Below, one piece after another: positions 1 through 64,000 of a stretch of 64,000 nt of DNA. The DNA lies in the NCBI GenBank assembly GCA_947172645.1, contig CAMWBY010000009.1, positions 1 through 64,000 of the forward strand, read 5' to 3'. The stretch comes from an uncultured Lachnospiraceae bacterium. Lineage in GTDB: Bacteria; Bacillota; Clostridia; Lachnospirales; Lachnospiraceae. The notes beneath the pieces were generated by a model that ran no database searches, had not been told where the DNA came from, and saw only the letters and a program-made list of their open reading frames with translations. The stretch's first letter is position 1; each line of letters begins with the position of its first letter. Made by a program: the position numbers and the translations under genes.

Positions 1-603
1 GGACAGCATATCGGTGTTACAATCAAGAACATGAATACCAATGAATTGATTGCTAACGCAGTTGCTAGTAAGGTAACATTTGGTGTGGCTAACACAGAGG
101 CTACCGATACAGCAAGCACAGACAAGAATCATTATGCCGCTGCAAACATAAAGGATGGGAAGGCAACTCTTACGGCAGGTATGTTGGCTAAGTTTTATAC
201 TGTAAAGACAGACACCAAGCAGATTGTAGATACAGCAGTTCGTAAAGAGATTGACGCTGCTACAGCTTCCTGGACACAGACAGCTGCTACAGACGGCGAT
301 TTAACAAAAGAGCCGACAGCAGCAGACTTTGCAGCGCTGAACGCATTTGCTAAGAATGCAATCAAGGACGTATCCAAACAGCGTTCAGACCTTGGTGCGG
401 TTCAGAACAGACTTGAGCACACCATCAGCAACCTGGATAACATCGTAGAGAACACGACAGCGGCTGAGGCAGAAATCCGTGATACGGACATCGCAACAGA
501 GATGGTTAGGTACGCTAACAACAACATCTTGCAGCAGGCAGGTACATCTATGCTGTCCCAGGCAAATCAGTCCAACCAGTTGGCGCTGTCTCTGCTTGGC
601 TAA
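1..603 (+). CDS. Flagellin, C-terminal part (5' end outside window)
   Basis: This is the 3' part of a flagellin, the subunit polymerised into the flagellar filament outside the cell. The frame is open from base 1 and has no start in the window, so the N-terminal D0/D1 helices lie upstream. The last ~100 residues carry the conserved C-terminal signature: the stretch RSDLGAVQNRLEHTI, then a T-A-A-E-A-x-I-R-D-T-D-I-A-T-E-M motif and the ending NQLALSLLG. These helices pack against the N-terminal helices in the filament core. The upstream residues, rich in Thr, Ala and Asp, are the variable surface domain. A strong terminator follows about 70 bases after the stop, so this gene probably ends its transcript. 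It indicates a motile organism. Confidence 0.95.
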   Translation, partial: GQHIGVTIKNMNTNELIANAVASKVTFGVANTEATDTASTDKNHYAAANIKDGKATLTAGMLAKFYTVKTDTKQIVDTAVRKEIDAATASWTQTAATDGDLTKEPTAADFAALNAFAKNAIKDVSKQRSDLGAVQNRLEHTISNLDNIVENTTAAEAEIRDTDIATEMVRYANNNILQQAGTSMLSQANQSNQLALSLLG

Positions 604-671
604 TCATAGGGTTATCATTACAGCAGATTTTCATGAGAGCTTATGTGTTGTGCAGACACAATTTAAAATGG

Positions 672-701
672 CCGCATCCCGGAAGGGGTGCGGTTGTTTG
701 T
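672..701 (+). terminator. Intrinsic terminator after flagellin
   Basis: A 9-bp GC-rich stem (672-680 with 685-693, one G-U pair) closes on a GGAA tetraloop and is followed by a T-rich tract. It lies 69 bases after the flagellin stop codon. Confidence 0.85.
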
Positions 702-784
702 TTTAAGGATTTAATGACCTTTGGTCTGTTCCTTTTGGCATTGCTTACATTTGTTTTTACGTTTTGTAAGTAACCATACATAGA

Positions 785-830
785 AAAACCACCCCTAAAC
801 TTTGACCGAGTACGGGGTGGTTTTCTTTTT
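785..830 (+). terminator. Second stem-loop terminator
   Basis: An 11-bp stem (785-795 with 814-824) has A residues on its left and a T run on its right, so it could stop transcription from either side. It may back up the flagellin terminator. No gene is visible between the two. Confidence 0.7.
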
Positions 831-935
831 CACTTTATGAGGTCAACCCACCTTGTGGGCGGTTGCTCCTTTTGTATACTTACTATACCACGCCTCTTAT
901 TTTTTTTCAAGAAAAAATCTTTTTCAAAAGAGTGG

Positions 936-964
936 TTTACAAATCCGCTCTTTTATTATATGAT
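936..964 (+). promoter_or_regulatory. Sigma-A type promoter of the first LacI-family gene
   Basis: TTTACA (936-941), a 17-base spacer and TATGAT (959-964). The predicted start of transcription falls at about 971, at the edge of the tandem palindromes at 971-998, about 100 bases before the regulator gene. Confidence 0.6.
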
Positions 965-970
965 GTTTAT

Positions 971-998
971 GGAAAACGATTTCCGGAAAACATTTTCC
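971..998. promoter_or_regulatory. Two abutting palindromic operators (likely LacI autoregulation)
   Basis: Two 14-base near-perfect palindromes lie end to end: GGAAAACGATTTCC (971-984) and GGAAAACATTTTCC (985-998). The first has the central CG typical of LacI/GalR-family operators. Both sit at the predicted transcription start of the promoter at 936-964, a position suited to repression. A similar half-site, GTTTTCC, recurs near 1036. Binding by the adjacent regulator is inferred. Confidence 0.55.
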
Positions 999-1073
999 AC
1001 ATACTGCATAGAATAGTAGGGCAGATAAAATATATGTTTTCCAGAGGAAAGACTGTTTTCGGGATGGGAAAAG

Positions 1074-2063
1074 ATGGTATCAATCAAAGATGTGGCGAAA
1101 CATGCGGGCGTGGCGATTTCCACTGTATCCAAAGTGCTGAATGACTATCCCAATGTCAGCGAAGAGACGAAGAGAAAAGTGAATCAGGCAGTGTCGGAAC
1201 TGAATTTCGTTCCAAACAGTGTTGCGGCTGCGCTGTCATCAAAGCAATCGGGCAGGGTAGCGCTTGTGCTGAACTTCAATAATGTATCGCAAGCGGTGGA
1301 CGAAATTAATATGCAGTATATGGTCGGCTCGATTAACCAGGCTATGGAACTTGGCCTTGATGCGATTACAGTGTTCTATTCGATGCTAAGGAACCGCAGC
1401 GTTGACGAGGTGATACGGTATCTGCAATCCCAGAGCATAACCGGACTGATTATTTTTGGAATATCAAAAGAAGATAAAGTGCTGCACAAGCTGATTGAGA
1501 CACAGATTTTTAAAATTGTGGCTGTGGATGCGCCGATTGTGAATACCAATACATCCTCAGTCTGGATAGACCAGGAGCAGGCACAGTATGATGTGGCGAA
1601 GAAGACTGTGGCTGAGAACAAAAGCAAAAGTATACTCTATCTTGCAGGCAAGAAAAACGGCTACGTGACGGAGGAACGCCTGAGAGGGGTGAAACGACTG
1701 GCAGAGGAGATGGGGTTGCCGCTTCTGGTGCGAAACGGAGAATTTTCGGAGCTGAAAGCAAGGAATTATACTTTTAAATATGCAAAAAAGAAAGATGTAG
1801 TGGTGTGCGCTTCCGATTTGATGGCGATTGGGGCGATGAAGGCTTTGATTGAAATGGACATTTTTCGTCCGGTATGTGGCTTTGACGGTATCACACTGAT
1901 GGGATATGCGGGAAAACAGATGAATACTGTCAGGCAGGATTTTAAACGGATTGCATCGGAAGCTATGGCGGAATTGAAACGACTTCTCGATGGCGGTGAA
2001 GGACAACAGGTCACATTGGATTATGAATTGATAAGAATGAAGTATATGGATATTATATGCTGA
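1074..2063 (+). CDS. LacI/GalR-family transcriptional regulator
   Basis: A 329-residue DNA-binding repressor. Residues 1-55 form the LacI helix-turn-helix and hinge: it opens VSIKDVAKHAGVAISTVSKV and ends with the hinge region before AAALSSKQSGRVALV. The rest is a periplasmic-binding-protein-like effector domain, with FDGITLMGYAG and TVRQDF near the end as in sugar-responsive members. The start is the ATG at 1074, preceded by a purine-rich GGGAAAAG. Tandem palindromes at 971-998 suggest autoregulation. Glycogen phosphorylase follows 134 bases downstream on the same strand, so this regulator may control alpha-glucan breakdown. The effector cannot be told from sequence. Confidence 0.9.
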   Translation: MVSIKDVAKHAGVAISTVSKVLNDYPNVSEETKRKVNQAVSELNFVPNSVAAALSSKQSGRVALVLNFNNVSQAVDEINMQYMVGSINQAMELGLDAITVFYSMLRNRSVDEVIRYLQSQSITGLIIFGISKEDKVLHKLIETQIFKIVAVDAPIVNTNTSSVWIDQEQAQYDVAKKTVAENKSKSILYLAGKKNGYVTEERLRGVKRLAEEMGLPLLVRNGEFSELKARNYTFKYAKKKDVVVCASDLMAIGAMKALIEMDIFRPVCGFDGITLMGYAGKQMNTVRQDFKRIASEAMAELKRLLDGGEGQQVTLDYELIRMKYMDIIC

Positions 2064-2197
2064 CCATGATATATATGATAGTCTATGTTTATCCTGATGC
2101 TTCTTGGCATTTTGGCAGACAGAACAGGATGAGCAGTAAGATATATAAAACATAAAAACGAACACAATAAACATTTTATCATTTAGGAGGAATGATT

Positions 2198-4507
2198 ATG
2201 GCACAGGCAAGCAACTTGAAAAGAGATGTATTAGTGTTGAACCTGGAGAAAGAACTGGAGGAGCAGACACAGAACAGCTATGGCAAGAGCGTGGCGGCGT
2301 GCAGCAACGAGGAGCTGTATTACTGTTTGCTGCAGCTGTCTAAGAAGCTGATGGAGGTTTCCGAGCCGATTGAGGGAGAGAAGAAGATTTATTATATTTC
2401 TGCGGAATTTCTGATTGGCAAGCTGTTGTCCAACAATTTGATTAATTTGGGAATCTACGACAAATTAGATGAGATTCTTGCAAAGAACGGCAAACAGCTT
2501 AGTGCGATTGAGGAAGTAGAGCCGGAACCGTCCCTTGGTAACGGCGGGCTTGGACGTCTGGCGGCATGTTTCCTTGATTCCATTGCGACGCTTGGACTTC
2601 CGGGCGAAGGAATTGGATTGAATTATCATTTTGGTTTGTTTAAGCAGGTATTTAAAGACAGATTGCAGACAGCGGAGAAGAATGATTGGATTGAGGACCA
2701 GTCATGGCTGACAAAGACAGACACTTCTTTTGAAGTTGCCTTCGGGGACAGGAAAGTGACTTCCAGGCTCTATGACATTGACATTGTGGGATATGACAAT
2801 GGCGTCAATAAATTGCGCCTTTTTGATATCGAGACATTGGATGAGAGCATTGTCAAGAAAGGCATTGACTTTGATAAAGAGGATATCGAGAAAAACCTTA
2901 CATTGTTCCTGTATCCGGATGATTCTGACGAGGCGGGTAACCTGCTGCGTATCTATCAGCAGTATTTTATGGTAAGCAATGCGGCGCAGCTTATTCTAAA
3001 AGAGATGAAAGAGAAGAAGTATGACCTGCGCACGATGTATGAGCATGCGGTCATCCAAATCAATGATACCCATCCGACTATGGTGATTCCTGAGTTAATT
3101 AGGATTCTCGTGGATGAGAAGGCGTTTACCATGGATGAGGCGATTGAGGTTGTCAGCAAGACATGCGCTTACACGAACCATACAATCCTTGCGGAGGCGT
3201 TGGAGAAATGGCCTCTTGAATACCTGGAGAAAGTAGTGCCGCAGTTAGTGCCGATTATTAAAGAATTAGACAAGAGGGTAGCTGCGAAATATGACGACCC
3301 CAAGGTACAGATTATCGACGAGAATGACAGGGTGCATATGGCGCATATCGACATCCATTATGGCTTCTCGGTAAACGGCGTGGCGGCAATCCATACCGAG
3401 ATTCTTAAAGATACCGAGCTGAATGCATTCTATAAGATTTATCCGGAGAAGTTCAACAATAAGACCAATGGCATTACCTTCAGGAGATGGCTGTTGTCCT
3501 GTAACCGTGAACTGGCAACTTTCCTGTCAGAGACTATTGGCGACGGTTATAAGAAGGACGCGGATAAGTTGGAGAAGCTGCTTGAGTTCATCGATGACGA
3601 TGCAGTGCTTGACCGTATTGCCGAGATTAAGATGAACCGCAAGAAAGATTTGGCTGCTTATGTGAAGGAAGTGGAAGGGGTTACCTTAAATCCTGATTCA
3701 ATTTTTGATTTGCAGAGTAAGAGACTGCATGAATATAAACGCCAGCAGATGAATGCACTCTATATTATCCATAAATATCTGGAGATTAAAGCGGGCAAGA
3801 AACCTGCAAGGCCGATGACCTTTATCTTTGGAGCAAAAGCGGCGCCTGCCTATATCATTGCACAGGATATTATCCATCTGTTGCTTGTATTGCAGGAGAT
3901 TGTCAACAATGACCCTGATGTAAGCCCGTACATGACTGTGCTTATGGTGGAAAACTACAATGTGGCTTATGCGGAGAAGATGATTCCCGCCTGCGATATT
4001 TCCGAGCAGATTTCCCTTGCATCCAAGGAAGCGTCGGGAACAGGCAATATGAAGTATATGCTCAACGGCGCGGTTACTCTGGGTACATCCGACGGAGCAA
4101 ATGTGGAGATACATGAGCTTGTGGGCGACGATAATATTTATATTTTTGGTGAGAAATCCGAGGCGGTTATCGAGCACTATGCGAAAGCAGACTATGTATC
4201 CAAGGATTATTACAAGAAGAGTCCTGTTATCAAGGAAGCGGTGGACTTTATTGTCAGCAAACAGGCGCTTAAGGTTGGACACAAGAAGAATCTGGAGAGA
4301 TTGTATAAGGAGCTGTTGAACAAAGACTGGTTCATGACGCTGCTTGATTTAGAAGATTACATCAAGACGAAAGACCAGATGATGGCAGACTATGAAGACC
4401 AGAAGAAATGGCGTAAGATGATGCTTGTCAATATCGCCAAGGCAGGATTCTTCTCCTCTGACAGGACGATTGCCGAGTACAACAGGGATATCTGGAAGCT
4501 GAAATAA
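2198..4507 (+). CDS. glgP: Glycogen/alpha-glucan phosphorylase
   Basis: A 769-residue GT35 phosphorylase, which releases glucose-1-phosphate from alpha-1,4-glucans using a PLP cofactor in the cytoplasm. Family landmarks are present: [15 protein letters not shown] near residue 110, RIYQQYF, the IQINDTHPT motif, NGITFRRWL, and the PLP-lysine segment [14 protein letters not shown] (Lys in GNMK). AGGAGG at 2185-2190 lies seven bases before the ATG at 2198; an ATG at 2192 would be only one base from it, so 2198 was chosen. It follows a LacI-type regulator, and alpha-glucosidases lie a few kb downstream, consistent with storage-glucan or maltodextrin use. A stem-loop terminator follows. Confidence 0.95.
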
Positions 4508-4538
4508 GAATGCGGTGAAATAAAGGAATAAAAATAGT

Positions 4539-4580
4539 GAAGGGCTGAACGTTTCATGGAATGTTCGGCTCCTTCTTTTG
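4539..4580 (+). terminator. Terminator after glycogen phosphorylase
   Basis: A stem of GAAGG plus GCTGAAC pairs with GTTCGGC plus CCTTC, with one bulge, and is followed by TTTTG. It lies about 30 bases after the glgP stop codon. Confidence 0.65.
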
Positions 4581-4650
4581 CGTCATCCGCCCATGGCCTT
4601 CTCAAAGATGTTGGCTGCGGATTTCTGCGAAGATTCTGTGTGAAAGGTAT

Positions 4651-5193
4651 TTAGAGTAAACTTGCGATGTTAATACTCAGGTCTTTATAGATGCAGACGG
4701 AGATATCGTCATCAAAATTGTACTGGTTAGTCCCTTGTTCATTTTTAAAGTCATAGACGGTTGTGGTATGGCTTAAGGGGTTTACAATCCAATATTCACG
4801 GACCCCGGTGGAATGGTATTTGAAGAGCTTGATGCCATAGTCTATCCGGGCGGTACTGGGGGAAGTGACCTCGCTTATCCAGTCAGGCGCGCCATGGCAG
4901 CCCTTGTCATCCAGTTTATTGCCGTCACATATGACTGAGATATCCGGCTCCACATAGTTCCTGTCGTCTTCGTTCAGGAAGATCGCAAACGGGGCAAGGA
5001 ATACTTCACAATTGCCCTCTGCTTTATCGATGTAGTCTGAAATTCTTCTGGCAATGGCATATAAAATCCGCTGATGGGTTGTATTAGGCGGCGCCATATC
5101 ATAAATCTGCCCGTCAATCAGCTCTGCCCTCCTGCCATCCGGCAGGGCATATATATCCTCGATTGTGTGATTTTGTTCTTGCGGCATTGGCAT
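4651..5193 (-). CDS. Uma2-family (DUF820) PD-(D/E)XK nuclease-like protein
   Basis: A 180-residue protein of the Uma2/DUF820 family, which has the restriction-endonuclease fold but mostly unknown function. Visible landmarks: an N-terminal helix with ELIDGQIYDMAPP, then HQRILYAIARRI, then the likely catalytic region VEPDISVICD followed by GAPDWISEVTSPST and the ending REYWIVNP. The Asp in EPDI and the Glu in ISEV are the expected metal ligands. GAGGA seven bases before the ATG at 5193 supports this start. It stands alone on the minus strand, convergent with glgP. Such genes are often multicopy in Lachnospiraceae and cyanobacteria; a biological role cannot be assigned here. Confidence 0.85.
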   Translation of the reverse strand: MPMPQEQNHTIEDIYALPDGRRAELIDGQIYDMAPPNTTHQRILYAIARRISDYIDKAEGNCEVFLAPFAIFLNEDDRNYVEPDISVICDGNKLDDKGCHGAPDWISEVTSPSTARIDYGIKLFKYHSTGVREYWIVNPLSHTTTVYDFKNEQGTNQYNFDDDISVCIYKDLSINIASLL

Positions 5194-5602
5194 GGTAGCG
5201 TCCTCGCTTTCTGTAGATTCTTTATGCTAATTCAAACACACCCAAGGAGGGTGTTAACGTAATTTTTGATGGCTGTGTATATGCCTTATCAAGGTAAGCT
5301 AATCAATGATACTTCCGCTAATAAGCCCATTGGTTTTGAGTTATAATCCGAATTATCTATGCCGTTGGTTCCACAGATATATCCTCCTTGTAAAGCATAC
5401 AATATTATATTTATATCGAAAAATCAAGGTAAATCATGGCTTAAGCGAATAAAAATGCCGAAAAATAAAAAAGAGGCAGGATGGCCGCGGGGATGTATCT
5501 GTTTCATTTTTTACGTTATCCGCAACAGATATTTGCTTTTTTGCCCTTATCAGATTCTTTATTTTTTGCTGTATGTTTTATAATAATAACGTGGAAGTTT
5601 TT
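5194..5602. other. Long AT-rich intergenic stretch
   Basis: About 410 bases with no supported gene. A short hairpin (CACCC / GGGTG) lies near 5227-5243. An open frame at 5359-5583 has no ribosome site or recognisable protein features, so it is treated as chance. Decayed gene fragments begin immediately after, so the whole stretch looks like a decayed region. Confidence 0.5.
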
Positions 5603-5727
5603 ATGAATACGATTATAATAGCAAGATATTTACAGTTTTTACGGAAAAACATAATTGCACACAGGAGGATTTAGCAAAAAAATTAGATATATCAAGGCAT
5701 GGAGGTGTTATAATAGGACTAAATTAA
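5603..5727 (+). pseudogene. Remnant of an XRE-type helix-turn-helix regulator
   Basis: The frame from the ATG at 5603 reads MNTIIIARYLQFLRK. After a one-base frame change it continues CTQEDLAKKLDISRHG and soon stops at 5725. The second part matches the helix-turn-helix core of Cro/XRE regulators (T-Q-E-D-L-A-K-K-L-x-I-S-R). The recognition helix and everything after it are missing. The gene is therefore frameshifted and truncated. Confidence 0.55.
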
Positions 5728-5728
5728 G

Positions 5729-5836
5729 AGAAGCCCAGTAAAATCAAGCCTTGGAGCGGAAAATACAAAAGAAGAGGTGGATGGTATTGTAGCCCAGCTG
5801 ATACAAATTGTGGAAAGCATGAATGAAGGCAGGTAA
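5729..5836 (+). pseudogene. Possible C-terminal fragment of a NifS/IscS-like cysteine desulfurase
   Basis: The frame ending at the TAA at 5834-5836 reads KSSLGAENTKEEVDGIVAQL and a short helical tail. This resembles the last segment of class V aminotransferase/cysteine desulfurases (S-L-G-x-x-N-T-x-E-E-V/I-D). No start codon or catalytic part is present. It abuts the regulator remnant, so a deletion probably fused the two leftovers. The family assignment rests on about 30 residues and is tentative. Confidence 0.35.
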
Positions 5837-7362
5837 TGAGTATTATGAATATGCAGGAATTAAAACAGTTAATTTATAAAGGTGAGAAAATAGACATAGA
5901 ATGCAAGGAAGCAGAGGGCAATGTGTCGCGCTCTGTCTATGAGTCATATTCTGCTTTTGCTAATACAAAAGGAGGCTATATCATTCTTGGTGTGAAGGAA
6001 GATAAAAAGAAAGCACTTCCAGAAGAAAGATTTATTATACAGGGAACCCAAAATTCAAAGAAGCAGGTAGAAGATTTTTGGAACACCATTAACAGCAGTA
6101 AGGTCAATCGCAATATTCTGAAAGATGAAGACGTATTTATTGTGGAAGAGTCCGGCATTAGCCTGATTGTGATTAAGGTTCCAAGAGCTGATTATAAAAT
6201 GCGCCCGATTTATGTTGGCGAGAATCCATACAAAGGGACATTTAAACGAAATAACGAGGGAGATTATCACGCAACGGAACATGAAATAAGAGGAATGATT
6301 CGTGACCAAAATCCGGATGGTAATGATGGAATGATTTTAGAATATTATACAATGGATGATATCGACAAGGAGACATTGCGGAAATACCGGCAAATTTTTG
6401 AAATCAGGAATGACGGGCATGTCTGGAATGCCCTTGACGACAAATCATTTCTGGAAAAACTTGGAGGATACAGAAAAGACAGAAGAGAGGGCAAGGAGGG
6501 ACTGACACTTGCAGGTCTGATGATGTTTGGAGATGGACTTGCCATACGGGACGAGTTTGACAATATTTTTATGGATTACCGCGACGAAAGTGAAATTACA
6601 ATAGATATTCGCTGGAATGACAGGATTACCTACGATGGAACATGGGAGAATAATCTGTTTAATTTTTTTACCAAAGTTACACCTAAATTAACAGAAGACT
6701 TGAAAAAGCCGTTTAAACTTAAAGGAATACAGCGGATAGATGAGACTCCGGTACACAAAGCAGTGAGGGAAGCATTTGTAAACCTGATTATACATTCCGA
6801 TTATTTGATGGATGCAGGTGTTTTGAAAGTGATAAAAAAGTCAAATGGATTTGAATTTACGAATCCGGGTATTCTGAAGCTTCCGCTGGAGGATATTTAC
6901 CGGGGAGGAAACTCAAAATCAAGAAACCCGCATATGCAGACCATGCTTAGAATGGTTGGATTTGGGGACAATGCGGGTTCCGGGTTTCCTTCCATATTGG
7001 CAACTTGGAAAGAAGAAGGCTGGACAAAACCGGAGTTGATAGAAGATACATCCCTTAATCAGGTAACGCTTTATCTTAAAATGATTCCGGAAACCGGAGA
7101 ACAATCAGCAAAAAAAATAGCAGAAAAATCAGCAGAATCAGCAGAAAAATCAGCAGAAGAGCAAGTGACATTGTTATCTGAAAGGCAGAAACAGATACTT
7201 GCGTGTATGGAGTTGGAAGTATTGTATAAGACAGAAGAGATTGCTGAAAAAATAGGGTTAAAAGGACCAAGGACAAGGCAGCTGCTGAATGAGCTGGTGG
7301 CTATGGGTAGATTAACCTGCACAGCAGCCACTAAAAACAGGCGGTATATAAGGATTGAATAG
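5836..7362 (+). CDS. AlbA_2 (Schlafen-like) domain protein with HATPase and winged-helix parts
   Basis: A 508-residue protein. Residues ~10-150 are an AlbA_2/Schlafen-like domain (IECKEAEGNVSRSVYESYSAFANTKGG is split here by its conserved E-x-K-x-A and F-A-N-T-x-G-G-x-I motifs). Residues ~300-400 look like the HATPase_c_4 fold: AVREAFVNLIIHSDY, FTNPGIL, then DNAGSGFP. A low-complexity Ala/Glu/Lys/Ser linker lies at ~420-440, and a C-terminal winged helix at ~445-508 (RQKQILACME, TRQLLNELVAMGRL). Such proteins are usually called ATP-binding or transcriptional regulators; function is not established. GAAGG seven bases upstream supports ATG 5836; ATG 5845 is possible. Codon use is AT-rich compared with the flanking metabolic genes, suggesting acquisition. 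Confidence 0.8.
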   Translation: MSIMNMQELKQLIYKGEKIDIECKEAEGNVSRSVYESYSAFANTKGGYIILGVKEDKKKALPEERFIIQGTQNSKKQVEDFWNTINSSKVNRNILKDEDVFIVEESGISLIVIKVPRADYKMRPIYVGENPYKGTFKRNNEGDYHATEHEIRGMIRDQNPDGNDGMILEYYTMDDIDKETLRKYRQIFEIRNDGHVWNALDDKSFLEKLGGYRKDRREGKEGLTLAGLMMFGDGLAIRDEFDNIFMDYRDESEITIDIRWNDRITYDGTWENNLFNFFTKVTPKLTEDLKKPFKLKGIQRIDETPVHKAVREAFVNLIIHSDYLMDAGVLKVIKKSNGFEFTNPGILKLPLEDIYRGGNSKSRNPHMQTMLRMVGFGDNAGSGFPSILATWKEEGWTKPELIEDTSLNQVTLYLKMIPETGEQSAKKIAEKSAESAEKSAEEQVTLLSERQKQILACMELEVLYKTEEIAEKIGLKGPRTRQLLNELVAMGRLTCTAATKNRRYIRIE

Positions 7363-7457
7363 AGCAGGGAATGAAATGAAATACGCCAATCGTTATGTAT
7401 AAGACAAAAATTTTTTTGAGGAGATGAAAAGGATACTGAAAGGAGTTGAAGGTAATT

Positions 7458-8315
7458 ATGCAAATTGCAGTTTTTTCTGATATACATGGCAATCACGCAG
7501 CATTTGAACAATGTGTTAAGTATGCGCTAACAAACAATATTAACAGGTTTATTTTTCTGGGTGATTATTTAGGAGAATTGCCATATCCACAAAAGACAAT
7601 GGAAATGATATACGGCTTAAAGGAAAAGTACACTTGTTATTTTATCAGAGGAAATAAGGAAGACTATTGGATAAATCGAAGAAATAATAATAATTGTGAA
7701 TGGAAAAACGGAAATCAAACTGTTGGAGCTATGAAGTATTGCTATGAAAATCTGGCTGAAAAAGATATTAATTTTTTTCAAAGCCTTCCGATTTCTCAAG
7801 AGATAAAATTTGAAAATATTTCTACAATAATGGCTTGTCACGGTTCGCCAAATAGGAACAACGAAAAAATGCTTCCTGCTAATGATAAAACAAATCAAAC
7901 CATTGATGAATGTGCATGCAAGTACATTCTTTTTGGCCATACGCACATACAGGAAGCTATAAATCATGGCAATAAAATAGCGCTAAATCCTGGTGCTGTA
8001 GGTATGTCTTTGCACAGTGGCGGAAAAGCACAGTTTATGATTCTTCAGCAAGAAGCACAGGAATGGACACACAAATTTATCAGTATAGATTATGATAAAG
8101 AGGAAATCGTAAAGGAAATGCAAGAATCAGGATTAGAAAAGGAGGCGCCTTATTGGACACAAATAACAAAGCATTTGATATTTACGGGAGAGGTATCGCA
8201 TGGAACAGTTTTGACAAAGGCAATGAAGTTATGTGAGAAAGAAATCGGGAAATGCAGTTGGTATAATATTTCTCCAAAATATTGGGAAAAAGCCATTGCT
8301 GAGTTAATAACATAA
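7458..8315 (+). CDS. Metallophosphoesterase (calcineurin-like, YfcE-type fold)
   Basis: A 285-residue dinuclear-metal phosphoesterase. The N-terminus carries the first metal motif FSDIHGNHAAFEQ (D-x-H-G), then FLGDYLGELP (G-D), then RGNKEDYW (G-N), MACHGSPN (G-H type) and LFGHTHIQE (G-H-x-H), in the order expected for the calcineurin-like fold. The C-terminal ~80 residues are not typical of the smallest YfcE phosphodiesterases and may set substrate choice. GAAGG five bases before the ATG at 7458 favours this start over a TTG at 7446. The gene is AT-rich like its neighbours. The substrate is unknown. Confidence 0.85.
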   Translation: MQIAVFSDIHGNHAAFEQCVKYALTNNINRFIFLGDYLGELPYPQKTMEMIYGLKEKYTCYFIRGNKEDYWINRRNNNNCEWKNGNQTVGAMKYCYENLAEKDINFFQSLPISQEIKFENISTIMACHGSPNRNNEKMLPANDKTNQTIDECACKYILFGHTHIQEAINHGNKIALNPGAVGMSLHSGGKAQFMILQQEAQEWTHKFISIDYDKEEIVKEMQESGLEKEAPYWTQITKHLIFTGEVSHGTVLTKAMKLCEKEIGKCSWYNISPKYWEKAIAELIT

Positions 8316-8400
8316 TTTTTTGTTAATAATTGATGTATGCGATTATGTTTCCATTAAAAAGCATTAAATCACAATCGGAATTTGCCAAGGAGATAACTTT

Positions 8401-8817
8401 ATGAAAAAAATAAGCCCAGAAGCTGAAAAAATAATGATTGAACGTTTTGGAAAAGACACCGTTATTGCATTGGCAACCGTAGAAAAGGAAGTGCCCTATG
8501 TGCGATATGTAAATGCTTATTATGAGAATGGTGCGTTCTATTTCATTACATATGCTCTTTCGAATAAAATGAAACATATTGAAAATAATCCCACTATTGC
8601 AATAGCAGGAGACTGGTTCACAGCGCATGGAAAGGGTATTAATTTAGGTTATTTTGGGAGAGAAGAAAACCGTTTGATTGCAGAGAAATTGAAAAATGTT
8701 TTTGCTGAATGGATTGATAACGGACATAATAATTTCGATGATGAAAACACTATCATTGTATGCGTGGAATTGACAGACGGATTGTTATATTCACATGGAA
8801 CCAAATATGAATTTTAG
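8401..8817 (+). CDS. Pyridoxamine 5'-phosphate oxidase-family (flavin-binding split-barrel) protein
   Basis: A 138-residue protein of the FMN-binding split-barrel type. Visible features include VIALATVEKEVPYVRYVNAYY, FYFITYALSNKMKHIENNP and IAIAGDWFTAHGKG, matching the barrel strands and the S-x-K-x-x-x-I-x-x-N-P motif of general-stress/PNPOx-like proteins. AAGGAG upstream of the ATG at 8401 supports the start. It lies 85 bases after the phosphoesterase. Members act as small flavin or F420 oxidoreductases or heme-utilisation proteins; the exact reaction is not predictable here. Confidence 0.8.
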   Translation: MKKISPEAEKIMIERFGKDTVIALATVEKEVPYVRYVNAYYENGAFYFITYALSNKMKHIENNPTIAIAGDWFTAHGKGINLGYFGREENRLIAEKLKNVFAEWIDNGHNNFDDENTIIVCVELTDGLLYSHGTKYEF

Positions 8818-8905
8818 ACCTCAGATTCCGGTTTATAGAACTGTTAAGTTGCAGCAAAAGTTGAAAAATTGATTACTTATAATGATAAAATATAGAGAGG
8901 TTCAG

Positions 8906-9094
8906 ATGAAGTTAAATGATACCGTGTGGATTAAGGAGAAAAATGTTGCAGGGGTAATAGTCGATGTATCATATAGATGCGGTACGAAGTATTACATAGT
9001 TGAATCGATAGTGAAGGGGGCACTGCCTGGTCATGATGGCGGAGAATGGCCATTATTTGATTGCGTTGGGGAAGATATTGAAGTGATAGTATAG
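8906..9094 (+). CDS. Small conserved-looking hypothetical protein (62 aa)
   Basis: Starts at the ATG at 8906, preceded by AGAGAGG with a five-base spacer; the upstream ATG at 8882 lacks a ribosome site. The product reads as a small beta-rich protein (MKLNDTVWIKEKNVAG, then VIVDVSYRC and GGEWPLFDCV), like an SH3-type or immunity-like barrel. No family recognised. A strong terminator follows directly. Confidence 0.55.
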   Translation: MKLNDTVWIKEKNVAGVIVDVSYRCGTKYYIVESIVKGALPGHDGGEWPLFDCVGEDIEVIV

Positions 9095-9101
9095 CAAACA
9101 A

Positions 9102-9144
9102 CAGTCCCCATTCCATTATCATAGTGGAATGGGGACTGCACTTT
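9102..9144 (+). terminator. Strong terminator closing the accessory block
   Basis: A perfect 14-bp stem (9102-9115 with 9125-9138) with a nine-base loop, followed by CACTTTTGTG. It lies eight bases after the preceding stop codon. Confidence 0.85.
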
Positions 9145-9171
9145 TGTGTCTACTTGATTTACCTAATTTTC

Positions 9172-9252
9172 ACTTATGGAAAGTTCCCGGATTATCCGAG
9201 TCCGGGACAAGTTTTCCATAGGAATACTTATGAACTCGTTAATAAACTCTGC
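9172..9252 (-). repeat. Dispersed hairpin repeat at the 3' end of the first GH13 gene
   Basis: On the minus strand, right after the GH13 stop codon, an outer stem TATGGAAA / TTTCCATA encloses an inner CCCGGA / TCCGGG stem whose loop reads ACTCGGATAA. The same core recurs at 22396-22474 and, in tandem, at 23719-23880, so this is a dispersed family. It could act as a 3' mRNA stabiliser or terminator; that is inference. Confidence 0.6.
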
Positions 9253-10923
9253 TCATTTTTTTACATGTAAAACAAATGCTTCATAAGGCTTCAGGGTGAC
9301 ATCTGCCTTATCATATGTATTTTCCATATTAGAAATCAGGCAGGATGCGCCTACAAATTCACCGGGGATGGTAAAAGCAGCTTCATGGTCGCAGAAATTA
9401 CATACCACCAGTAATTTTTCGCTGTCCATAGTCCTGGTGTAGACGAAGAGTTCTTCGCTGTCCGCCAGAAGAAGCTCATATTTTCCGTAAACCATGATGG
9501 GATTCTGTTTTCTCAGTTCAATCAGCTTCTTGTAATAATGGAACACCGAGTTTGGGTCTGCCGTTTCGGCTTTGGCATTCACCTCTTTATAATTAGGATT
9601 TACGGCAATCCAAGGGGTGCCGGTAGTAAACCCGGCCTGTTCGGAATCATCCCATTGCACGGGAGTCCTTGCATTGTCACGGCTCTTTAAGAGCATACAG
9701 GGCCAAAATTCCTCATGCGACAGGGAACCGTCCGCACACCAGAACTTATATCCGTTGAGGCTGTCGATATCCCGGAAGTCTTTAAGGCTTTGGAAAGGGT
9801 AGTTGGTCATGCCAAGCTCTTCGCCCTGGTAGATATAGGGAGTACCCTGTTGCATGTGCAGGCAAGTAGCAAGCATCTTGGCGGATGCTTCGCGATACTG
9901 CGGGCGGTCATCGCCGAAGCGGGAGACTGCACGTGGCTGGTCATGGTTATCCCAGAATAAGCTGTTCCATGCAACGCCGTACAGTTCAGTCTGCCAGTGG
10001 GACATAATTTTCTTTAAAGTGGTGAGAGGCATTTTCTCATCTGTCCAGTTTCCGTATTTTCCGTCGCTCTCTACATGCTCGAACTGGAATACCATGTTCA
10101 GCTCGTGGGAGTCGTCTCCGGCGTACAGTTTCGCCTGTTCAACGGTGACGCCAGCCGTCTCGCCGACAGTCATGATATCGTATTTGGACAATACCTTTTC
10201 GTTCATTTCTTTCAGATATTTATGTACGTTAGGGCCATGTATACAGTAAGGAGAGAAATCGCCAAGCAGGCCGTGTACCTCGCCGTCAGGCATTTCTTTT
10301 GTCTTGGAAATCATGCTGATAACATCCATACGGAAACCGTCGATGCCTTTCTCGCACCACCATGTCATCATGTCGAACACTTCTTTACGCACTGTCGGGT
10401 TATCCCAGTTTAAGTCAGGTTGCTTTTTGGAGAAAAGGTGCAGGTAGTACATGGAGGTTGCCTCGTCATACTGCCATGCGGAGCCGCCAAAGCAGGAACC
10501 CCAGTTGTTAGGCGGATTTTGCCCGTCTTTACCTTCGCGCCAGATATAGTAGTCGCGGTATTCGTTGTTCGTTGACTTCCGGCTCTCCACAAACCACTTG
10601 TGCTCGTCGGAAGTATGGTTGACAACAAGGTCCATGACAATTTTAAGACCTCTTTCGTGGGCAGCCGCAAGCAGCTCGTCAAAGTCTTCCATAGTACCGA
10701 ACTCATCCATGATATCCTGGTAATCGCTGATATCATAACCGTTGTCATCATTGGGGGATTTGTACACAGGCGACAGCCAGATAACGTCAATCCCCAGATA
10801 TTTTAGGTAATCCAGACGGCTGATGATTCCCTGTAAATCCCCGATGCCGTCTCCGTTGCTGTCCATAAAGCTGCGCGGATAAATCTGGTAGACCACCGCT
10901 TCTTTCCACCATGTTTTGTTCAT
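9253..10923 (-). CDS. malL: GH13 oligo-1,6-glucosidase-like alpha-glucosidase (Val next to nucleophile)
   Basis: A 556-residue cytoplasmic GH13 alpha-glucosidase, the usual length for oligo-1,6-glucosidases. It opens WWKEAVVYQIYPRSFMDSNG; region I is DLVVNHTSDEH. The catalytic set is Asp200 (GFRMDVI), Glu255 (VGETAGV) and the Asp in DNHDQPR near residue 330. The residue after the nucleophile is Val, which in this subfamily goes with alpha-1,6 (isomaltose-type) specificity; its neighbour has Ala. The start at 10923 has AAAGGAAG upstream. Together with the next GH13 gene and the divergent GH31, it forms an alpha-glucoside hydrolysis block. Trehalose-6-phosphate hydrolase is a less likely alternative. 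Confidence 0.9.
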   Translation of the reverse strand: MNKTWWKEAVVYQIYPRSFMDSNGDGIGDLQGIISRLDYLKYLGIDVIWLSPVYKSPNDDNGYDISDYQDIMDEFGTMEDFDELLAAAHERGLKIVMDLVVNHTSDEHKWFVESRKSTNNEYRDYYIWREGKDGQNPPNNWGSCFGGSAWQYDEATSMYYLHLFSKKQPDLNWDNPTVRKEVFDMMTWWCEKGIDGFRMDVISMISKTKEMPDGEVHGLLGDFSPYCIHGPNVHKYLKEMNEKVLSKYDIMTVGETAGVTVEQAKLYAGDDSHELNMVFQFEHVESDGKYGNWTDEKMPLTTLKKIMSHWQTELYGVAWNSLFWDNHDQPRAVSRFGDDRPQYREASAKMLATCLHMQQGTPYIYQGEELGMTNYPFQSLKDFRDIDSLNGYKFWCADGSLSHEEFWPCMLLKSRDNARTPVQWDDSEQAGFTTGTPWIAVNPNYKEVNAKAETADPNSVFHYYKKLIELRKQNPIMVYGKYELLLADSEELFVYTRTMDSEKLLVVCNFCDHEAAFTIPGEFVGASCLISNMENTYDKADVTLKPYEAFVLHVKK

Positions 10924-11043
10924 AGTAATTTCTTCCTTTCTTGATGTTTGTTATGTTTATGTAACACATGTTATCAATTTCTCTATTCTGTATGCCGATT
11001 CTTTTTCTTGCTTAATTAACGAATTTGGCAGCAGGGGATTAAC

Positions 11044-12708
11044 CTACATCTCCAGAACCAGTACCTGGTACCCATGTAATTTGATGGTTTCATTATCTGC
11101 CGCGATATCATGGTAATTATTTATAAGGACATTTTTGTATGCGGAAGGAAGCGTCACTTCCTGTTCTTCTTTCTGGTAATTTCCGATTACCAACAAAGTT
11201 TTCTCGCCTTCACGGTAATATGCCATCAGATTGTGGCGGTCCTCCCACACCGGTTTCAGTGCGCCGTATACGATAGTCTCCTTGTAGGCAGGATTTTTGC
11301 GCAGGGCAATCAGTTCCTTATAGAAGCTAAGTACGGAATCCGGGTCATCCATCTGCGCCGCCGCATTGATGTTAGTATAATTCGGGTTGACTTTCAGCCA
11401 CGGCGTTCCGGTAGTGAACCCGGCATTTGTCCCATCGGACCACTGCATAGGGGTACGGCCATTGTCCCGGCTGAATTCGGATACGGCTTTTAGAGCCTCC
11501 TCAGGGGTAAGTCCGGCGTTCAGAGCCACTTTGTATTCGTCAAGGGTCGAGACGTCGTCCACTTCATCTATGGATGCAAAAGCCATGTTTTCCATGCCAA
11601 GCTCCTGGCCTTGAAAGATAAACGGAAGGCCGCGCAGCATGAAATTTAAGGTTCCCAACATCTTCTTGCTCTCGGCACAGCGGTCGCCCTCCGGGATATA
11701 ACGGCTGGCGCCACGGGGCTCGTCATGGTTCTCGATGATATTGGACAGGAAACCGATACCGTCTGCCCGCGCCTGGGATTCGAAACAGCAGCGTTTATAA
11801 TCGTCCGGCGTGATAGGCGTGGCATCATACCAACCTTTTTCACTCATGCCGAAAAAGGCTTCATTAAAGTCAAACATACTGGAGAAGTAACCGTCTTCTC
11901 CGATAAATTTGGCAACTGCATCTGGCTTTGCATCGAATACTTCGCCTACGGAAAACGCATCGTATTGATTGAAAGTACGGTCGCGCATTTCGGTTAAAAA
12001 TTCTCCAAGGCCTTCGGCCTCCTGGAGCATGGCGCCGATGCTGCACATACCGTCTTCGCGGTCCGGAGCATAATCATGCATGGGTAAAGCTTTTTTGATA
12101 TTCGTAATGGCATCGATACGGAAGCCGCCTAACCCTTTATCAAGCCACCAATTGATATTCTTGTATACTTCTTCACGGACTTCCGGGTTCTCCCAGTTTA
12201 AGTCGGGCTGCTTCTTGTGGAATAAGTGCAGATATTGCTTGTTGGTGCCCGGTAAGTCATCCCATGCGGAACCGCCGAAACAGGAACGCCAGTTAGTAGG
12301 CGCTTTCCCTTCTTCTTTATCTTTTAAATAGAAGAAATTGCCGTATTTTCCGTCCGGGTCTTCGCAGGCTTTCCGGAACCATTCATGTTCATCGGAACAG
12401 TGGTTTACTACTAAGTCCAAGAGTACGTATATGTCGCGATTCTTCGCCTCGGCGATAAGGCGCTCCATATCTTCCATGGTGCCGAAACGGGGGTCGATAC
12501 TATAATAATCCGAAATGTCATATCCCTGGTCCGCCAAAGGGGATTTATAGCAGGGGGACAGCCAGATAACGTCCACGCCTAAATCTTTAATATAATCTAA
12601 TTTATCGATGATACCCGGAATATCTCCGATGCCGTCACCGTTGGAATCGTAGAAACTCTTCGGGTAAATTTGATATACTACTTTGTCATGCCACCATTTT
12701 TTTGTCAT
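11044..12708 (-). CDS. GH13 maltase-like alpha-glucosidase (Ala next to nucleophile)
   Basis: A 554-residue GH13 enzyme, paralogous to the gene downstream. Motifs: WWHDKVVYQIYPKSFYDSNG at the N-terminus, DLVVNHCSDEH, nucleophile Asp199 in GFRIDAI, acid/base Glu in SVGEVFD and the third Asp in ENHDEPR. Ala follows the nucleophile instead of Val, which in this subfamily favours alpha-1,4 substrates such as maltose. The ATG at 12708 has TAGGAGG upstream, which rules out the 22-residue upstream extension. The promoter at 12746-12774 (minus strand) serves it; the second GH13 gene 120 bases downstream probably shares the transcript. Confidence 0.9.
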   Translation of the reverse strand: MTKKWWHDKVVYQIYPKSFYDSNGDGIGDIPGIIDKLDYIKDLGVDVIWLSPCYKSPLADQGYDISDYYSIDPRFGTMEDMERLIAEAKNRDIYVLLDLVVNHCSDEHEWFRKACEDPDGKYGNFFYLKDKEEGKAPTNWRSCFGGSAWDDLPGTNKQYLHLFHKKQPDLNWENPEVREEVYKNINWWLDKGLGGFRIDAITNIKKALPMHDYAPDREDGMCSIGAMLQEAEGLGEFLTEMRDRTFNQYDAFSVGEVFDAKPDAVAKFIGEDGYFSSMFDFNEAFFGMSEKGWYDATPITPDDYKRCCFESQARADGIGFLSNIIENHDEPRGASRYIPEGDRCAESKKMLGTLNFMLRGLPFIFQGQELGMENMAFASIDEVDDVSTLDEYKVALNAGLTPEEALKAVSEFSRDNGRTPMQWSDGTNAGFTTGTPWLKVNPNYTNINAAAQMDDPDSVLSFYKELIALRKNPAYKETIVYGALKPVWEDRHNLMAYYREGEKTLLVIGNYQKEEQEVTLPSAYKNVLINNYHDIAADNETIKLHGYQVLVLEM

Positions 12709-12745
12709 AGCCGTACCTCCTGTATCGTTGCTTGTTTGAATTGTT

Positions 12746-12774
12746 ATTATACAATATAATGATACATGTGGCAA
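12746..12774 (-). promoter_or_regulatory. Promoter of the GH13 pair
   Basis: Read on the minus strand: TTGCCA (12774-12769), a 17-base spacer and TATAAT (12751-12746), about 38 bases before the ATG at 12708. A palindrome-like AAAAT-TACGTA-G-ATTTT at about 12795-12811, between this and the divergent promoter, could be a LacI-type operator. Confidence 0.65.
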
Positions 12775-12854
12775 TGTCTTACAGTTATATGATAAAAAAT
12801 TACGTAGATTTTTTTCGATGATAAATATTAGTAGTAACTTATGCGCAAAAGGTG

Positions 12855-12883
12855 TTGAGCAACAAATGGATTTATGTTATAAT
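12855..12883 (+). promoter_or_regulatory. Promoter of the GH31 gene
   Basis: TTGAGC (12855-12860), a 17-base spacer and TATAAT (12878-12883), ending 27 bases before the ATG at 12911. It is divergent from the GH13 promoter, so both sets could be controlled from one region. Confidence 0.65.
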
Positions 12884-12910
12884 TTCACAAAAAGCAGAAG
12901 GAGGAGAATC

Positions 12911-14981
12911 ATGGTACAGAAATATAAATTTGGCAGCCCGTTTCAGACGGATGCGGTGGTGCGTGAGGTAGCGCTTTCTGAGGGGCAAATGCCATACATG
13001 AAGAAGGAAGAAGGGGAGAAACTCAGCTTTTCTTATCATTTGGCAGAGGAAGATGAGGTGTACGGTTTAGGCGAAAACGTAAGGGGCATCAATAAACGGG
13101 GATGGCAGTACAGGAGCTGCTGTATGGATGAGCCTAATCATTTTGAGGACAAACGTTCGCTGTATGCTTCCCACAACTTCTTTGTTGTCAGGGGAAAGAA
13201 GTGCTTCGGCGTATTCCTGGATGCGCCCGGCATCGTGACCTTTGACATCGGCTATACGCATCTGGATGAGATGACTGTCACGCTGGAAGAGCCGGACGCT
13301 ATGGTATACGTGTTCGGGGGGGGGGGGGGTGGGGGACAGCGTCCTGGAGATTGTGAAAGAATTTCGAGTACTTGTGGGTCGGAGCTATATTCCGCCGAAG
13401 TGGGCTTTCGGATACCAGCAGAGTCGTTGGAGTTATATGACGGAAGATGAAGTTTATGAAGTTGCAAAGAAGCACAGGGACAACCATTTCCCTCTGGACA
13501 GCATCTATCTGGATATCGATTATATGGAGCGGTATAAGGACTTTACCATTGACAGGGAGAGAATGCCTCATTTCGAGGAGATGGTAGAGAACTTGAAGAA
13601 AGACCATATCCGTATCGTTCCGATTATCGATGCGGGCGTGAAAGTGGAAGAGGGATATCCTGTCTATGAAGAAGGCGTAGAGAAAGGGTATTTCTGTAAG
13701 GATAAGGACGGAAAAGAGTTTGTGGTCGGCGTCTGGCCGGGACAGGTGCATTTCCCCGACGTGCTCAATAAGGAAGCGAGAGAATGGTTCGGCAACCATT
13801 ATAAATTCCTGATTGACAAGGGTGTGGAAGGTTTCTGGAATGATATGAATGAGCCTGCCATATTCTATGCCCAGGACCGTCTGGACAGCACCATAGACGA
13901 GATTGCTGAGCTGAAAGGCAAGAACCTGGATTTGAGTGTTTACCATAAGTTTATGGGAACGGTGATGGGTCTGTCAAACAATACGGAGGATTATAAGAAA
14001 TTCTATCATGAGACGGAAAGCGGCAGGATGAGCCATGACAAGGTACATAATCTTTTCGGTTACAATATGACGAGGGCGGCAGGGGAAGCTTTCGAACGGA
14101 TATGCCCGGACAAGAGAATTCTGATGTTTTCCAGGTCTTCCTATGTGGGAATGCACCGCTATGGCGGCATATGGATGGGCGACAATAAATCCTGGTGGCA
14201 GCATATGCTCTTAAATTTCAAGATGCAGCCGTCTTTGAATATGATGGGCATCCTGTATACCGGAGGCGATATAGGCGGCTTCGGGGCGGACACTACGGAA
14301 GATTTGGTAATCCGCTGGACGCAGATGACGCTTTTTGCTCCCCTTATGCGTAACCACAGCGCTTTGGGCACGAGGGTACAGGAAGTTTACAGATTTGACA
14401 ACCAGGATATTCTGCGCAACATTCTGGGTATCCGTTATGGGCTTCTCCCGTATCTGTACAGCGAGTTTATGAAAGCGGCGTTGCGTGATGAGATGTATTA
14501 CAAACCTTTATCTTTCGAGTACACGCAGGATTCCTATGCGTCCCAGGTGGAGGACCAGCTCCTGGCAGGCGACAGCGTGATGACAACGCCTGTATTTGTA
14601 CAGAATGCCAAGGGAAGATATGTATATCTGCCTGAGGAGATGGCAATGGTAAGAATGCGCAGCCTGGACGATTATGATACGCAAAGATACGGCGCAGGGC
14701 ATCACTATATAGAGGCAGGACTTGGCGAGACTCTTCTTTTTGTCCGTAAGAATAAAATGTTGATTCTGTCTAAGGGCGGAGAGTATACAGAAGATGTGAA
14801 TACGGACTGTGTGAAAGCTCTTGCATTCGTGGAAGACAAAGCCGTATATGAGTGGTATGAAGACGACGGAATGAGCAAAGATTACGATAACCCGGAGAAC
14901 ATAAGGAAGATTACGGTATCAGCCGACGGCTCCTGCACATGCGAAGGGAAACCCGTGAAGTTGGAAGTTGAAATGCTGTAA
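12911..14981 (+). CDS. GH31 alpha-glucosidase, frame interrupted at a 14-G tract
   Basis: A GH31 retaining alpha-glucosidase that releases glucose from the non-reducing end of alpha-glucosides. The N-terminal beta-sandwich (VYGLGENVRGINKRG, SLYASHNFF) is in one frame up to 13315. The catalytic barrel (RSYIPPKWAFGYQQSRW, nucleophile Asp in GFWNDMNEPA, HRYGGIWMGDN with the acid/base Asp) is in another from ~13331. The break is the run of 14 G at 13316-13329. Removing one G joins the parts into a 689-residue enzyme of normal length; as written, translation stops at 13450. AGGAGGAG precedes the ATG. The overall sequence resembles gut Lachnospiraceae GH31 enzymes. It is either a slippage-switched gene or a miscounted homopolymer. 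Confidence 0.85.
13316..13329 (+). repeat. Poly-G tract (14 G) inside the GH31 coding region
   Basis: Fourteen consecutive G, then T and five more G. Tract lengths of 13 or 16 put the two halves of the GH31 gene in one frame; 14 and 15 do not. Long mononucleotide runs in coding regions are classic slipped-strand sites. Confidence 0.9.
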
Positions 14982-15041
14982 TGCTGTAATGATAGGTAGG
15001 GTAAGCTGTTGCAAAGTACAGTGTTTCTGCAAGATATCGTT

Positions 15042-15070
15042 TTGATAAACGCATATTGGAACGGTATGTT
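15042..15070 (+). promoter_or_regulatory. Putative promoter of the second LacI-family gene
   Basis: TTGATA (15042-15047), a 17-base spacer and TATGTT (15065-15070). A short inverted repeat TGCTG-TTTTG-CAGCA (15080-15094) lies just downstream and could be an autoregulatory operator, although it lacks a central CG. Confidence 0.4.
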
Positions 15071-15166
15071 GTCGGGAATTGCTGTTTTGCAGCAGCTTAT
15101 TTTAATCAGTCGCGCAAGTTTGGGCGCTTTAATCTAAAATAGGCGCAGCAGAGGGGAAGAACAGCA

Positions 15167-16189
15167 GTGACAATCAAAGAGATAGCGGATATCGTGGGTG
15201 TGAGTGCGACTACGGTGTCGAATGTCATCCATGGAAAGGCGAAGGAAGTATCCCCGGCTACGGTGGAGAAGATTCAGAAGGCGTTAGAAGAGTATCAGTA
15301 TACGCCTAATATCAGCGCAAGAAACCTGGCGAGCAATAAATCAAAAATAATAGGCGTTATTATGAAATCCCACCATGAGCACGAGACGAACCGCTTTATC
15401 GACCCATTTATCAGTGAATTACTGGGGGACATTGAGGTATGCGCGAGCCGGATGGGCTATTATGTGATGGTATATACTTCCCGGAACATCCAGGAAATCA
15501 AAAATTATATTATTTCCTGGAACATCGACGGTATGGTGATGGTAGGGTTTGTGGCGGAGGAAATCCGTTCCGTTCAGGAAGTATGCGCGCGGCCTATGGC
15601 ATTGATTGACGTGTATGGCTCTTGCGGAGAGGAGAACTGCGTCAGCATCGGGCTGGAAGACCGGAACGGCATGTACAGTCTGACACAGTATGTTATTTCC
15701 TGCGGGCATAGAAAAATTGCTTTTCTGGCGGATAATGACACGAACCTGGACCATGAGCGCAGGATTGGGTTCCGGCAGGCTATGGAAGAGGCGGGGCTTG
15801 AGACGGAGCCGGAAGATTTTATACGGATTGTTCCCGCCGGGTATTACGAAATTGCAAATATGGATGAAATATACCACAAGTCCTTTGGATATACGGCGAT
15901 GATGTGTGTGTCTGATTACTATGCCGCCCTTGTGTTAAACGGGCTAAAAGACAGAGGGCGGAGGGTGCCGGAGGATATTTCGGTTACCGGGTTTGATGAT
16001 AATTATTTAGCGAGGTTTGTGCGTCCCGCCCTTACGACGGTCCGCCAGGACATGGGGCAGAAAGGAAAGACAGCGGTGGAATGCTTGTGCGATATGATGG
16101 AAAAACCGGGAGATAAACGTTGCCGGAGCACTGTCCTTTCCACCAAACTGGTGGTGCGTGATTCGGTAAGGACAATTGGTCTGGATTAG
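15167..16189 (+). CDS. LacI/GalR-family transcriptional regulator
   Basis: A 340-residue repressor. The helix-turn-helix is at residues 1-25 (TIKEIADIVGVSATTVSNVI) with the LacI hinge near 45-58 (NISARNLASNKSKIIGVIM). The rest is a sugar-binding-like domain, with a D-H-E-R-R-I-G-F-R-Q-A motif, CVSDYYAALVLNGLKDRGRRVPEDISVTGFDD and TTVRQD, all typical for the family. It starts at a GTG (15167) behind GAGGGGAAG; no ATG in frame nearby has a better site. It sits 185 bases downstream of the GH31 gene on the same strand, so control of the alpha-glucosidase block is a reasonable inference; its effector is unknown. Confidence 0.9.
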   Translation: MTIKEIADIVGVSATTVSNVIHGKAKEVSPATVEKIQKALEEYQYTPNISARNLASNKSKIIGVIMKSHHEHETNRFIDPFISELLGDIEVCASRMGYYVMVYTSRNIQEIKNYIISWNIDGMVMVGFVAEEIRSVQEVCARPMALIDVYGSCGEENCVSIGLEDRNGMYSLTQYVISCGHRKIAFLADNDTNLDHERRIGFRQAMEEAGLETEPEDFIRIVPAGYYEIANMDEIYHKSFGYTAMMCVSDYYAALVLNGLKDRGRRVPEDISVTGFDDNYLARFVRPALTTVRQDMGQKGKTAVECLCDMMEKPGDKRCRSTVLSTKLVVRDSVRTIGLD

Positions 16190-16259
16190 CGTTTGTGCTT
16201 ATCTATTAGGAATAGGGCGCTGAAATAAAAACATGTGGAAGTTTTTTCTGAAAAAATGA

Positions 16260-16288
16260 TTGACAGATTCATAAGCCGGGTGTATTAT
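16260..16288 (+). promoter_or_regulatory. cysK promoter
   Basis: Consensus TTGACA (16260-16265), a 17-base spacer and TATTAT (16283-16288), 83 bases before the ATG. The 12-mer ATTCATACTAAA (16291-16302), at the likely transcription start, recurs upstream of metN (17378-17389). Confidence 0.75.
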
Positions 16289-16371
16289 CAATTCATACTA
16301 AACCTAGCAAATAAGTAGGAAATAGAATTACGTAAATCAGGCAGGGAAAATATCCCGGAATGGAGCAAATC

Positions 16372-17310
16372 ATGTCAAATATTAAGAAGAGTGCGGCGGA
16401 ACTGATTGGTAGAACACCGTTGTTGGAAGTTACCAACTACGAGAAGAATCATAACATTACAGATGTTACTTTATTGACGAAACTGGAATATTTAAATCCG
16501 GCAGGGTCAGTGAAAGACCGCACCGCCCTGAATATGATTGAAGAGGCGGAGAAGAGCGGCAAGCTGAAACCGGGGGCGACTATCATCGAGCCGACTTCGG
16601 GCAATACGGGTATCGGCCTTGCGGCAGTGGGGGCGGCCAAAGGATATAAGACGGTCCTGACACTTCCGGAGACTATGAGCGTGGAGCGCAGGAAGCTATT
16701 ACAGGCATATGGAGCGAAACTGGTATTGACGGAGGGCGCCAAGGGCATGTCGGGTGCAATCGCAAAGGCGGAGGAATTGCATGATTCTATTCCGGGTTCT
16801 GTTATTTTAGGACAGTTTGTGAATCCTGCCAACGCGGCGATACATAAGAAGACGACGGGCCCCGAGATATGGGAGGACACGGATGGAAAAGTTGACATTT
16901 TTGTGGCAGGCGTCGGTACGGGCGGCACAATCACGGGTGTAGGCGAATATCTCAAAGAACAAAACCCGGCTGTACATGTGGTGGCAGTGGAACCGGCGGA
17001 CAGCCCGGTACTGTCCGGAGGAGCATCGGGGCCTCATAAGATTCAGGGAATCGGGGCCGGATTCGTGCCTGAAGTGCTTCATACGGACGTATATGACGAG
17101 ATAATCCAGGTATCCAGTGAAGACGCATTTGCGGCAGGCAGGGCTATGGCATTGGAGGAAGGTATCCTGGTCGGTATTTCATCCGGTGCGGCGCTCCATG
17201 CGGCGGCGGAATTAGCAAGACGTCCGGAGAATAAGGGCAAGGTGATTGTTGCCCTCCTGCCGGATTCAGGGGACCGTTACCTGTCCACGCCGTTGTTTTC
17301 GGCTGAATAG
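16372..17310 (+). CDS. cysK: Cysteine synthase A (O-acetylserine sulfhydrylase)
   Basis: A 312-residue PLP enzyme making cysteine from O-acetylserine and sulfide in the cytoplasm. Landmarks: [10 protein letters not shown], the PLP lysine in NPAGSVKDR, the substrate loop [19 protein letters not shown], the phosphate-binding loop [12 protein letters not shown], and the C-terminal S-S-G-A-A segment followed by [10 protein letters not shown]. The ATG at 16372 has GGAG six bases upstream and is preferred over the ATG at 16360. It has its own strong promoter and shares a 12-base sequence with the following met transporter region, consistent with joint sulfur control. The sequence fits CysK rather than cystathionine beta-synthase, as no CBS or regulatory domain is present. 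Confidence 0.95.
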
Positions 17311-17362
17311 GCAGAATGCACCGGAAAAATATGTGTTTCCATAGCAAAAAGTACGCGTAAAC

Positions 17363-17391
17363 TTGACAAATTCCGCTATTCATACTAAAGT
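17363..17391 (+). promoter_or_regulatory. Putative promoter of the metNIQ operon
   Basis: TTGACA (17363-17368), a 17-base spacer and TAAAGT (17386-17391). The repeated 12-mer ATTCATACTAAA (17378-17389) overlaps the -10. No SAM riboswitch was recognised in the 5' region to 17536. Confidence 0.5.
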
Positions 17392-17536
17392 AGTCAAGGT
17401 GGAGTGTTTCGGTTGGCGGTTTTCTAAATATGCAGAGAAGAATTGACCATATAAGTCAAAAATGAGGTCGAGACGGAAAAGTACATAACAGGAAGAAAGC
17501 AGAAAGAGGGAAAGTCGCCGGGAAAGGATAGAAGAG

Positions 17537-18607
17537 ATGGCGGGAATCATAGAAGTTCGCGGCTTGAGTAAGACATTCGTGACGAAAGACGCTGATGTGG
17601 AGGCGTTACAGGATATTAATTTATCGATTCAGGCAGGCGATATTTACGGTATTATCGGTATGTCGGGAGCAGGTAAGAGTACGCTTGTGCGTTGCCTGAA
17701 TTTCTTGGAGCGTCCGACTGCGGGCACGGTGGAGATTGAGGGACGTGATTTAGGAAGGATGTCCGGGAAGGAACTTCGCGCCAAACGGGCGGAGATTGCG
17801 ATGATTTTCCAGCATTTTAATCTGTTGATGCAGAAAAATGTCATAGATAACATATGTTTCCCTTTGCTGTATGGCGGCGTCGGTAAGAAAGACGGCGGCA
17901 AGAAGGGGACCATGAGCAAGAAAGACGCCAGGAAGCGCGCGCAGGAGCTGTTAGAGATTGTCGGCATGACGGACAAGGCAACGGCATACCCATCCCAGTT
18001 ATCGGGCGGACAGAAACAGCGTGTGGCGATTGCCAGGGCGCTTGCGGTGAACCCGAAGATACTCTTGTGCGATGAGGCGACGAGCGCGCTGGACCCACAG
18101 ACGACACAGTCGATTTTACAGCTGTTAAAGCAGATTAATAAGGAATATGGAATTACAATTGTTATTATTACCCACGAGATGTCGGTAGTCAGGGAAATCT
18201 GCTCCCACGTTGCTATTATCGGCGGCGGGCATCTGGTAGAGCAGGGCAGGGTTGCGGATATCTTTTCCCATCCTAAGACGAAGGAGGCCAAGGAGCTGAT
18301 TGTCAAGGGACGTGGAGAAGAGAGGCGGACATTGGAGAACCATCAGCGCGATTTGATGAAAGGTAAATGCTGCATCCGTATTGTTTTTTCCGTCAACTCA
18401 TCTTTCGAGCCGGTTATCGCTAACATGGTGCTGCGGTTCGGGCAGCCTATTAATATATTGCGTGCCGACACGAAGAACGTGGAAGGGATTGCCAGAGGCG
18501 AGATGATACTGAGTCTTCCGGACGATAGACAGATGCAGGAAGATATGAAGCAATATTTGACGCAGCGAGGGCTTGACGTAGAGGAGGTGGATGGCTATGT
18601 GGTCTAA
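17537..18607 (+). CDS. metN: Methionine ABC transporter ATP-binding protein
   Basis: A 356-residue ATPase driving uptake of methionine at the inner face of the membrane. Walker A is GMSGAGKST (~residue 42), the Q-loop IFQHFNLL, the signature LSGGQKQRVAIARAL and Walker B ILLCDEATSALDP. A Lys/Gly-rich insert (VGKKDGGKKGTMSKKDARKR) sits between the Q-loop and the signature. The C-terminal ~75 residues are the NIL domain, which binds methionine and inhibits transport when the pool is full. It starts at ATG 17537 in a purine-rich leader and overlaps metI by 11 bases, so the two are translationally linked. Gene order metN-metI-metQ supports the call. Confidence 0.95.
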   Translation: MAGIIEVRGLSKTFVTKDADVEALQDINLSIQAGDIYGIIGMSGAGKSTLVRCLNFLERPTAGTVEIEGRDLGRMSGKELRAKRAEIAMIFQHFNLLMQKNVIDNICFPLLYGGVGKKDGGKKGTMSKKDARKRAQELLEIVGMTDKATAYPSQLSGGQKQRVAIARALAVNPKILLCDEATSALDPQTTQSILQLLKQINKEYGITIVIITHEMSVVREICSHVAIIGGGHLVEQGRVADIFSHPKTKEAKELIVKGRGEERRTLENHQRDLMKGKCCIRIVFSVNSSFEPVIANMVLRFGQPINILRADTKNVEGIARGEMILSLPDDRQMQEDMKQYLTQRGLDVEEVDGYVV

Positions 18608-19259
18608 TGAGATGACGGTAATGATGTTGGACGGCGTGAAGGAGACGCTTTTCATGACTTTGCTATCCACGCTGTTCGGCTATCTTCTGGGTGTGCCCAT
18701 GGGGATAGCGCTTGCCGTGACAGACCAGGGAGGTATCCGTCCCAACGCGGTGGTCTATAAGATATTGGACGTGATTGCCAATGTGGTCAGGAGTATTCCT
18801 TTTTTGATTCTTCTGATTCTGCTGATGCCGCTGACGAAGATGATTGTGGGCAGAAGCTACGGTACGGCGGCCACGGTAGTTCCGCTGACGATTGCGGCGG
18901 CGCCTTTTATCGGGCGTATGATTGAATCTTCCATCAATGAGGTGGACAGGGGTGTCATTGAGGCGGCGCAGAGTATGGGCGCAAGTACGATGACGATTAT
19001 CACCAGGGTGCTTCTTGTGGAGGCCAGGACCTCTATTCTTGTCGGGGTGACTATCGCCCTCGGCACAATCTTAGGTTATTCCGCTATGGCGGGTATTGTG
19101 GGCGGCGGCGGCCTTGGCGATATTGCTATGCGCTATGGTTATTACCGTTATGAGAAAGAAATTATGTTTGTGGCGGTTGTTCTTTTGGTGGTGCTTGTGC
19201 AGATTTTCCAGACCCTGGGCATGAAAATGTCGGTGAAACTGGATCGGAGGAAGAGATAA
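18597..19259 (+). CDS. metI: Methionine ABC transporter permease
   Basis: A 220-residue inner-membrane permease with five or so hydrophobic segments (for example MTLLSTLFGYLLGVPMGIAL-type N-terminal helix and the late VAVVLLVVLVQIF helix). The EAA-type loop that docks MetN is IEAAQSMGASTMTIITRVLL. GAGGAGG at 18581-18587 is nine bases before the ATG at 18597, better spaced than the ATG at 18591. It overlaps the end of metN. The next gene, metQ, is 320 bases away, separated by a hairpin repeat. Confidence 0.93.
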   Translation: MWSNEMTVMMLDGVKETLFMTLLSTLFGYLLGVPMGIALAVTDQGGIRPNAVVYKILDVIANVVRSIPFLILLILLMPLTKMIVGRSYGTAATVVPLTIAAAPFIGRMIESSINEVDRGVIEAAQSMGASTMTIITRVLLVEARTSILVGVTIALGTILGYSAMAGIVGGGGLGDIAMRYGYYRYEKEIMFVAVVLLVVLVQIFQTLGMKMSVKLDRRKR

Positions 19260-19310
19260 AGAAGCAATATCGGAAAAGAGATATTCATTATTGTAGCGAC
19301 AGATTCAGTC

Positions 19311-19418
19311 AAATACCCCGCTGCAAGCAACGGGGCATCAAGCTTGAAGCGCCCCAAGGGGCGGGGTATTTGACCCTCGCGGCATTCGCCAAATACTCGT
19401 GCAAGCACGGTACTTGGC
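19311..19418 (+). repeat. Double-hairpin intergenic element between metI and metQ
   Basis: The first hairpin pairs AAATACCCCGC (19311-19321) with its exact complement (19361-19371) around an inner GGGGC / GCCCC stem. The second pairs GCCAAATAC (19388-19396) with GTACTTGGC (19410-19418) around CGTGC / GCACG. A CTCGCGG heptamer occurs on both sides of the second. It looks like a REP- or MITE-like intergenic element. There is no T run, so partial attenuation or mRNA processing is more likely than full termination. Confidence 0.7.
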
Positions 19419-19579
19419 TCATTGCTCGCGGGAATAACAGGTCTTGGAAGCAGAACGATGATGCTTATGAGATAAAGGAGGGACGGCGGAAAAAGCAAAT
19501 ATGCCGTCCGAAAAATGCAGGCGGGAATAAGATTCCTGTTCTGTTTTGCCGCAGGAAGCGGCAGAGAGGAGGATTTTCA

Positions 19580-20527
19580 ATGAAGAAAAAATTTATCACA
19601 GGTATTTTGACAGCGGCGCTTGCGATTGGCGTTTTGACAGCTTGCGGCGGCGCGGACAATGCAGCGGACACACCGGCGGCTGACGGGGCGGAAGCTTCAG
19701 ACGAACAGGCTCCGGCGGCAGATGATGCACAGGCGCCTGCAGAGAGCGAGGCGGCGGATGATACCGCGGATGCAGCCGAGGCTCCGGCGGAGTCTAAAGG
19801 GAAAATCACCGTTGCGGCATCGGCTACGCCCCATGCAGAGATTTTAGAGCAGGCGAAGCCCCTTCTGGCAGCCCAGGGCTGGGAGTTAGAAGTAACCGTG
19901 TTCAATGATTATGTACAGCCGAATATGGTGGTGGAGAGCGGCGAGTTTGACGCCAACTATTTCCAGCACATTCCCTATCTGGACTCTTTTAATGAGGAGC
20001 AGGGCACGCATCTTGTGAATGCAGGCGGCATCCACTATGAGCCTTTCGGTATCTATCCCGGCACGAAGAGCGATTTGTCCACTTTGGAAAAAGGCGATGT
20101 GGTGGCAGTGCCCAACGATACCACCAATGAGGCGAGAGCGCTCCTGTTATTACAGGACAACGGCATTATTACCTTGAAAGACGGCGTAGGCCTTGAGGCA
20201 ACGACAAGAGATATCGTGGACAATCCGAAGGAGATTGAGATTCAGGAGTTAGAAGCGGCTCAGGTTCCCAGGGTGAAGGATGAAGTTGCCTTCGTAGTCT
20301 TGAATGGCAACTATGCGTTGGAGGCAGGTTTCTCCGTAAGTAAGGATTCGGTTGCCTATGAGAAATCCGATTCCGAGGCGGCTAAGACTTATGTGAACGT
20401 GATTGCCGTCAAAGAAGGCAATGAGAGCAGCGAAGCGGTTACGGCACTGGTCGATGTGCTCAAATCCGATGAAATCACAGACTATATCAATAACACTTAT
20501 GATGGCGGCGTGATTCCTTTTAAATAA
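19580..20527 (+). CDS. metQ: Methionine-binding lipoprotein
   Basis: A 315-residue extracytoplasmic receptor of the NlpA/MetQ family. The signal peptide ends in a lipobox (V-L-T-A-C) with lipidated Cys22. A linker of about 45 residues rich in Ala, Asp, Glu and Pro follows, then the binding domain from ~residue 75 (KITVAASATPHAEILEQAKP, VFNDYVQPN, DANYFQHIPYL). The ending NTYDGGVIPFK is typical. GAGAGGAGG before the ATG at 19580 fixes the start; the frame is open far upstream through the hairpin element but has no ribosome site there. The 320-base gap with hairpins may set a different amount of MetQ relative to MetNI. Confidence 0.95.
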   Translation: MKKKFITGILTAALAIGVLTACGGADNAADTPAADGAEASDEQAPAADDAQAPAESEAADDTADAAEAPAESKGKITVAASATPHAEILEQAKPLLAAQGWELEVTVFNDYVQPNMVVESGEFDANYFQHIPYLDSFNEEQGTHLVNAGGIHYEPFGIYPGTKSDLSTLEKGDVVAVPNDTTNEARALLLLQDNGIITLKDGVGLEATTRDIVDNPKEIEIQELEAAQVPRVKDEVAFVVLNGNYALEAGFSVSKDSVAYEKSDSEAAKTYVNVIAVKEGNESSEAVTALVDVLKSDEITDYINNTYDGGVIPFK

Positions 20528-20554
20528 TATAGTAACAAATGTTATGAAATATAG

Positions 20555-20587
20555 AAAGCCCTCGGCATGGAAGCTGAGGGCTTTTTT
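20555..20587 (+). terminator. Terminator of the metNIQ operon
   Basis: A 12-bp stem (20555-20566 with 20573-20584, one G-U pair) and a six-base loop ending in TTTTTT, 28 bases after the metQ stop. Confidence 0.85.
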
Positions 20588-20595
20588 GTATCTTA

Positions 20596-20624
20596 TTGTA
20601 GTCCGGGCTTTTTTTGTGTATACT
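20596..20624 (+). promoter_or_regulatory. Putative promoter of the AAA-ATPase-like gene
   Basis: TTGTAG (20596-20601), a 17-base spacer and TATACT (20619-20624), about 110 bases before the ATG at 20732. Confidence 0.5.
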
Positions 20625-20731
20625 TATAAAAACGCATAGCGTCCCGTGTATAGACAATATCTTCTCATCAGGCAACGGGCATATGGGTTTTGCAATATTT
20701 AGATGGAAACGGCAGGAAGGCAGGGATTAGT

Positions 20732-22294
20732 ATGCACTATTTAAATACAAATACGCAGGTCATGCTTTTTAAGGAAACATTGAATAGTGAAATATATGTG
20801 GATAAGAGTCTGTTGATTGAGAAGATAAATCCTATGATTCGGACAAACGGGAAATATATTGCTATTACCAGACCGCGCCGGTTTGGCAAGACGGTGAATG
20901 CAAACATGTTGGGAGCGTATTATACGAAGGGACATGATACCCATGGGTTATTTGAGGGATTGGAGATTGCAAAGACACGGGGATATGAAGACCATATCAA
21001 TCAATATAACGTGATACATATTGATTTCAGTGTATTACCTGATTTCTGTGAGGACTATCGTGTTTATATAAAAAATATTATCAGGAAGTTAAAGGAGGAT
21101 TTGTTGGAAACCTATCCGGAATTAACCGGGCATGAATATGCAGGGATTAGTGAAATGTTTTATGCTACGGGAGACTCTTTCATTTTCATTTTGGATGAGT
21201 GGGATTCTATATTTAATGAAAAATATATCACTGGTGATGATAAAATTCATTTTTTGAAGTTCTTGAAGGCGTTGTTAAAAGATAAACCGTATGTTGACTT
21301 GGCATATATGACAGGGGTGCTTCCAATTGCAAAATATTCCAGTGGGTCCGAACTAAATATGTTCTGGGAGTATCATTTTATGAATGAACGGACATTTGAG
21401 GCGCAGTTTGGTCTGACGGAGGATGAAGTAAAGAAATTGTGCAGCATATATACCAAGGTCAGTTATGAGGAACTGCAATGGTGGTATGACGGTTATCTTA
21501 TGAGCGACGGCAGGCATCTGTTTAATCCCCGTTCGGTGAACAGGGCATTGCTTGACGGAGTATGCCGGAACTATTGGACTGAGACAGGGCCTATGAATGA
21601 GGTGGCGGACTGTATAGAGCACAATGTGGACGAAGTGCGGGAAGACATTGTCAGAATGGTGGCAGGAATCCCGGTGGAGGCTGATTTGGATGGCTACAGC
21701 GCCATTGAGCAGGAGATGAATACAAGGGATGAGATATTGTCTGCTATGACGGTATACGGGTTCTTGTTGTACCATGACGGATATCTGAGCATACCAAATC
21801 ATGAACTGATGGAAAAGTATCAGAGAGTGCTGTCCAGAGACAGTATGGGGGAGATTAAGCAGATTGTAGATAGGTCCAGGGAAATAGTGGAGGCAACTTT
21901 GGCGGCTGACGGACAGAAAGTTGCAATGATGTTGGAGACAGTCCACGACCGGGAAATTCCTTTCTTGCAGTATCATGATGAAAATGCCTTGGCATGTGTC
22001 ATTACCCTTTGCTATCTGTATGCGCGGAAAGACTATCGGGTGGAGAGAGAAGCAAAAAGTGGGAAAGGATATTGTGATTTCTTGTTCCTTCCCAAAAAAA
22101 GGGGAAAAGCAGCAATTATCCTTGAATTGAAAGTCGATGATACGGCACAGAACGCAATCAATCAGATAAAGGAGAAAAATTATATACAAAAAGCAGAAGA
22201 ATACGGGGAAGTATTGTTAGTGGGGATTAGTTATGACAAGAAAAAGAAAAGACATTGCTGTCTCATTGAAAAGTATATGAGTGCAAAGAGCTGA
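20732..22294 (+). CDS. AAA-ATPase-like / PD-(D/E)XK nuclease superfamily protein
   Basis: A 520-residue protein of the AAA-ATPase_like (DUF1703-type) family, common in multicopy in gut Clostridia and Bacteroidetes. The N-terminal part has a degenerate P-loop, RPRRFGKTVNANML (~residue 47), and a Walker B-like FIFILDEWDSIF (~152). The C-terminal part has a PD-(D/E)XK core: the Asp in GYCDFLFL and E-x-K in IILELKV (~residues 450-475). GGCAGGGA six bases before the ATG at 20732 supports the start over a TTG at 20690. The gene stands alone with its own promoter. The biological role of this family is unknown; nuclease activity is inferred from the motif. Confidence 0.85.
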   Translation: MHYLNTNTQVMLFKETLNSEIYVDKSLLIEKINPMIRTNGKYIAITRPRRFGKTVNANMLGAYYTKGHDTHGLFEGLEIAKTRGYEDHINQYNVIHIDFSVLPDFCEDYRVYIKNIIRKLKEDLLETYPELTGHEYAGISEMFYATGDSFIFILDEWDSIFNEKYITGDDKIHFLKFLKALLKDKPYVDLAYMTGVLPIAKYSSGSELNMFWEYHFMNERTFEAQFGLTEDEVKKLCSIYTKVSYEELQWWYDGYLMSDGRHLFNPRSVNRALLDGVCRNYWTETGPMNEVADCIEHNVDEVREDIVRMVAGIPVEADLDGYSAIEQEMNTRDEILSAMTVYGFLLYHDGYLSIPNHELMEKYQRVLSRDSMGEIKQIVDRSREIVEATLAADGQKVAMMLETVHDREIPFLQYHDENALACVITLCYLYARKDYRVEREAKSGKGYCDFLFLPKKRGKAAIILELKVDDTAQNAINQIKEKNYIQKAEEYGEVLLVGISYDKKKKRHCCLIEKYMSAKS

Positions 22295-22395
22295 AATAAG
22301 CAGACCAATAACAAATGTAAAAGGAAAGTACGTCATAACGCAGCAAGATGCAAAGTTGGCCGTCAGGCCAACTTTTAGCTTAAATAGGTAAGTGA

Positions 22396-22474
22396 AAATT
22401 CTCAGCTTATTCGAGTCCGCGACAAGTTTTCCGAAGGAATACTTATGAACTCGCAAACGAACTGTGCTCGTTTT
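22396..22474 (-). repeat. Second copy of the dispersed 3'-end repeat
   Basis: Aligns with 9172-9252: both read, on the minus strand after a stop codon, an A run, GAGCA, then GAGTTCATAAGTATTCC, GGAAAACTTGTC and the ACTCG(G/A)ATAA core. Here the inner stem is degenerate. It directly follows the esterase pseudogene stop. Confidence 0.6.
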
Positions 22475-23686
22475 TTACCACAGAGACCCGAAGAATGCAA
22501 GCATCTCTTCGCTCCATCCGCTGCATGACAAATCATATCCTAAGCCCACGCCATGGTCTCCGGTGGGATAAGTGGAACACAGATGCATAACACCTGCTTT
22601 TTCTAACGCCTGTTCTAGCCTTTCCGTGTTGTTTGGCGGCACGCAGCCGTCGTCGGCATTGGTAAAAGCATAGGTAGGCGGATAATCAGAGGCAATATGC
22701 TGTTCTACAGATAATAATTCTCGCAGACCGTCTTTATTGTTGGTCAGGTTCAGGTAGCTTCCCTCATGATAGTCGGACAGGAAACTAATCACAGGATACA
22801 GAAGCCCGATACCATCCGGGCGGGCGGATATATTCCGGTAAGTTTCCAGGACGGAAGGGGTAATTTGGTTTTCTGTAAGCCTGTCCACCACATACTTTTT
22901 CAATTCTTGGTGCAGGAGAGCTTCACTGGCACACAGATGGCCGCCCGCAGAGGAACCTATGATAAGAATCCGGTCAGGGTCAATCCCGTATTCCACGGCA
23001 TGGGCGCGCACATGCATGATGGCAGGGGCCAGGTCCATCTGAGGAAGCGGGTATGCGTTAGGGGCGATACGGTAATTTAAGATAAAAGCCTTGTAGCCGC
23101 CGTCCCTTTCCATGCGCTGCGCCAGCTGCACACCCTCGGAATAAGTGGAGAGCATCTCGTAACCGCCTCCGGGACAAATGATTGCCGCAGGGCGCTTTTC
23201 TGTCTGGGTGCGCTTTTCAGGAGGGACAGCGAGGGATTCATATGGCGGCACGGAACCGGGGCCGGCAGTATGCGCAAAGGCGGCATTATCTACGGCAGGG
23301 TTCCCTGTAAAAAGCCATACGCATCCTTCATCGTTGACATCTGCATGGGGAATCCCGTTTTTCCAGTGAGGGCAGGAAGAGAAGCCGCCTTCGGCTGTAC
23401 CGGAGCAGGAAGAGGAAGATGTTTCCCGGGCTCCCCAGAGTGGAATGAAGAGGAACCTGTTGTTTTGGGCAGTGTCCATCAGCAGGTTGGCGCATTCCAG
23501 GAAAGCTTCCGATAGAAAGGGAACGCCTCAGTCCATCGTATCTTCCTCCATAATACGGCGCATTGTATAGCCCGCATGTTCTGTAGGGACACGGTCGCGC
23601 CAACAGGATGGGAAAAGATTGCAGAGCGCTCTGCCTAACGGCTCTGTGTTCAAGATTTCTTCATAAGTGCTGTCTAATGTAAACAT
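22475..23686 (-). pseudogene. Alpha/beta-hydrolase (esterase) gene with an in-frame UGA
   Basis: Reading from the ATG at 23686 gives MFTLDSTYEEILNTEPLG and continues for 52 codons to a UGA (23530-23528). The same frame then runs open to 22475. The downstream part holds a complete hydrolase: oxyanion loop ICPGGGYEML, nucleophile elbow GSSAGGH, catalytic Asp in ADDGCVP and His in GDHGVGLG, as in BD-FAE/acetyl-esterase types. The ATG at 23479 has no ribosome site, whereas the ATG at 23686 has AAAGGCGAG, so the original gene was ~403 codons. A UGG-to-UGA change is the simplest explanation. Expression of the downstream part alone is possible but unsupported. Confidence 0.65.
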
Positions 23687-23718
23687 GATTCGTTCTCGCC
23701 TTTCAAATTGTTGTATAC

Positions 23719-23907
23719 AAAGTTAATTGGTTTCGCAGATTTTCTTGCTTTATTTAAGGAAAGTACCCCGCTTATCCGAGTTCGCGAAGCGAATCTCGTA
23801 AAGTTAATTGGTTTCACAAATTTATTTGCTTTATTTAAGGAAAGTACCCCGCTTATCCGAGTTCGCGAAGCGAATCTCGTAAAGTTAATTTGCGCAGCAA
23901 ATTTACT
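23719..23907. repeat. Tandem ~80-bp repeat, two full units plus a partial third
   Basis: Units begin with AAAGTTAATT at 23719, 23801 and 23881 (lengths 82, 80 and about 27). Units one and two are nearly identical, sharing GAAAGTACCCCGCTTATCCG and the palindrome TTCGCGAAGCGAA. On the minus strand they contain the ACTCGGATAA core of the repeats at 9172 and 22396. The array separates the esterase pseudogene from the EamA-addBA operon. A shorter relative (CTCGTAAAGTTAATTTGCG) lies at about 47397-47415. Confidence 0.75.
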
Positions 23908-23914
23908 TTTTTTT
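23883..23914 (+). terminator. Terminator-like hairpin at the end of the tandem repeat
   Basis: An 11-bp stem with one mismatch (23883-23893 with 23897-23907), a GCA loop, then seven or more T. Confidence 0.6.
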
Positions 23915-23948
23915 ATTGTACATACAGTTCCCGAAAAATACAACAGGC

Positions 23949-23978
23949 TTTACAAGCATTTATAAATAAACGTATAAT
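23949..23978 (+). promoter_or_regulatory. Promoter of the EamA-addB-addA operon
   Basis: TTTACA (23949-23954), an 18-base spacer and TATAAT (23973-23978), 30 bases before the ATG at 24008. Confidence 0.6.
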
Positions 23979-24007
23979 ATTTACAGTTGACGATAGGAGG
24001 AAAATAT

Positions 24008-24421
24008 ATGTGGTTCGTATATGCGCTGTTATCCGCCGTGTTTGCGGCATTGACGTCTATTCTTGCGAAAATCGGCATCGACGGGGTGAACTCTAACCTG
24101 GCCACTGCGGTCAGGACGGTGGTGGTAGTTATCATGGCATGGGGTATGGTTTTCCTGACCCATACGCAGAACGGTTTGTCCGATATCAGCAGGAAAAGTT
24201 GGATTTTCCTGATTCTTTCAGGTTTGGCCACCGGGGCGTCCTGGCTTTGCTATTACCGGGCATTGCAGCTTGGGGATGCTTCTAAGGTGGTGCCTGTCGA
24301 TAAGCTGAGCGTCGTGATTACGTTAGTACTGGCGTTTGTATTTTTGCATGAACAGTTTACCGTGAAGTCCCTAATCGGATGCGTATTGATTGGCGCGGGG
24401 ACGCTTGTTATGGTTTTGTAG
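24008..24421 (+). CDS. EamA-like small transporter, half-length (137 aa)
   Basis: A 137-residue membrane protein with one EamA domain of about five helices (WFVYALLSAVFAALTSILAK, VVVVIMAWGMVFL, WIFLILSGLATGASWLCYY, VVITLVLAFVFL, SLIGCVLIGAGTLVMVL). Full drug/metabolite transporters have two such domains; single-domain members are known and may dimerise. AGGAGG before the ATG at 24008 fixes the start. It lies only 11 bases before addB and shares its promoter. A functional link to recombination is not evident; co-transcription may be incidental. Confidence 0.85.
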   Translation: MWFVYALLSAVFAALTSILAKIGIDGVNSNLATAVRTVVVVIMAWGMVFLTHTQNGLSDISRKSWIFLILSGLATGASWLCYYRALQLGDASKVVPVDKLSVVITLVLAFVFLHEQFTVKSLIGCVLIGAGTLVMVL

Positions 24422-24432
24422 GGGATTAAGAT

Positions 24433-27400
24433 ATGTCGCTTCAATTTTATTTCGGGGCTTCCGGTTCCGGCAAGAGCAAGAAACTTCATGAGGATATCAT
24501 ACGGGCGTCGCAGGAGAATCCGCAGACGCAGTATCTGCTCATCGTGCCCGACCAGTTTACGATGCAGACGCAGATGGACTTGGTGGTGGAGCATCCCGCC
24601 CATATTATTATGAATATAGACGTGCTCAGTTTCGGCAGGCTGACGCACCGTATCCTGGAGGAAGTGGGGTACGAGGATGTTTCGGTCTTGGACGACACGG
24701 GCAAGAGCCTGGTGCTTCGCAAAGTGGCGCAGCAGTGCCAGGGGCAGCTGCAGGTTATGGGTTCCCATCTGCATAAAATCGGGTATATCCATGAAGTGAA
24801 GTCCGCCATCTCGGAGTTTATGCAGTACGGCATCGGTATACAGGAGATGGGCTTACTGACGGAATATGCCCGTCCGCGGGGAGCGTTGTATTATAAATTG
24901 CAGGATTTGAGCGTGCTTTATCGCGCTTTCCTGGATTACATACATGAGAAATTTATCACCACGGAGGAGACGCTTGACAGGCTCAGGGCGGCGTTGCCGA
25001 AATCGGAGATTATCGGGAAGAGTGTGATTGCCTTCGACGGGTTCACCGGATTTACGCCCATCCAGAACAGGGCCATCCAGGAACTGATTCGGCTGTCGAA
25101 GAAAGTCATTATCACTGTCACCATAGATGAAAGGGAGAATCCCTATCAGATGGACGGTGAGCATAAGCTTTTCCATCTGAGCAAGAAGACCGTGTCTGAC
25201 CTTCGCAGGATGGCAGGCGAGACGGGCGCAGCAGAGGACAAGCCCATATGGTGTGTTGACAGGGTAGAGGGCAGGCTGCCACGGTTTACAGGGAATGCAG
25301 AACTGTCCCATTTGGAGCGTAATCTGTTCCGGTATCCGTCCCAGGCGTATGAAGACAAGTTGGAAAACCTGTATCTGTATGAGGCGTCAAGCCCCAAGGA
25401 GGAAATCCGGCAGGCTTGTATCGCTATCCGCAAGCTTCTTTTCGGGACGGGCCTGTACTATCGCGATATTGCGGTGGTGACAGGGGATATGGGGGTTTAC
25501 GGCAGTCTGGCCGAGGAGGAGTTTGCCAAGTTTGGGATTCCTATTTATTTAGACCATACCAGAGGAATCCTGCGCAATCCCTTCGCGGAATATATTAGGA
25601 GCGCATTGCAGATTGTGCTCCAGGATTTCAGTTTTGAGTCGGTATTCCATTACCTGCGCACAGGATTGACGGGTTTTGACATCGAGGACGTGGACAGACT
25701 GGAAAACTATATCCGCAGGTTCGGTATCCGCGGCCGGAAAAGGTGGGGCAGCCTTTTTGTCTACAAGGAGGACGACAAGGAAGGGGAAGAGGCGGCTGTT
25801 GCCAGGCTCGCACAGTATAACGCCCTGCGGGAGAAATTGCTTGGACAGTTGGAACCGTTACTTATCCCGGCTCACAGGGCGGGAGAGATGGTTCGTGCCC
25901 TCTATGATTTCCTGGTACAGAACGGTTTGCAGCAGAAACTGGCCTGTTACGAGCGGCAGTTTACCGAGCAGGGCGACATGGCGCGGGCTAAGGAATATGG
26001 ACAGATTTATGCTTTGGTGGTGGATTTGCTGGACCAGATTTATGGGCTGCTTGCACAGGAGGAGATGGAGCCCAGGGAATTTGCGGACATTCTGGATTCC
26101 GGTTTGGCGGAAATCAGCGTGGGAACGATACCACAGAATGTTGACCGTGTGCTTGTGGGGGATATCGAGCGTACCCGCCTAAAACAGGTCAAGGTACTCT
26201 TTTTCCTGGGGGTGAACGACGGAAATATCCCGAAGGGCACGGGGACAGGCGGAATTATCTCGGACATTGACCGGGAATTTTTGCGGGAGTCGGAGCTGGA
26301 ACTGGCGCCCTCTCCCAGACAGCAGATGTACATACAGAGGCTGTATCTTTACCTGAATATGACGAAACCTTCGGAGAAGCTGTATCTGTCCTATGCCAAA
26401 GTGGGCAACGACGGCAAGAGCCTGCGCCCTGCATATCTGGTCGATTTGCTGTGCAAACTTTACCCGTCGCTTACTGTCGGGATGCCCGAGAGCGAGCCTG
26501 TGGAAGAGCAGCTCGTGTGCGGTGCGGACGGCGTCGGGCTGATGGCGGATATGCTGCGGGAGTATGCGGGCGGCAGGCTGGACGGGGAGGAGAAAAAAAG
26601 GGTGTACACCTTTTACCACAGTTATCGCCATAGCCCGGGCTATGAGAATACGGTGGAACGGTTGACGGACACGGCTTTCTTCCGTTACCAGGACGCGCCG
26701 TTGTCCAAGATGGTGACCCGTGCGCTCTACGGGGCTTTGCTGCAAAACAGTGTCAGCAGATTGGAACGCTATGCGGCATGTGCTTACGGACATTTCCTGC
26801 AATATGGGTTGGCGCTGCGGGAGCGGGACGGCTATAGTTTTGAGGATGTGGATATGGGTAATGTGTTCCATGGCGTCCTGGAATTATTTGCCGCAAAACT
26901 TACGGAATATGGTTATACATGGTTTGACTTCCCGGAAGGCGAGGCGGCGCGGATGGTGGATGAGGCGGCGGAGGCCTATGCGGTGGCTTACGGCGAGACA
27001 ATCCTGTACAGCAGCGCCCGTAACCAGAATCTTTTGAGGCGGATAAAACGAATCTTAAGGCGCACCGTGCTGACTTTGCAGGCACAGTTAAAAAAAGGCG
27101 CATTTGTACCGGAGAAGTTTGAAATGTCCTTTTCCATAATTGAAGACTTGGATGCGCTGAACATTGCGCTGGACGGCGAGGAGAAGATGCGCCTTCGGGG
27201 GCGCATCGACCGGGTGGATGCGTGTCAGGTGGAAGACAAGGTTTACGTGAAAGTCATCGACTATAAGTCCGGCACGCGGAAATTTGACCTGGCGGCGCTT
27301 TACTATGGGCTGCAATTGCAGCTTGTGGTCTATATGAATGCGGCGGTGGAGATGGAGCAGAAGAAACATCCCGGCAAAAAGATAGTCCCTGCGGCGATGC

Positions 27401-27867
27401 TGTATTACCACATAGACGACCCTGTTGTGGAGGACGCCGAAGGGATGACGCCGGAGCAGGTCAACGCTATGCTGTTGCAGGAACTAAAGATGACCGGAAT
27501 AGTCAATGAAAGTGACGAGGCCGTCAGTCTGCTTGACAGTGAGTTCACGGATAAGTCCGAAATCCTTCCGTTAGAGCGGAAAAAGGACGGTTCTTTCTCC
27601 GCCCGCTCCAGTGTCATAAAGGAGGAAGACATGCAGGTGGTTTCGAATTATGTAAACCGAAAAATACGGCAGATTGGCACGGGGATTCTGGAAGGTACTA
27701 TTTCGGTCAATCCATATGAACACAACGGAAACCAGGCGTGCACTTACTGCGTTTACCGGAATGTATGCGGATATGACGGCAGAATCGAGGGGTATCAGAT
27801 GCGCAAGCTGCCAAAACTGGGAGCGGATGAGGCATTGATGTGCATGCGGCAAGAGAGTGGAGATTAA
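24433..27867 (+). CDS. addB: AddB subunit of the AddAB helicase-nuclease
   Basis: A 1144-residue subunit of the AddAB (RexAB) double-strand-break end-processing enzyme of Firmicutes. The N-terminal P-loop GASGSGKSKKLHEDI (~residues 8-22) marks the helicase-like fold. The C-terminal nuclease domain has LRGRIDRVD and VIDYKSG (catalytic D-x-K), and the iron-sulfur cluster cysteines are visible: one in AACAYGHF (~residue 787) and three in CTYCVYRNVC (~1100). It follows the EamA-like gene by 11 bases and precedes addA by one base, so the two subunits are co-translated. Length and motifs fit a complete protein. Confidence 0.96.
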   Translation: MSLQFYFGASGSGKSKKLHEDIIRASQENPQTQYLLIVPDQFTMQTQMDLVVEHPAHIIMNIDVLSFGRLTHRILEEVGYEDVSVLDDTGKSLVLRKVAQQCQGQLQVMGSHLHKIGYIHEVKSAISEFMQYGIGIQEMGLLTEYARPRGALYYKLQDLSVLYRAFLDYIHEKFITTEETLDRLRAALPKSEIIGKSVIAFDGFTGFTPIQNRAIQELIRLSKKVIITVTIDERENPYQMDGEHKLFHLSKKTVSDLRRMAGETGAAEDKPIWCVDRVEGRLPRFTGNAELSHLERNLFRYPSQAYEDKLENLYLYEASSPKEEIRQACIAIRKLLFGTGLYYRDIAVVTGDMGVYGSLAEEEFAKFGIPIYLDHTRGILRNPFAEYIRSALQIVLQDFSFESVFHYLRTGLTGFDIEDVDRLENYIRRFGIRGRKRWGSLFVYKEDDKEGEEAAVARLAQYNALREKLLGQLEPLLIPAHRAGEMVRALYDFLVQNGLQQKLACYERQFTEQGDMARAKEYGQIYALVVDLLDQIYGLLAQEEMEPREFADILDSGLAEISVGTIPQNVDRVLVGDIERTRLKQVKVLFFLGVNDGNIPKGTGTGGIISDIDREFLRESELELAPSPRQQMYIQRLYLYLNMTKPSEKLYLSYAKVGNDGKSLRPAYLVDLLCKLYPSLTVGMPESEPVEEQLVCGADGVGLMADMLREYAGGRLDGEEKKRVYTFYHSYRHSPGYENTVERLTDTAFFRYQDAPLSKMVTRALYGALLQNSVSRLERYAACAYGHFLQYGLALRERDGYSFEDVDMGNVFHGVLELFAAKLTEYGYTWFDFPEGEAARMVDEAAEAYAVAYGETILYSSARNQNLLRRIKRILRRTVLTLQAQLKKGAFVPEKFEMSFSIIEDLDALNIALDGEEKMRLRGRIDRVDACQVEDKVYVKVIDYKSGTRKFDLAALYYGLQLQLVVYMNAAVEMEQKKHPGKKIVPAAMLYYHIDDPVVEDAEGMTPEQVNAMLLQELKMTGIVNESDEAVSLLDSEFTDKSEILPLERKKDGSFSARSSVIKEEDMQVVSNYVNRKIRQIGTGILEGTISVNPYEHNGNQACTYCVYRNVCGYDGRIEGYQMRKLPKLGADEALMCMRQESGD

Positions 27868-27868
27868 G

Positions 27869-30800
27869 ATGGGGATTTCATTTACAGAGAGGCAGCAAAG
27901 AGTGATTGACGCCAGGGGGCGTAATGTGCTTGTGTCGGCGGCGGCGGGTTCCGGCAAGACGGCGGTGCTTGTGGAGCGTATTGTGAAGATGGTCAGCGAC
28001 GGCGCATGTCCGGCGGATATTGACAGGCTGCTTGTGGTGACGTTTACGAATGCGGCGGCGGCGGAGATGCGGGAGAGAATAAGCAGGGCGGTCAACGACA
28101 GGCTGGCGGCGGACCCGGAGAATGAGCACCTACAGAAGCAGACGACGCTTCTCCATAACGCCAAGATTACGACTATCGACAGCTTTTGCCTTTTCGTGTT
28201 GCGCAACCAGTTCCATACCATCGGCTTGGACCCAGGATTCCGTATTGCGGAGGAGGGGGAGGACAGGCTTCTCAGGCAGGAAGTGTTGGCGGAGGTGCTG
28301 GAGAATTGTTACGCGGAAGGCAAAAAGGCATTTTTAGACTGCATGGAATATTTCAGTGTGGGCAGCAGGGACACGGCGGTGGAAGAAATTGTGCTAAAGC
28401 TCTATGATTTCGCCATGAGCATGCCTTTTCCGGAGGAATGGCTTACCAAACGGAAGAATGATTATCTTGTGCGGCCGGACACGGTGTTTGAGGATATTCC
28501 ATGGGTGACAGAACTTATGCGGCAGGCGCGCCTGCTTTTAGAAGGCTGTGTGGCGCGGCTTAGGGAGGCGCTCCATATGTGTGAGGAACCGGACGGGCCT
28601 TATATGTATGGGACTGTGCTGGAACGCGAGATGGAGATGGCGCAGGGACTTCTTGACAAGTGCAGGCGTGTGGAAGAGAGGGATGCGGAAAGAGGAGATT
28701 TTGATTCTGTGTACGCCGCTTTTAGCGGCCTTAAGTTCGACAGGCTTCCTTCCAAGAAAGACGAGACGGTTTCCGCCGTCAAGAGGGAGGTCGTCAAGAC
28801 AATCCGCACAGGCGTGAAAGAGCAGCTCGGGGAGATACAGAAGAAATTTTTCTTCCAGAACAAGGAGCAGGTGCTCAGGCAGATGGAATCCTGCGGGGAG
28901 GCAGTGGAGGCCTTGGTGGATTTAACCCTTGCCTTCAAGGAAGCTTTCGATGCAAAGAAGCGGGATAAGAATGTCCTGGATTTCGATGATATAGAACATT
29001 TTGCCTTATCTATCCTCGTAAAAAAAGACGAGGCCGGAAATTGCCTGCCGACGGAGACGGCTTTGGAATACCGCAGTTATTTCCATGAGATACTCATAGA
29101 TGAATACCAGGACAGCAATCTTGTGCAGGAATATATCTTGTCCTGTATTTCCGGTGAGGATGAGGGCAGGTATAACCGCTTCATGGTGGGCGACGTGAAG
29201 CAGAGCATCTATAAATTCCGCCTGGCAAGACCGGAACTGTTTCTGGAGAAGTATGAAGCTTACGGACAGACAGGCAGCGTGGAAGAATCTGTCCGCGACA
29301 GTGAAGCGGGCAATGCGGGTAATATGGACAGCGCGGATAATGCGAGTAATGCGGACGGAAGGGATGGAGGAAAAGAGGGGAGCGGACAAGGCGGAAAGGA
29401 AATACATGCCGAGAGGATTGACTTGCACCAGAACTTCCGCAGCCGCAGGGAAGTGTTAAACAGCACGAATATGGTTTTCTCGCAGATAATGGGAAAACAT
29501 GTGGGCGGCATCGTCTATGACGACTTGGCGGCGTTGCACCCGGGCGCGGCGTATCCTGAACAGCCGCGACAGGAATGGGAGCCAGAGCGGGCAATGGGCG
29601 GGCAGCAGGCAGGAGGAATTAATGATACGGAGCTTATGCTGTTCCATATGGAGGATAACCCGGAAGAACTCACTGCCAAAGAGCAGGAAGCTTACGGCGT
29701 GGCGGCCAAGATAAAAGAGATGATGCGCATGTTCCAGGTGACAGACCAGTTACATGGCGGTTTTCGCCGCCTTTCCTACCGGGATATTGTCATTCTGCTG
29801 CGTACCGTTTCCGGTTGGGACGAGGTGTTCAAAAGGGTATTGGAGGAAGAGGGCATTCCCGTGCACATGACTTCCCGAACCGGATATTTTGCGGCAAGTG
29901 AGATACAGGAGCTGTTGCATTTTCTTCGTGTGTTAGACAATCCGTTGCAGGATATCCCGTTTTACGGCGTGATGCATTCTTATCTGGGGGGATTCGAGGA
30001 GGAGGAAATCGCGCGAATCAGGGCCGCGTATCCGAAGAAAAAGTATCTGTATGACGCGGTCAAAGCGTGTGGGGCATATGCAGGCGACGGGGAGGAAGAA
30101 GGCCATTCGGAGACGGAAGGGCAGGAAAAGGCAGTCCTGGAAGAGATAGTGACACAAGAGCTTGCGGGCAAGATTCGGGAATTCCTGGAAAGAATAGCCT
30201 ATTACCGCGGTCTGTCGGCTTACCTTTCCGTGCAGGAGCTTTTACAGACAATTCTGAGAGAAACGGATTACCTGAATTATGTGGCAGTAAAACCGGAGGG
30301 AAACAAACGCCGTGCCAATGTGGAAATGCTCCTCGTGAAAGCGGCGGAGTATGAGAAGACAAGTTATTTTGGCCTGTACCATTTCCTGCGCTATATGGAG
30401 CAGCTTGAGAAATACGAGGTGGATTACGGTGAGGCGGGATTGCAGGATGAAAATGCGGATGTGGTGCGTATCATGAGCATCCATAAAAGCAAAGGGCTGG
30501 AATTTCCGGTCTGTTTCGTATCTGGTCTGGCGAAGGGATTCCAGACACGGGATGTAAACAGCCATCTTGTGTTGGACATCGATGCAGGGATTGGCGTGGA
30601 TTACGTGAATCCCGTGGCAAGAGTGCGGGGAAGGAATCTGCGCCGGAATGTGATTGCCGAGAAGCTTAAAGCGGATAATCTGGCGGAAGAGATGCGTATC
30701 CTCTATGTGGCTATGACGCGGGCCAAGGAGAAATTGATTCTTACGGGAACGGTGAAAGCGCCGGAGAAGACGGCGGCGTCCCTATTGCCTCTTTTGAAAA

Positions 30801-31819
30801 AAAAGGAGGCTCTGCTGCCTTATGATGTGCTGACCGGACAGAGTAGTTTCCTGGGGCTTTTGCTCGCCGCCCTTGCACGTAATCAGTGCATGGATGGGTT
30901 TTTCCGGGAATACGGCATGGAGCCGGAGACTGCCAATCCGCTTTACGGGCAGGATATGAGTATCCGGGTTTCATTGACCGGATGGGTAAACAGAGTAGAG
31001 GAAAAGATAGAAGAAGCGGTGCGCATGGAAGAGGCGAAACGCAGGCTTCTTTTATCTGACGACATAAAAGATGTGGATTTGGCCCTGATGGCACATATGT
31101 CAGCCCGTTTTGGCTATAGATATCCGTACGGGAATCTGGGCAGCCTTTACACGAAGACCACTGTGTCTGAGCTGAAAATGGCGGGGATGAAGGAAGAGAC
31201 TGACTTTTCTTTTCAGTTATATAAGGATGAGATTGTTGTGCCTTATCTGCCCGGATTTTTAGAGAAGGAAGAGCGCGTCAGCGGTTCCATGAGGGGCAGC
31301 GCGTTCCATAAGGTGATGGAACTGTTTGATTTTTCGAGATTGACCGAAGAAGTCATTAGCAATAAAAAGACATTGGAGGATTTGCTAAAAGAGCAGCTTG
31401 CGCAGATGCGCCGGGAGGGCAGACTGGCGGAAGAATACTATGAGGTTATTTCGGTGCCTAAGATTGAGGCGTTCTTAAAAAGCAGCGTGGCGGCAAGGAT
31501 GGGGAAAGCCGCGCGGGCAGGGAAGTTATTCAAAGAGCAGCCCTTTGTGATGGGGCTTTCGGCGGACCGCTTAAACAGTGAGTTCCCGAAGGAGGAAACC
31601 GTGCTCATTCAGGGTATTATCGATGTCTTTTTCGAGGAGGAGGGCAGGTATGTGCTGTTAGATTATAAGACCGACGCCGTAGAGACGGCGCAGGAGCTTG
31701 TGAAACGCTACCATGTGCAGCTTGACTATTATGCGCAGGCTCTGGAGCAGTCTTCCGGCTACAGGGATACCGAGCGGATTCTTTACTCCTTCAAATTGGG
31801 CGAAGAGATTCACTTATAA
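27869..31819 (+). CDS. addA: AddA helicase-nuclease subunit
   Basis: A 1316-residue UvrD-like helicase with a C-terminal RecB-like nuclease; with AddB it resects DNA ends for RecA. Visible in order: the Q motif FTERQQRVIDA, Walker A AAAGSGKTAV (~residues 28-37), TIDSFC, motif II IDEYQDSN (~410), the NFRSR motif (~520), VRIMSIHKSKGLEFPVCFV (~870), YVAMTRAKEKL (~950), and the nuclease core GIIDVFF plus LLDYKTD (~1260). GGAG six bases before the ATG at 27869 favours it over a GTG at 27857. An Asn/Gly/Asp/Ala-rich insert at about residues 467-515, just before NFRSR, is unusual for the family. Confidence 0.96.
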   Translation: MGISFTERQQRVIDARGRNVLVSAAAGSGKTAVLVERIVKMVSDGACPADIDRLLVVTFTNAAAAEMRERISRAVNDRLAADPENEHLQKQTTLLHNAKITTIDSFCLFVLRNQFHTIGLDPGFRIAEEGEDRLLRQEVLAEVLENCYAEGKKAFLDCMEYFSVGSRDTAVEEIVLKLYDFAMSMPFPEEWLTKRKNDYLVRPDTVFEDIPWVTELMRQARLLLEGCVARLREALHMCEEPDGPYMYGTVLEREMEMAQGLLDKCRRVEERDAERGDFDSVYAAFSGLKFDRLPSKKDETVSAVKREVVKTIRTGVKEQLGEIQKKFFFQNKEQVLRQMESCGEAVEALVDLTLAFKEAFDAKKRDKNVLDFDDIEHFALSILVKKDEAGNCLPTETALEYRSYFHEILIDEYQDSNLVQEYILSCISGEDEGRYNRFMVGDVKQSIYKFRLARPELFLEKYEAYGQTGSVEESVRDSEAGNAGNMDSADNASNADGRDGGKEGSGQGGKEIHAERIDLHQNFRSRREVLNSTNMVFSQIMGKHVGGIVYDDLAALHPGAAYPEQPRQEWEPERAMGGQQAGGINDTELMLFHMEDNPEELTAKEQEAYGVAAKIKEMMRMFQVTDQLHGGFRRLSYRDIVILLRTVSGWDEVFKRVLEEEGIPVHMTSRTGYFAASEIQELLHFLRVLDNPLQDIPFYGVMHSYLGGFEEEEIARIRAAYPKKKYLYDAVKACGAYAGDGEEEGHSETEGQEKAVLEEIVTQELAGKIREFLERIAYYRGLSAYLSVQELLQTILRETDYLNYVAVKPEGNKRRANVEMLLVKAAEYEKTSYFGLYHFLRYMEQLEKYEVDYGEAGLQDENADVVRIMSIHKSKGLEFPVCFVSGLAKGFQTRDVNSHLVLDIDAGIGVDYVNPVARVRGRNLRRNVIAEKLKADNLAEEMRILYVAMTRAKEKLILTGTVKAPEKTAASLLPLLKKKEALLPYDVLTGQSSFLGLLLAALARNQCMDGFFREYGMEPETANPLYGQDMSIRVSLTGWVNRVEEKIEEAVRMEEAKRRLLLSDDIKDVDLALMAHMSARFGYRYPYGNLGSLYTKTTVSELKMAGMKEETDFSFQLYKDEIVVPYLPGFLEKEERVSGSMRGSAFHKVMELFDFSRLTEEVISNKKTLEDLLKEQLAQMRREGRLAEEYYEVISVPKIEAFLKSSVAARMGKAARAGKLFKEQPFVMGLSADRLNSEFPKEETVLIQGIIDVFFEEEGRYVLLDYKTDAVETAQELVKRYHVQLDYYAQALEQSSGYRDTERILYSFKLGEEIHL

Positions 31820-31823
31820 ATCG

Positions 31824-31852
31824 TTGCACGATTCTGTTTTCGGGAGTATAGT
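31824..31852 (+). promoter_or_regulatory. Promoter of the potassium-uptake block
   Basis: TTGCAC (31824-31829), a 17-base spacer and TATAGT (31847-31852), 39 bases before the ATG at 31892. Confidence 0.6.
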
Positions 31853-31891
31853 TTATATAGTGTTTTGTGTAGTGCAGAAATGAGGAAAAAT

Positions 31892-33241
31892 ATGAGTATT
31901 ATATATAAGAACAGGCGCCTTTCTTCCTCGCGCGTCATTTTGTTAGGGTTTTTCGGCGTCATTGTCCTGGGGACGCTTCTCTTGATGCTGCCATGTTCCA
32001 GGGCGGGAGCGGGCGGCGCACCCTTTCTGGATGCATTGTTCACGGCGACTTCGGCCACTTGCGTGACAGGGCTGATTACCAATGACACGGCGACTTACTG
32101 GTCAATGTTTGGGCAGATGGTTATTCTGTGCCTTATACAGATTGGCGGGCTGGGTGTGATTACGATAGCGATTTTTATTACCAAGCTGTCCGGGCGCAAG
32201 ATTGGCCTGATGCAGAGAAGCATCATGCAGGAGTCCATTGCCGCCCCGCAGATGGGCGGCATCGTGCGTATGACAGGGTTTATCCTGAAGACGGTAGCCG
32301 TCATAGAAATCATAGGCGCGGTGGCATTTTTGCCTGCCATGGTTCCGGAATTTGGTTTGTTGAAAGGGATATGGTATTCTGTCTTTCATTCCATTTCTTC
32401 TTTCTGTAACGCAGGATTTGACTTGATGGGCGTCAAAGAGAAGTATTCTTCGCTGACTTATTACACAGGGAATGCGCTGATAAACATTGTGGCGATGACG
32501 CTGATTGTGGTGGGCGGCATCGGTTTTGTGACCTGGGACGACGTGAAGCGGAACGGTTTGCATTTCCGCCGTTACCGTATGCAGAGTAAGGTCGTTGTGG
32601 CGGTGACCTGCGGGCTGATTGTGCTGCCGGCAGTCTATTTCTATTTCAGGGAATTTAGTATGCCAGCCTGGGAGGGCATGACGACGGGAGAGCGGGTTCT
32701 GGCGTCCTTTTTCCAGTCAATCACGACTCGCACGGCGGGTTATAATACGGTGGATTTGACACGGCTTACGGAATCCGGGCAGATGATTATGATACTGCTT
32801 ATGCTTATCGGCGGCGCGCCCGGTTCTACGGCGGGCGGTATGAAGGTGACTACTTTTGCGGTGCTCTTTGCGACGGCGATTGCGGTATTCCGGCGAAGGC
32901 CCAACGCGCATATATTCGGGAGAAGGATTCCCAATGACACAGCCCACTATGCCGCTACAGTCCTCACGCTGTACTTGAGTATGTTCTTTGTGGGCGGCGT
33001 TTTTATTGGATGCGCAGAGAATATGCCGATTATGCCTGCGCTGTTTGAGGCGGCGTCCGCCATTGCGACGGTGGGAGTCACCCTGGGTATCACGCCGGAG
33101 CTTTGCGCGGCGTCTAAAGTTATCTTGATTATCCTGATGTTTTTCGGACGGGTGGGCGGCATGACGATTGTGTACGCGGCGCTTTCCGCAAAGCACCCTT
33201 ATGTCTCGGAATTCCCGCAGGAGAAGATTATGGTTGGGTAA
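31892..33241 (+). CDS. TrkH/KtrB-type potassium transporter, membrane subunit
   Basis: A 449-residue K+ translocating subunit in the plasma membrane. The four selectivity-filter P-loops can be read: TSATCVTGL (~residue 53), SSFCNAGFD (~172), TTRTAGYNT (~285) and AIATVGVTLG (~390), each with the conserved Gly. The length of ~450 residues without extra N-terminal helices fits KtrB. GAGG six bases before the ATG at 31892 supports that start. The cytosolic regulatory partner lies at 34178, separated by a nucleotidyltransferase-HEPN pair, whereas the two subunits are normally adjacent. Na+-dependent or proton-coupled K+ uptake cannot be distinguished. Confidence 0.93.
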   Translation: MSIIYKNRRLSSSRVILLGFFGVIVLGTLLLMLPCSRAGAGGAPFLDALFTATSATCVTGLITNDTATYWSMFGQMVILCLIQIGGLGVITIAIFITKLSGRKIGLMQRSIMQESIAAPQMGGIVRMTGFILKTVAVIEIIGAVAFLPAMVPEFGLLKGIWYSVFHSISSFCNAGFDLMGVKEKYSSLTYYTGNALINIVAMTLIVVGGIGFVTWDDVKRNGLHFRRYRMQSKVVVAVTCGLIVLPAVYFYFREFSMPAWEGMTTGERVLASFFQSITTRTAGYNTVDLTRLTESGQMIMILLMLIGGAPGSTAGGMKVTTFAVLFATAIAVFRRRPNAHIFGRRIPNDTAHYAATVLTLYLSMFFVGGVFIGCAENMPIMPALFEAASAIATVGVTLGITPELCAASKVILIILMFFGRVGGMTIVYAALSAKHPYVSEFPQEKIMVG

Positions 33242-33256
33242 GGAGAATGCCGGAGG

Positions 33257-33640
33257 ATGGGGAGCAGTATGGGGCGGGAGAATGTCAGGATATACCGGGA
33301 AAATTATGAGGCTTTACCGAGACGGTTTGTCAGCAAAATTGAGCATGACTTGCAGTATATTTTAGACGCAGGGATTCCGGGCTTGGAGAAGATTTTTCTG
33401 TTTGGCAGCTGTGCGAAAGGAACAGTGCGCAGCACAAGCGATGTGGATTTGCTCATATTGACGAGGGAACAGATACAAGACAGGATGTTGGCGGCGGACA
33501 TAAGGTGGACTCTGGATGAGCCTATAGAAGGGATACGGACGGACGTTGTCTATATGAATAAAGATTCTATCAAGGATAAATCAGCATTTAAGGACGCTAT
33601 CAATGAGAGCAAGAAGGTGATTTTGGAAGTGGGAGATTGA
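33257..33640 (+). CDS. Nucleotidyltransferase (MNT-type) protein
   Basis: A 127-residue minimal nucleotidyltransferase. The active-site signature is intact: IFLFGSCAKGTVRSTSDVDL, i.e. G-S-x-x-x-G followed by S-D-x-D, with a third acidic residue likely in the segment ending TDVVYM. In MntA-HepT type toxin-antitoxin pairs the MNT protein AMPylates and silences the HEPN toxin. The next gene is a HEPN protein, as expected. The start is ATG 33257 or ATG 33269; each has a GGAG-type site nearby. The pair interrupts a potassium-uptake gene set. Confidence 0.85.
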   Translation: MGSSMGRENVRIYRENYEALPRRFVSKIEHDLQYILDAGIPGLEKIFLFGSCAKGTVRSTSDVDLLILTREQIQDRMLAADIRWTLDEPIEGIRTDVVYMNKDSIKDKSAFKDAINESKKVILEVGD

Positions 33641-33702
33641 GAAATAAGTCTGAAAGCCATCTTTTTAATCGTGAGTTTGTGTCGCCAGTGTGGAGGGATG
33701 AT

Positions 33703-34098
33703 GTGATAAATAACACATATTTTGCAATTGCAGAAAATGATTTGGAATACCTGGAATCTGTTTTAAAGACAGGAAGCACATTTTATAATCAGCTTGCGGT
33801 ACAGTGTCAGCAGGTTGCAGAGAAATTTCTGAAAGGCTATTTGGATGCGAATCTGGCCGGGAGGGATATATCTGATATATTGCGGAAACATAACTTAAAA
33901 AAAATGGCGTCTGTCTTAAATGAGGAAGAACCGGGACTGGAGTTGGATACGATTGGGCTGGCATACCTGACAGATTTTTATTTTGACGCCAGATATCCGG
34001 GGGACGACTTTTTCACCGTTACGAAAGCGGAATTTGAAAAATGTCTGGAGATTATGTACGATACGGTACATAGGCTTCAAGGTATTGGCAATAGATAG
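33703..34098 (+). CDS. HEPN-domain protein
   Basis: A 131-residue all-helical HEPN protein: FAIAENDLEYLESVLK, then CQQVAEKFLKGYLD, LRKHNLKKMASVL, and the late motif FDARYPGDDF. It begins best at a GTG (33703) with GGAGGG upstream; a TTG at 33637 overlapping the MNT stop would add 22 residues. In the MNT/HEPN arrangement this would be the RNase toxin, but the canonical R-x(4-6)-H catalytic motif is not visible, so a substrate-binding or inactive member is possible. The preceding MNT gene ends 62 bases upstream. Confidence 0.8.
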   Translation: MINNTYFAIAENDLEYLESVLKTGSTFYNQLAVQCQQVAEKFLKGYLDANLAGRDISDILRKHNLKKMASVLNEEEPGLELDTIGLAYLTDFYFDARYPGDDFFTVTKAEFEKCLEIMYDTVHRLQGIGNR

Positions 34099-34177
34099 GG
34101 GCGTGTTTCAGTGGCGCAAAGCGTCCTTGCGAGAATAAAAGAATTGTGAAACAAAGAGCACAGAAATGAGGGAGAAC

Positions 34178-34825
34178 ATGAAATCTATATTATTGATAGG
34201 ATTAGGGCGTTTCGGACGCCATATTGCGGAGAAATTGTTTGACTTGAACCATCAGGTCATGGCGGTGGACCAGAAGGAAGAGCGGGTGGATTCGATACTT
34301 CCTTTCGTCACCAACGCACAGATAGGCGACAGCACCAACCCGGATTTCCTGGTATCCCTTGGCATCCGTAATTTTGACCTTTGTATTGTCGCTATTGGAG
34401 ACAATTTCCAAAGCTCTTTGGAGACCACTTCGCTATTGAAAGAATTAGGAGCAAAAGAAGTAGTGTCCAGGGCCGCCAGCGATGTGCACGCCAAGTTTTT
34501 ATTGAAAAACGGGGCGGACGATATTGTCTATCCGGAGAGGCAGCTTGCTACCTGGACAGCTATCCGGTACAGCGCCGACCATATTTTCGACTATATAGAA
34601 CTTGACCACGAGCATGCGATTTTCGAGGTGAAGGTGCCTGCGGAATGGGCAGGAAAGACGGTAGGGGAACTGGACGTCCGTAAGCGGTATAATATCAATA
34701 TCATGGCGGTTAAGGAGGACGGCATCTTAGACCTGGCAATCTCGCCGGAGACGAGCATCACCGAAAAGAAAACGATGCTTGTGCTTGGGACTATGAAGCA
34801 GATACAGAAGGTGTTCCATATTTAG
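34178..34825 (+). CDS. TrkA/KtrA-type potassium channel regulatory subunit
   Basis: A 215-residue cytosolic RCK protein gating K+ uptake by the TrkH/KtrB subunit at 31892. The N-terminal Rossmann domain has ILLIGLGRFGRHIAEKL (G-x-G-x-x-G), VMAVDQKEERVD and IGDSTNPDFL. The C-terminal RCK_C domain covers ~residues 135-215 (FEVKVPAEWAGKTVGELDVR). GAGGGAG three bases before the ATG at 34178 makes this start more likely than the ATG at 34166, though spacing is short. It is separated from its partner by the MNT-HEPN pair and a 79-base spacer containing GTTTCA / TGAAAC. Confidence 0.92.
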   Translation: MKSILLIGLGRFGRHIAEKLFDLNHQVMAVDQKEERVDSILPFVTNAQIGDSTNPDFLVSLGIRNFDLCIVAIGDNFQSSLETTSLLKELGAKEVVSRAASDVHAKFLLKNGADDIVYPERQLATWTAIRYSADHIFDYIELDHEHAIFEVKVPAEWAGKTVGELDVRKRYNINIMAVKEDGILDLAISPETSITEKKTMLVLGTMKQIQKVFHI

Positions 34826-34910
34826 CTGTGCGTTTCCGGGATTGCGTTATGCTCGATGGCTCTAAAATGGCTCTATTTTCTCGATAAGAGAAACAAGCGA
34901 AAATAAAAAT

Positions 34911-34938
34911 GCCTATCCTGTCTGCCAACAGGATAGGC
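34911..34938 (-). terminator. Terminator of the minus-strand gene at 34983
   Basis: A perfect 10-bp stem (34911-34920 with 34929-34938) and eight-base loop. On the minus strand it is followed by ATTTTTATTTT. Confidence 0.75.
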
Positions 34939-34982
34939 GGTGTCCGTAAGGACAATCTTTGACCTAATAATTGTTTAGGCGT

Positions 34983-35450
34983 TTAGTAAATTTTGATTTC
35001 GCCCTCATAATTGTCAGCTCTTTCCAACAGAGGACCGGTTGCACCCATTGTAAAAGCGATATCACTGCTTCGGATAGATAAAAGCGCTAGTCCAATTTTC
35101 AGATTGAGAAAGTCCAATATTTGCGGATTAAGCTGAATGACACCATGCTCCGAAATATTTACCCAACAGTATGACCGCCCTTTGTATTTGACAAATTCAC
35201 CCTCTGTGGTCTGATAATTCTGTAAAGCTGGATTGTCAGTAAGGATGTGTCCTAACTTTGACGTTTCTAACAATCCTTTTCTTGTCACACAAAAGCCGCC
35301 AGTGACCTTGCTTCCGGTAAAAAGGTAGACTTTTCCCTCTATTGTGGCGTTGTACTCTGTAAGAGCCTGTGTTGGGAGATGGATTGTCAAATCATCCCGT
35401 ATCAGTGATTTTCCAAATATAAATTTACCGCCTTTGTTCATCTGTGGCAT
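34983..35450 (-). CDS. Uncharacterised protein with duplicated AbrB-like beta-barrel pattern
   Basis: A 155-residue protein starting MPQMNKGGKFIFG behind AAGGAG (10-base spacing to ATG 35450). Two halves show a similar strand pattern: the first, SLIRDDLTIHLPTQALTEY and GKVYLFTGSK; the second, VNISEHGVIQLNPQIL and GLALLSIRSSDIAFTMG. The pattern h-x-x-x-G-x-I-x-L-P/N-x-x-h, then a Gly-led strand, is what SpoVT/AbrB-like swapped-hairpin barrels show, so a duplicated barrel or DNA-binding role is possible. I do not recognise a named family. It stands alone with its own terminator. Confidence 0.6.
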   Translation of the reverse strand: MPQMNKGGKFIFGKSLIRDDLTIHLPTQALTEYNATIEGKVYLFTGSKVTGGFCVTRKGLLETSKLGHILTDNPALQNYQTTEGEFVKYKGRSYCWVNISEHGVIQLNPQILDFLNLKIGLALLSIRSSDIAFTMGATGPLLERADNYEGEIKIY

Positions 35451-35592
35451 ATATCATCAACTCCTTTTCCGAAAAGTGGAAGTCCACTATACCACAAGAA
35501 AATTCAAATGTCACTAAGGCTCTCTAAAGTGTGGCAAATCTCTGCTTAACTCTGGGGGCTGAATGAGGAACTGACGAGCTATGCTCGTTTTT

Positions 35593-36552
35593 TTAACGTG
35601 ACCCTTTATCATAAATCTCGCCCAAAGCCTTAGGAGCATGGTTCTTCTTGCTGAAGAAGACGAGCATAAGCAGTGTGAGCACATAAGGCAGTACCATGAC
35701 CAAATCCTGGTAGCTGCTGGGCATTTCTAATACTTTCACCAGTTCATAGCCGCCGGAACGGGCGAAGCCAAATAACATGCAGGCGCCCAGGGTTGGCAGA
35801 ATCTTCCAGTTACCAAAGATTAATGCGGCGATGGCAAGGTAGCCATAACCGGAATAAATATTGGACGAAAAGTTTGCCGAAATCGAATAGGCAAAGCAGA
35901 TACCGCCCAAACCTGACAGCGCGCCCGATGCCATAACCGCGATAAGGCGTACTTTGCTTACTTCGATACCTGCCGCATCCACTGCGTGGGGATTGTCGCC
36001 GCAGGCGCGCAGATGCAGGCCGAAACGGGTCTTATACAGGATATACCATGCAGCCACCGCAATCAGAGCAATCACGATTTCAAAAGGATACAGGTTCGTA
36101 AACACCGCGCCAAGCACGGGAATCCGGGACAGAACCGGCACCGTGATACGGGCGGATACGCCAAGCACAAACTTGTTGGAAGCCGCGCCGAAGATACTGG
36201 CATTGATTTGCTTGGTCATAAATTCCGTCAGCGCCATGGCCAGGATGTTGATAACAACGCCGCTGATGACTTGGTTCGCCTTGAATTTGATACACAGCAT
36301 GGCGTGCAGCAGGGAAAAAAGCATTCCACCCAGGAAGGCAAACAGCATCGCCAGATAGAAAGGCACCGGTGAGTTGCCTGCGAAATACTGCGCGATACTG
36401 ACCGCAAACAGCGCGCCGCAGAATGCGCCAAATCCCTGCAGCCCTTCGATGGCAAGGTTTGTGATGCCGCTTCTCTCGCAGTAAATTCCCCCGATTGCCA
36501 TGATAAACAATGGAAGGGCAAAAGATAAGCCGTCTATGATAATTGTGTTCAT
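35593..36552 (-). CDS. nupQ: Nucleoside ABC transporter permease, NupQ-type
   Basis: A 319-residue inner-membrane permease of the BPD_transp_2 family. It is very hydrophobic with about nine helices, and carries the family pattern GIYCERSGITNLAIEGLQGFG near the N-terminus and a cytosolic RACGDNPHAVDAAGIEVSKVR coupling region. GGAGGATACCAA before the ATG at 36552 selects this start. The start overlaps the stop of the upstream permease gene by four bases. With the other permease, the ATPase and the BMP lipoprotein it forms a NupNOPQ-like guanosine/nucleoside uptake system; ribose or other nucleoside analogues are alternatives. Confidence 0.88.
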   Translation of the reverse strand: MNTIIIDGLSFALPLFIMAIGGIYCERSGITNLAIEGLQGFGAFCGALFAVSIAQYFAGNSPVPFYLAMLFAFLGGMLFSLLHAMLCIKFKANQVISGVVINILAMALTEFMTKQINASIFGAASNKFVLGVSARITVPVLSRIPVLGAVFTNLYPFEIVIALIAVAAWYILYKTRFGLHLRACGDNPHAVDAAGIEVSKVRLIAVMASGALSGLGGICFAYSISANFSSNIYSGYGYLAIAALIFGNWKILPTLGACMLFGFARSGGYELVKVLEMPSSYQDLVMVLPYVLTLLMLVFFSKKNHAPKALGEIYDKGSR

Positions 36553-37676
36553 TTGGTATCCTCCTTCCATCGATTCACTTTATATTTGACAAATGCGCCG
36601 CAGGCGGAAAACAGCAGTATGATGCCGGTTATGGCGGAGGCAATCTCAGCCTGTACGCCGGAAGTGGAGCTCATGTAGGTGCTTCCTTTCGATATCACGG
36701 TAATCAGGAAGGAAGAGAAGACAATACCGACAGGAGAGCTGTTACCAAGCAGCGCAACCGCGATGGCGTCATAGCCGGTGCTGACAAGTACCTTCGGCTG
36801 GATGGAAGCGAAATATCCCATATAGTAGGTGACGCCTGCGAGACCTGCAAACCCGCCGGAAAGCATCATGGCAAGCACGCGGGTGCGTCCCACCTGGATG
36901 CCGGCGTATTCTGCGGCGCGGACACTGCTTCCCACAGCCTTGATTTCAAAACCGAGCGTCGTCTTACCCAGGATAAAAGCGGTGACGGCAATTCCCACTG
37001 CGGCTAACAAGATGCCCAGGGGGATATCCATCTTGTAGTCCCCGATGACTACGTCCACCAGGGTCAGCCTGCCCGCCGCACCCACATTCTTAGACTGTCT
37101 GGAGACGGGGTCCACATAGAATGTATTGATGAGGAAGCTTATGACATTCTGGAAAATATAGTTAAACATAATAGTGGACACGACTTCATTGATGTTGAAA
37201 CGGTGTTTCAAGTAGCCCACCAATGCGCCTGCCAACGCACCGATGACAAAGCCGATGATGACAGTTAACGGCTTGGCAATGACCGCCGAGAGGTCAGAGT
37301 AGCCGATTAAAATGGTGGCGGTGAACCCTGCCGCAAGCATCTGCCCTGAGACGCCGATGTTGAACAGGCCCGCCCGCAGTGCGATGAGCACTGCAAGAGC
37401 CGCAAAAAGCATAGGCGTCAGCGCGTTTAGGAAACTGGTAAAATCGGTAATCATGCCTTTATGTCCCGCATAGGAAGCTTTGGGCGCAAGGCCGGAGCCT
37501 TGGAGCAGGTTACAATATGCCCCGAGAGGGTTGCTGCCAAGAAGCGCAATGACGATGATACCGAAAATCAGACTCAAGATGATGGTGAAGACAGGAATCA
37601 TATAAGATTGTCTTTTCTCATGCCCGATGGTCTGAAGGATTAGTTTATGTAGCAGATTGTTTTTACTTTTTTTCAT
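36549..37676 (-). CDS. nupP: Nucleoside ABC transporter permease, NupP-type
   Basis: A 375-residue membrane permease, the larger of the pair. It has an N-terminal cytoplasmic helix, then FTIILSLIFGIIVIALLGSNP. Conserved segments are LIALRAGLFNIGVSGQMLAAG, NEVVSTIMFNYI and the coupling helix VGSSVRAAEYAGIQVGRTR. It overlaps both neighbours (14 bases with the ATPase gene end and 4 bases with nupQ), so the three genes form one translational unit. Family, size and order match nupOPQ of Bacilli and Clostridia. Confidence 0.9.
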   Translation of the reverse strand: MKKSKNNLLHKLILQTIGHEKRQSYMIPVFTIILSLIFGIIVIALLGSNPLGAYCNLLQGSGLAPKASYAGHKGMITDFTSFLNALTPMLFAALAVLIALRAGLFNIGVSGQMLAAGFTATILIGYSDLSAVIAKPLTVIIGFVIGALAGALVGYLKHRFNINEVVSTIMFNYIFQNVISFLINTFYVDPVSRQSKNVGAAGRLTLVDVVIGDYKMDIPLGILLAAVGIAVTAFILGKTTLGFEIKAVGSSVRAAEYAGIQVGRTRVLAMMLSGGFAGLAGVTYYMGYFASIQPKVLVSTGYDAIAVALLGNSSPVGIVFSSFLITVISKGSTYMSSTSGVQAEIASAITGIILLFSACGAFVKYKVNRWKEDTK

Positions 37677-39207
37677 GTCGTCCTCCTACTCCCATCATAA
37701 ATTCACCGACTTCGGATGGCGTGAGTGTCCTGGCATCGGCTATTTTCTGGATTTCCCCATTGTAGATGACGCCGATTGTATCCGCCAGGTTCATGACTTC
37801 GTCCAGTTCCAGGGAGATTAGCAGAATGGCCTTGCCCTTGCTGCGCTCCCCGATAATCTGCTTGTGGATATTCTCTATGGCGCCGATATCAAGCCCGCGG
37901 GTGGGCTGCACGAAGATGGTGAGGGAAGAGCCTAGTTCAATTTCTCTGGCGATAATGGCTTTCTGTTGGTTCCCGCCGCTCATGGAACGGACAATCGTGT
38001 CATTGCCCTGGCTGCTTCTGATATCGTATTTGCCGATAAGCTCTTCGCCGTAGGAAGTAAATTTCTCACTGTCTATAACGCCTTTGTGGGAAAAGGGCTC
38101 TTCGAAATAGCTCTTTAAGGCCAGGTTGTCGGAGAGTGTGAAGTCCATCACAAGCCCTACGTTGTGGCGGTCTTCCGGTATGTAAGAGATGCCCGCCAGG
38201 TTCCGTTTCCTGATAGAGTAGGCGGTGATGTCGGCGCCGTTTAATGTGACAGTTCCGGAACTTGGTTTCATCAGCCCTGCAATGGCGTCTGCAAGCTCAA
38301 TCTGCCCGTTGCCGGATACGCCTGCGACCACGAAGATTTCGCCTTCCCTGACGGAGAAGGAGACGTCCTTGACCACTTCATACTTGTCTTCATTGCGGAC
38401 GGTCAGGTGTTCCACGCGTAAGACTTCTTTGCCGTATTTCGGTTCCGGCTTGTCCACGGTGAAGCTCACTTCACGCCCTACCATCAGATTGGCCATCGTC
38501 TTGGTATCCGTCTGCGCCACATTGAGCACGTCAATCAGTCTGCCCCGGCAGAGGATAGCGCAGCGGTCGGCAATTTTCTTGATTTCTTCCAGTTTGTGCG
38601 TAATGAGGATGATGGTCTTGCCATCGTCCCGGAGGCTGCGGATAATCTCTAAGAGAAATTCGATTTCCTGGGGCGTCAGCACGGCGGTAGGCTCGTCAAA
38701 AATCAGGATTTCCGCCTCTCTGTAAAGCATTTTTAAGATTTCCACACGCTGCTGCATGGATACGTTGACTTGCTCGATTACCTTTGTGGGGTCTACTTCC
38801 AAACCAAATTTGCGGGAGAGGGCGAGGATATCTTCATTGGCTTTCTTAAGGTCCACCGATTTGAAGATACCGAGCGTTTTTTTCACAGGTTCCATGCCCA
38901 TAATGATATTTTCAGCGATAGTATAGTTGCTCACCAGTTTAAAATGCTGGTGTACCATACCGATATTCAGTTTCGTTGCGTGGTTGGGGGATTGAATTTT
39001 CACTTTCTCGCCGCGGATGATGATTTCGCCCTCGTCCGGTTCATACATTCCGAAGAGCATACTCATCAAAGTAGATTTGCCTGCGCCGTTTTCTCCCAGA
39101 AGAGCGTAGATTTCGCCCTTTTTCACCTGGATAGACACGTCGTCATTGGCTACAATACCGGGAAACCGCTTCGTGATGTGATTCATCTCAATAATGTAAT
39201 CTGACAT
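37663..39207 (-). CDS. nupO: Nucleoside ABC transporter, duplicated ATP-binding protein (NupO-type)
   Basis: A 514-residue double-ATPase subunit of the sugar/nucleoside type. First cassette: Walker A LLGENGAGKSTLMS (~residues 34-47), signature VSMQQRVEILKML (degenerate, as in this family) and Walker B ILIFDEPTAVLTP. Second cassette: VAGVSGNGQIELADAI in place of a canonical Walker A (no Lys), signature MSGGNQQKAIIAREI and FVQPTRGLDIGA. Such asymmetry is normal for RbsA/MglA/NupO proteins. AAAGG before the ATG at 39207 supports the start. A terminator and a repeat array lie between it and the BMP gene, so its expression may be lower than that of the binding protein. Confidence 0.92.
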   Translation of the reverse strand: MSDYIIEMNHITKRFPGIVANDDVSIQVKKGEIYALLGENGAGKSTLMSMLFGMYEPDEGEIIIRGEKVKIQSPNHATKLNIGMVHQHFKLVSNYTIAENIIMGMEPVKKTLGIFKSVDLKKANEDILALSRKFGLEVDPTKVIEQVNVSMQQRVEILKMLYREAEILIFDEPTAVLTPQEIEFLLEIIRSLRDDGKTIILITHKLEEIKKIADRCAILCRGRLIDVLNVAQTDTKTMANLMVGREVSFTVDKPEPKYGKEVLRVEHLTVRNEDKYEVVKDVSFSVREGEIFVVAGVSGNGQIELADAIAGLMKPSSGTVTLNGADITAYSIRKRNLAGISYIPEDRHNVGLVMDFTLSDNLALKSYFEEPFSHKGVIDSEKFTSYGEELIGKYDIRSSQGNDTIVRSMSGGNQQKAIIAREIELGSSLTIFVQPTRGLDIGAIENIHKQIIGERSKGKAILLISLELDEVMNLADTIGVIYNGEIQKIADARTLTPSEVGEFMMGVGGRHEKK

Positions 39208-39276
39208 GCGTTGGCCTTTCTTTGTAATATGATAAGTTGAAAAATGCTTCTATCTATAGAATAAAGCAAAACAAAA

Positions 39277-39310
39277 AAGGCTGCAAGGGATTTTTCCCTT
39301 ACAGCCTTGG
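39277..39310 (-). terminator. Terminator between the binding protein and ATPase genes
   Basis: A 14-bp stem with one mismatch (39277-39290 with 39295-39308), followed on the minus strand by a run of T. It may release most transcripts after the binding-protein gene and let some pass into nupOPQ. Confidence 0.75.
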
Positions 39311-39315
39311 AGTTA

Positions 39316-39520
39316 TAGAGGTGTACAGCAAGAATGTACACGTAAGCGACATGCCTACGAAGTTCTTGCTGTTAGTTATATTACAATGTAGAGGTGTACG
39401 ACAAGAATGTACGCGTAAGCGACATGCCTGCGAAGTTCTTGCCGTTAGTTATATCACAATGTAGAGGTGTACGGCAAGAATGTACGCGTAAGCGACATTC
39501 TTGCGAAGATATCGCTATGC
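39316..39520. repeat. Tandem 73-bp repeat between nupN and nupO
   Basis: Units start with TAGAGGTGTAC at 39316, 39389 and 39462, an exact 73-base period. The third unit diverges after about 40 bases and ends in an inverted repeat GATATCGCTATGCGATATC near 39509-39527. Each unit contains the imperfect pair CAAGAATGTAC and GCGAAGTTCTTG, which can fold as a hairpin. The array lies in the nupN-nupO intergenic region. Confidence 0.85.
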
Positions 39521-39533
39521 GATATCTTCTCCC

Positions 39534-40784
39534 CTACCAGGTGAAATCTTCCGGTGTTGTGCCGAAGTTAGAAGCAGGAACGATAGAACCGGATTTTACC
39601 AATTCGTAAGCCGCGTCAATCTTGGAGATTGTGTCGGCGGATAACTGGCATCTGCCCTCAGCGTTTACATAGCCCGTGGAGTCGGTGTCTGCCTGCAGTG
39701 TTACGTTACCGCCCTTGAAGGAACCGTCCACAATGGCATTCAGAGCACGCTCAACATTCAGGTGCATTACTTTCAGCGCGGATGTCAGCACTACGTTGGA
39801 GTCACCGTTTGCACCGTCGTCATACTGGTCTACGTCACAACCGATGAATTTTACGCCTTCAGCTTCTTTTACAGCTGTCAGGACGCCGTTGCCGGATGCG
39901 CCCGCCGCTACGAAGATGGTGTCTACGCCTTCAGCGATAAGTGCGTTACCTACGACCTTACCGGTTGCCTCGTCTGCGAAGGAACCGATATAGTTGCCGC
40001 CTACATTGGCGCCTGTTACGTCCGTGCCTGCGTAGGAAGCAAGCTCTACCAACTCAACGTTGGTGCCTTCCGTCTCGTTGACATATTTTACACCGCATTC
40101 AAAACCGTACTGGTAGTTTACGTTGGAAGGATATGCGATACCGTTTACAACGGCTACCTTGCCTGTGGTAGTCTCAAGAGCGGCTGCCATGCCTGCGAAG
40201 AAGCCGGATTCCTGCTCGGCGAAGCACATAGCGTAGATATTGTCTACTTCTACTTCATTGCCTTCCGCATCGGAAGGGAAGGAATCTACCAGGACGAATT
40301 TCACGTCAGGATTTTCCTGTGCGATGGTGGAAATACCAGCGAATTGGAAACCGCAGCATACGATAACATCGTAATCGGCTACGATATCAGCGACCGCCTG
40401 TACGGCTGCCGTCACATCGCCTGTTGTCTCCTGCACGGGTTTTACGGTACAGTCGGGGTGGCTTTCGATAAATGTCAGGATACCATTGTAGTTATCCTCG
40501 TTAAAGGAACCGTCGTCAACGCCGGAGGGGCTGCTGACAATGGCAATCTTGAGCGCAGCGCCATCTGTGCCCTCAGCTTCAGCTGCCGTATCGTCGGAAG
40601 CTTCTGTCTGCGCTGCGTCGTCAGCGCTGTCCGTCTCAGCCTCAGGGGCGTTTTCCTCTGTGTCTGCTGCGTTCTCTTCTGTGGCAGTCTCATCCGTGGC
40701 AGGCTGGCTATTGGTATTGCCACAGCCAAATAAGGAAAGCGCCATAACAGAAGAAAGAATAAGTGCTAATGCTTTCTTTTTCAT
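39534..40784 (-). CDS. nupN: BMP-family nucleoside-binding lipoprotein (NupN-type)
   Basis: A 416-residue substrate-binding lipoprotein. The signal peptide ends with lipobox L-F-G-C, lipid on Cys21. An acidic, low-complexity linker (residues ~22-75, Glu/Asp/Ala/Thr) tethers the domain to the membrane. The binding domain shows the family segments IVSSPSGVDDGSFNEDNYNG, CGFQFAGISTIAQENPDVKF, ESGFFAGMAAAL and the late VFVAAGASGNGVLTAVKE region. The ATG at 40784 follows a GAGGAGAAT-type site. It is first in the transport cluster, with its own promoter and a terminator after it. Purine nucleoside binding is inferred from family and operon. Confidence 0.92.
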   Translation of the reverse strand: MKKKALALILSSVMALSLFGCGNTNSQPATDETATEENAADTEENAPEAETDSADDAAQTEASDDTAAEAEGTDGAALKIAIVSSPSGVDDGSFNEDNYNGILTFIESHPDCTVKPVQETTGDVTAAVQAVADIVADYDVIVCCGFQFAGISTIAQENPDVKFVLVDSFPSDAEGNEVEVDNIYAMCFAEQESGFFAGMAAALETTTGKVAVVNGIAYPSNVNYQYGFECGVKYVNETEGTNVELVELASYAGTDVTGANVGGNYIGSFADEATGKVVGNALIAEGVDTIFVAAGASGNGVLTAVKEAEGVKFIGCDVDQYDDGANGDSNVVLTSALKVMHLNVERALNAIVDGSFKGGNVTLQADTDSTGYVNAEGRCQLSADTISKIDAAYELVKSGSIVPASNFGTTPEDFTW

Positions 40785-40872
40785 AATGAATATTCTCCTC
40801 TCTTATGTGGGGTGCATGTCCTCTATTGAACATGGAAAATGTCCAATGAAGAACATCTCTTCATATTTTTTA

Positions 40873-40901
40873 ATATTAGCATTGACAATACATAAAAGCA
40901 A
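40873..40901 (-). promoter_or_regulatory. Putative promoter of nupN
   Basis: On the minus strand: TTGCTT (40901-40896), a 17-base spacer and TAATAT (40878-40873), about 90 bases before the ATG. No purine riboswitch core was recognised in the leader. Confidence 0.4.
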
Positions 40902-41005
40902 CTTCTATTTTTCATAAAAGTATGACAGATTACATAGTATTTTTCAGCCAAAAATAACAGTGGCCATACAAATATAAAACTCTTATGAATTTTTTGTGTT
41001 CTTTC

Positions 41006-41034
41006 TTGACATTAAAATTTATTTGAATAATGAT
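41006..41034 (+). promoter_or_regulatory. Putative promoter of the ABC exporter pair
   Basis: TTGACA (41006-41011), a 17-base spacer and AATGAT (41029-41034), about 40 bases before the ATG at 41075. Confidence 0.4.
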
Positions 41035-41074
41035 ATAAAAGTAACTTATGCTATGGAAAGGGGATGGTAAAAAT

Positions 41075-42826
41075 ATGATAAAAACACTGGCGGCGCAGAT
41101 TAAGGAATTTAAGAAAGAATCCATCCTGACGCCGATTTTTATGGTTTTGGAGGTTGTTTTTGAGACGTTGATTCCTCTCCTGATGGCTTCCATCATCGAC
41201 CAGGGAGTGGAAGCGGGGAATATGCGGCACATTTATGTGGTGGGTATTTTTATGGTTGGTGCGGCGTTGTGCGGATTGTTCTGCGGTATTATGGGAGGTA
41301 AATACGGAGCCAGGGCTTCTACCGGGTTTGCCAGGAATATACGTCAGGCGATGTTTGAGAATATACAGACTTTTTCGTTCTCTAACCTGGATAAGTTCAG
41401 TACGGCGGGGCTGGTGACCAGGCTGACCACGGATGTGACGAATATACAGATGGCGTACCAGATGATTCTGCGTATCTGTTTCCGTGCGCCTATCAGCATG
41501 ATATGCGCGATGTCCATGGCGTACTTTATCAATGCCAGGCTTGCCACGGTGTATCTGGTGGCGCTTATCCTGCTTGCATTTGTTCTTTTCTTCCTTATAA
41601 AAAGGGCGATGAAATATTTCCAGATGGCGTTCCCCAAATACGATGAGCTGAATGCTTCCGTACAGGAGAATGTCAGCGCAATCCGTGTGGTCAAAGCCTA
41701 TGTCAGGGAAGACCATGAGACGTCCAAGCTAAAGAAAGCGAGCCAGGGCATCTATGATATTTTTTTGAAAGCGGAGAAAAATGTGGTGCTGAACATGCCG
41801 GTTATGCAGTTTACAATCTATACGTGTATCCTGTTAATCAGTTGGATGGGAGCCAGGATGATTGTGCAGAATACGCTCACCACAGGCGAGCTGATGAGTC
41901 TGATGACCTACTGCATGAATATATTGATGAGCCTGATGATGGTTGCCATGATTTTCGTCATGATGAGCATGAGTATTGCCAGTGCGGAGCGTATCAGCGA
42001 AGTGTTGAACGAAAAAAGCGACCTGTCTAACCCGCAGAATCCGGTTTATGATGTGCCGGACGGCGGGATTGAATTCCGACATGTGGATTTTTCTTACTAT
42101 AAAGATAAAGAAAAGGCTGTCCTTCGGGATATTAATCTGAAGATTCGGCCCGGGGAGACAGTGGGAATATTAGGCGGAACGGGAAGTTCTAAGACCAGTC
42201 TGGTCAATCTGATTAGCCGTCTGTACGATGTGACTTCCGGCGCGGTGCTGGTTGGAGGACATGATGTGCGTGAGTATGATATGGACACTCTGCGCAGCCA
42301 GGTGGCGGTCGTCTTGCAGAAAAACGTCCTTTTCTCCGGGACTATCCTGGAGAATCTGCGGTGGGGCGACGCCGATGCCAGCGAGGAAGAATGCAGGCGC
42401 GTATGCAGACTGGCGTGTGCGGATGAGTTTATCGAGAAAATGCCGGAGGGCTACAATACGTACATAGAGCAGGGAGGCACCAATGTGTCCGGCGGGCAGA
42501 AACAGCGTCTGTGTATCGCCAGGGCACTTCTAAAAAAACCCAAGGTGCTCATATTAGACGACAGCACGAGCGCGGTGGACACGGCTACGGATGCGAAAAT
42601 CCGCAAAGCTTTTGCAAAGGAGATACCGGATACAACGAAGCTGATTATTGCTCAGCGTGTGTCAAGCGTGCAGCACGCAGACCACATTATCGTCATGGAG
42701 GACGGACGTGTGGACGGATACGGAACCCATGAAGAATTGCTGCAGAACAATGAAATCTACCGCGAGGTGTTTGAGTCCCAGACAAGCGGCGGCGGAGACT
42801 TTGATGAAAAGGCAGGTGATGACTGA
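41075..42826 (+). CDS. Heterodimeric ABC exporter, degenerate-site subunit
   Basis: A 583-residue half-transporter: six membrane helices (residues ~15-310) then an ATPase. The Walker A reads GGTGSSKTSLVNLI, with Ser where the last Gly of G-x-x-G-x-G-K is expected. The signature is NVSGGQKQRLCIARAL, and Walker B is LILDDSTSAVD, with Asp in place of the catalytic Glu. These features mark the non-canonical partner of an asymmetric exporter like BmrC/BmrD or LmrC/LmrD. The start at 41075 is chosen for AAAGGGG upstream; ATG 41048 is possible. It overlaps the next gene by one base (TGATG). The substrate (drug, lipid or peptide) is unknown. Confidence 0.92.
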   Translation: MIKTLAAQIKEFKKESILTPIFMVLEVVFETLIPLLMASIIDQGVEAGNMRHIYVVGIFMVGAALCGLFCGIMGGKYGARASTGFARNIRQAMFENIQTFSFSNLDKFSTAGLVTRLTTDVTNIQMAYQMILRICFRAPISMICAMSMAYFINARLATVYLVALILLAFVLFFLIKRAMKYFQMAFPKYDELNASVQENVSAIRVVKAYVREDHETSKLKKASQGIYDIFLKAEKNVVLNMPVMQFTIYTCILLISWMGARMIVQNTLTTGELMSLMTYCMNILMSLMMVAMIFVMMSMSIASAERISEVLNEKSDLSNPQNPVYDVPDGGIEFRHVDFSYYKDKEKAVLRDINLKIRPGETVGILGGTGSSKTSLVNLISRLYDVTSGAVLVGGHDVREYDMDTLRSQVAVVLQKNVLFSGTILENLRWGDADASEEECRRVCRLACADEFIEKMPEGYNTYIEQGGTNVSGGQKQRLCIARALLKKPKVLILDDSTSAVDTATDAKIRKAFAKEIPDTTKLIIAQRVSSVQHADHIIVMEDGRVDGYGTHEELLQNNEIYREVFESQTSGGGDFDEKAGDD

Positions 42827-44727
42827 TGCCGGGACCGATGAGGGGCGGAATGCCCAAAGGGAAGAGAATAGAGAATCCGGGTAAGATTTTCAGGAGATTG
42901 ATGGGGTATGTTGCCAAGAGCTACGGACCGCATTTGGTGATTGTGGCGGTTCTGATTTTCGTCAGTGTGTTGGCCAATGTGCAAGGGACGATGTTTATCC
43001 AGAGCCTGATTGACAACTATATTGCGCCTATGTTAGTGTCGGATGCGCCTGATTATCATCCGCTTGCCATGGCAATCCTGCGGGTGGCAGGATTCTACGC
43101 CATCGGTGTGGCGGCGGCTTATATCTATAACCGCATCATGGTTAATGTGACGCAGGGGGTGCTGCGGAATTTCAGGAATGATTTATTTGCCCATATGGAG
43201 ACGCTTCCTATTAAATATTTTGACACACATCCCCACGGGGATATTATGTCTGTCTATACCAACGACACGGACACCATCAGACAGATGGTGAGCCAGAGTA
43301 TGCCGCAGGTGTTTAACAGCGCTATCACGATAGTCAGCGTGCTTGTCAGCATGTGCATCCTAAGTGTGCCGCTGACATTAGTAACACTTGTTATGGTTGC
43401 CTTGATGCTTGTCATTACAAAGAAGACCGCGGGATTGAGCGGAAGTTATTTCCTGCAGCAGCAAAAAGACCTGGGCAAAGTCAACGGATTTATCGAAGAG
43501 ATGATGGAAGGACAGAAAGTGGTGAAAGTGTTCTGTCATGAGGAGGAGAACATCACCACATTCCGGGAGCTGAATGATAATCTGTACCACAGTGCGGACA
43601 GGGCCAACTACTTAGTCAACATTGTGGGGCCGGTCAATATGCAGCTTGGCAATGTGAGCTATGTGGTCTGCGCGATTTTGGGCGGCGCCATGGCGCTTTC
43701 CGGGTTTTCCGGCCTGTCGCTTGGGGCGCTGGCCAGTTTTTTGACTTTCAACAAGAGTTTTAACGGGCCTATTAACCAGGTGAGCCAACAATTCAATTCG
43801 ATTGTCATGGCATTGGCAGGCGCGGAGCGTATCTTCAAGTTGATGGACGAGACGCCGGAGGCGGATAACGGATATGTAACGCTTGTCCATGTCAAGGAGG
43901 AAGGCGGCAGGCTTGTGGAGAGCAAGAAGCGCACGGGGCGTTGGGCGTGGCGGCATGAGCACCAGGCGACCCACAGCGTGGATTATGTGGAATTAAAGGG
44001 CGATGTGGTGTTTGACGGCGTGGATTTCGGATATAATGATGAAAAGATTGTCCTGCATGACGTGAAGCTTTATGCCGAGCCGGGACAGAAGATTGCCTTC
44101 GTCGGTTCCACAGGTGCGGGCAAGACAACGATTACCAATCTGATTAACCGTTTCTATGATATCCAGGATGGCAAGATTCGGTATGACGGAATCAATGTGA
44201 ACAAGATTAAGAAGGCAGATTTGAGGCGTTCCCTGGGCATCGTATTGCAGGATACCCATCTTTTTACAGGGACCGTTATGGATAACATACGTTATGGGAA
44301 GCTGGACGCTACGGATGAGGAAGTAATTGCTGCGGCAAAGCTTGCCAATGCGGATGGATTTATCAGACATCTCCCGGAGGGGTATGACACTGTGCTGACC
44401 GGGGACGGCGCTAATTTAAGCCAGGGGCAGAGACAGCTTCTTGCCATTGCCCGCGCCGCTATTGCGGACCCTCCGGTGCTGATTCTTGATGAGGCCACCA
44501 GTTCTATCGATACCAGGACAGAACGGATTGTGCAGGACGGTATGGATAAGCTTATGAAGGGCAGGACTACTTTCGTGATTGCCCACAGGCTTTCCACCGT
44601 CAAGAATGCAGACTGTATCATGGTGTTGGAGCAGGGACGGATTATCGAGCGGGGCACCCACGAGCAGCTTATCGAGGAAAAGGGCAGATATTATCAGTTG
44701 TACACGGGGAATGCGATTGCGACTTAA
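42826..44727 (+). CDS. Heterodimeric ABC exporter, canonical-site subunit
   Basis: A 633-residue half-transporter with an N-terminal extension rich in Gly, Met and Arg, six membrane helices (~25-320) and an ATPase. The Walker A is GSTGAGKTTITNLI, the signature NLSQGQRQLLAIARA and Walker B VLILDEATSSID, all hydrolysis-competent. A charged insert at ~residues 345-385 between the membrane part and the ATPase is usual in this subfamily. It is translationally coupled to the preceding gene (TGATG). The pair makes one consensus site with catalytic Glu and one degenerate site, the normal layout of heterodimeric exporters. Confidence 0.93.
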   Translation: MPGPMRGGMPKGKRIENPGKIFRRLMGYVAKSYGPHLVIVAVLIFVSVLANVQGTMFIQSLIDNYIAPMLVSDAPDYHPLAMAILRVAGFYAIGVAAAYIYNRIMVNVTQGVLRNFRNDLFAHMETLPIKYFDTHPHGDIMSVYTNDTDTIRQMVSQSMPQVFNSAITIVSVLVSMCILSVPLTLVTLVMVALMLVITKKTAGLSGSYFLQQQKDLGKVNGFIEEMMEGQKVVKVFCHEEENITTFRELNDNLYHSADRANYLVNIVGPVNMQLGNVSYVVCAILGGAMALSGFSGLSLGALASFLTFNKSFNGPINQVSQQFNSIVMALAGAERIFKLMDETPEADNGYVTLVHVKEEGGRLVESKKRTGRWAWRHEHQATHSVDYVELKGDVVFDGVDFGYNDEKIVLHDVKLYAEPGQKIAFVGSTGAGKTTITNLINRFYDIQDGKIRYDGINVNKIKKADLRRSLGIVLQDTHLFTGTVMDNIRYGKLDATDEEVIAAAKLANADGFIRHLPEGYDTVLTGDGANLSQGQRQLLAIARAAIADPPVLILDEATSSIDTRTERIVQDGMDKLMKGRTTFVIAHRLSTVKNADCIMVLEQGRIIERGTHEQLIEEKGRYYQLYTGNAIAT

Positions 44728-44848
44728 CGCCTTTTGGAGATTTGCGTATATTGCGAAGAATGTTGTTGGCTATGGAGTCGACGGTAACATTTATGGAAAT
44801 TTGTGGTACCTGTTTTGTTGGTTTATGAAGACACGACGCTATAGGGTA

Positions 44849-44857
44849 TGGTATAAT
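44849..44857 (+). promoter_or_regulatory. Extended -10 promoter of the GH130 gene
   Basis: TGGTATAAT (TG-N-TATAAT, hexamer at 44852-44857) lies in a 239-base gap after the exporter; no good -35 is seen. It overlaps the ATG at 44856, which argues that translation starts at 44967. Confidence 0.5.
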
Positions 44858-44966
44858 GGACAAAGCAAGTTCGGATAAAATTGATGTGCATATGACGGAA
44901 AATCAGCCACAGAGGCAGCTGCAAGAGAGATTCCGCGAGTACATCGCAAAAGAATGGAGGGCGAAT

Positions 44967-45947
44967 ATGACGAAAATAATTGGTAATGACCTGCCGAATA
45001 TGCCTTGGCAGGAGCCGGAGAACGAGCACGGATTTCCGGTGTGGCGTTACAATGCAAACCCTATCATCGACAGGTTTGCTACGAAAAATTCCAACAGTAT
45101 TTTTAACAGTGCGGTAGTTCCTTATGGCGACGGCTATGCGGGAGTGTTCCGCTGCGACAGCAAATCAATCAGTATGGATATTTTCCCTGGATTCAGCAAG
45201 GACGGCATTCATTGGGATATCTCCGACGAACCGGTACAGTTCCAGGGGGCGGACCCGGAAGTAGCGAAGAGGTATTACCGCTATGACCCGCGTGTATGCT
45301 TTATCGAGGACAGATACTATGTGACATGGTGTAACGGATACGAGGGCTATCCTACGATTGGCGTGGGCTATACCTTTGATTTCAAGACCTTCTACCAGTT
45401 GGAGAATGCGTTCTTGCCGTTCAACCGTAACGGGGTGCTTTTCCCGCGCAAGATTAATGGCAATTACTATATGCTGAGCCGTCCGAGCGATAACGGGCAT
45501 ACGCCTTTTGGCGATATTTTCATAAGTGAAAGCCCTGACTTGAAATACTGGGGACGTCACAGGTTAGTGATGGGAGCAATCAAAGGAGATTATTCCGCAT
45601 GGCAGTCCACAAAGATAGGCGCCGGATGTGTGCCGATTGAGACGGAAGAAGGATGGATTCTGCTTTACCATGGCGTTATCAATACCTGTAACGGCTTCGT
45701 ATACCGGATGGGATGCGCTCTGCTTGATTTAGAGCAGCCGTGGAAGGTTAAGAAGAGAACGAGAAACTATATCTTAGGACCGCATGAGCTGTATGAGTGC
45801 ATGGGCGACGTGCCTAATGTAGTATTCCCTTGTGCAGCGCTTACGGATGCGGCGACGGGCAGGATTGCAGTCTATTACGGATGTGCGGATACCGTGACCG
45901 GGCTTGCGTTCACGACCGTTGACCGGCTGATGGAGTCGATGGAGTAG
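44967..45947 (+). CDS. GH130-family beta-mannoside phosphorylase
   Basis: A 326-residue GH130 enzyme, a five-bladed beta-propeller that phosphorolyses or hydrolyses beta-mannosides in the cytoplasm. Visible family segments: [20 protein letters not shown], then VFRCDS, then [20 protein letters not shown] with the likely catalytic Asp in YDPR, and [15 protein letters not shown] five bases before the ATG at 44967 fixes the start; the longer frame from 44856 overlaps the promoter. The subfamily, hence mannobiose, mannosyl-glucose or mannosyl-GlcNAc preference, cannot be set from reading alone. It stands alone between an exporter and a strong terminator. Confidence 0.85.
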
Positions 45948-45967
45948 GGGATTGTAAAATAATTATT

Positions 45968-46010
45968 AACGGCCGTTGCAATACGCCAGAGTTTGCAACG
46001 GCCGTTTTTT
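45968..46010. terminator. Bidirectional terminator between GH130 and the minus-strand ABC genes
   Basis: A perfect 14-bp GC-rich stem (45968-45981 with 45993-46006) with an 11-base loop, then T6. It separates convergent genes and could serve both. Confidence 0.85.
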
Positions 46011-46028
46011 ACTTTATAGGAACTTTTT

Positions 46029-47273
46029 CTACATGCTTCTGCGACAATAAGTCCGCACCGTAAGCCACAAGAAGACGGGAATTTCCAGTGCGGGGACCGC
46101 GAGCAGCAGCCAGGGAGTCCAGAAGGTTGCGGGGCCGATTTTCAGAAATTCGAAATAGCTGGTTACCGCATAGAAGAACGAGTTGGTTCCGCCCAGGCCG
46201 CCGGAGGGTAACAGCACCCTGAGATAGGATGTGAAATCTCCGCCTGCCATCATATAGAGAGCGGAGGGAGCCATGCAGAACGCGATGGTCAGTCCTGTGG
46301 AGAGGGTGGTATTCTTACAGGCGGAGGAGAGGAAGAGCACGAAGCTTATGCTGGAAAGCAGTGAGACAAGCCCCGCCCACATGACAAGGTTCTGCAGCCC
46401 GCCAAGGTCTACATTCAGCAGGCTTACCGCGGAGTAAATAATCTGCAAGGAAGTGCGTCTGCATTCCCAGCCGAAAAGACTGTTGGAAACGAATGTAAAG
46501 ATTGCCATACACAGTGCAAAGGTTATGAGGCTAATGGTCATGGTGCAGAGGATTTTGACAAAGGCAAGCTTTTTCCTGCCGTGTTTCGTGCTGCGCAGAA
46601 TATCGTCGGCCCCGGTTTGGTACTCACAGCAGAAGACAGGGGATGTCACCATGGTGCACAGGAACATGAGAAGAAATAGATACATTCCTTCATATTCCGC
46701 CATATTTGAATTATAGCCGGGGTAGTAGTAGAAAGGCATTTTGACCTTGCTGTACATCTCGGCAGCAATCTCCCTGGCAGCCGGATTGTCTTTTTGCTCC
46801 ATGTTCATTAAGTCATCAAGATGGGCCGGACAGCGCTCATAAAAATGCAGGGCGTTTTCCTCGGTAATTTCCGTATAATCGGGTGCGAGACCGTTTTCAG
46901 AGTCCGCCATAATCTCTTGCAGCCTGCGGACAATTGCCGACCAGGGAAATATTTCGCTGTTGTGTACATTGATGGGAAAGTCGCCGTAAAAATCTCCGTA
47001 GATTTCCAGATTGTGCTGATAGGATTTCAGCCCGGCAGCTATCTTCTCCGGCGTAATTTCCCCGGCATTGGGGCTTTGCAGTTCTTTTTTGATGGCGAGA
47101 GCCTCTCTGCCTTTGATGGTGATTTCACGGCCGTTTTCTTCATACGTAAACCGTTCGTAGGTGACCGGGACGTATGCCATAAAAACGGATAACACCAAAG
47201 CGGCGGCCAGAAAAAGAAGTATGCTTTTAGTCCTCATGACGCGTTTCAGTTCTTCTATGTATAATCTTTTCAT
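46029..47273 (-). CDS. ABC-2-type membrane permease
   Basis: A 414-residue membrane protein. After a short cytoplasmic start, one helix (SILLFLAAALVLSVFMAYVP) is followed by a large extracytoplasmic region of about 150 residues, then about five more helices (GMYLFLLMFLCTMV, CTMTISLITFALCMAIF, VMWAGLVSLLSSISFVLFLSS). This layout, one helix, a big outer loop and a helix bundle, is that of ABC-2/bacitracin-type permease subunits. The matching ATPase gene lies just upstream, and an ECF sigma gene heads the cluster. The substrate is unknown; antibiotic or envelope-stress export is inferred from context. Confidence 0.8.
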   Translation of the reverse strand: MKRLYIEELKRVMRTKSILLFLAAALVLSVFMAYVPVTYERFTYEENGREITIKGREALAIKKELQSPNAGEITPEKIAAGLKSYQHNLEIYGDFYGDFPINVHNSEIFPWSAIVRRLQEIMADSENGLAPDYTEITEENALHFYERCPAHLDDLMNMEQKDNPAAREIAAEMYSKVKMPFYYYPGYNSNMAEYEGMYLFLLMFLCTMVTSPVFCCEYQTGADDILRSTKHGRKKLAFVKILCTMTISLITFALCMAIFTFVSNSLFGWECRRTSLQIIYSAVSLLNVDLGGLQNLVMWAGLVSLLSSISFVLFLSSACKNTTLSTGLTIAFCMAPSALYMMAGGDFTSYLRVLLPSGGLGGTNSFFYAVTSYFEFLKIGPATFWTPWLLLAVPALEIPVFLWLTVRTYCRRSM

Positions 47274-47422
47274 GTCGTAGGTGATTCCTTTCTTAATACT
47301 TTATGCAATTTACCAATGATGTTTTATGATAGCGCCTTTTGACGCCTTAATCCTTATAGGAAAACTCTCAAGTATTTTTGGGTTTGCTGAGCAAAGCTCG
47401 TAAAGTTAATTTGCGAAACAAA

Positions 47423-48313
47423 TTAGCTTTTGGGAAACAGGTACAAATACAAATCTTCCAGACATGGGGGCTGGGGCGCGGCGTTTGGAATGTCCGACGG
47501 ACGGCCTAAATACCGCAGGCAGACGGAACCATCCTCTTCGTTGCGCAGATTGATGATTTGGACCTCAGACTCCCACATGCCAAGCTCCTGGGAGGGGATT
47601 ATGGCCTGGAATACTTTGCCGTGTATCTGGGACACCAATTCCTGTGTCGTGCCTGTCTGTAGTATCGTTCCATTCTTCATAATGGCGTTACGCGCCGCGA
47701 TGTACTCCACATCGGGGACGATGTGGGTGGAAATCAGCACAATTCTGTCCTGGGCAAATTCAGAGAGAAGATTGCGGAAACGGACACGTTCTCCTGGGTC
47801 AAGCCCACTGGTCGGCTCGTCAAGCACAAGCAGTTCAGGGTCATTTAGCAATGCCTGTCCGATGCCGACGCGGCGTTTCATACCGCCGGACAGTTTTATG
47901 ATTTTCTTCTTGCGGACGTCTTCCAGAGAAAGTCTCGTAAGAAGTTCATCGATTTTGTGCTTCGCCTGCGTGTCGGGGATACCTTTCAGTGCAGCGATAT
48001 ATTCCAGGTATTGTTGTACCGTGAATTCCGGATAGAAACCAAATTCCTGTGGAAGATAGCCGATGACTTCACGGTAGAAGTCGCCTAACTGGCTGATGTC
48101 TACGCCGTCGTAGCAGATACGTCCCGCTGTCGGTTTCATAATGCCGCAGACCATACGCATGAGGGTGGTTTTGCCGGAACCGTTGGCGCCAAGAAGCCCC
48201 CAGACACCGGGCGTAAGATGCAGATTTACGTCGTCCACAGCCTTTTTGACCGGGCTGCCCTTGCGGGCCTTGTCCTTGAAGTACTTAGATACGTGTTCTA
48301 GTGTGATTTCCAT
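47423..48313 (-). CDS. ABC transporter ATP-binding protein
   Basis: A 296-residue ATPase. Walker A is LLGANGSGKTTLMRMV (~residues 36-51), the Q-loop GYLPQEFGFYPEFT, the signature KLSGGMKRRVGIGQALL and Walker B LLVLDEPTSGLDPGER. The C-terminal ~80 residues are an accessory domain typical of CcmA/bacitracin-type exporters. It pairs with the ABC-2 permease 149 bases downstream. The gap holds a short copy of the TAAAGTTAATTTGCG repeat, which overlaps the stop codon. The minus-strand order is sigma factor, membrane protein, this ATPase, permease. Confidence 0.9.
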   Translation of the reverse strand: MEITLEHVSKYFKDKARKGSPVKKAVDDVNLHLTPGVWGLLGANGSGKTTLMRMVCGIMKPTAGRICYDGVDISQLGDFYREVIGYLPQEFGFYPEFTVQQYLEYIAALKGIPDTQAKHKIDELLTRLSLEDVRKKKIIKLSGGMKRRVGIGQALLNDPELLVLDEPTSGLDPGERVRFRNLLSEFAQDRIVLISTHIVPDVEYIAARNAIMKNGTILQTGTTQELVSQIHGKVFQAIIPSQELGMWESEVQIINLRNEEDGSVCLRYLGRPSDIPNAAPQPPCLEDLYLYLFPKS

Positions 48314-48375
48314 AAATACCTCCTGTTATGTTATTTACTGTATCATTTCTCCTTATAAAAAAGGGCTTTGCATTT

Positions 48376-49164
48376 TTATTCTGTAAGCAGCATGTCGAAT
48401 ATGCCGCGACAATACAGTTTCTTGCATTCACGGTACAATACGGCTATACAGATAAGGGCATACAGTATCCAGACATAGAATGCGGTATCCGGCAAGAAGA
48501 GCATGCTGTTGTCCGTAATCTTGTAGACGAACAGGGCGGATAAGCCGCAGAGTATGGCGCCTGCCTTGTGGAAAAAAGACGGCGACGTTCGTATCCACAG
48601 CATGAGGCCGGACGCGGCAGCTGTTAAGAAAGGGATAATCAGAGAAAGGAATATTGTGTCGCCTGCAATCTGTAATCTTATGGCCAACAATACCAAGACA
48701 GAGAGCATTCCTATGTCTCCTGTTCCGATAAATAACAGCTGAGCCAACAGATTGCCACGAACCGAGAAATAAGTGGACTGCTCCAATTCGGCCATCTTGT
48801 AACGTGTAGGACGGGACAGAAGAGGAATGGCGCATATTACGACGGTGACTGAGCAAAGACATAATGATTTGGGGAGACTATGCTTTGCCCATGTGAAAGC
48901 GTCTATGCCATATGCGGCATTGATACTGTACAGTTGGAAAAGGAGGGCGCACAGCGCAGCCAGGACAAGCCCTTGGAAGAGCCATATTTTCAACGCAAAA
49001 AACTTTACCTGTTTTGCCACCATGGTCCGTAAAGGAATATGACATCTGGCTGTATGCATGGCATTGGCGCTATGGGCCAGTTTTATTGTTTCCTGCATAT
49101 GCCGGCTGTAATGAATTTGCTGTTCAATTGCAAAAAAGCTGTTCCATTGATTCTTATGATTCAT
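48376..49164 (-). CDS. Uncharacterised membrane protein in an ECF sigma operon
   Basis: A 262-residue protein with a soluble N-terminal ~55 residues (MNHKNQWNSFFAIEQQIHYS) containing several His, then about six hydrophobic helices (WLFQGLVLAALCALLFQLY, CLCSVTVVICAIPLL, IGMLSVLVLLAIRL, LSLIIPFLTAAASGLMLWI, ILCGLSALFVY, YVWILYALICIAVLY). I do not recognise the family. It lies between the ECF sigma gene (86 bases) and the ABC ATPase gene (62 bases). The cytosolic N-terminus followed by membrane helices is what a membrane anti-sigma or sensor would look like. That role is an inference from position and topology. Confidence 0.6.
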   Translation of the reverse strand: MNHKNQWNSFFAIEQQIHYSRHMQETIKLAHSANAMHTARCHIPLRTMVAKQVKFFALKIWLFQGLVLAALCALLFQLYSINAAYGIDAFTWAKHSLPKSLCLCSVTVVICAIPLLSRPTRYKMAELEQSTYFSVRGNLLAQLLFIGTGDIGMLSVLVLLAIRLQIAGDTIFLSLIIPFLTAAASGLMLWIRTSPSFFHKAGAILCGLSALFVYKITDNSMLFLPDTAFYVWILYALICIAVLYRECKKLYCRGIFDMLLTE

Positions 49165-49250
49165 AGAGCCTCCATTCTGGAGCGTTTATGAAAAAGGAAG
49201 AGGCTTGTTTGTGACGCTCCCGGCACAAACAGCGGTGTGAAAATCATAGG

Positions 49251-49817
49251 TTATCCGTCCAGTATATTGCGCATTGTCTTGACTGCCTTGCGCAGCCTGG
49301 TCTGTACTGTCCGTAGGGGAAGGCCTGTGACCGTGGCAATTTCACGCAGAGTCAGTTCCTGCCCATATCGCAGAAGTACCAGTTCGCGCGTTTCATTGTC
49401 CAGGGCACAGTAAGCTGTGGCAAGCTGCTGCCTGTCGTTAGCTGCCTGGAAGCCATTTTCTTCATAACGGGTGTTTTCTATAATCTGTTCTGTCAGAAAT
49501 TCCGTGGAAGAGAGACTGCGTTTCATGTCCGTGCATGTGTTTGCGGCAATCCGGTACAGGAAGGCGCGGAATTGTCCGCGGGGTTCATAGCGACCTATGA
49601 AACGCACAAGTTTGAGGAAAGTTTCCTGGACGGCATCCTGTGCGGAGTCCTTGTCCGGCATGTGCCAGAGACAGTATCGCAGGATGACGGGATAGTACAG
49701 CCGAATCAGCTCGTCCAGACATTCCTGTCTGCCTTTTTTAAATTGTTTGATTAAATCGTCTTCGTGTGTCAAGGCAGGCTCCTTTGTACGACGGATTTTG
49801 CGTAACGGTTCAGCCAT
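49251..49817 (-). CDS. ECF-type RNA polymerase sigma factor
   Basis: A 188-residue group IV sigma factor. Region 2 is at ~residues 30-95 (ECLDELIRLYYPVILRYC, DSAQDAVQETFLKLVRFIGR, FLYRIAANTCTDMKR), and region 4 at ~130-185 (LVLLRYGQELTLREIATVTG, LPLRTVQTRLRKAVKTMR) with its helix-turn-helix. It heads a minus-strand cluster with a membrane protein and an ABC exporter, suggesting it controls an envelope-stress or antimicrobial response. I could not define an ECF-type promoter upstream. The ATG at 49817 is the first good start. Confidence 0.9.
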   Translation of the reverse strand: MAEPLRKIRRTKEPALTHEDDLIKQFKKGRQECLDELIRLYYPVILRYCLWHMPDKDSAQDAVQETFLKLVRFIGRYEPRGQFRAFLYRIAANTCTDMKRSLSSTEFLTEQIIENTRYEENGFQAANDRQQLATAYCALDNETRELVLLRYGQELTLREIATVTGLPLRTVQTRLRKAVKTMRNILDG

Positions 49818-49942
49818 GCATTATGCAATATTCCGCGTGTAAAATCGCTCTGTTACAATTCTGCATTAGCTTTTCCGGTTCTTTATATTATAACGATGCA
49901 TCGGCGGAAAATGATTTGAGTTTTATGGAAAGAAATGAAAAA

Positions 49943-49971
49943 CACCGGCCAGACAATGTCTGTGCCGGTGC
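49943..49971 (-). terminator. Terminator of the OFA transporter gene
   Basis: CACCGGC (49943-49949) pairs with GCCGGTG (49965-49971), with an inner AGAC / GTCT stem. On the minus strand it is followed by TTTTTCATTT. Confidence 0.7.
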
Positions 49972-50004
49972 ATCATTACAAGAGAATGGGCTATGCCCGT
50001 TTTT

Positions 50005-51312
50005 CTATTTTGTTTTTGCATCCTTATTCATAGGACGTACCAAGAAGATACTCATCAGCAATGCGACGATATAGAGTACGATGGTGAGATACAGTACGTT
50101 CTGGTATCCTACAGGGTTAATACTGTTACCATGGGAGTCCACCGTAAATTCACCGCTGTTGTTTACAATCAGGTTTGCCACCTGGTTACCCGTAAGACCT
50201 GCGAAAGCCCATGCGGATAAGGTGATGCCGTGCAGTGCGCTGATGCTTCCCATGCCGTAATGGTCGGAGAGAAGCGTGGGTACATTGGAGAAACCGCCGC
50301 CGTAACCTGCGTTGACAACGAAGATTAATCCGAGCACGAGGACGGTCAAAAGCATATTGCCTTGTCCGTTCTTGATGCCGCCAGTCACCATTACCAATCC
50401 CGTAAAGATGATGGATAAGATGAAAATCAGTTTATAGATTGTATTCCTGTCCTTCATCGTGTCCGCCCATGCGGAGAAACCAAGACGCCCGCCGGCATTG
50501 AAGACTGCGGATACTGTGGAGATTACGCCTACGGCGCCTGCGAGGCCGATACATTTCACAATCATTTTCTCCTGGGAAATCAGTGCCAGGCCACAGGTGA
50601 TGTTGATGTAGAACATCAGCCAGATACCGATATAATTGGCAACGGGCCTTGTCTTGATGACGTCCATGATACCCTGGCCCTTTTCTTTTGTCTTTGGCTC
50701 ATGCCATCCTTCAGGTTTCTTGAGAAGTATATGTCCCAGGAACATCATCACGAAGTATACGCAGGCAAGTATCATAAACATCTTGTAGATGCCGCCTTCC
50801 CCAAGGTTCTCCAGCATCGCCTGCATAATCGGGCTTGCGATTGCCTTGGCTGCGCCGAATCCTGCAACGGCAAGACCGGTTGCAAGACCTTTCCTGTCTT
50901 CGAACCAGAGCATCAATGTCTTGACAGGGGACAGGTAACCGGTTCCGAGACCGATACCCATTATGAAACCGTAACAGATATAAATGCCGACAAGAGCCAG
51001 GACGCTATGCTGGTGCTGTCCGCCATAGTAAATGAAAAATCCTGTTCCCGCCATGCCGGCAGCGAAACAGATTGCAGCAATCAGCGATGACTTATGTATG
51101 TCCTTCTCTACCACGTTTCCTAAGAATGCAGCAGACATTCCTAAGAAGAAAATGGCGAAGCTGAACGCCCATTCGGTCGCACCCTTGGAGAAGCCTATGT
51201 AGTCTGCGATTTCCTGGCTGAAGATGGACCAACAGTAAACAGTACCGATGCTGCAATGGAGCAGGAGCGCCGGGATAGCGGCACATACCCATTTGTTTTG
51301 ATTCTTTTTCAT
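50005..51312 (-). CDS. OFA-family MFS transporter (oxalate/formate antiporter-like)
   Basis: A 435-residue protein with 12 predicted helices, of the OFA family of the major facilitator superfamily. Landmarks: the opening IPALLLHCSIGTVYCWSIFS, GTGYLSPVKTLMLWFEDRKG between helices four and five, and NAGYGGGFSNVPTLLSDHYG in the second half. OFA members exchange small carboxylates (oxalate, formate, lactate, pyruvate); the substrate is not predictable. The ATG at 51312 has an AAAGGA site and a promoter at 51385-51413. It has its own terminator, so it is monocistronic. Confidence 0.88.
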   Translation of the reverse strand: MKKNQNKWVCAAIPALLLHCSIGTVYCWSIFSQEIADYIGFSKGATEWAFSFAIFFLGMSAAFLGNVVEKDIHKSSLIAAICFAAGMAGTGFFIYYGGQHQHSVLALVGIYICYGFIMGIGLGTGYLSPVKTLMLWFEDRKGLATGLAVAGFGAAKAIASPIMQAMLENLGEGGIYKMFMILACVYFVMMFLGHILLKKPEGWHEPKTKEKGQGIMDVIKTRPVANYIGIWLMFYINITCGLALISQEKMIVKCIGLAGAVGVISTVSAVFNAGGRLGFSAWADTMKDRNTIYKLIFILSIIFTGLVMVTGGIKNGQGNMLLTVLVLGLIFVVNAGYGGGFSNVPTLLSDHYGMGSISALHGITLSAWAFAGLTGNQVANLIVNNSGEFTVDSHGNSINPVGYQNVLYLTIVLYIVALLMSIFLVRPMNKDAKTK

Positions 51313-51384
51313 TGTGCAAAGTATCCTTTCTTTGGTTGTTAATATGTGCTGAAAAGCCTGTGAGGAATGATAAATCCTTCGTTA

Positions 51385-51413
51385 ATTTTACTCCTATTGT
51401 AAGAAAAATTCAA
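51385..51413 (-). promoter_or_regulatory. Promoter of the OFA transporter gene
   Basis: On the minus strand: TTGAAT (51413-51408), a 17-base spacer and TAAAAT (51390-51385), about 70 bases before the ATG. Confidence 0.55.
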
Positions 51414-51544
51414 GAATCAAAAAGAAGTTTGACACAGTTGTGCATAACGGGAAAAAGGGGATAATGTATAAGATTTCACGTAGGTATAAATTTCTGTTAT
51501 CCGGCTACTCTAAATACATATTATTTTGAGAGGGAAGGAAAACG

Positions 51545-52846
51545 ATGGAGTCTGTATGGAAAGGGACAGTGGAGCTTCCACAGTTTGAAAGCTTGCAGGG
51601 AGATTCAATAACGGATGTTTTGATTATTGGAGGCGGAATTACAGGTATTCTGTGCGCGTATTTCCTCAAGCAGAGGGGGATTGACTATCTGCTTGTGGAA
51701 GGCGAAGAAATCTGCCATGGAGTGACCGGCAACACAACTGCTAAGATTACGGCGCAGCATGGCTTGGTTTATGCAAAGATGCTTGGACGTGCAGGCCTGG
51801 AAAAGACAAAACTGTATTTGGAGGCAAACCAGAAAGCCATACAGAAATATGCTGAGCTTGCCAGGGATATTTCTTGCGATTTTATAGAGAAAACTGCTTA
51901 TGTCTATTCAGTAGACAATCGGCGAAAACTGGAGAAAGAGGCCGAGGCATACCGGAAGCTTGGGCTAAATGATGCAATTGTAGAATGCGCCAGTCTTCCT
52001 TTTCCGGTGGCAGGCGCGGTAAGGATGGAGAAACAGGCGCAGTTTCATCCGTTAAAATTTTTGGCTGAAATTGCCAAAGGTTTAAAAATCTATGAGCATA
52101 CGTTTGTCACACAGCTTATGCCAGGCAGAGCGGTTACCGGGCAGGGGAACATCGCATATAAGCGGCTGATTTTTGCATGTCATTATCCTATTGATAACAA
52201 ACACGGATGTTATTTTATGAAACTGTATCAGCATCGTTCCTATGTGATTGCCTTAGAACATGCGGAGCAGGTGGAAGGCATGTATGTGGATGAAAAGAAA
52301 AAAGGTATGTCTTTCCGCAATTATGGTAATCTGCTTCTTGTAGGAGGCGGCGGACACCGGACAGGCAAAAAGGGTGGGAATTGGCAGGAACTGCGTGATT
52401 TTGCCAGAGTGCATTACCCGGATGCAGTGGAGAAATATCATTGGGCGGCGCAGGACTGCATGCCTCTGGATGAAGCGCCGTATATCGGGCAGTATTCCCC
52501 GACAATGCCAGGATGTTACGTGGCCACGGGGTTTAGAAAATGGGGAATGACGACTGCTATGGTTTCGGCAATGGTGCTGTCGGATTTGTTACAGGGAATT
52601 GAGAATCCGTATGAAGCGGTATTTTCCCCTAACAGAAATATCTTAACAAAACAATTGTTATTTAATAGCACGGAGGCGGTCTGGAATATGCTTACCCCTA
52701 CGGCGCCACGCTGCCCGCATCTTGGCTGTGCCTTGAAATGGAATCGTGCAGAGCATTCCTGGGACTGCCCGTGCCACGGTTCGCGGTTTGCTATAGGCGG
52801 GAAACTGCTTGACAATCCTGCCAATGGGGATAAGAAGATGGAATAG
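51545..52846 (+). CDS. FAD-dependent oxidoreductase with C-terminal Rieske domain
   Basis: A 433-residue protein. The N-terminal Rossmann fold has DVLIIGGGITGILCAYFLKQ (G-x-G-x-x-G), then LVEGEEICHGVTGNTTAKIT, as in DAO/glycine-oxidase-type flavoproteins. The C-terminal ~60 residues are a Rieske [2Fe-2S] domain: CPHLGC (Cys-x-His) and DCPCHGSRF (Cys-x-x-His). The end comes soon after GGKLLDNPANG, slightly shorter than usual. YhfW-type members are cytoplasmic; the substrate is unknown. GGGAAGGAAAACG before the ATG at 51545 supports the start. A terminator follows. Confidence 0.88.
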   Translation: MESVWKGTVELPQFESLQGDSITDVLIIGGGITGILCAYFLKQRGIDYLLVEGEEICHGVTGNTTAKITAQHGLVYAKMLGRAGLEKTKLYLEANQKAIQKYAELARDISCDFIEKTAYVYSVDNRRKLEKEAEAYRKLGLNDAIVECASLPFPVAGAVRMEKQAQFHPLKFLAEIAKGLKIYEHTFVTQLMPGRAVTGQGNIAYKRLIFACHYPIDNKHGCYFMKLYQHRSYVIALEHAEQVEGMYVDEKKKGMSFRNYGNLLLVGGGGHRTGKKGGNWQELRDFARVHYPDAVEKYHWAAQDCMPLDEAPYIGQYSPTMPGCYVATGFRKWGMTTAMVSAMVLSDLLQGIENPYEAVFSPNRNILTKQLLFNSTEAVWNMLTPTAPRCPHLGCALKWNRAEHSWDCPCHGSRFAIGGKLLDNPANGDKKME

Positions 52847-52881
52847 ATAACTTTTCTAATATTATTGCCCTAATTTAATAC

Positions 52882-52925
52882 ACCTGCCGCTATACAGTAT
52901 GGAGAATGTGTGGCGGCAGGTTTTT
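52882..52925 (+). terminator. Terminator after the FAD/Rieske gene
   Basis: A 9-bp stem (52882-52890 with 52913-52921) with a 22-base loop and T5. It may also act for the convergent mscL gene. Confidence 0.7.
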
Positions 52926-52954
52926 ATGCGCAGGCATGCGTATGGAAAGAAATT

Positions 52955-53407
52955 TTATTTTTCTGCATTTACCGAAGCAATTGTGGTATCCTCCAGAACA
53001 GATGTACAATGGGGACAACGGGTGGCATGGATAGAAATTTTGGTTTTGCAGAAAGGACACTCTTTTTCCGTTTCCTCCTTCACCTCTTCTTTTGCATGCA
53101 GACGCTGAAGCTTATTCATCTGGCGGATAAGCAGGAACAGTACGAAGCTGACCACGAGGAAATTGACAACCTGCGTTAAAAACGTACCATAATTGATTGT
53201 GGCGGCGTTATCGCCGCTTCCAAGGACGATTAGTAAATTGTCAAAGTTAATTTTTCCGGTAAATATGCTGAGCAACGGCATAAAAATGTCATTTACCAGA
53301 GAGCCGACAATTCCGGTAAAAGCGCTTCCTATTATCATACCTACAGCCAGGTCAAGCATATTTCCTTTCAGTGCGAACGTTTTAAATTCTCCTAATATCT
53401 TTTTCAT
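52955..53407 (-). CDS. mscL: Large-conductance mechanosensitive channel with C-terminal zinc-ribbon-like tail
   Basis: A 150-residue MscL, the pressure valve opened by hypo-osmotic shock. The N-terminal amphipathic helix and pore helix read EFKTFALKGNMLDLAVGMII, followed by GSAFTGIVGSLVNDI; the second helix is VVNFLVVSFVLFLLIRQMN. After the usual charged cytoplasmic helix, the tail adds CPFCKTKISIHATRCPHC, two C-x-x-C knuckles that could bind zinc. Ordinary MscL ends near residue 136 without these. The tail is known from clostridial relatives; its role is unclear. The ATG at 53407 follows AAGAGGGG. Confidence 0.93.
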   Translation of the reverse strand: MKKILGEFKTFALKGNMLDLAVGMIIGSAFTGIVGSLVNDIFMPLLSIFTGKINFDNLLIVLGSGDNAATINYGTFLTQVVNFLVVSFVLFLLIRQMNKLQRLHAKEEVKEETEKECPFCKTKISIHATRCPHCTSVLEDTTIASVNAEK

Positions 53408-53551
53408 TCCAAGCCCCTCTTTTGTATTATGATTAGTTTGTTTGCCGCTAAAATGATAGCATAGATTTTTGGTGTTGTCATTATAGAAATTGGTTCATAT
53501 TAATATGCGCGGGATTTCGGTATAAGTAATGGGGTTGCAATGTCCTGGCTC

Positions 53552-53987
53552 ATCATAAGCCGTTATTTTTAGGAAACGAAAGAGTTATTTGACGATGGTT
53601 TTCATATTGTGTATGTGAATGGAAACTATAAGGGAGACGATACGGTTGGAAGATTGATGCATGACTTTGGCTGTAGGGAAGTGAAGGATATGTATTATCC
53701 GGAACTGACCAAAGAGGTGTATTACTTTAAGGAAGAAGGGGGCCAGATGTCAAGTGGACATCCGTTAGCGCGGATTGGAGTGGAACGGGGACCGAGTGAG
53801 GATGTGTGAGGCGGTGCAAAATTATACGGAAAAATAAACTGAACAAAAGGCAGAAATTGTAAGGCTGAACAGTTTGTTGGAGTCCATAAGAAATCTTATG
53901 GCAAATATGAAGTTGGGGACAAAGCAGGCATTGAATGTGCTTGAGGTCAATAAGCATGACAGGGAGATTTTGTTAAAAAGGTTATAG
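53552..53987 (+). pseudogene. Decayed Rpn/PD-(D/E)XK transposase-like gene, copy 1
   Basis: The segment reads ELFDDGFHIVYVNGNYKGDD, then GRLMHDFGC and DMYYPELTKEVYYFKEEGG, the central part of Rpn-family (recombination-promoting nuclease/putative transposase) proteins common in Lachnospiraceae. The reading frame stops at 53807-53809. Another frame continues MCEAVQNYTEK, a stop, then TEQKAEIVRLN and RNLMANMKLGTKQALNV to a stop at 53985, the typical C-terminal tail. No start or catalytic N-terminus is present, so it is a remnant. Bases 53552-53788 repeat at 57651-57890 on the other side of the NACHT gene. Confidence 0.7.
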
Positions 53988-54014
53988 AGATATTTGGCAT
54001 GAGTATGTTTGATA

Positions 54015-54050
54015 AGGAGTATTCCGTATAGATGGAATGCTCCTAATTTT
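54015..54050 (+). terminator. Terminator-like stem-loop before the NACHT gene
   Basis: An 11-bp stem (54015-54025 with 54034-54044, one wobble) and eight-base loop, followed by AATTTTG. Confidence 0.55.
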
Positions 54051-54111
54051 GTTTGATGTGCCTTGCGGGAAATAAGTTCATTTGTAAATATTTCGCTATT
54101 TTTGACATTAA

Positions 54112-54140
54112 TTGACACAGTGTTGTAATATCAATATAAT
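54112..54140 (+). promoter_or_regulatory. Consensus promoter of the NACHT-like gene
   Basis: Perfect TTGACA (54112-54117), a 17-base spacer and perfect TATAAT (54135-54140). It gives a leader of roughly 95 bases before the ATG at 54241. It is the strongest promoter match in the window. Confidence 0.8.
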
Positions 54141-54240
54141 ACAAGGAGAACTTATTTTCGTAGTCGAATTGTGAGATTGAATATAAAAATGAAATAATGT
54201 AAAAGGCGCAGACTCATAAAGAAACAAGATTGGAGCACGT

Positions 54241-57200
54241 ATGAGAGAAAAAGGGATGAATAACAAAATAATTTTGGAAATTATTTTGTTAGTTATGAGC
54301 TTGATGTTATTAAATATTTTTATGCAGGAATTTATAACAAAATTTTTTATTGGTTTTGGAGTAGTAATTGCTTTGGTAATAATGTTTGCTAAAGGTTTGG
54401 AGATTAACGGCATGTCTGATATTTTTGCTGTTATATTATTGGATGTAGCTCCGGTTGTTAGTCACTTTTTTTCGGATATTACATTTATACGTAAAGTAAC
54501 TGGTCTATATACGAGAGCTGCTCAATATTTTTGCCAGATGATAGGAAAAGATATTGTTGTAAATATTAGCGGAGAAATGGGATTTACAATAACAATTATC
54601 ATAATTTTTGTATGTTTTGAGGTATGGAATTGTACTAAAGACCGTACTGGTATGAAGATTTTACATGGAAGTAAAGATGAAGAACTGAAAGAAAAGAATT
54701 TTACAGAAAAGAGTGAAATGTTCTGTAAAACTCTCCATCAGTGGTTGTATGATTTGAATCGGGAGGCAAATTGGAATGAGAATCAATTCACTTCACTGGA
54801 AGCAGAAGTAGAAATGGACAATGGTGGAAAACGGAAGAAAAAATATGAAGATTTGTTAAAGTGCTTAAAAAGTAACCGTCGTCGTGGAACAGTTTATTTG
54901 GTGTTGGGATCACCTGGGTCTGGGAAAAGCGTATCCATGAGGAAATTATGCTTAGATTTACTAAAAGAGTCAAAAAAGACAAAAAAGATTCCAGTCTATA
55001 TTAATTTGAAAGAGTGGAATGAAGATTGGAATTTGGATCACTTGCCAGAGAAAAGGGATTTAGAAATATTTATACGAAAAACGTTTGAAGCGAAAGCTGA
55101 TTTTTCGACAGAAAGCTTTTTAGATGAATATTTTCAACGGATGCTTGAAGACGGACGATGGTACTTCATATTTGACTCGTTTGATGAAATGCCATGTCTT
55201 ATGGGAAAGAAAAATTGTCAGGAGTTGATTGATGAGATATCTGCCCTGCTCTATCAGTTTATGACAGGACCCAATCAGAGCGGAGGTGTTGTTGCATCGC
55301 GCTTGTATAAGGCACCTTCTTCGGCGGTGGGGGCATCTGTTACTTTGAAGATACAGGAATTTAGCGATATAAAGATTAAAACTATGCTTAAAAAATATCT
55401 TGTACATTATGAAGAAGTGACAAAGCTTTTATTTGATGGAAGAGAGGATTTAGTGGCTCTTTGCCGGAATCCGTTTTATTTGGCTTTGTTGACTAACTAT
55501 ATTTCAGATAGAGGCAATATATTACCGAAAAATCAGATGGAATTATATCATAGTTTTGTCGACGGAAGATTAAAAAAATGTAAAGGGAAACTTGAGAAGG
55601 AGAATTTGAGCGAAAACGAGGTTTATCGGGCAGCCAAACAATTGGCTTCGTTTATGCAGGAAAAGGATGAATGCGGATTGGAATGTCCAACTGGCTTTTT
55701 TTATCAGAGAGAGAATGAAGCGTATTGGCGAAAAGTGTTTTCTATACTCAAGTACGCAAAAATATGTCGATTGGGTGGTCAGGATGAAACAATTTCATTT
55801 GTTCATCGTAGATTTCAAGAATTCTTTTTGGTAGAAAATATTATCGAACAAAAACAGGAGATTGAATATGAGCATTATCGTGACATTCTTAGTGATGCAG
55901 GCATGAGGGATGCATTGGTGCTTTACTGTGAAGTGGCTGACGAAGAAAAAGCGATGGAAATAGCAGAGTTTTGTTGGAAAACAATACAAACAAATATAAA
56001 GTTTGCAGATAATATACATACAAAAGAGGGGCAGGAACTGGTTCGTGTTTTATATTTTATGAGAGAAGCATTCCGAAACAGGAAGCAAGTGTTATCCAAT
56101 TTTAATGAAGATTTTTATCAACTGGTAAAAAAGGTATTTGATAAAACGAATAAAGAGGAAAATAATGTTTGTGTTGATTATGTTATAATGTTGGCGCTTA
56201 TTAATTCCATGGTTTTATTTTCAAGCGCACAGTTGAAAAGCTTGGTGTTGATGGTGTTTGAAATGAAAAACCGTTGGCTGAATGATATTATTATGCAGAA
56301 CTGTCGGATAATTGATGTACTTGATTATCATATTGAAAATGAGTTTGTTCGTTATTTCGCCAAGATGAATATTACAGTGTTCATGAAAAGGTTTCTGGAT
56401 ATGCGGTTTTCTTTATCCATGTCGAAAAAGTTTAAGTATGTCAGAAAAATGCATGCTATGATAATGGTTCTAAATATGACATGCATATTAGTGACGTTCT
56501 CTATCATTTTTTTTCTGACTTTAAATATGTTTGATTACTATTTAAATGGCAAGGTATTTCAAATAAATATTGTACAGAATCTCATTCAGTATGTTAGCTT
56601 AAATGGAAAGAATCATATTGTGATGAATCAGCCTGTAACAATAGTTTTTGTGTTTATTATTTTTATGCTGTTTTCTATGTTATTTAGTTTGTTAATACTT
56701 CCTATGCAAAGATTTTTTCTCTTTCAGTGGGGCATTATTTTGATAGAATTAAGTTTAGGTTTCGCTTTACTTAATAATATGAAAGTGGGAGTTATAGGTA
56801 AAGTAGAATTGGCAATTTGTACAATAGTTATTCTATCAAGTATAACTTTTATATATGTTCATGATTTAAAATTTTATTTGGAGAATAGAAACTTCGCAAA
56901 ATATATGTTGCTAAATGCAATTAGAATATATAGAAAAACTATTTTGCCGAGAGCACTTTATTTTGGCTTTATAGTTATAATGGTAATTTCTCCTCGAAAG
57001 TTAACTATTATAGTATTGATAGTGCTTTTTGTATTTTTTGTCGGTTTGATTTGTTTGGTGGTGTATTATGGATTTCACTATCTAAAAGATTGTATGTGGA
57101 TTAGAAAGAATCCTGCAGTGGGCAGTTGTATGCAACGTAGGGAACTTGAAAACATTTTGGGTAATATTCGTTTTAGTCGGCTAAAATATAAGTATGTAGA

Positions 57201-57339
57201 TATGCTTTTATTGCAACATACTGAATTGATAGGCGAATGGACGGGCACTGTTCGACCTCAGTACCGCGATGATCGAGTTAACCATGTCTTGGCAAAACTG
57301 GATTGTATCAAATTGGATTCCTGCGACTATTTATTTTAG
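54241..57339 (+). CDS. Membrane-anchored NACHT-like (STAND) NTPase
   Basis: A 1032-residue protein. Residues ~9-52 and ~114-131 are membrane helices (IILEIILLVMSLMLLNIF, FFIGFGVVIALVIMFAK, FTITIIIIFVCFEVW). The NTPase core begins ~216: Walker A GSPGSGKS at 223-230 and Walker B FIFDSFDEMP near 309-318, with the D-x-x-D-E pattern of NACHT proteins. A helical segment follows, with HRRFQEFFLVENII near residue 522. From ~740 to ~945 there are about six more membrane helices, then a soluble tail. GGAG five bases before ATG 54241 supports the start. Codons are strongly AT-rich, unlike flanking genes. Bacterial NACHT proteins often act in phage defence; that role is inferred. Confidence 0.8.
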   Translation: MREKGMNNKIILEIILLVMSLMLLNIFMQEFITKFFIGFGVVIALVIMFAKGLEINGMSDIFAVILLDVAPVVSHFFSDITFIRKVTGLYTRAAQYFCQMIGKDIVVNISGEMGFTITIIIIFVCFEVWNCTKDRTGMKILHGSKDEELKEKNFTEKSEMFCKTLHQWLYDLNREANWNENQFTSLEAEVEMDNGGKRKKKYEDLLKCLKSNRRRGTVYLVLGSPGSGKSVSMRKLCLDLLKESKKTKKIPVYINLKEWNEDWNLDHLPEKRDLEIFIRKTFEAKADFSTESFLDEYFQRMLEDGRWYFIFDSFDEMPCLMGKKNCQELIDEISALLYQFMTGPNQSGGVVASRLYKAPSSAVGASVTLKIQEFSDIKIKTMLKKYLVHYEEVTKLLFDGREDLVALCRNPFYLALLTNYISDRGNILPKNQMELYHSFVDGRLKKCKGKLEKENLSENEVYRAAKQLASFMQEKDECGLECPTGFFYQRENEAYWRKVFSILKYAKICRLGGQDETISFVHRRFQEFFLVENIIEQKQEIEYEHYRDILSDAGMRDALVLYCEVADEEKAMEIAEFCWKTIQTNIKFADNIHTKEGQELVRVLYFMREAFRNRKQVLSNFNEDFYQLVKKVFDKTNKEENNVCVDYVIMLALINSMVLFSSAQLKSLVLMVFEMKNRWLNDIIMQNCRIIDVLDYHIENEFVRYFAKMNITVFMKRFLDMRFSLSMSKKFKYVRKMHAMIMVLNMTCILVTFSIIFFLTLNMFDYYLNGKVFQINIVQNLIQYVSLNGKNHIVMNQPVTIVFVFIIFMLFSMLFSLLILPMQRFFLFQWGIILIELSLGFALLNNMKVGVIGKVELAICTIVILSSITFIYVHDLKFYLENRNFAKYMLLNAIRIYRKTILPRALYFGFIVIMVISPRKLTIIVLIVLFVFFVGLICLVVYYGFHYLKDCMWIRKNPAVGSCMQRRELENILGNIRFSRLKYKYVDMLLLQHTELIGEWTGTVRPQYRDDRVNHVLAKLDCIKLDSCDYLF

Positions 57340-57650
57340 TACATAGAGGTGTTAAATGTGAGATTTTTTTAACGGACTTTTTGAAATATTTCTTTGCATA
57401 GGAAGATACATCAATAGAAACCATATTGAAAAAGGATTCACACATAGGGACATCCGGAGTTTGTAGCAGCCATGAATCTGGAACTTGCTCAATATTTGAA
57501 AAAGAATATAATCTAAATACGAAATCACTGGAAATATGAGAAAATATGATATTTCTGACGAAGAGGTGGAAGGACATCTGTAAAAGAAAGGTGTGCCGTA
57601 AGTGCCTGTTTTGTGGGGCTTGCGGCATATTTTATTATTTATTATGGTTT
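57340..57650. other. Gene-poor spacer after the NACHT gene
   Basis: About 310 AT-rich bases without a supported gene, terminator or recognisable fragment. A frame from 57546 (MIFLTKRWKDICKRKVC) runs into the Rpn-type remnant but its first part has no family resemblance. Confidence 0.5.
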
Positions 57651-57890
57651 ATCAAAAGTCGTTATTTTGGGAAAACGAATGAGTTATTTGACGATGCTTC
57701 CCATATCGTCTATGTGAATGGAAACTATAAGAGAGAGGACACAATTGGAAGATTGATGCATGACTTTGGCTGTAAGGAAGCGGAAGATATGTATTATCCG
57801 AAATTGGCTAAAGGGGTGCGGTATTTTAAGGAGGAAGGAGGGCGCTAGATATTTGGTGGACGTCCATTGGCGCGGATCGGAGTGGAACGG
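57651..57890 (+). pseudogene. Decayed Rpn/PD-(D/E)XK transposase-like gene, copy 2
   Basis: Reads NELFDDASHIVYVNGNYKRE, GRLMHDFGCKEAEDMYYPKL and GVRYFKEEGG, then a stop at 57846-57848. It is a direct repeat of 53552-53788, aligned nearly gap-free across ~240 bases and including a stretch after the stop (CGCGGAT.GGAGTGGAACGG). It lacks both ends of the gene and, unlike copy 1, has no C-terminal tail. The two copies frame the NACHT gene. Confidence 0.7.
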
Positions 57891-57897
57891 AGGCTTA

Positions 57898-57941
57898 TCG
57901 TCTGAATATATTCTGTTCAGCAGTTAATGAAATTGACAAAC
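57898..57941 (+). repeat. Short direct repeat, left copy
   Basis: Within 57901-57940, 35 of 40 positions match 63941-63980 on the same strand (cores GAATATATTCT, TTCAGCAGTT and TGAAATTG). It begins eight bases after the Rpn-type remnant and lies before the AAA+/Sel1 operon. Confidence 0.7.
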
Positions 57942-58086
57942 AGGGACAGAAAGAAAGTCAAACTAGCCGCATTTTTTGTGCAGGATGCCGAAAGAATCTA
58001 TAATATATAATTGTTATTTTTTTAACGAACTATTCTTACAAAACATATGTTTGGTATTTTGAAAAATAGGATATTAAAGTATAATT

Positions 58087-58311
58087 TTGTTAATCAGAGA
58101 AAGCGTCGATGCTGCCAAAAGAGCGAAGAACTGTGTGTTTTGCAATAACTGGATAGGGGACGCCCAGATGCAGTTTAAAAATGCTATTGTGGGATACGAG
58201 TATGAAGCAAGCGCAAAAGGAAAATGTACAAGAAGGAATGGAGCCGGCACAGGCGCAAGTTATTCATGTCCCAATTATGAGCCAAGTATGGATGCAAGGA
58301 AATTGCTTTGA
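58087..58311 (+). CDS. Small Cys-rich (zinc-ribbon-like) protein, probably 5'-truncated
   Basis: An open frame of 74 codons: KNCVFCNNWIGDAQMQFKN, then GYEYEASAKGKCTRRNG and SYSCPNYEPS. The spacing C-x-x-C, then C, then C suggests a small metal-binding fold. There is no ATG before the first Cys pair. A TTG at 58087 lacks a ribosome site and overlaps a possible -10 (TATAAT at 58080-58085). The start may have been lost at the repeat boundary. It ends 19 bases before the AAA+ ATPase start. Coding is supported by its protein-like composition only. Confidence 0.45.
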   Translation: MLIRESVDAAKRAKNCVFCNNWIGDAQMQFKNAIVGYEYEASAKGKCTRRNGAGTGASYSCPNYEPSMDARKLL

Positions 58312-58330
58312 AGATATGGAGGGGAAGACA

Positions 58331-59866
58331 ATGTTACATTTACCGACTGTAAAAGATAATCTGGGAGGATATATCGATGCCGGTTTTCCGATTCTTTATA
58401 TTTGTACCTATGAGGAAGAAAAGGCTGACAGGTATATATCTTCTGTAGCCGGAAGAAAAAAGGTTCTCGAGTGGAATGGGTCTGATGGACTTGTTAATTT
58501 CAAAACGAAAGCGCCGCTTTTACCGGACCAGTCACTTGAGGCAGTGTTGGATTTCCTGAAAATAGGTAAGGAATTAGACCGTACTCTGCTTGTCATCAAA
58601 GATGCAGACAGTCTGTTGGCGGCCAGGGACGATGCCGGACGGCCTGAATCTGATAAAGTAACAGCCTTATTGAAAGAGATTGCCCGGAGAATTCGTAAAG
58701 GAAATGGGGGTATTGATGCGACGGTAATCATTGTCTCATCAGTTTTACATATTCCGCAGCCTTTGGAAAAACTGGTCACTGTATTGGAACTGGAACTTCC
58801 GGATGAGACAGAAATCAAGGAGATGATAGACAGGTTTATACAGGACAATGGCATCTCTACTGTCCCTGAAAGATTTTTGGAAGAGATGGTAATAGCCTTT
58901 AAAGGGTTATCAGAATCAGAGATTGGCGACTTGCTCAATTTGGCTGTAGCCCAGGAGGGAGAACTGACCGGGAAAACCCTCAAACTCATTTTTGACCAGA
59001 AACAGCAGATGATTCTGAAAGCCGGGATTCTTGAAATGATTCCGTTAAAAGAGGGCATTGCAGATATCGGTGGCCTGGAAAACTTAAAAGAATGGCTGAA
59101 GAAAAAGGCGAAGGTATTCAAGGACATCAAAAAGGCGATGGATTTCGGTGTCGCTATGCCAAAGGGCGTCCTGATAGCGGGCGTTCCGGGATGCGGTAAA
59201 AGTTTAAGCGCGAAAGCGGCAGGAAAACTGTTTGATATGCCGCTGCTGCGGCTGGACATGGGACGCCTGATGGGAAAATATTTAGGTGAGTCAGAGGAAA
59301 ATATGAGAAAGGCCATACGCCTGGCAGAAGCTATTTCCCCCTGTGTGCTCTGGGTGGATGAACTGGAAAAAGCCTTTGCCGGGATAGGGAGCGGGGGCAG
59401 TGGCGGCGAAGTGACTACCCGCCTATTCGGTACATTTTTGACATGGATGCAGGAAAAGACGAGCGCTGCATTTGTCGTGGCTACTGCCAATGACATCACA
59501 AAACTACCGCCGGAATTGCTGCGCAAAGAGCGTTTTGACGAGATATTTTATGTCCCCCTGCCGAATAAGGAGGAACGCAGGAAGATTTTTGAGATTCACC
59601 TGGGAAAACGGCGAAAAGAGGATATATCAGGGATTGATATGGAAAGACTGGTCGCCGAAACGGAAGGATACAGCGGCGCGGATATCGAGGGCGTGGTCAG
59701 TGAAAGCATTGAGAGCGCATTTGTCAAAGGAAGCCAGAGGCTTTCGACGGAGGATATACTGGACTGCATACGTAACACACATTCGCTGTCTGAGATTATG
59801 AAGGAGCCATTGAAGGAAATGGCAAAGCTGTATGAAGACAGGAAATTCAAGAAAGCATCGAGGTGA
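58331..59866 (+). CDS. AAA+ ATPase of the Ycf46/SpoVK/Vps4-like type
   Basis: A 511-residue ATPase. The N-terminal ~230 residues resemble a degenerate AAA module without a P-loop: FPILYICTYEEEKADRYI, then LLVIKDADSLLAARDD and ATVIIVSSVLHIPQPLEKL. The C-terminal module is complete: IGGLENLKEWLKKKA, Walker A GVPGCGKS (284-291), pore-loop region MGKYLGESEENMRKA, Walker B CVLWVDELEKAFAG (Asp/Glu 343-344), a Gly/Ser-rich loop, sensor 1 FVVATANDI and arginine finger LLRKERFDEIF. GGAGGGG before the ATG at 58331 sets the start. It is six bases from the next gene and leads the island operon. Likely a protein unfoldase or remodeller of its partners. Confidence 0.88.
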   Translation: MLHLPTVKDNLGGYIDAGFPILYICTYEEEKADRYISSVAGRKKVLEWNGSDGLVNFKTKAPLLPDQSLEAVLDFLKIGKELDRTLLVIKDADSLLAARDDAGRPESDKVTALLKEIARRIRKGNGGIDATVIIVSSVLHIPQPLEKLVTVLELELPDETEIKEMIDRFIQDNGISTVPERFLEEMVIAFKGLSESEIGDLLNLAVAQEGELTGKTLKLIFDQKQQMILKAGILEMIPLKEGIADIGGLENLKEWLKKKAKVFKDIKKAMDFGVAMPKGVLIAGVPGCGKSLSAKAAGKLFDMPLLRLDMGRLMGKYLGESEENMRKAIRLAEAISPCVLWVDELEKAFAGIGSGGSGGEVTTRLFGTFLTWMQEKTSAAFVVATANDITKLPPELLRKERFDEIFYVPLPNKEERRKIFEIHLGKRRKEDISGIDMERLVAETEGYSGADIEGVVSESIESAFVKGSQRLSTEDILDCIRNTHSLSEIMKEPLKEMAKLYEDRKFKKASR

Positions 59867-59872
59867 TATATC

Positions 59873-60931
59873 ATGGGCGAACATGGGTCTATAGAAGAAA
59901 AAACATTGAAAGATATTTTGGGAAGCTTTATTGATTCTTACATGGAACGTGACGGCAGTGTGGGATTTTCAGACTGGCTTGGAAACCATTTGCAGAGAGA
60001 GTTACCGGCTCTTTCCAGAGAAGACAGCAGAAAGCTGGCGGATGAGATTATTGCGGCCATCCGGGTTTATGACAGGACGCTGGAAGCGGTGAGAGCGGCT
60101 GCTGACGGTGGAACATCGAAAGAAGAATGGCTGGCCGGACACCTGGCTGAGGCTTATGCAGATATGCCCATGAATGATGCAGGCGAGAAGATAAGGCAGA
60201 TTGAGGAAAACCTTACCAGTTCTAACCTGCAGCTTATGCAGGGAATCGGCGGTGCGCTGACAGAAGATGACGATGTCGTGGATGTCGATTCTGTAGAATG
60301 GAATGCGTACAGTGTTAAGGACAGGGCTTATGGTATCGGGCAGCAAGCCGTCTTATCCGGCCTGGCCGTTGCTGCAAATGTCATGAAGGAAAGAATGGAG
60401 AAGAATGACAGCGCCGATATAGGGGAGATTGTTGGGAAGACGTTACAGGATGGATTGATAAAAGACCCGGAGGAGGCTAAGGCGGTTGTTGCCGGAGCAG
60501 TCAAGGCGGCAGTTGAAAACGGGGCCGGAGATATAATCCCGGCGGACGCCTCCATAGATGTGATAGGCAATATAGCAGGAATGGCTGTCGAGAGCGCAGA
60601 AGCGTTATATGATGTGGCAGTAGGTGAGAGCACTGCAGTGGAGGCCATGGACAGGATTGGCATGGCAGCCGTTGCAGCAGGCGGCTGTTATGCCAGCGAC
60701 GCCCTGAAAGGCTGTCTAGTAAGGGTTCCCTTTATTGGCCCAGTGCTTGTAGACTTACTCGGAGGCTTGCTTGACCATATGAAAGGCCCTAAATTTACTG
60801 AGGATGTCTATACTGTGGTACGTAACACCGCTACGGCTACATGGGAAGGGATTAAGAAATCACGTGTTGTAAAATCTGTCGGTCGTATGGTGGATAAGGC
60901 GAGAAATACAATGAAAAAGATATTTTATTAG
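59873..60931 (+). CDS. Unrecognised Ala/Gly-rich helical protein (352 aa)
   Basis: A 352-residue protein, mostly helical. Residues 1-60 have a small domain (FIDSYMERDGSVGFSDWLGN). A central region is rich in Ala, Val and Gly (IGQQAVLSGLAVAANVMKER, AVVAGAVKAAVENGAGDIIP, VIGNIAGMAVESAEALYDVA). A hydrophobic, glycine-zipper-like stretch follows at ~255-300 (GMAAVAAGGCYASDALKG, VPFIGPVLVDLLGGLLDHM), then a basic C-terminal tail. No signal peptide. I do not recognise a characterised family. It could insert in membranes or form an oligomer handled by the ATPase. It lies six bases after the AAA+ gene and 41 bases before the Sel1 gene. Confidence 0.8.
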   Translation: MGEHGSIEEKTLKDILGSFIDSYMERDGSVGFSDWLGNHLQRELPALSREDSRKLADEIIAAIRVYDRTLEAVRAAADGGTSKEEWLAGHLAEAYADMPMNDAGEKIRQIEENLTSSNLQLMQGIGGALTEDDDVVDVDSVEWNAYSVKDRAYGIGQQAVLSGLAVAANVMKERMEKNDSADIGEIVGKTLQDGLIKDPEEAKAVVAGAVKAAVENGAGDIIPADASIDVIGNIAGMAVESAEALYDVAVGESTAVEAMDRIGMAAVAAGGCYASDALKGCLVRVPFIGPVLVDLLGGLLDHMKGPKFTEDVYTVVRNTATATWEGIKKSRVVKSVGRMVDKARNTMKKIFY

Positions 60932-60972
60932 GTAGGCTGTGGCTTATTTCATGATAGCGGGAGGATAGTCGG

Positions 60973-63087
60973 ATGGCGGTGAAATTTCCATTGAAGATGC
61001 CGGATGGGACGGCAGTAAGAACGATTGAAGAATTGAGGGAGCATTTTGACCTTACAGCGGTACTTGATTTTTACAGCAGCGGTAAGCTGACTGACTGGCT
61101 GGAAATCAGATATTATAATAAAGAGGCTGAAAAAGTGAAAGCTTTGGAGCCTTCTTCGGATGATTTCAGGAAAAATCTATGCAGCATACTGGGAGTAGAG
61201 TATCTGGAGAATGAAGATGACGGACCGGACTTAGATGAGATTACAAAGAAAAGGGAACGCCGTGAACTGCTGAAAAAATATACGACGGATGACAGGATAC
61301 TCACGTTAGTTGATAGGATTGCTTTCACACAGGAGGAAATAAAAGATTTATTGAAACATCCCGGCTTATTGGAAAAGGATGGCGAGGGAAATAGGGTAAT
61401 CTACCTGTTTGGTGAACGGTTCACCATACCGGGGAACATAGGAGACGTCACATACAGAGGAGTGAACAGACCGGCTGTCTCCTTCGATGGTGAGACCATG
61501 AGAGCGGATATCGATTTTCAAGGTTTGGAATTTGATATAGAGAAGTATGTAAATGATGATTTTAAGCAATTCTATAAGTTTTTTGACAACAATCCGAAAC
61601 TGGGGGTCAAGATGCTTTTGGATGTGGCGGAACAAGGGTCTTCATCCGTTCAATTTGTTTTAGGCCGTTGCTATGCCGAAGGTTTTGGTATAGAGCAAAA
61701 CGATGAAGAAGCCGTAAAGTGGTATCGAAAAGCAGCGGAACAAGGTGATGCGAGGGCACAGAATAATTTGGGTGGCTGCTATGCGAGGGGGCAGGGGGTT
61801 AAGCAAGATTATGGAGAAGCTTTCAGGCTGTACCGAAAAGCAGCGGAGCAGGGACGCATGATTGCCCAAACAAATGTGGGGGATTGTTACAGGAGAGGCC
61901 AAGGAGTCGAACAAAATCTCGAGGAGGCAGTCAAGTGGTATCGAAAGGCAACGGCGCAAGGCTTTGCGGGGGCGCAGAAGAAGCTCGGTGATTGTTATTA
62001 TTATGGGGAAGGAGTCGGAGAAGATAAACGGGAGGCAGTAAGGTGGTATCAAAAAGCGGCGGAGCAAGGCAATGCAGTTGCGCAGAGTAATCTGGGCGAT
62101 TGTTATGATAATGGGATTGGAGTCAGAAAGGACAAACAGGAAGCAATAAGGTGGTATCGAAAAGCGGCGGAGCAAGGAGATGCGTGGTCGCAGAATAACC
62201 TTGGCTGTTACTATTATAATGGGGATGGAGTTGGAAAGAATAAACAGGAAGCAATAAGGTGGTATCGAAAAGCGGCCGAACAAGGAGATGCGCGGGCGCA
62301 GAGTAACCTTGGCAGTTGCTATTATGACGGGGATGGAGTCGAACAAGATTATGAAGAAGCATTCAAGTGGTTTCAAAAAGCAGCGGAACAGGGGGATATG
62401 ACCGCTCAACGTAAGATGGGGGATTGTTACAGAGACGGCAGAGGAGTCAAACAAAATATGCAGGAGACTGTCAAGTGGTATCGAAAAGCTGCGGAACAAG
62501 GCGATGTGTGGTCGCAGAATACTCTGGGCGAGTGGTATGATTATGGGGATGTAGTCGCAGAAAATAAGCAGGAGGCAGTCAAGTGGTATCGAATGGCAGC
62601 GGAACAAGGTGATGCGCGGTCACAGAATGGTTTGGGAGTTTGTTATATGAATGGGGAGGGGGTAATGCAAGATTATGCAGAGGCATACAGGTGGTTTAGA
62701 AAAGCAGCGCAGCAGGGGAATGGGACTGCCCAACGAAATATGGGGGATTGTTACAGAGACGGCAAAGGAATTACACAAAATATTGAGGAAGCCGTAAAGT
62801 GGTATCAAAAAGCTGCGGAGCAAGGTAATGCGTGGGCACAGTATAATCTTGGCGTTTGTTATTATAAGGGAAAGGGAGTTGAAAAGAACAAACAGGAAGC
62901 GGTAAAATGGTATCAAAAAGCTGCGGAACAGGGTAATGCGCAGGCGCAGAGGAAACTTGGCGATTGCTATATGAATGGGGATGGAATTGAAGCAGATTAT
63001 ATAGAAGCATTCTCTTGGTATGATAGTGCCGCGGAACAAGGTGATGTGAAGGCGCAGAAGAAGTTGGGTGTACTTTGGGGAAGATGA
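60973..63087 (+). CDS. Sel1-repeat protein with a distinct N-terminal domain
   Basis: A 704-residue cytoplasmic scaffold. Residues 1-110 are a charged domain (PDGTAVRTIEELREHFD, LTDWLEIRYYNKEAEKVKAL, FRKNLCSILGVEYL). Residues ~110-215 contain a helix-rich part and a predicted beta part (RVIYLFGERFTIPGNIGDVT). From ~218 there are 13 full and one partial 36-residue Sel1 repeats, pattern A-E-Q-G-D-A-x-A-Q-x-N-L-G-x-C-Y-x-x-G-x-G-V. Sel1 solenoids bind proteins. GGAGG eight bases before ATG 60973 sets the start. No signal peptide. It closes the core of the AAA+ operon, suggesting it is a target-recognition or adaptor subunit; that is inference. Confidence 0.9.
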   Translation: MAVKFPLKMPDGTAVRTIEELREHFDLTAVLDFYSSGKLTDWLEIRYYNKEAEKVKALEPSSDDFRKNLCSILGVEYLENEDDGPDLDEITKKRERRELLKKYTTDDRILTLVDRIAFTQEEIKDLLKHPGLLEKDGEGNRVIYLFGERFTIPGNIGDVTYRGVNRPAVSFDGETMRADIDFQGLEFDIEKYVNDDFKQFYKFFDNNPKLGVKMLLDVAEQGSSSVQFVLGRCYAEGFGIEQNDEEAVKWYRKAAEQGDARAQNNLGGCYARGQGVKQDYGEAFRLYRKAAEQGRMIAQTNVGDCYRRGQGVEQNLEEAVKWYRKATAQGFAGAQKKLGDCYYYGEGVGEDKREAVRWYQKAAEQGNAVAQSNLGDCYDNGIGVRKDKQEAIRWYRKAAEQGDAWSQNNLGCYYYNGDGVGKNKQEAIRWYRKAAEQGDARAQSNLGSCYYDGDGVEQDYEEAFKWFQKAAEQGDMTAQRKMGDCYRDGRGVKQNMQETVKWYRKAAEQGDVWSQNTLGEWYDYGDVVAENKQEAVKWYRMAAEQGDARSQNGLGVCYMNGEGVMQDYAEAYRWFRKAAQQGNGTAQRNMGDCYRDGKGITQNIEEAVKWYQKAAEQGNAWAQYNLGVCYYKGKGVEKNKQEAVKWYQKAAEQGNAQAQRKLGDCYMNGDGIEADYIEAFSWYDSAAEQGDVKAQKKLGVLWGR
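61630..63085 (+). repeat. Tandem 108-bp coding repeats (Sel1 array)
   Basis: About 13.5 units of 108 bases encode the Sel1 repeats. Neighbouring units share long runs (for example AAGTGGTATCGAAAAGC and GCGGAGCAAGG), and pairs such as those at ~62120 and ~62230 are close to identical. This suggests recent duplication or gene conversion inside the gene. Confidence 0.85.
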
Positions 63088-63143
63088 TGAAGGAACTCGG
63101 ACGAAGATAAACTCATTTTAAGCAGGCAGGAGAAGAGCATACA

Positions 63144-63470
63144 ATGATAAAAAAGAAACCCAAGAAACTGAAAAAAATACCCGCTGATTTGGTGTCATAC
63201 ATCCAGATTGAGACAGAAGCAATCAAAGATTTCAACGATAAACAGATGATATCCAGTTACTGCCTTAGTAAGCTGGAAATGGTCAACTGGTATCTTGATT
63301 TACTGGAGGTTGGTTCCGAAAAGTACATTGTTCCCCAGGGCAGGGCATATCTGGAAACAGTCAGGGACCAGCTTATGGAGTGCCATAGACAGATTATGAG
63401 CGTAAAGATTAAGAATCCCAATGACCGCCCTATTCTTGATATTAAATATCCGAAAGGATATGAAGGGTAG
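63144..63470 (+). CDS. Small uncharacterised protein (108 aa)
   Basis: A 108-residue basic protein: MIKKKPKKLKKIPADLV, then a helical part (IQIETEAIKDFNDKQMISSY, KLEMVNWYLDLLEVG, YLETVRDQLMECHRQIMSV) and a Pro-rich end. GGAGAAG lies upstream of ATG 63144 with a long spacer. It follows the Sel1 gene by 56 bases on the same strand. No family recognised. Predicted helical bundle; no membrane segment. Confidence 0.65.
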   Translation: MIKKKPKKLKKIPADLVSYIQIETEAIKDFNDKQMISSYCLSKLEMVNWYLDLLEVGSEKYIVPQGRAYLETVRDQLMECHRQIMSVKIKNPNDRPILDIKYPKGYEG

Positions 63471-63557
63471 AATTATTTTATCATAAAAAGCCGGATTGGG
63501 TAGTAGCGTTCACCGCTGTGGCTATGGTGGCATGCCCTGTCGTCAAGGTACCTATCG

Positions 63558-63761
63558 ATGCGGATGACGATTGAGGATTTTGTCCACATTTCATGTGAGC
63601 GAAGGTGCTTCCCAAAATGGGGAGCGCTATTTTCTTATGTCGTGGAAAAGTATTTCGGAGTGAAAAGCAAATGGGAAATAGCTTCTAGCCTCAATATATT
63701 TGAAAGCAAACACTATTACAGTCAAAAACAATCAAAAGAATATAACAGGAGGATGCAGTGA
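63558..63761 (+). CDS. Small uncharacterised protein (67 aa), coupled to the next gene
   Basis: A 67-residue frame, MRMTIEDFVHISCERRCFPKWG, then VVEKYFGVKSKWEIASSLN and a polar tail. No family recognised and the ribosome site is weak (AAGG upstream). The stop overlaps the GTG of the next small gene by four bases (GTGA). Its own last 15 bases carry the AGGAGG of that gene. This coupling is the main reason to accept it. Confidence 0.5.
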   Translation: MRMTIEDFVHISCERRCFPKWGALFSYVVEKYFGVKSKWEIASSLNIFESKHYYSQKQSKEYNRRMQ

Positions 63762-63916
63762 AAAAAGAGAAACTAAGAAGAAAACCATGTGCCAAATGCC
63801 CTTATACACTGGGACTGGTAAAAACGGTGGCCAATCCCTGCCCGGCGTGTAAGCACAACGGCTACAGCTCTTATGAATGGTTCCTGAAAATGCAGAGCCA
63901 GGGGAAAGAGACGTAG
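63758..63916 (+). CDS. Small zinc-ribbon-like protein (52 aa)
   Basis: Starts at GTG 63758 behind a perfect AGGAGG (63747-63752, five-base spacer). The product begins KKEKLRRKPCAKCPYTLGLV and has a second knuckle CPACKHNGYSSYEW, so two C-x-x-C pairs about 20 residues apart, a rubredoxin/zinc-ribbon-like layout. It is coupled by a GTGA overlap to the gene before it. Its function is unknown. Confidence 0.6.
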   Translation: MKKEKLRRKPCAKCPYTLGLVKTVANPCPACKHNGYSSYEWFLKMQSQGKET

Positions 63917-63918
63917 TG

Positions 63919-64000
63919 ATGCAATGGAGTGGGCATATTGTCCGAATATATTCTATTCAGCAGTTCGTGAAATTGCCAAAAGATTTAGGAGTGTTAAAGG
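63919..64000 (+). CDS. Possible start of a further gene running off the window
   Basis: From the ATG at 63919 the frame reads MQWSGHIVRIYSIQQFVKLP and stays open to the end. The alternative frame from 63925 reads MEWAYCPNIFYSAVREIAKR and is also open. Bases 63938-63981 are the right copy of the short direct repeat. In the left copy the same frame as the first option carries a UGA. Which frame is used cannot be decided from 80 bases. Confidence 0.3.
   Translation, partial: MQWSGHIVRIYSIQQFVKLPKDLGVLK
63938..63981 (+). repeat. Short direct repeat, right copy
   Basis: The counterpart of 57898-57941 in direct orientation. Together the copies bracket the AAA+/352-aa/Sel1 operon and the small genes. 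Confidence 0.7.

Follow-up and report, generated by a model that had tools for sequence, protein, structure and literature searches.

A pairing of an AAA+ ATPase with a glycine-zipper protein has already been described within Type III-A CoCoNuT defence operons, and that account also calls the CoCoNuT versions of the PD-(D/E)xK domain inactivated and invokes a Cdc48 role, namely chain release from stalled ribosomes (PMC11090510). Here we analyse a window (the whole stretch of 64,000 nucleotides from an uncultured Lachnospiraceae bacterium) in which a homologous ATPase gene is followed by genes for a 352-aa protein (family A1) and a Sel1-repeat protein with an N-terminal domain of its own (family A3). 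A first-pass annotation had called this operon uncharacterised, which holds for the stand-alone trio, of which we found no description in the literature, and does not hold for the ATPase–zipper pair, which is in print (PMC11090510).

The ATPase also resembles parts of other described systems. Its AAA module (residues 256-488) matches IetA of IetAS (PADLOC IetA, NCBIfam IteA; E 1.5e-30), but it reaches 96.2 bits against the NCBIfam cut-off of 510 and the first module is left unmatched. IetS is an S8-family peptidase, and no peptidase match was found among the 9 operon or neighbouring and 10 flanking proteins scanned. Cdc48/p97 carries two active AAA modules, whereas the window ATPase has one Walker A and scores 127 bits on the CDC48 model against a cut-off of 802.65. 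Ycf46 has a two-module layout with a degenerate first module, and on that layout the window ATPase may be called Ycf46-like. Finally, a full-length relative with 37% identity is found on Treponema pTRESU01 (L058), but there it lies amid genes annotated as VgrG/Pvc8-type and baseplate, in a contractile-injection-type cluster without A1 or A3.

Organisation of the operon and its proteins

According to the ORF list, the three genes lie head to tail on the + strand (Table 1), with gaps of 6 bases between the ATPase and the 352-aa protein and 41 bases between the latter and the 704-aa Sel1 protein (60973-63087), in agreement with the order and spacing first noted.

Table 1. Positions of operon features in the window
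Feature	Position	Strand	Basis
74-aa protein with four cysteines; start listed as TTG	58087..58311	+	ORF and phmmer homologues
Cdc48-like AAA+ ATPase, 511 aa, degenerate N-terminal and active C-terminal module	58331..59866	+	Pfam, motifs
Walker A GVPGCGKS of the active module (residues 284-291)	59180..59203	+	Pattern
SRH motif RKERFD of the ATPase	59522..59539	+	Motif pattern
Family A1 protein in its short form (352 aa; helical, effector-like)	59873..60931	+	Profiles, alignment
A3-family adaptor domain at the N-terminus of the Sel1 protein	60973..61638	+	Alignments
Array of Sel1 repeats: 13 units of 36 aa, then a partial one	61639..63087	+	Pfam Sel1
108-aa protein, no assigned function	63144..63470	+	Homologue in closest related operon (L026)
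67-aa ORF	63558..63761	+	No homologue in 30 loci searched
Second small four-cysteine protein, 52 aa, GTG start	63758..63916	+	Homologues and alignment

The ATPase was thought to have a degenerate first AAA module. Indeed, pattern searches found the Walker A, Walker B and RxxRFD motifs once each, confined to the C-terminal half, and no P-loop in the first 240 residues, so that a single active module remains; Pfam places AAA at 280-410 and AAA_lid_3 at 435-477. Among solved structures, a PDB sequence search puts the C-terminal module closest to Cdc48/p97. Each of the 41 ATPases listed has one Walker A by pattern. In the SRH motif the window protein has E at a site where the other 40 listed have G (L107, where the pattern did not match, is absent from this SRH list). 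The window ATPase and that of its nearest relative, L026, are 82% identical (dN/dS 0.05, dS 2.4). A full-length match to PHROG phrog_8638 (E 7e-120) was dropped as a family marker, as matches were found in 14 of 14 control genomes and other AAA proteins were not separated.

Vps4-type ATPases remodel proteins, and Sel1 repeats bind proteins. On the 704-aa protein Pfam Sel1 matches 13 stretches (E 1.3e-155, 500.9 bits, above the Pfam cut-off); the array comprises units of exactly 36 aa with a mean pairwise identity of 56%, so that the 14 repeats first counted amount to 13 full units and, presumably, the partial unit at the end. The N-terminal A3 domain of the protein is common to the relatives and the C-terminus is exchanged between Sel1, RCC1, SH3, CobW and unrecognised sequence; the tail has 13 Sel1 repeats in the window versus one Sel1 and RCC1 in L026. 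In L089 the ATPase carries a fusion to the first third of A3. The exchangeable C-terminus and this partial fusion suggest that recruitment falls to the Sel1 protein, which supports the role originally suggested for it. A PDB sequence search with A3 gave nothing useful (best E 0.49).

For the 352-aa protein, a glycine-zipper-like stretch and an effector role had been proposed. In alignments, the middle domain of many A1 relatives is PD-(D/E)xK-like and their C-terminus has a glycine zipper (GxxxGxxxG); the window protein is a short form with neither, retaining one hydrophobic stretch at about residues 282-300. The zipper proposal is only partly right, and the effector-like features are those of relatives. 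Several other A1 proteins likewise do without the middle domain, which in the long forms appears PD-(D/E)xK-like from its motif layout (E, VD, QxK) and from PMC11090510; although that paper calls the domain inactivated, these motifs are present in the A1 protein of L059 and in 9 clostridial long forms. Between the window and L026, A1 has a dN/dS of 0.22. Its best PDB match, a designed helical nanopore (E 4e-4), was taken as helical resemblance rather than homology.

Recurrence of the trio and its relation to CoCoNuTs

The first reading treated the three genes as one system and proposed a co-occurrence search as the check. In our profile search all three families lie on one strand in 30 of the 31 loci with a complete ATPase of the clade, A1 adjoins the ATPase in 31 of 31 and A3 is present in 30, the sole exception being a contig that starts inside the ATPase; the homologues are thus found together, not usually apart, and the single-system view is borne out. 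The hosts of the trio are mostly Bacillota, plus one Microcystis plasmid. A1 is patchy, being present in 5 of 145 relatives and in 8 of 392 genomes of the order, and in four of seven A3-bearing genomes the trio is missing from the neighbourhood, which in one case is cut by the edge of a contig. Among five genomes from a phylum search, G757 (E 7e-5) and G1006 (2.5e-4) have no ATPase nearby and were set aside as chance similarity; the match in G323 (L075) is weak (E 2e-5) and cut by the contig.

In a tree of 38 ATPases, a branch with 100/99 support splits 31 that are linked to A1 (29 trio and 2 CoCoNuT rows) from 7 related ones that are accompanied by neither A1 nor A3. L060, L107 and the CoCoNuT pair sit on very long branches and their placement is unsure; the 'short A1' label on the tree follows length, and the split genes of L036 and L076 were placed in the short class. 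Six relatives have the upstream flanking gene and lack the cassette, and none gives a clean empty site. Paralogues of the downstream flanking gene, a sensor kinase, are too numerous for a comparison of synteny.

The ATPase matched 126 phage records and 1407 plasmid records. No phage match spans 80% of its length, whereas 38 plasmid matches cover at least that much. The neighbourhoods of ten of these hits were inspected: two hold the trio (Exiguobacterium, L056; Microcystis, L057), one is CoCoNuT-type (L059) and seven have neither A1 nor A3 (L058, L060, L103-L107). No tblastn match was obtained with the single window A1 sequence against plasmids and phages, or with one A3 protein against plasmids. 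Profiles do find A1 on plasmids L056, L057 and L059 and A3 on L056 and L057, so these misses reflect limited sensitivity rather than absence. Viral contigs scanned with the ATPase and A3 alignments, using two peptide patterns each, gave no match. One record labelled Bacteriophage sp. (L094) holds an A1 relative, but as an unverified 4.6-kb scaffold it was not counted as phage carriage.

L059 and L093 have a homologous A1-then-ATPase pair with a gap of 2 bases, and A1 profiles that include the window protein find the L059 protein at E 4e-39 and 5e-64. The window ATPase equals the CoCoNuT SpoVK-like ATPase in layout (degenerate first and active second AAA module, single Walker A), and the A1 family shares the zipper C-terminus and PD-(D/E)xK-like layout. 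The L059 ATPase ends in Biotin_lipoyl, matching the description in PMC11090510. L093 is annotated with two VWA genes, PP2C, a kinase, Card1-like and DUF2357, and L059, up to the end of its stretch, with VWA, CARF, PP2C and a kinase; by gene content we read both as Type III-A CoCoNuTs. In E. coli ZF34 a CoCoNuT-type operon with the pair sits after a BREX-1 locus, from which IS elements separate it. The window and its relatives differ in having the A3 adaptor and in lacking the CoCoNuT core, TerY-P triad and CARF in the neighbourhoods seen. No VWA, PP2C, kinase, CARF or McrB/McrC-like core was found among the window operon and 10 flanking proteins scanned, nor were CoCoNuT-type genes seen by eye among ORFs up to position 20000 of the window locus (L013).

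Small genes and WYL regulators

A conserved four-cysteine ORF, missed by the first-pass annotation, ends 19 bases before the ATPase. Its 74-aa product has the motif CxFCxxW...C...C and is probably a zinc-binding first gene product of the operon. By phmmer it has homologues in the same cassettes of L026 (E 3e-36; dN/dS 0.05, dS 1.8), L028 (4e-6) and L027 (3e-4), and the L026 copy as query also finds L030 and L029. Three small proteins had been placed after the Sel1 gene, and all three ORFs exist. The 108-aa protein has a homologue in L026 alone (E 4e-37; 76% identity over 74 aa, dN/dS 0.13), and the 52-aa four-cysteine protein has homologues in L026, L028, L029 and L043 among 30 loci (E 8e-18 to 2e-6). 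The 67-aa ORF, for which phmmer found no homologue in 30 related loci, is perhaps no gene at all. On the tree, L043 was given its four-cysteine label by eye, phmmer having listed just its copy of the second cysteine protein.

Of 30 loci searched, 14 have a WYL-type regulator upstream in the same orientation and a fifteenth has a convergent one; the background is 52 WYL matches in 21 whole genomes. Two WYL queries found no match at the window locus, where a small four-cysteine protein occupies the place of the WYL regulator of other lineages. On the tree the WYL label is scattered, with 7 changes, a value as low being reached in 61 of 500 shuffles. WYL regulators of the BrxR family are often linked to defence genes (48%; PMC9122601).

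A candidate immune role and its alternatives

Near the window cassette Pfam identifies a NACHT protein (54241-57339). PADLOC, run on 10 hand-picked neighbour proteins without a control set, gave no match for 5 and partial-model matches that include MkoB-like (L027), TmtA-like (L032) and SoFic-like (L028); the L056 trio adjoins genes annotated as McrC-family and AAA ATPase. The defence role raised at the outset thus gains from the CoCoNuT pair, the WYL regulators and some defence-type neighbours, by a link that is indirect. To our knowledge, no phenotype is known for any cassette member. The reading we favour, to which we give an even chance, is that the cassette, often in mobile or variable surroundings, is an immune (anti-phage or anti-mobile-element) system, perhaps abortive.

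In such a system the C-terminal module of A3 (13 Sel1 repeats in the window) would bind a trigger, and A3 would dock the trigger-bound module onto the hexameric ATPase. The one active ring, hydrolysing ATP, may then pull on, unfold or assemble A1, and the freed or assembled A1 would act on the membrane via its zipper or a hydrophobic hairpin, the long forms perhaps also acting on nucleic acid. Since the nuclease-like domain and zipper are absent in the window lineage, A1 would there depend on the hydrophobic stretch still present or on forming oligomers; the window copy of the cassette, without zipper and with E in its SRH, could also be weakened. A fuller version, which we advance tentatively and at rather less than even confidence, is an unnamed stand-alone immune machine in which A3 loads triggers and a one-tier Cdc48-like ring mechanically fires a zipper-type A1, CoCoNuTs having taken up the ATPase–effector pair and the four-cysteine and WYL branches representing two controls.

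It is unlikely that the cassette instead serves stress proteostasis, with a Cdc48-like unfoldase and a Sel1/RCC1 adaptor extracting damaged or stalled proteins alongside RNA-repair and ribosome-rescue neighbours. The nearness of the active module to Cdc48/p97 and the stalled-ribosome role invoked in PMC11090510 would fit, as would the genes directly after the cassette (L013 8013-11852), two of them rtcB and one with a release-factor domain (prfH-type, our naming), the second rtcB and the prfH-type gene also adjoining the cassette of L026. However, the prfH-type gene is found in just 2 of 30 loci searched and is therefore not part of the system, the patchy spread suits a conflict role better than housekeeping, and it is hard to see what the zipper and nuclease-like domain in relatives of A1 would do in proteostasis.

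A rather improbable alternative makes the cassette cargo of integrative elements and plasmids, for element-versus-element conflict or maintenance (addiction or exclusion), A1 being harmful and A3 and the ATPase in control. Mutually homologous recombinase-like genes near L039 and L032 (serine recombinases by eye), the plasmid copies (L056, L057, L059), a DUF932 neighbour of L077 and, in G044, an actin-like gene at most about 6 kb away point that way. Yet there is no constant antitoxin-like partner, a 205-240-aa helical protein being present in some loci only, and the WYL regulators are of a kind that often accompanies defence genes.

Ycf46 acts in metabolic regulation in cyanobacteria and plastids, and a Ycf46-type housekeeping operon of that kind is highly improbable here: besides the two-module layout, it has in its favour full-length relatives on cyanobacterial plasmids (L105, L106), but these have DUF1257/DUF2997 neighbours, lack A1 and A3 and fall outside the clade. 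That three unrelated genes are neighbours by chance, for which only their unequal rates speak (dN/dS 0.05 for the ATPase versus 0.22 for A1), is refuted by the trio in 30 of 31 loci, alongside the partial A3–ATPase fusion of L089.

If the cassette is indeed a stand-alone immune machine, an AAA+ unfoldase chassis with swappable recognition modules would recur as an immune design in Bacillota and other groups, distinct from the STAND/NLR receptors, and the SpoVK/zipper insert of CoCoNuTs would be explained by capture of a system that elsewhere stands alone. The exchange of Sel1, RCC1, SH3 and CobW on one adaptor would then offer a direct route to testing what the cassette recognises.

The operon in the window

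The first-pass annotation had proposed an ATPase, a 352-aa protein and a Sel1-repeat protein as a candidate system, and ORF coordinates bear out these three genes and their spacing on contig 9 of a 3.87-Mb genome, the window being bases 1-64000 of that contig. By pattern search, the first module of the ATPase lacks a P-loop and the second retains Walker A, Walker B, the ATAN motif and the RxxRFD motif, giving a single active module; its Pfam domains are AAA and AAA_lid_3. Among 41 ATPases listed, only the window copy has E in the SRH (RxxRFD) motif, where the others have G. The Sel1 protein comprises 13 repeat units of 36 residues each. A conserved four-cysteine gene, absent from the earlier annotation, ends 19 bases before the ATPase gene, and three ORFs follow the Sel1 gene, in order of 108 aa, 67 aa (no homologue in the related loci searched) and 52 aa (four cysteines). 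Among named records, the closest relative of the ATPase (82% identity) is in L026, a Lachnospiraceae MAG locus. Between the two, NG86 dN/dS, available for the ATPase, the first cysteine protein and the 352-aa protein, is 0.05, 0.05 and 0.22, respectively, at a dS of 1.5-2.4.

Features of the operon, its surroundings and related loci
Sequence	Position	Feature	Remark
Window	54241-57339	NACHT ATPase gene before the trio; 1032 aa, NCH3 C-terminal domain	Possibly a bacterial NACHT defence gene
Window	57546-57848	ORF; its end resembles the L013 12215-13024 transposase (PD-(D/E)XK family)	By eye, apparently a transposase remnant
Window	about 57895-57945; 63940-63985	Similar short stretches flanking the operon (by eye)	Operon perhaps framed by a duplicated gene end
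Window	58087-58311	Four-cysteine gene	
Window	58331-59866 (+)	ATPase	
Window	59873-60931 (+)	352-aa protein	
Window	60973-63087 (+)	Sel1 protein	
L013 (locus of the window contig)	8013-11852	rtcB pair and prfH-type gene (RF-1 domain), immediately following the operon	Contig 9 about 64013-67852, just right of the window
L026	283-2018	Second rtcB and prfH-type gene adjoining the cassette	
L058 (Treponema plasmid)	7995-9530	Related ATPase	Among VgrG/Pvc8-type and baseplate genes
L060 (Streptococcus satellite phage Javan368)	5163-9143	Related two-module ATPase	With uncharacterised 582-aa and 171-aa proteins
L089	10720-12015	GTPase with DUF697 domain	Adjoins the fused A3-ATPase gene
L092 (Cronobacter plasmid pCDU1)	6885-12467	WYL regulator, 472-aa protein, 1068-aa protein	

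Recurrence of the trio

The 352-aa protein matched 5 of 145 genomes, its own included, and in all five an ATPase homologue (59-100% identity) directly adjoined it. Scanning the genome_contigs collection for patterns from the ATPase alignment gave 21 loci. We then used three profiles, for the 352-aa family (A1), the ATPase (A2) and the N-terminal part of the Sel1 protein (A3). A1 matched 8/392 genomes at order level (two weakly) and 5/398 at phylum level (two taken as chance), and A3 matched 7/299 at family level; plasmid hits of the ATPase supplied further loci. The three families are linked: of 31 loci in which an A1-linked ATPase of the stand-alone kind is complete, 30 have all three on one strand, or 27 when the near-copy pairs L071/L080, L073/L074 and L041/L042 are each counted once. 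The exception is L040, which has no A3 since the contig begins with the ATPase gene. This tally leaves out L045 and L075, both truncated at contig ends, L046, where only remnants of the ATPase are left, and the A1-ATPase pairs without A3 in L059 and L093. Since most loci were found via the ATPase or A1, the tally measures the company of those two; among the seven A3-positive genomes of the family search, the trio is present in three and missing in four, namely at L078, L079, L081 (at a contig edge) and L082 (a weak match). The orders A3-ATPase-A1, ATPase-A1-A3, ATPase-A3-A1 and A1-A3-ATPase all occur, and the association therefore outlives rearrangement. L071 and L080 each hold two A3 genes, two ATPase genes and one A1.

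Adaptor and effector-like proteins

The A3 domain had no significant match in Pfam or PDB, nor in NCBIfam for the window protein (P0003). Among 20 A3-type proteins scanned, eight carry Sel1 repeats above cut-off (one of them with RCC1 too), one carries SH3_3 and one a CobW GTPase, its A3 domain lying in a longer ORF before the annotated start; in the other ten, all four modules were below cut-off. Several loci have two or three A3 genes. Whereas the ATPases of the window and L026 are 82% identical, their A3 tails differ, with 13 Sel1 repeats in the former and one Sel1 plus RCC1 in the latter. In L089, a single 830-aa ORF adjoining A1 combines the ATPase with positions 1-67 of the A3 profile, about its first third. 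A3 proteins have an adaptor architecture, and the fusion to the ATPase seen in L089 is partial.

The effector-like features of A1 are seen in its relatives. Of 27 A1 proteins examined, 16 reach at least 480 aa. All nine long proteins that alignment A4 has from clostridia and Phascolarctobacterium keep the layout IAE ... NSVD ... QxK, as does the L059 copy, and each of the remaining long proteins departs from it in at least one pattern; judged by motif, the layout is compatible with a PD-(D/E)xK core. A GxxxGxxxG zipper lies near the C-terminus of all 16 long proteins and three short ones (L030, L056, L057), and is absent from A1 of the window, L026, L027, L028, L029, L031, L034 and L043. Sub-threshold Pfam matches of glycine-zipper type appeared in 4/6 distant A1 proteins scanned. 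Placing the short form on the ATPase tree takes five changes, of which well-supported branches force at least three, and the middle domain has therefore been repeatedly lost or gained. On pCDU1, the 472-aa protein resembles L059 A1 (tblastn, 28% over 49%) and is missed by the A1 profile, and the 1068-aa protein has no Pfam match; the former is perhaps an A1-like protein with a different partner.

CoCoNuT loci, genomic setting and role

Type III-A CoCoNuT operons, according to PMC11090510, encode a SpoVK-family, Cdc48-like ATPase in which the C-terminal module alone is active, next to a protein that combines a bacteriocin-like glycine zipper with a PD-(D/E)xK fold in inactivated form. Judged by their gene content, L059 and L093 are such loci, the latter (VWA, A1, ATPase, Card1-like, VWA, PP2C, kinase, helicase, DUF2357) lying downstream of BREX-1 with IS elements in between. 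Their pair is homologous to that of the window by profile matches, but lacks the A3 of the trio; the A1-ATPase pair is therefore already known in the CoCoNuT setting. No description of the stand-alone trio was found in open-licence full texts, a scope beyond which most subscription literature lies, nor in the parts of PMC7159879 and PMC12839542 covered by Sel1, SpoVK, zipper, WYL and Ycf46/CDC48 terms. On L059, an enterobacterial plasmid locus, an annotated mcr-10.1 gene lies at a distance of about 6 kb from the pair; 15 plasmids encode A1 at least 99% identical to its copy, and L059-like DNA occurs in 4/5426 E. coli genomes.

The tree of 38 ATPases has a 100/99 branch that keeps 29 trio and two CoCoNuT-type rows together on one side; the CoCoNuT rows are on a long branch and unsure in position, and the program flags L060 and L107 as long. 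The other seven, from a contractile-injection-type cluster, a satellite phage, a phage, and actinobacterial and cyanobacterial plasmids, have neither A1 nor A3 nearby. Another recurrent ATPase neighbourhood is found on plasmids, beside DUF1257 and DUF2997 genes in cyanobacteria (L105, L106) and DUF2997 and 4Fe-4S genes in actinobacteria (L103, L104).

A same-strand WYL-type regulator lies upstream in 14/30 loci searched, with queries drawn from two of those 14 and a background of 52 matches in 21 whole genomes; of the four copies scanned with Pfam, those of L018, L032 and L077 are confirmed as WYL and the 222-aa L038 copy is not. In L079 such a regulator is convergent, beside the lone A3 gene. 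The WYL label is scattered on the tree (7 changes). Four-cysteine loci form one clade (83/92; one label assigned by eye), made up of the window, four loci from Ruminococcus and two from Lachnospiraceae; none of the seven gave a WYL match, although in L029 the contig starts just before the ATPase. According to PMC9122601, 48% of BrxR-family WYL regulators co-localise with a defence system. Defence-type genes are among the neighbours of some cassettes, including the NACHT gene before the window trio. An McrC-family gene adjoins the L056 cassette by annotation, and PADLOC reported a MkoB-like protein near the L027 cassette, a TmtA-like one near L032 and a SoFic-like one near L028, each at 2-4 kb, in a control-free sample of 10 hand-picked neighbours, five of which gave zero matches. 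GC is about 0.33-0.34 in the NACHT gene of the window vs 0.45-0.48 in the trio. The second rtcB and the prfH-type gene are found at 2/30 loci, those of the window and L026; RtcB2-PrfH protects an E. coli strain from colicin E3, according to PMC9223846.

A role of the trio in proteostasis seems unlikely, and one in maintenance of the carrying element somewhat more so. The chances that the trio serves immunity are, in our judgement, about even. In such a system, the A3 tail would bind a trigger, trigger-bound A3 would load onto the ATPase, and A1 may then be fired at membrane or nucleic acid.
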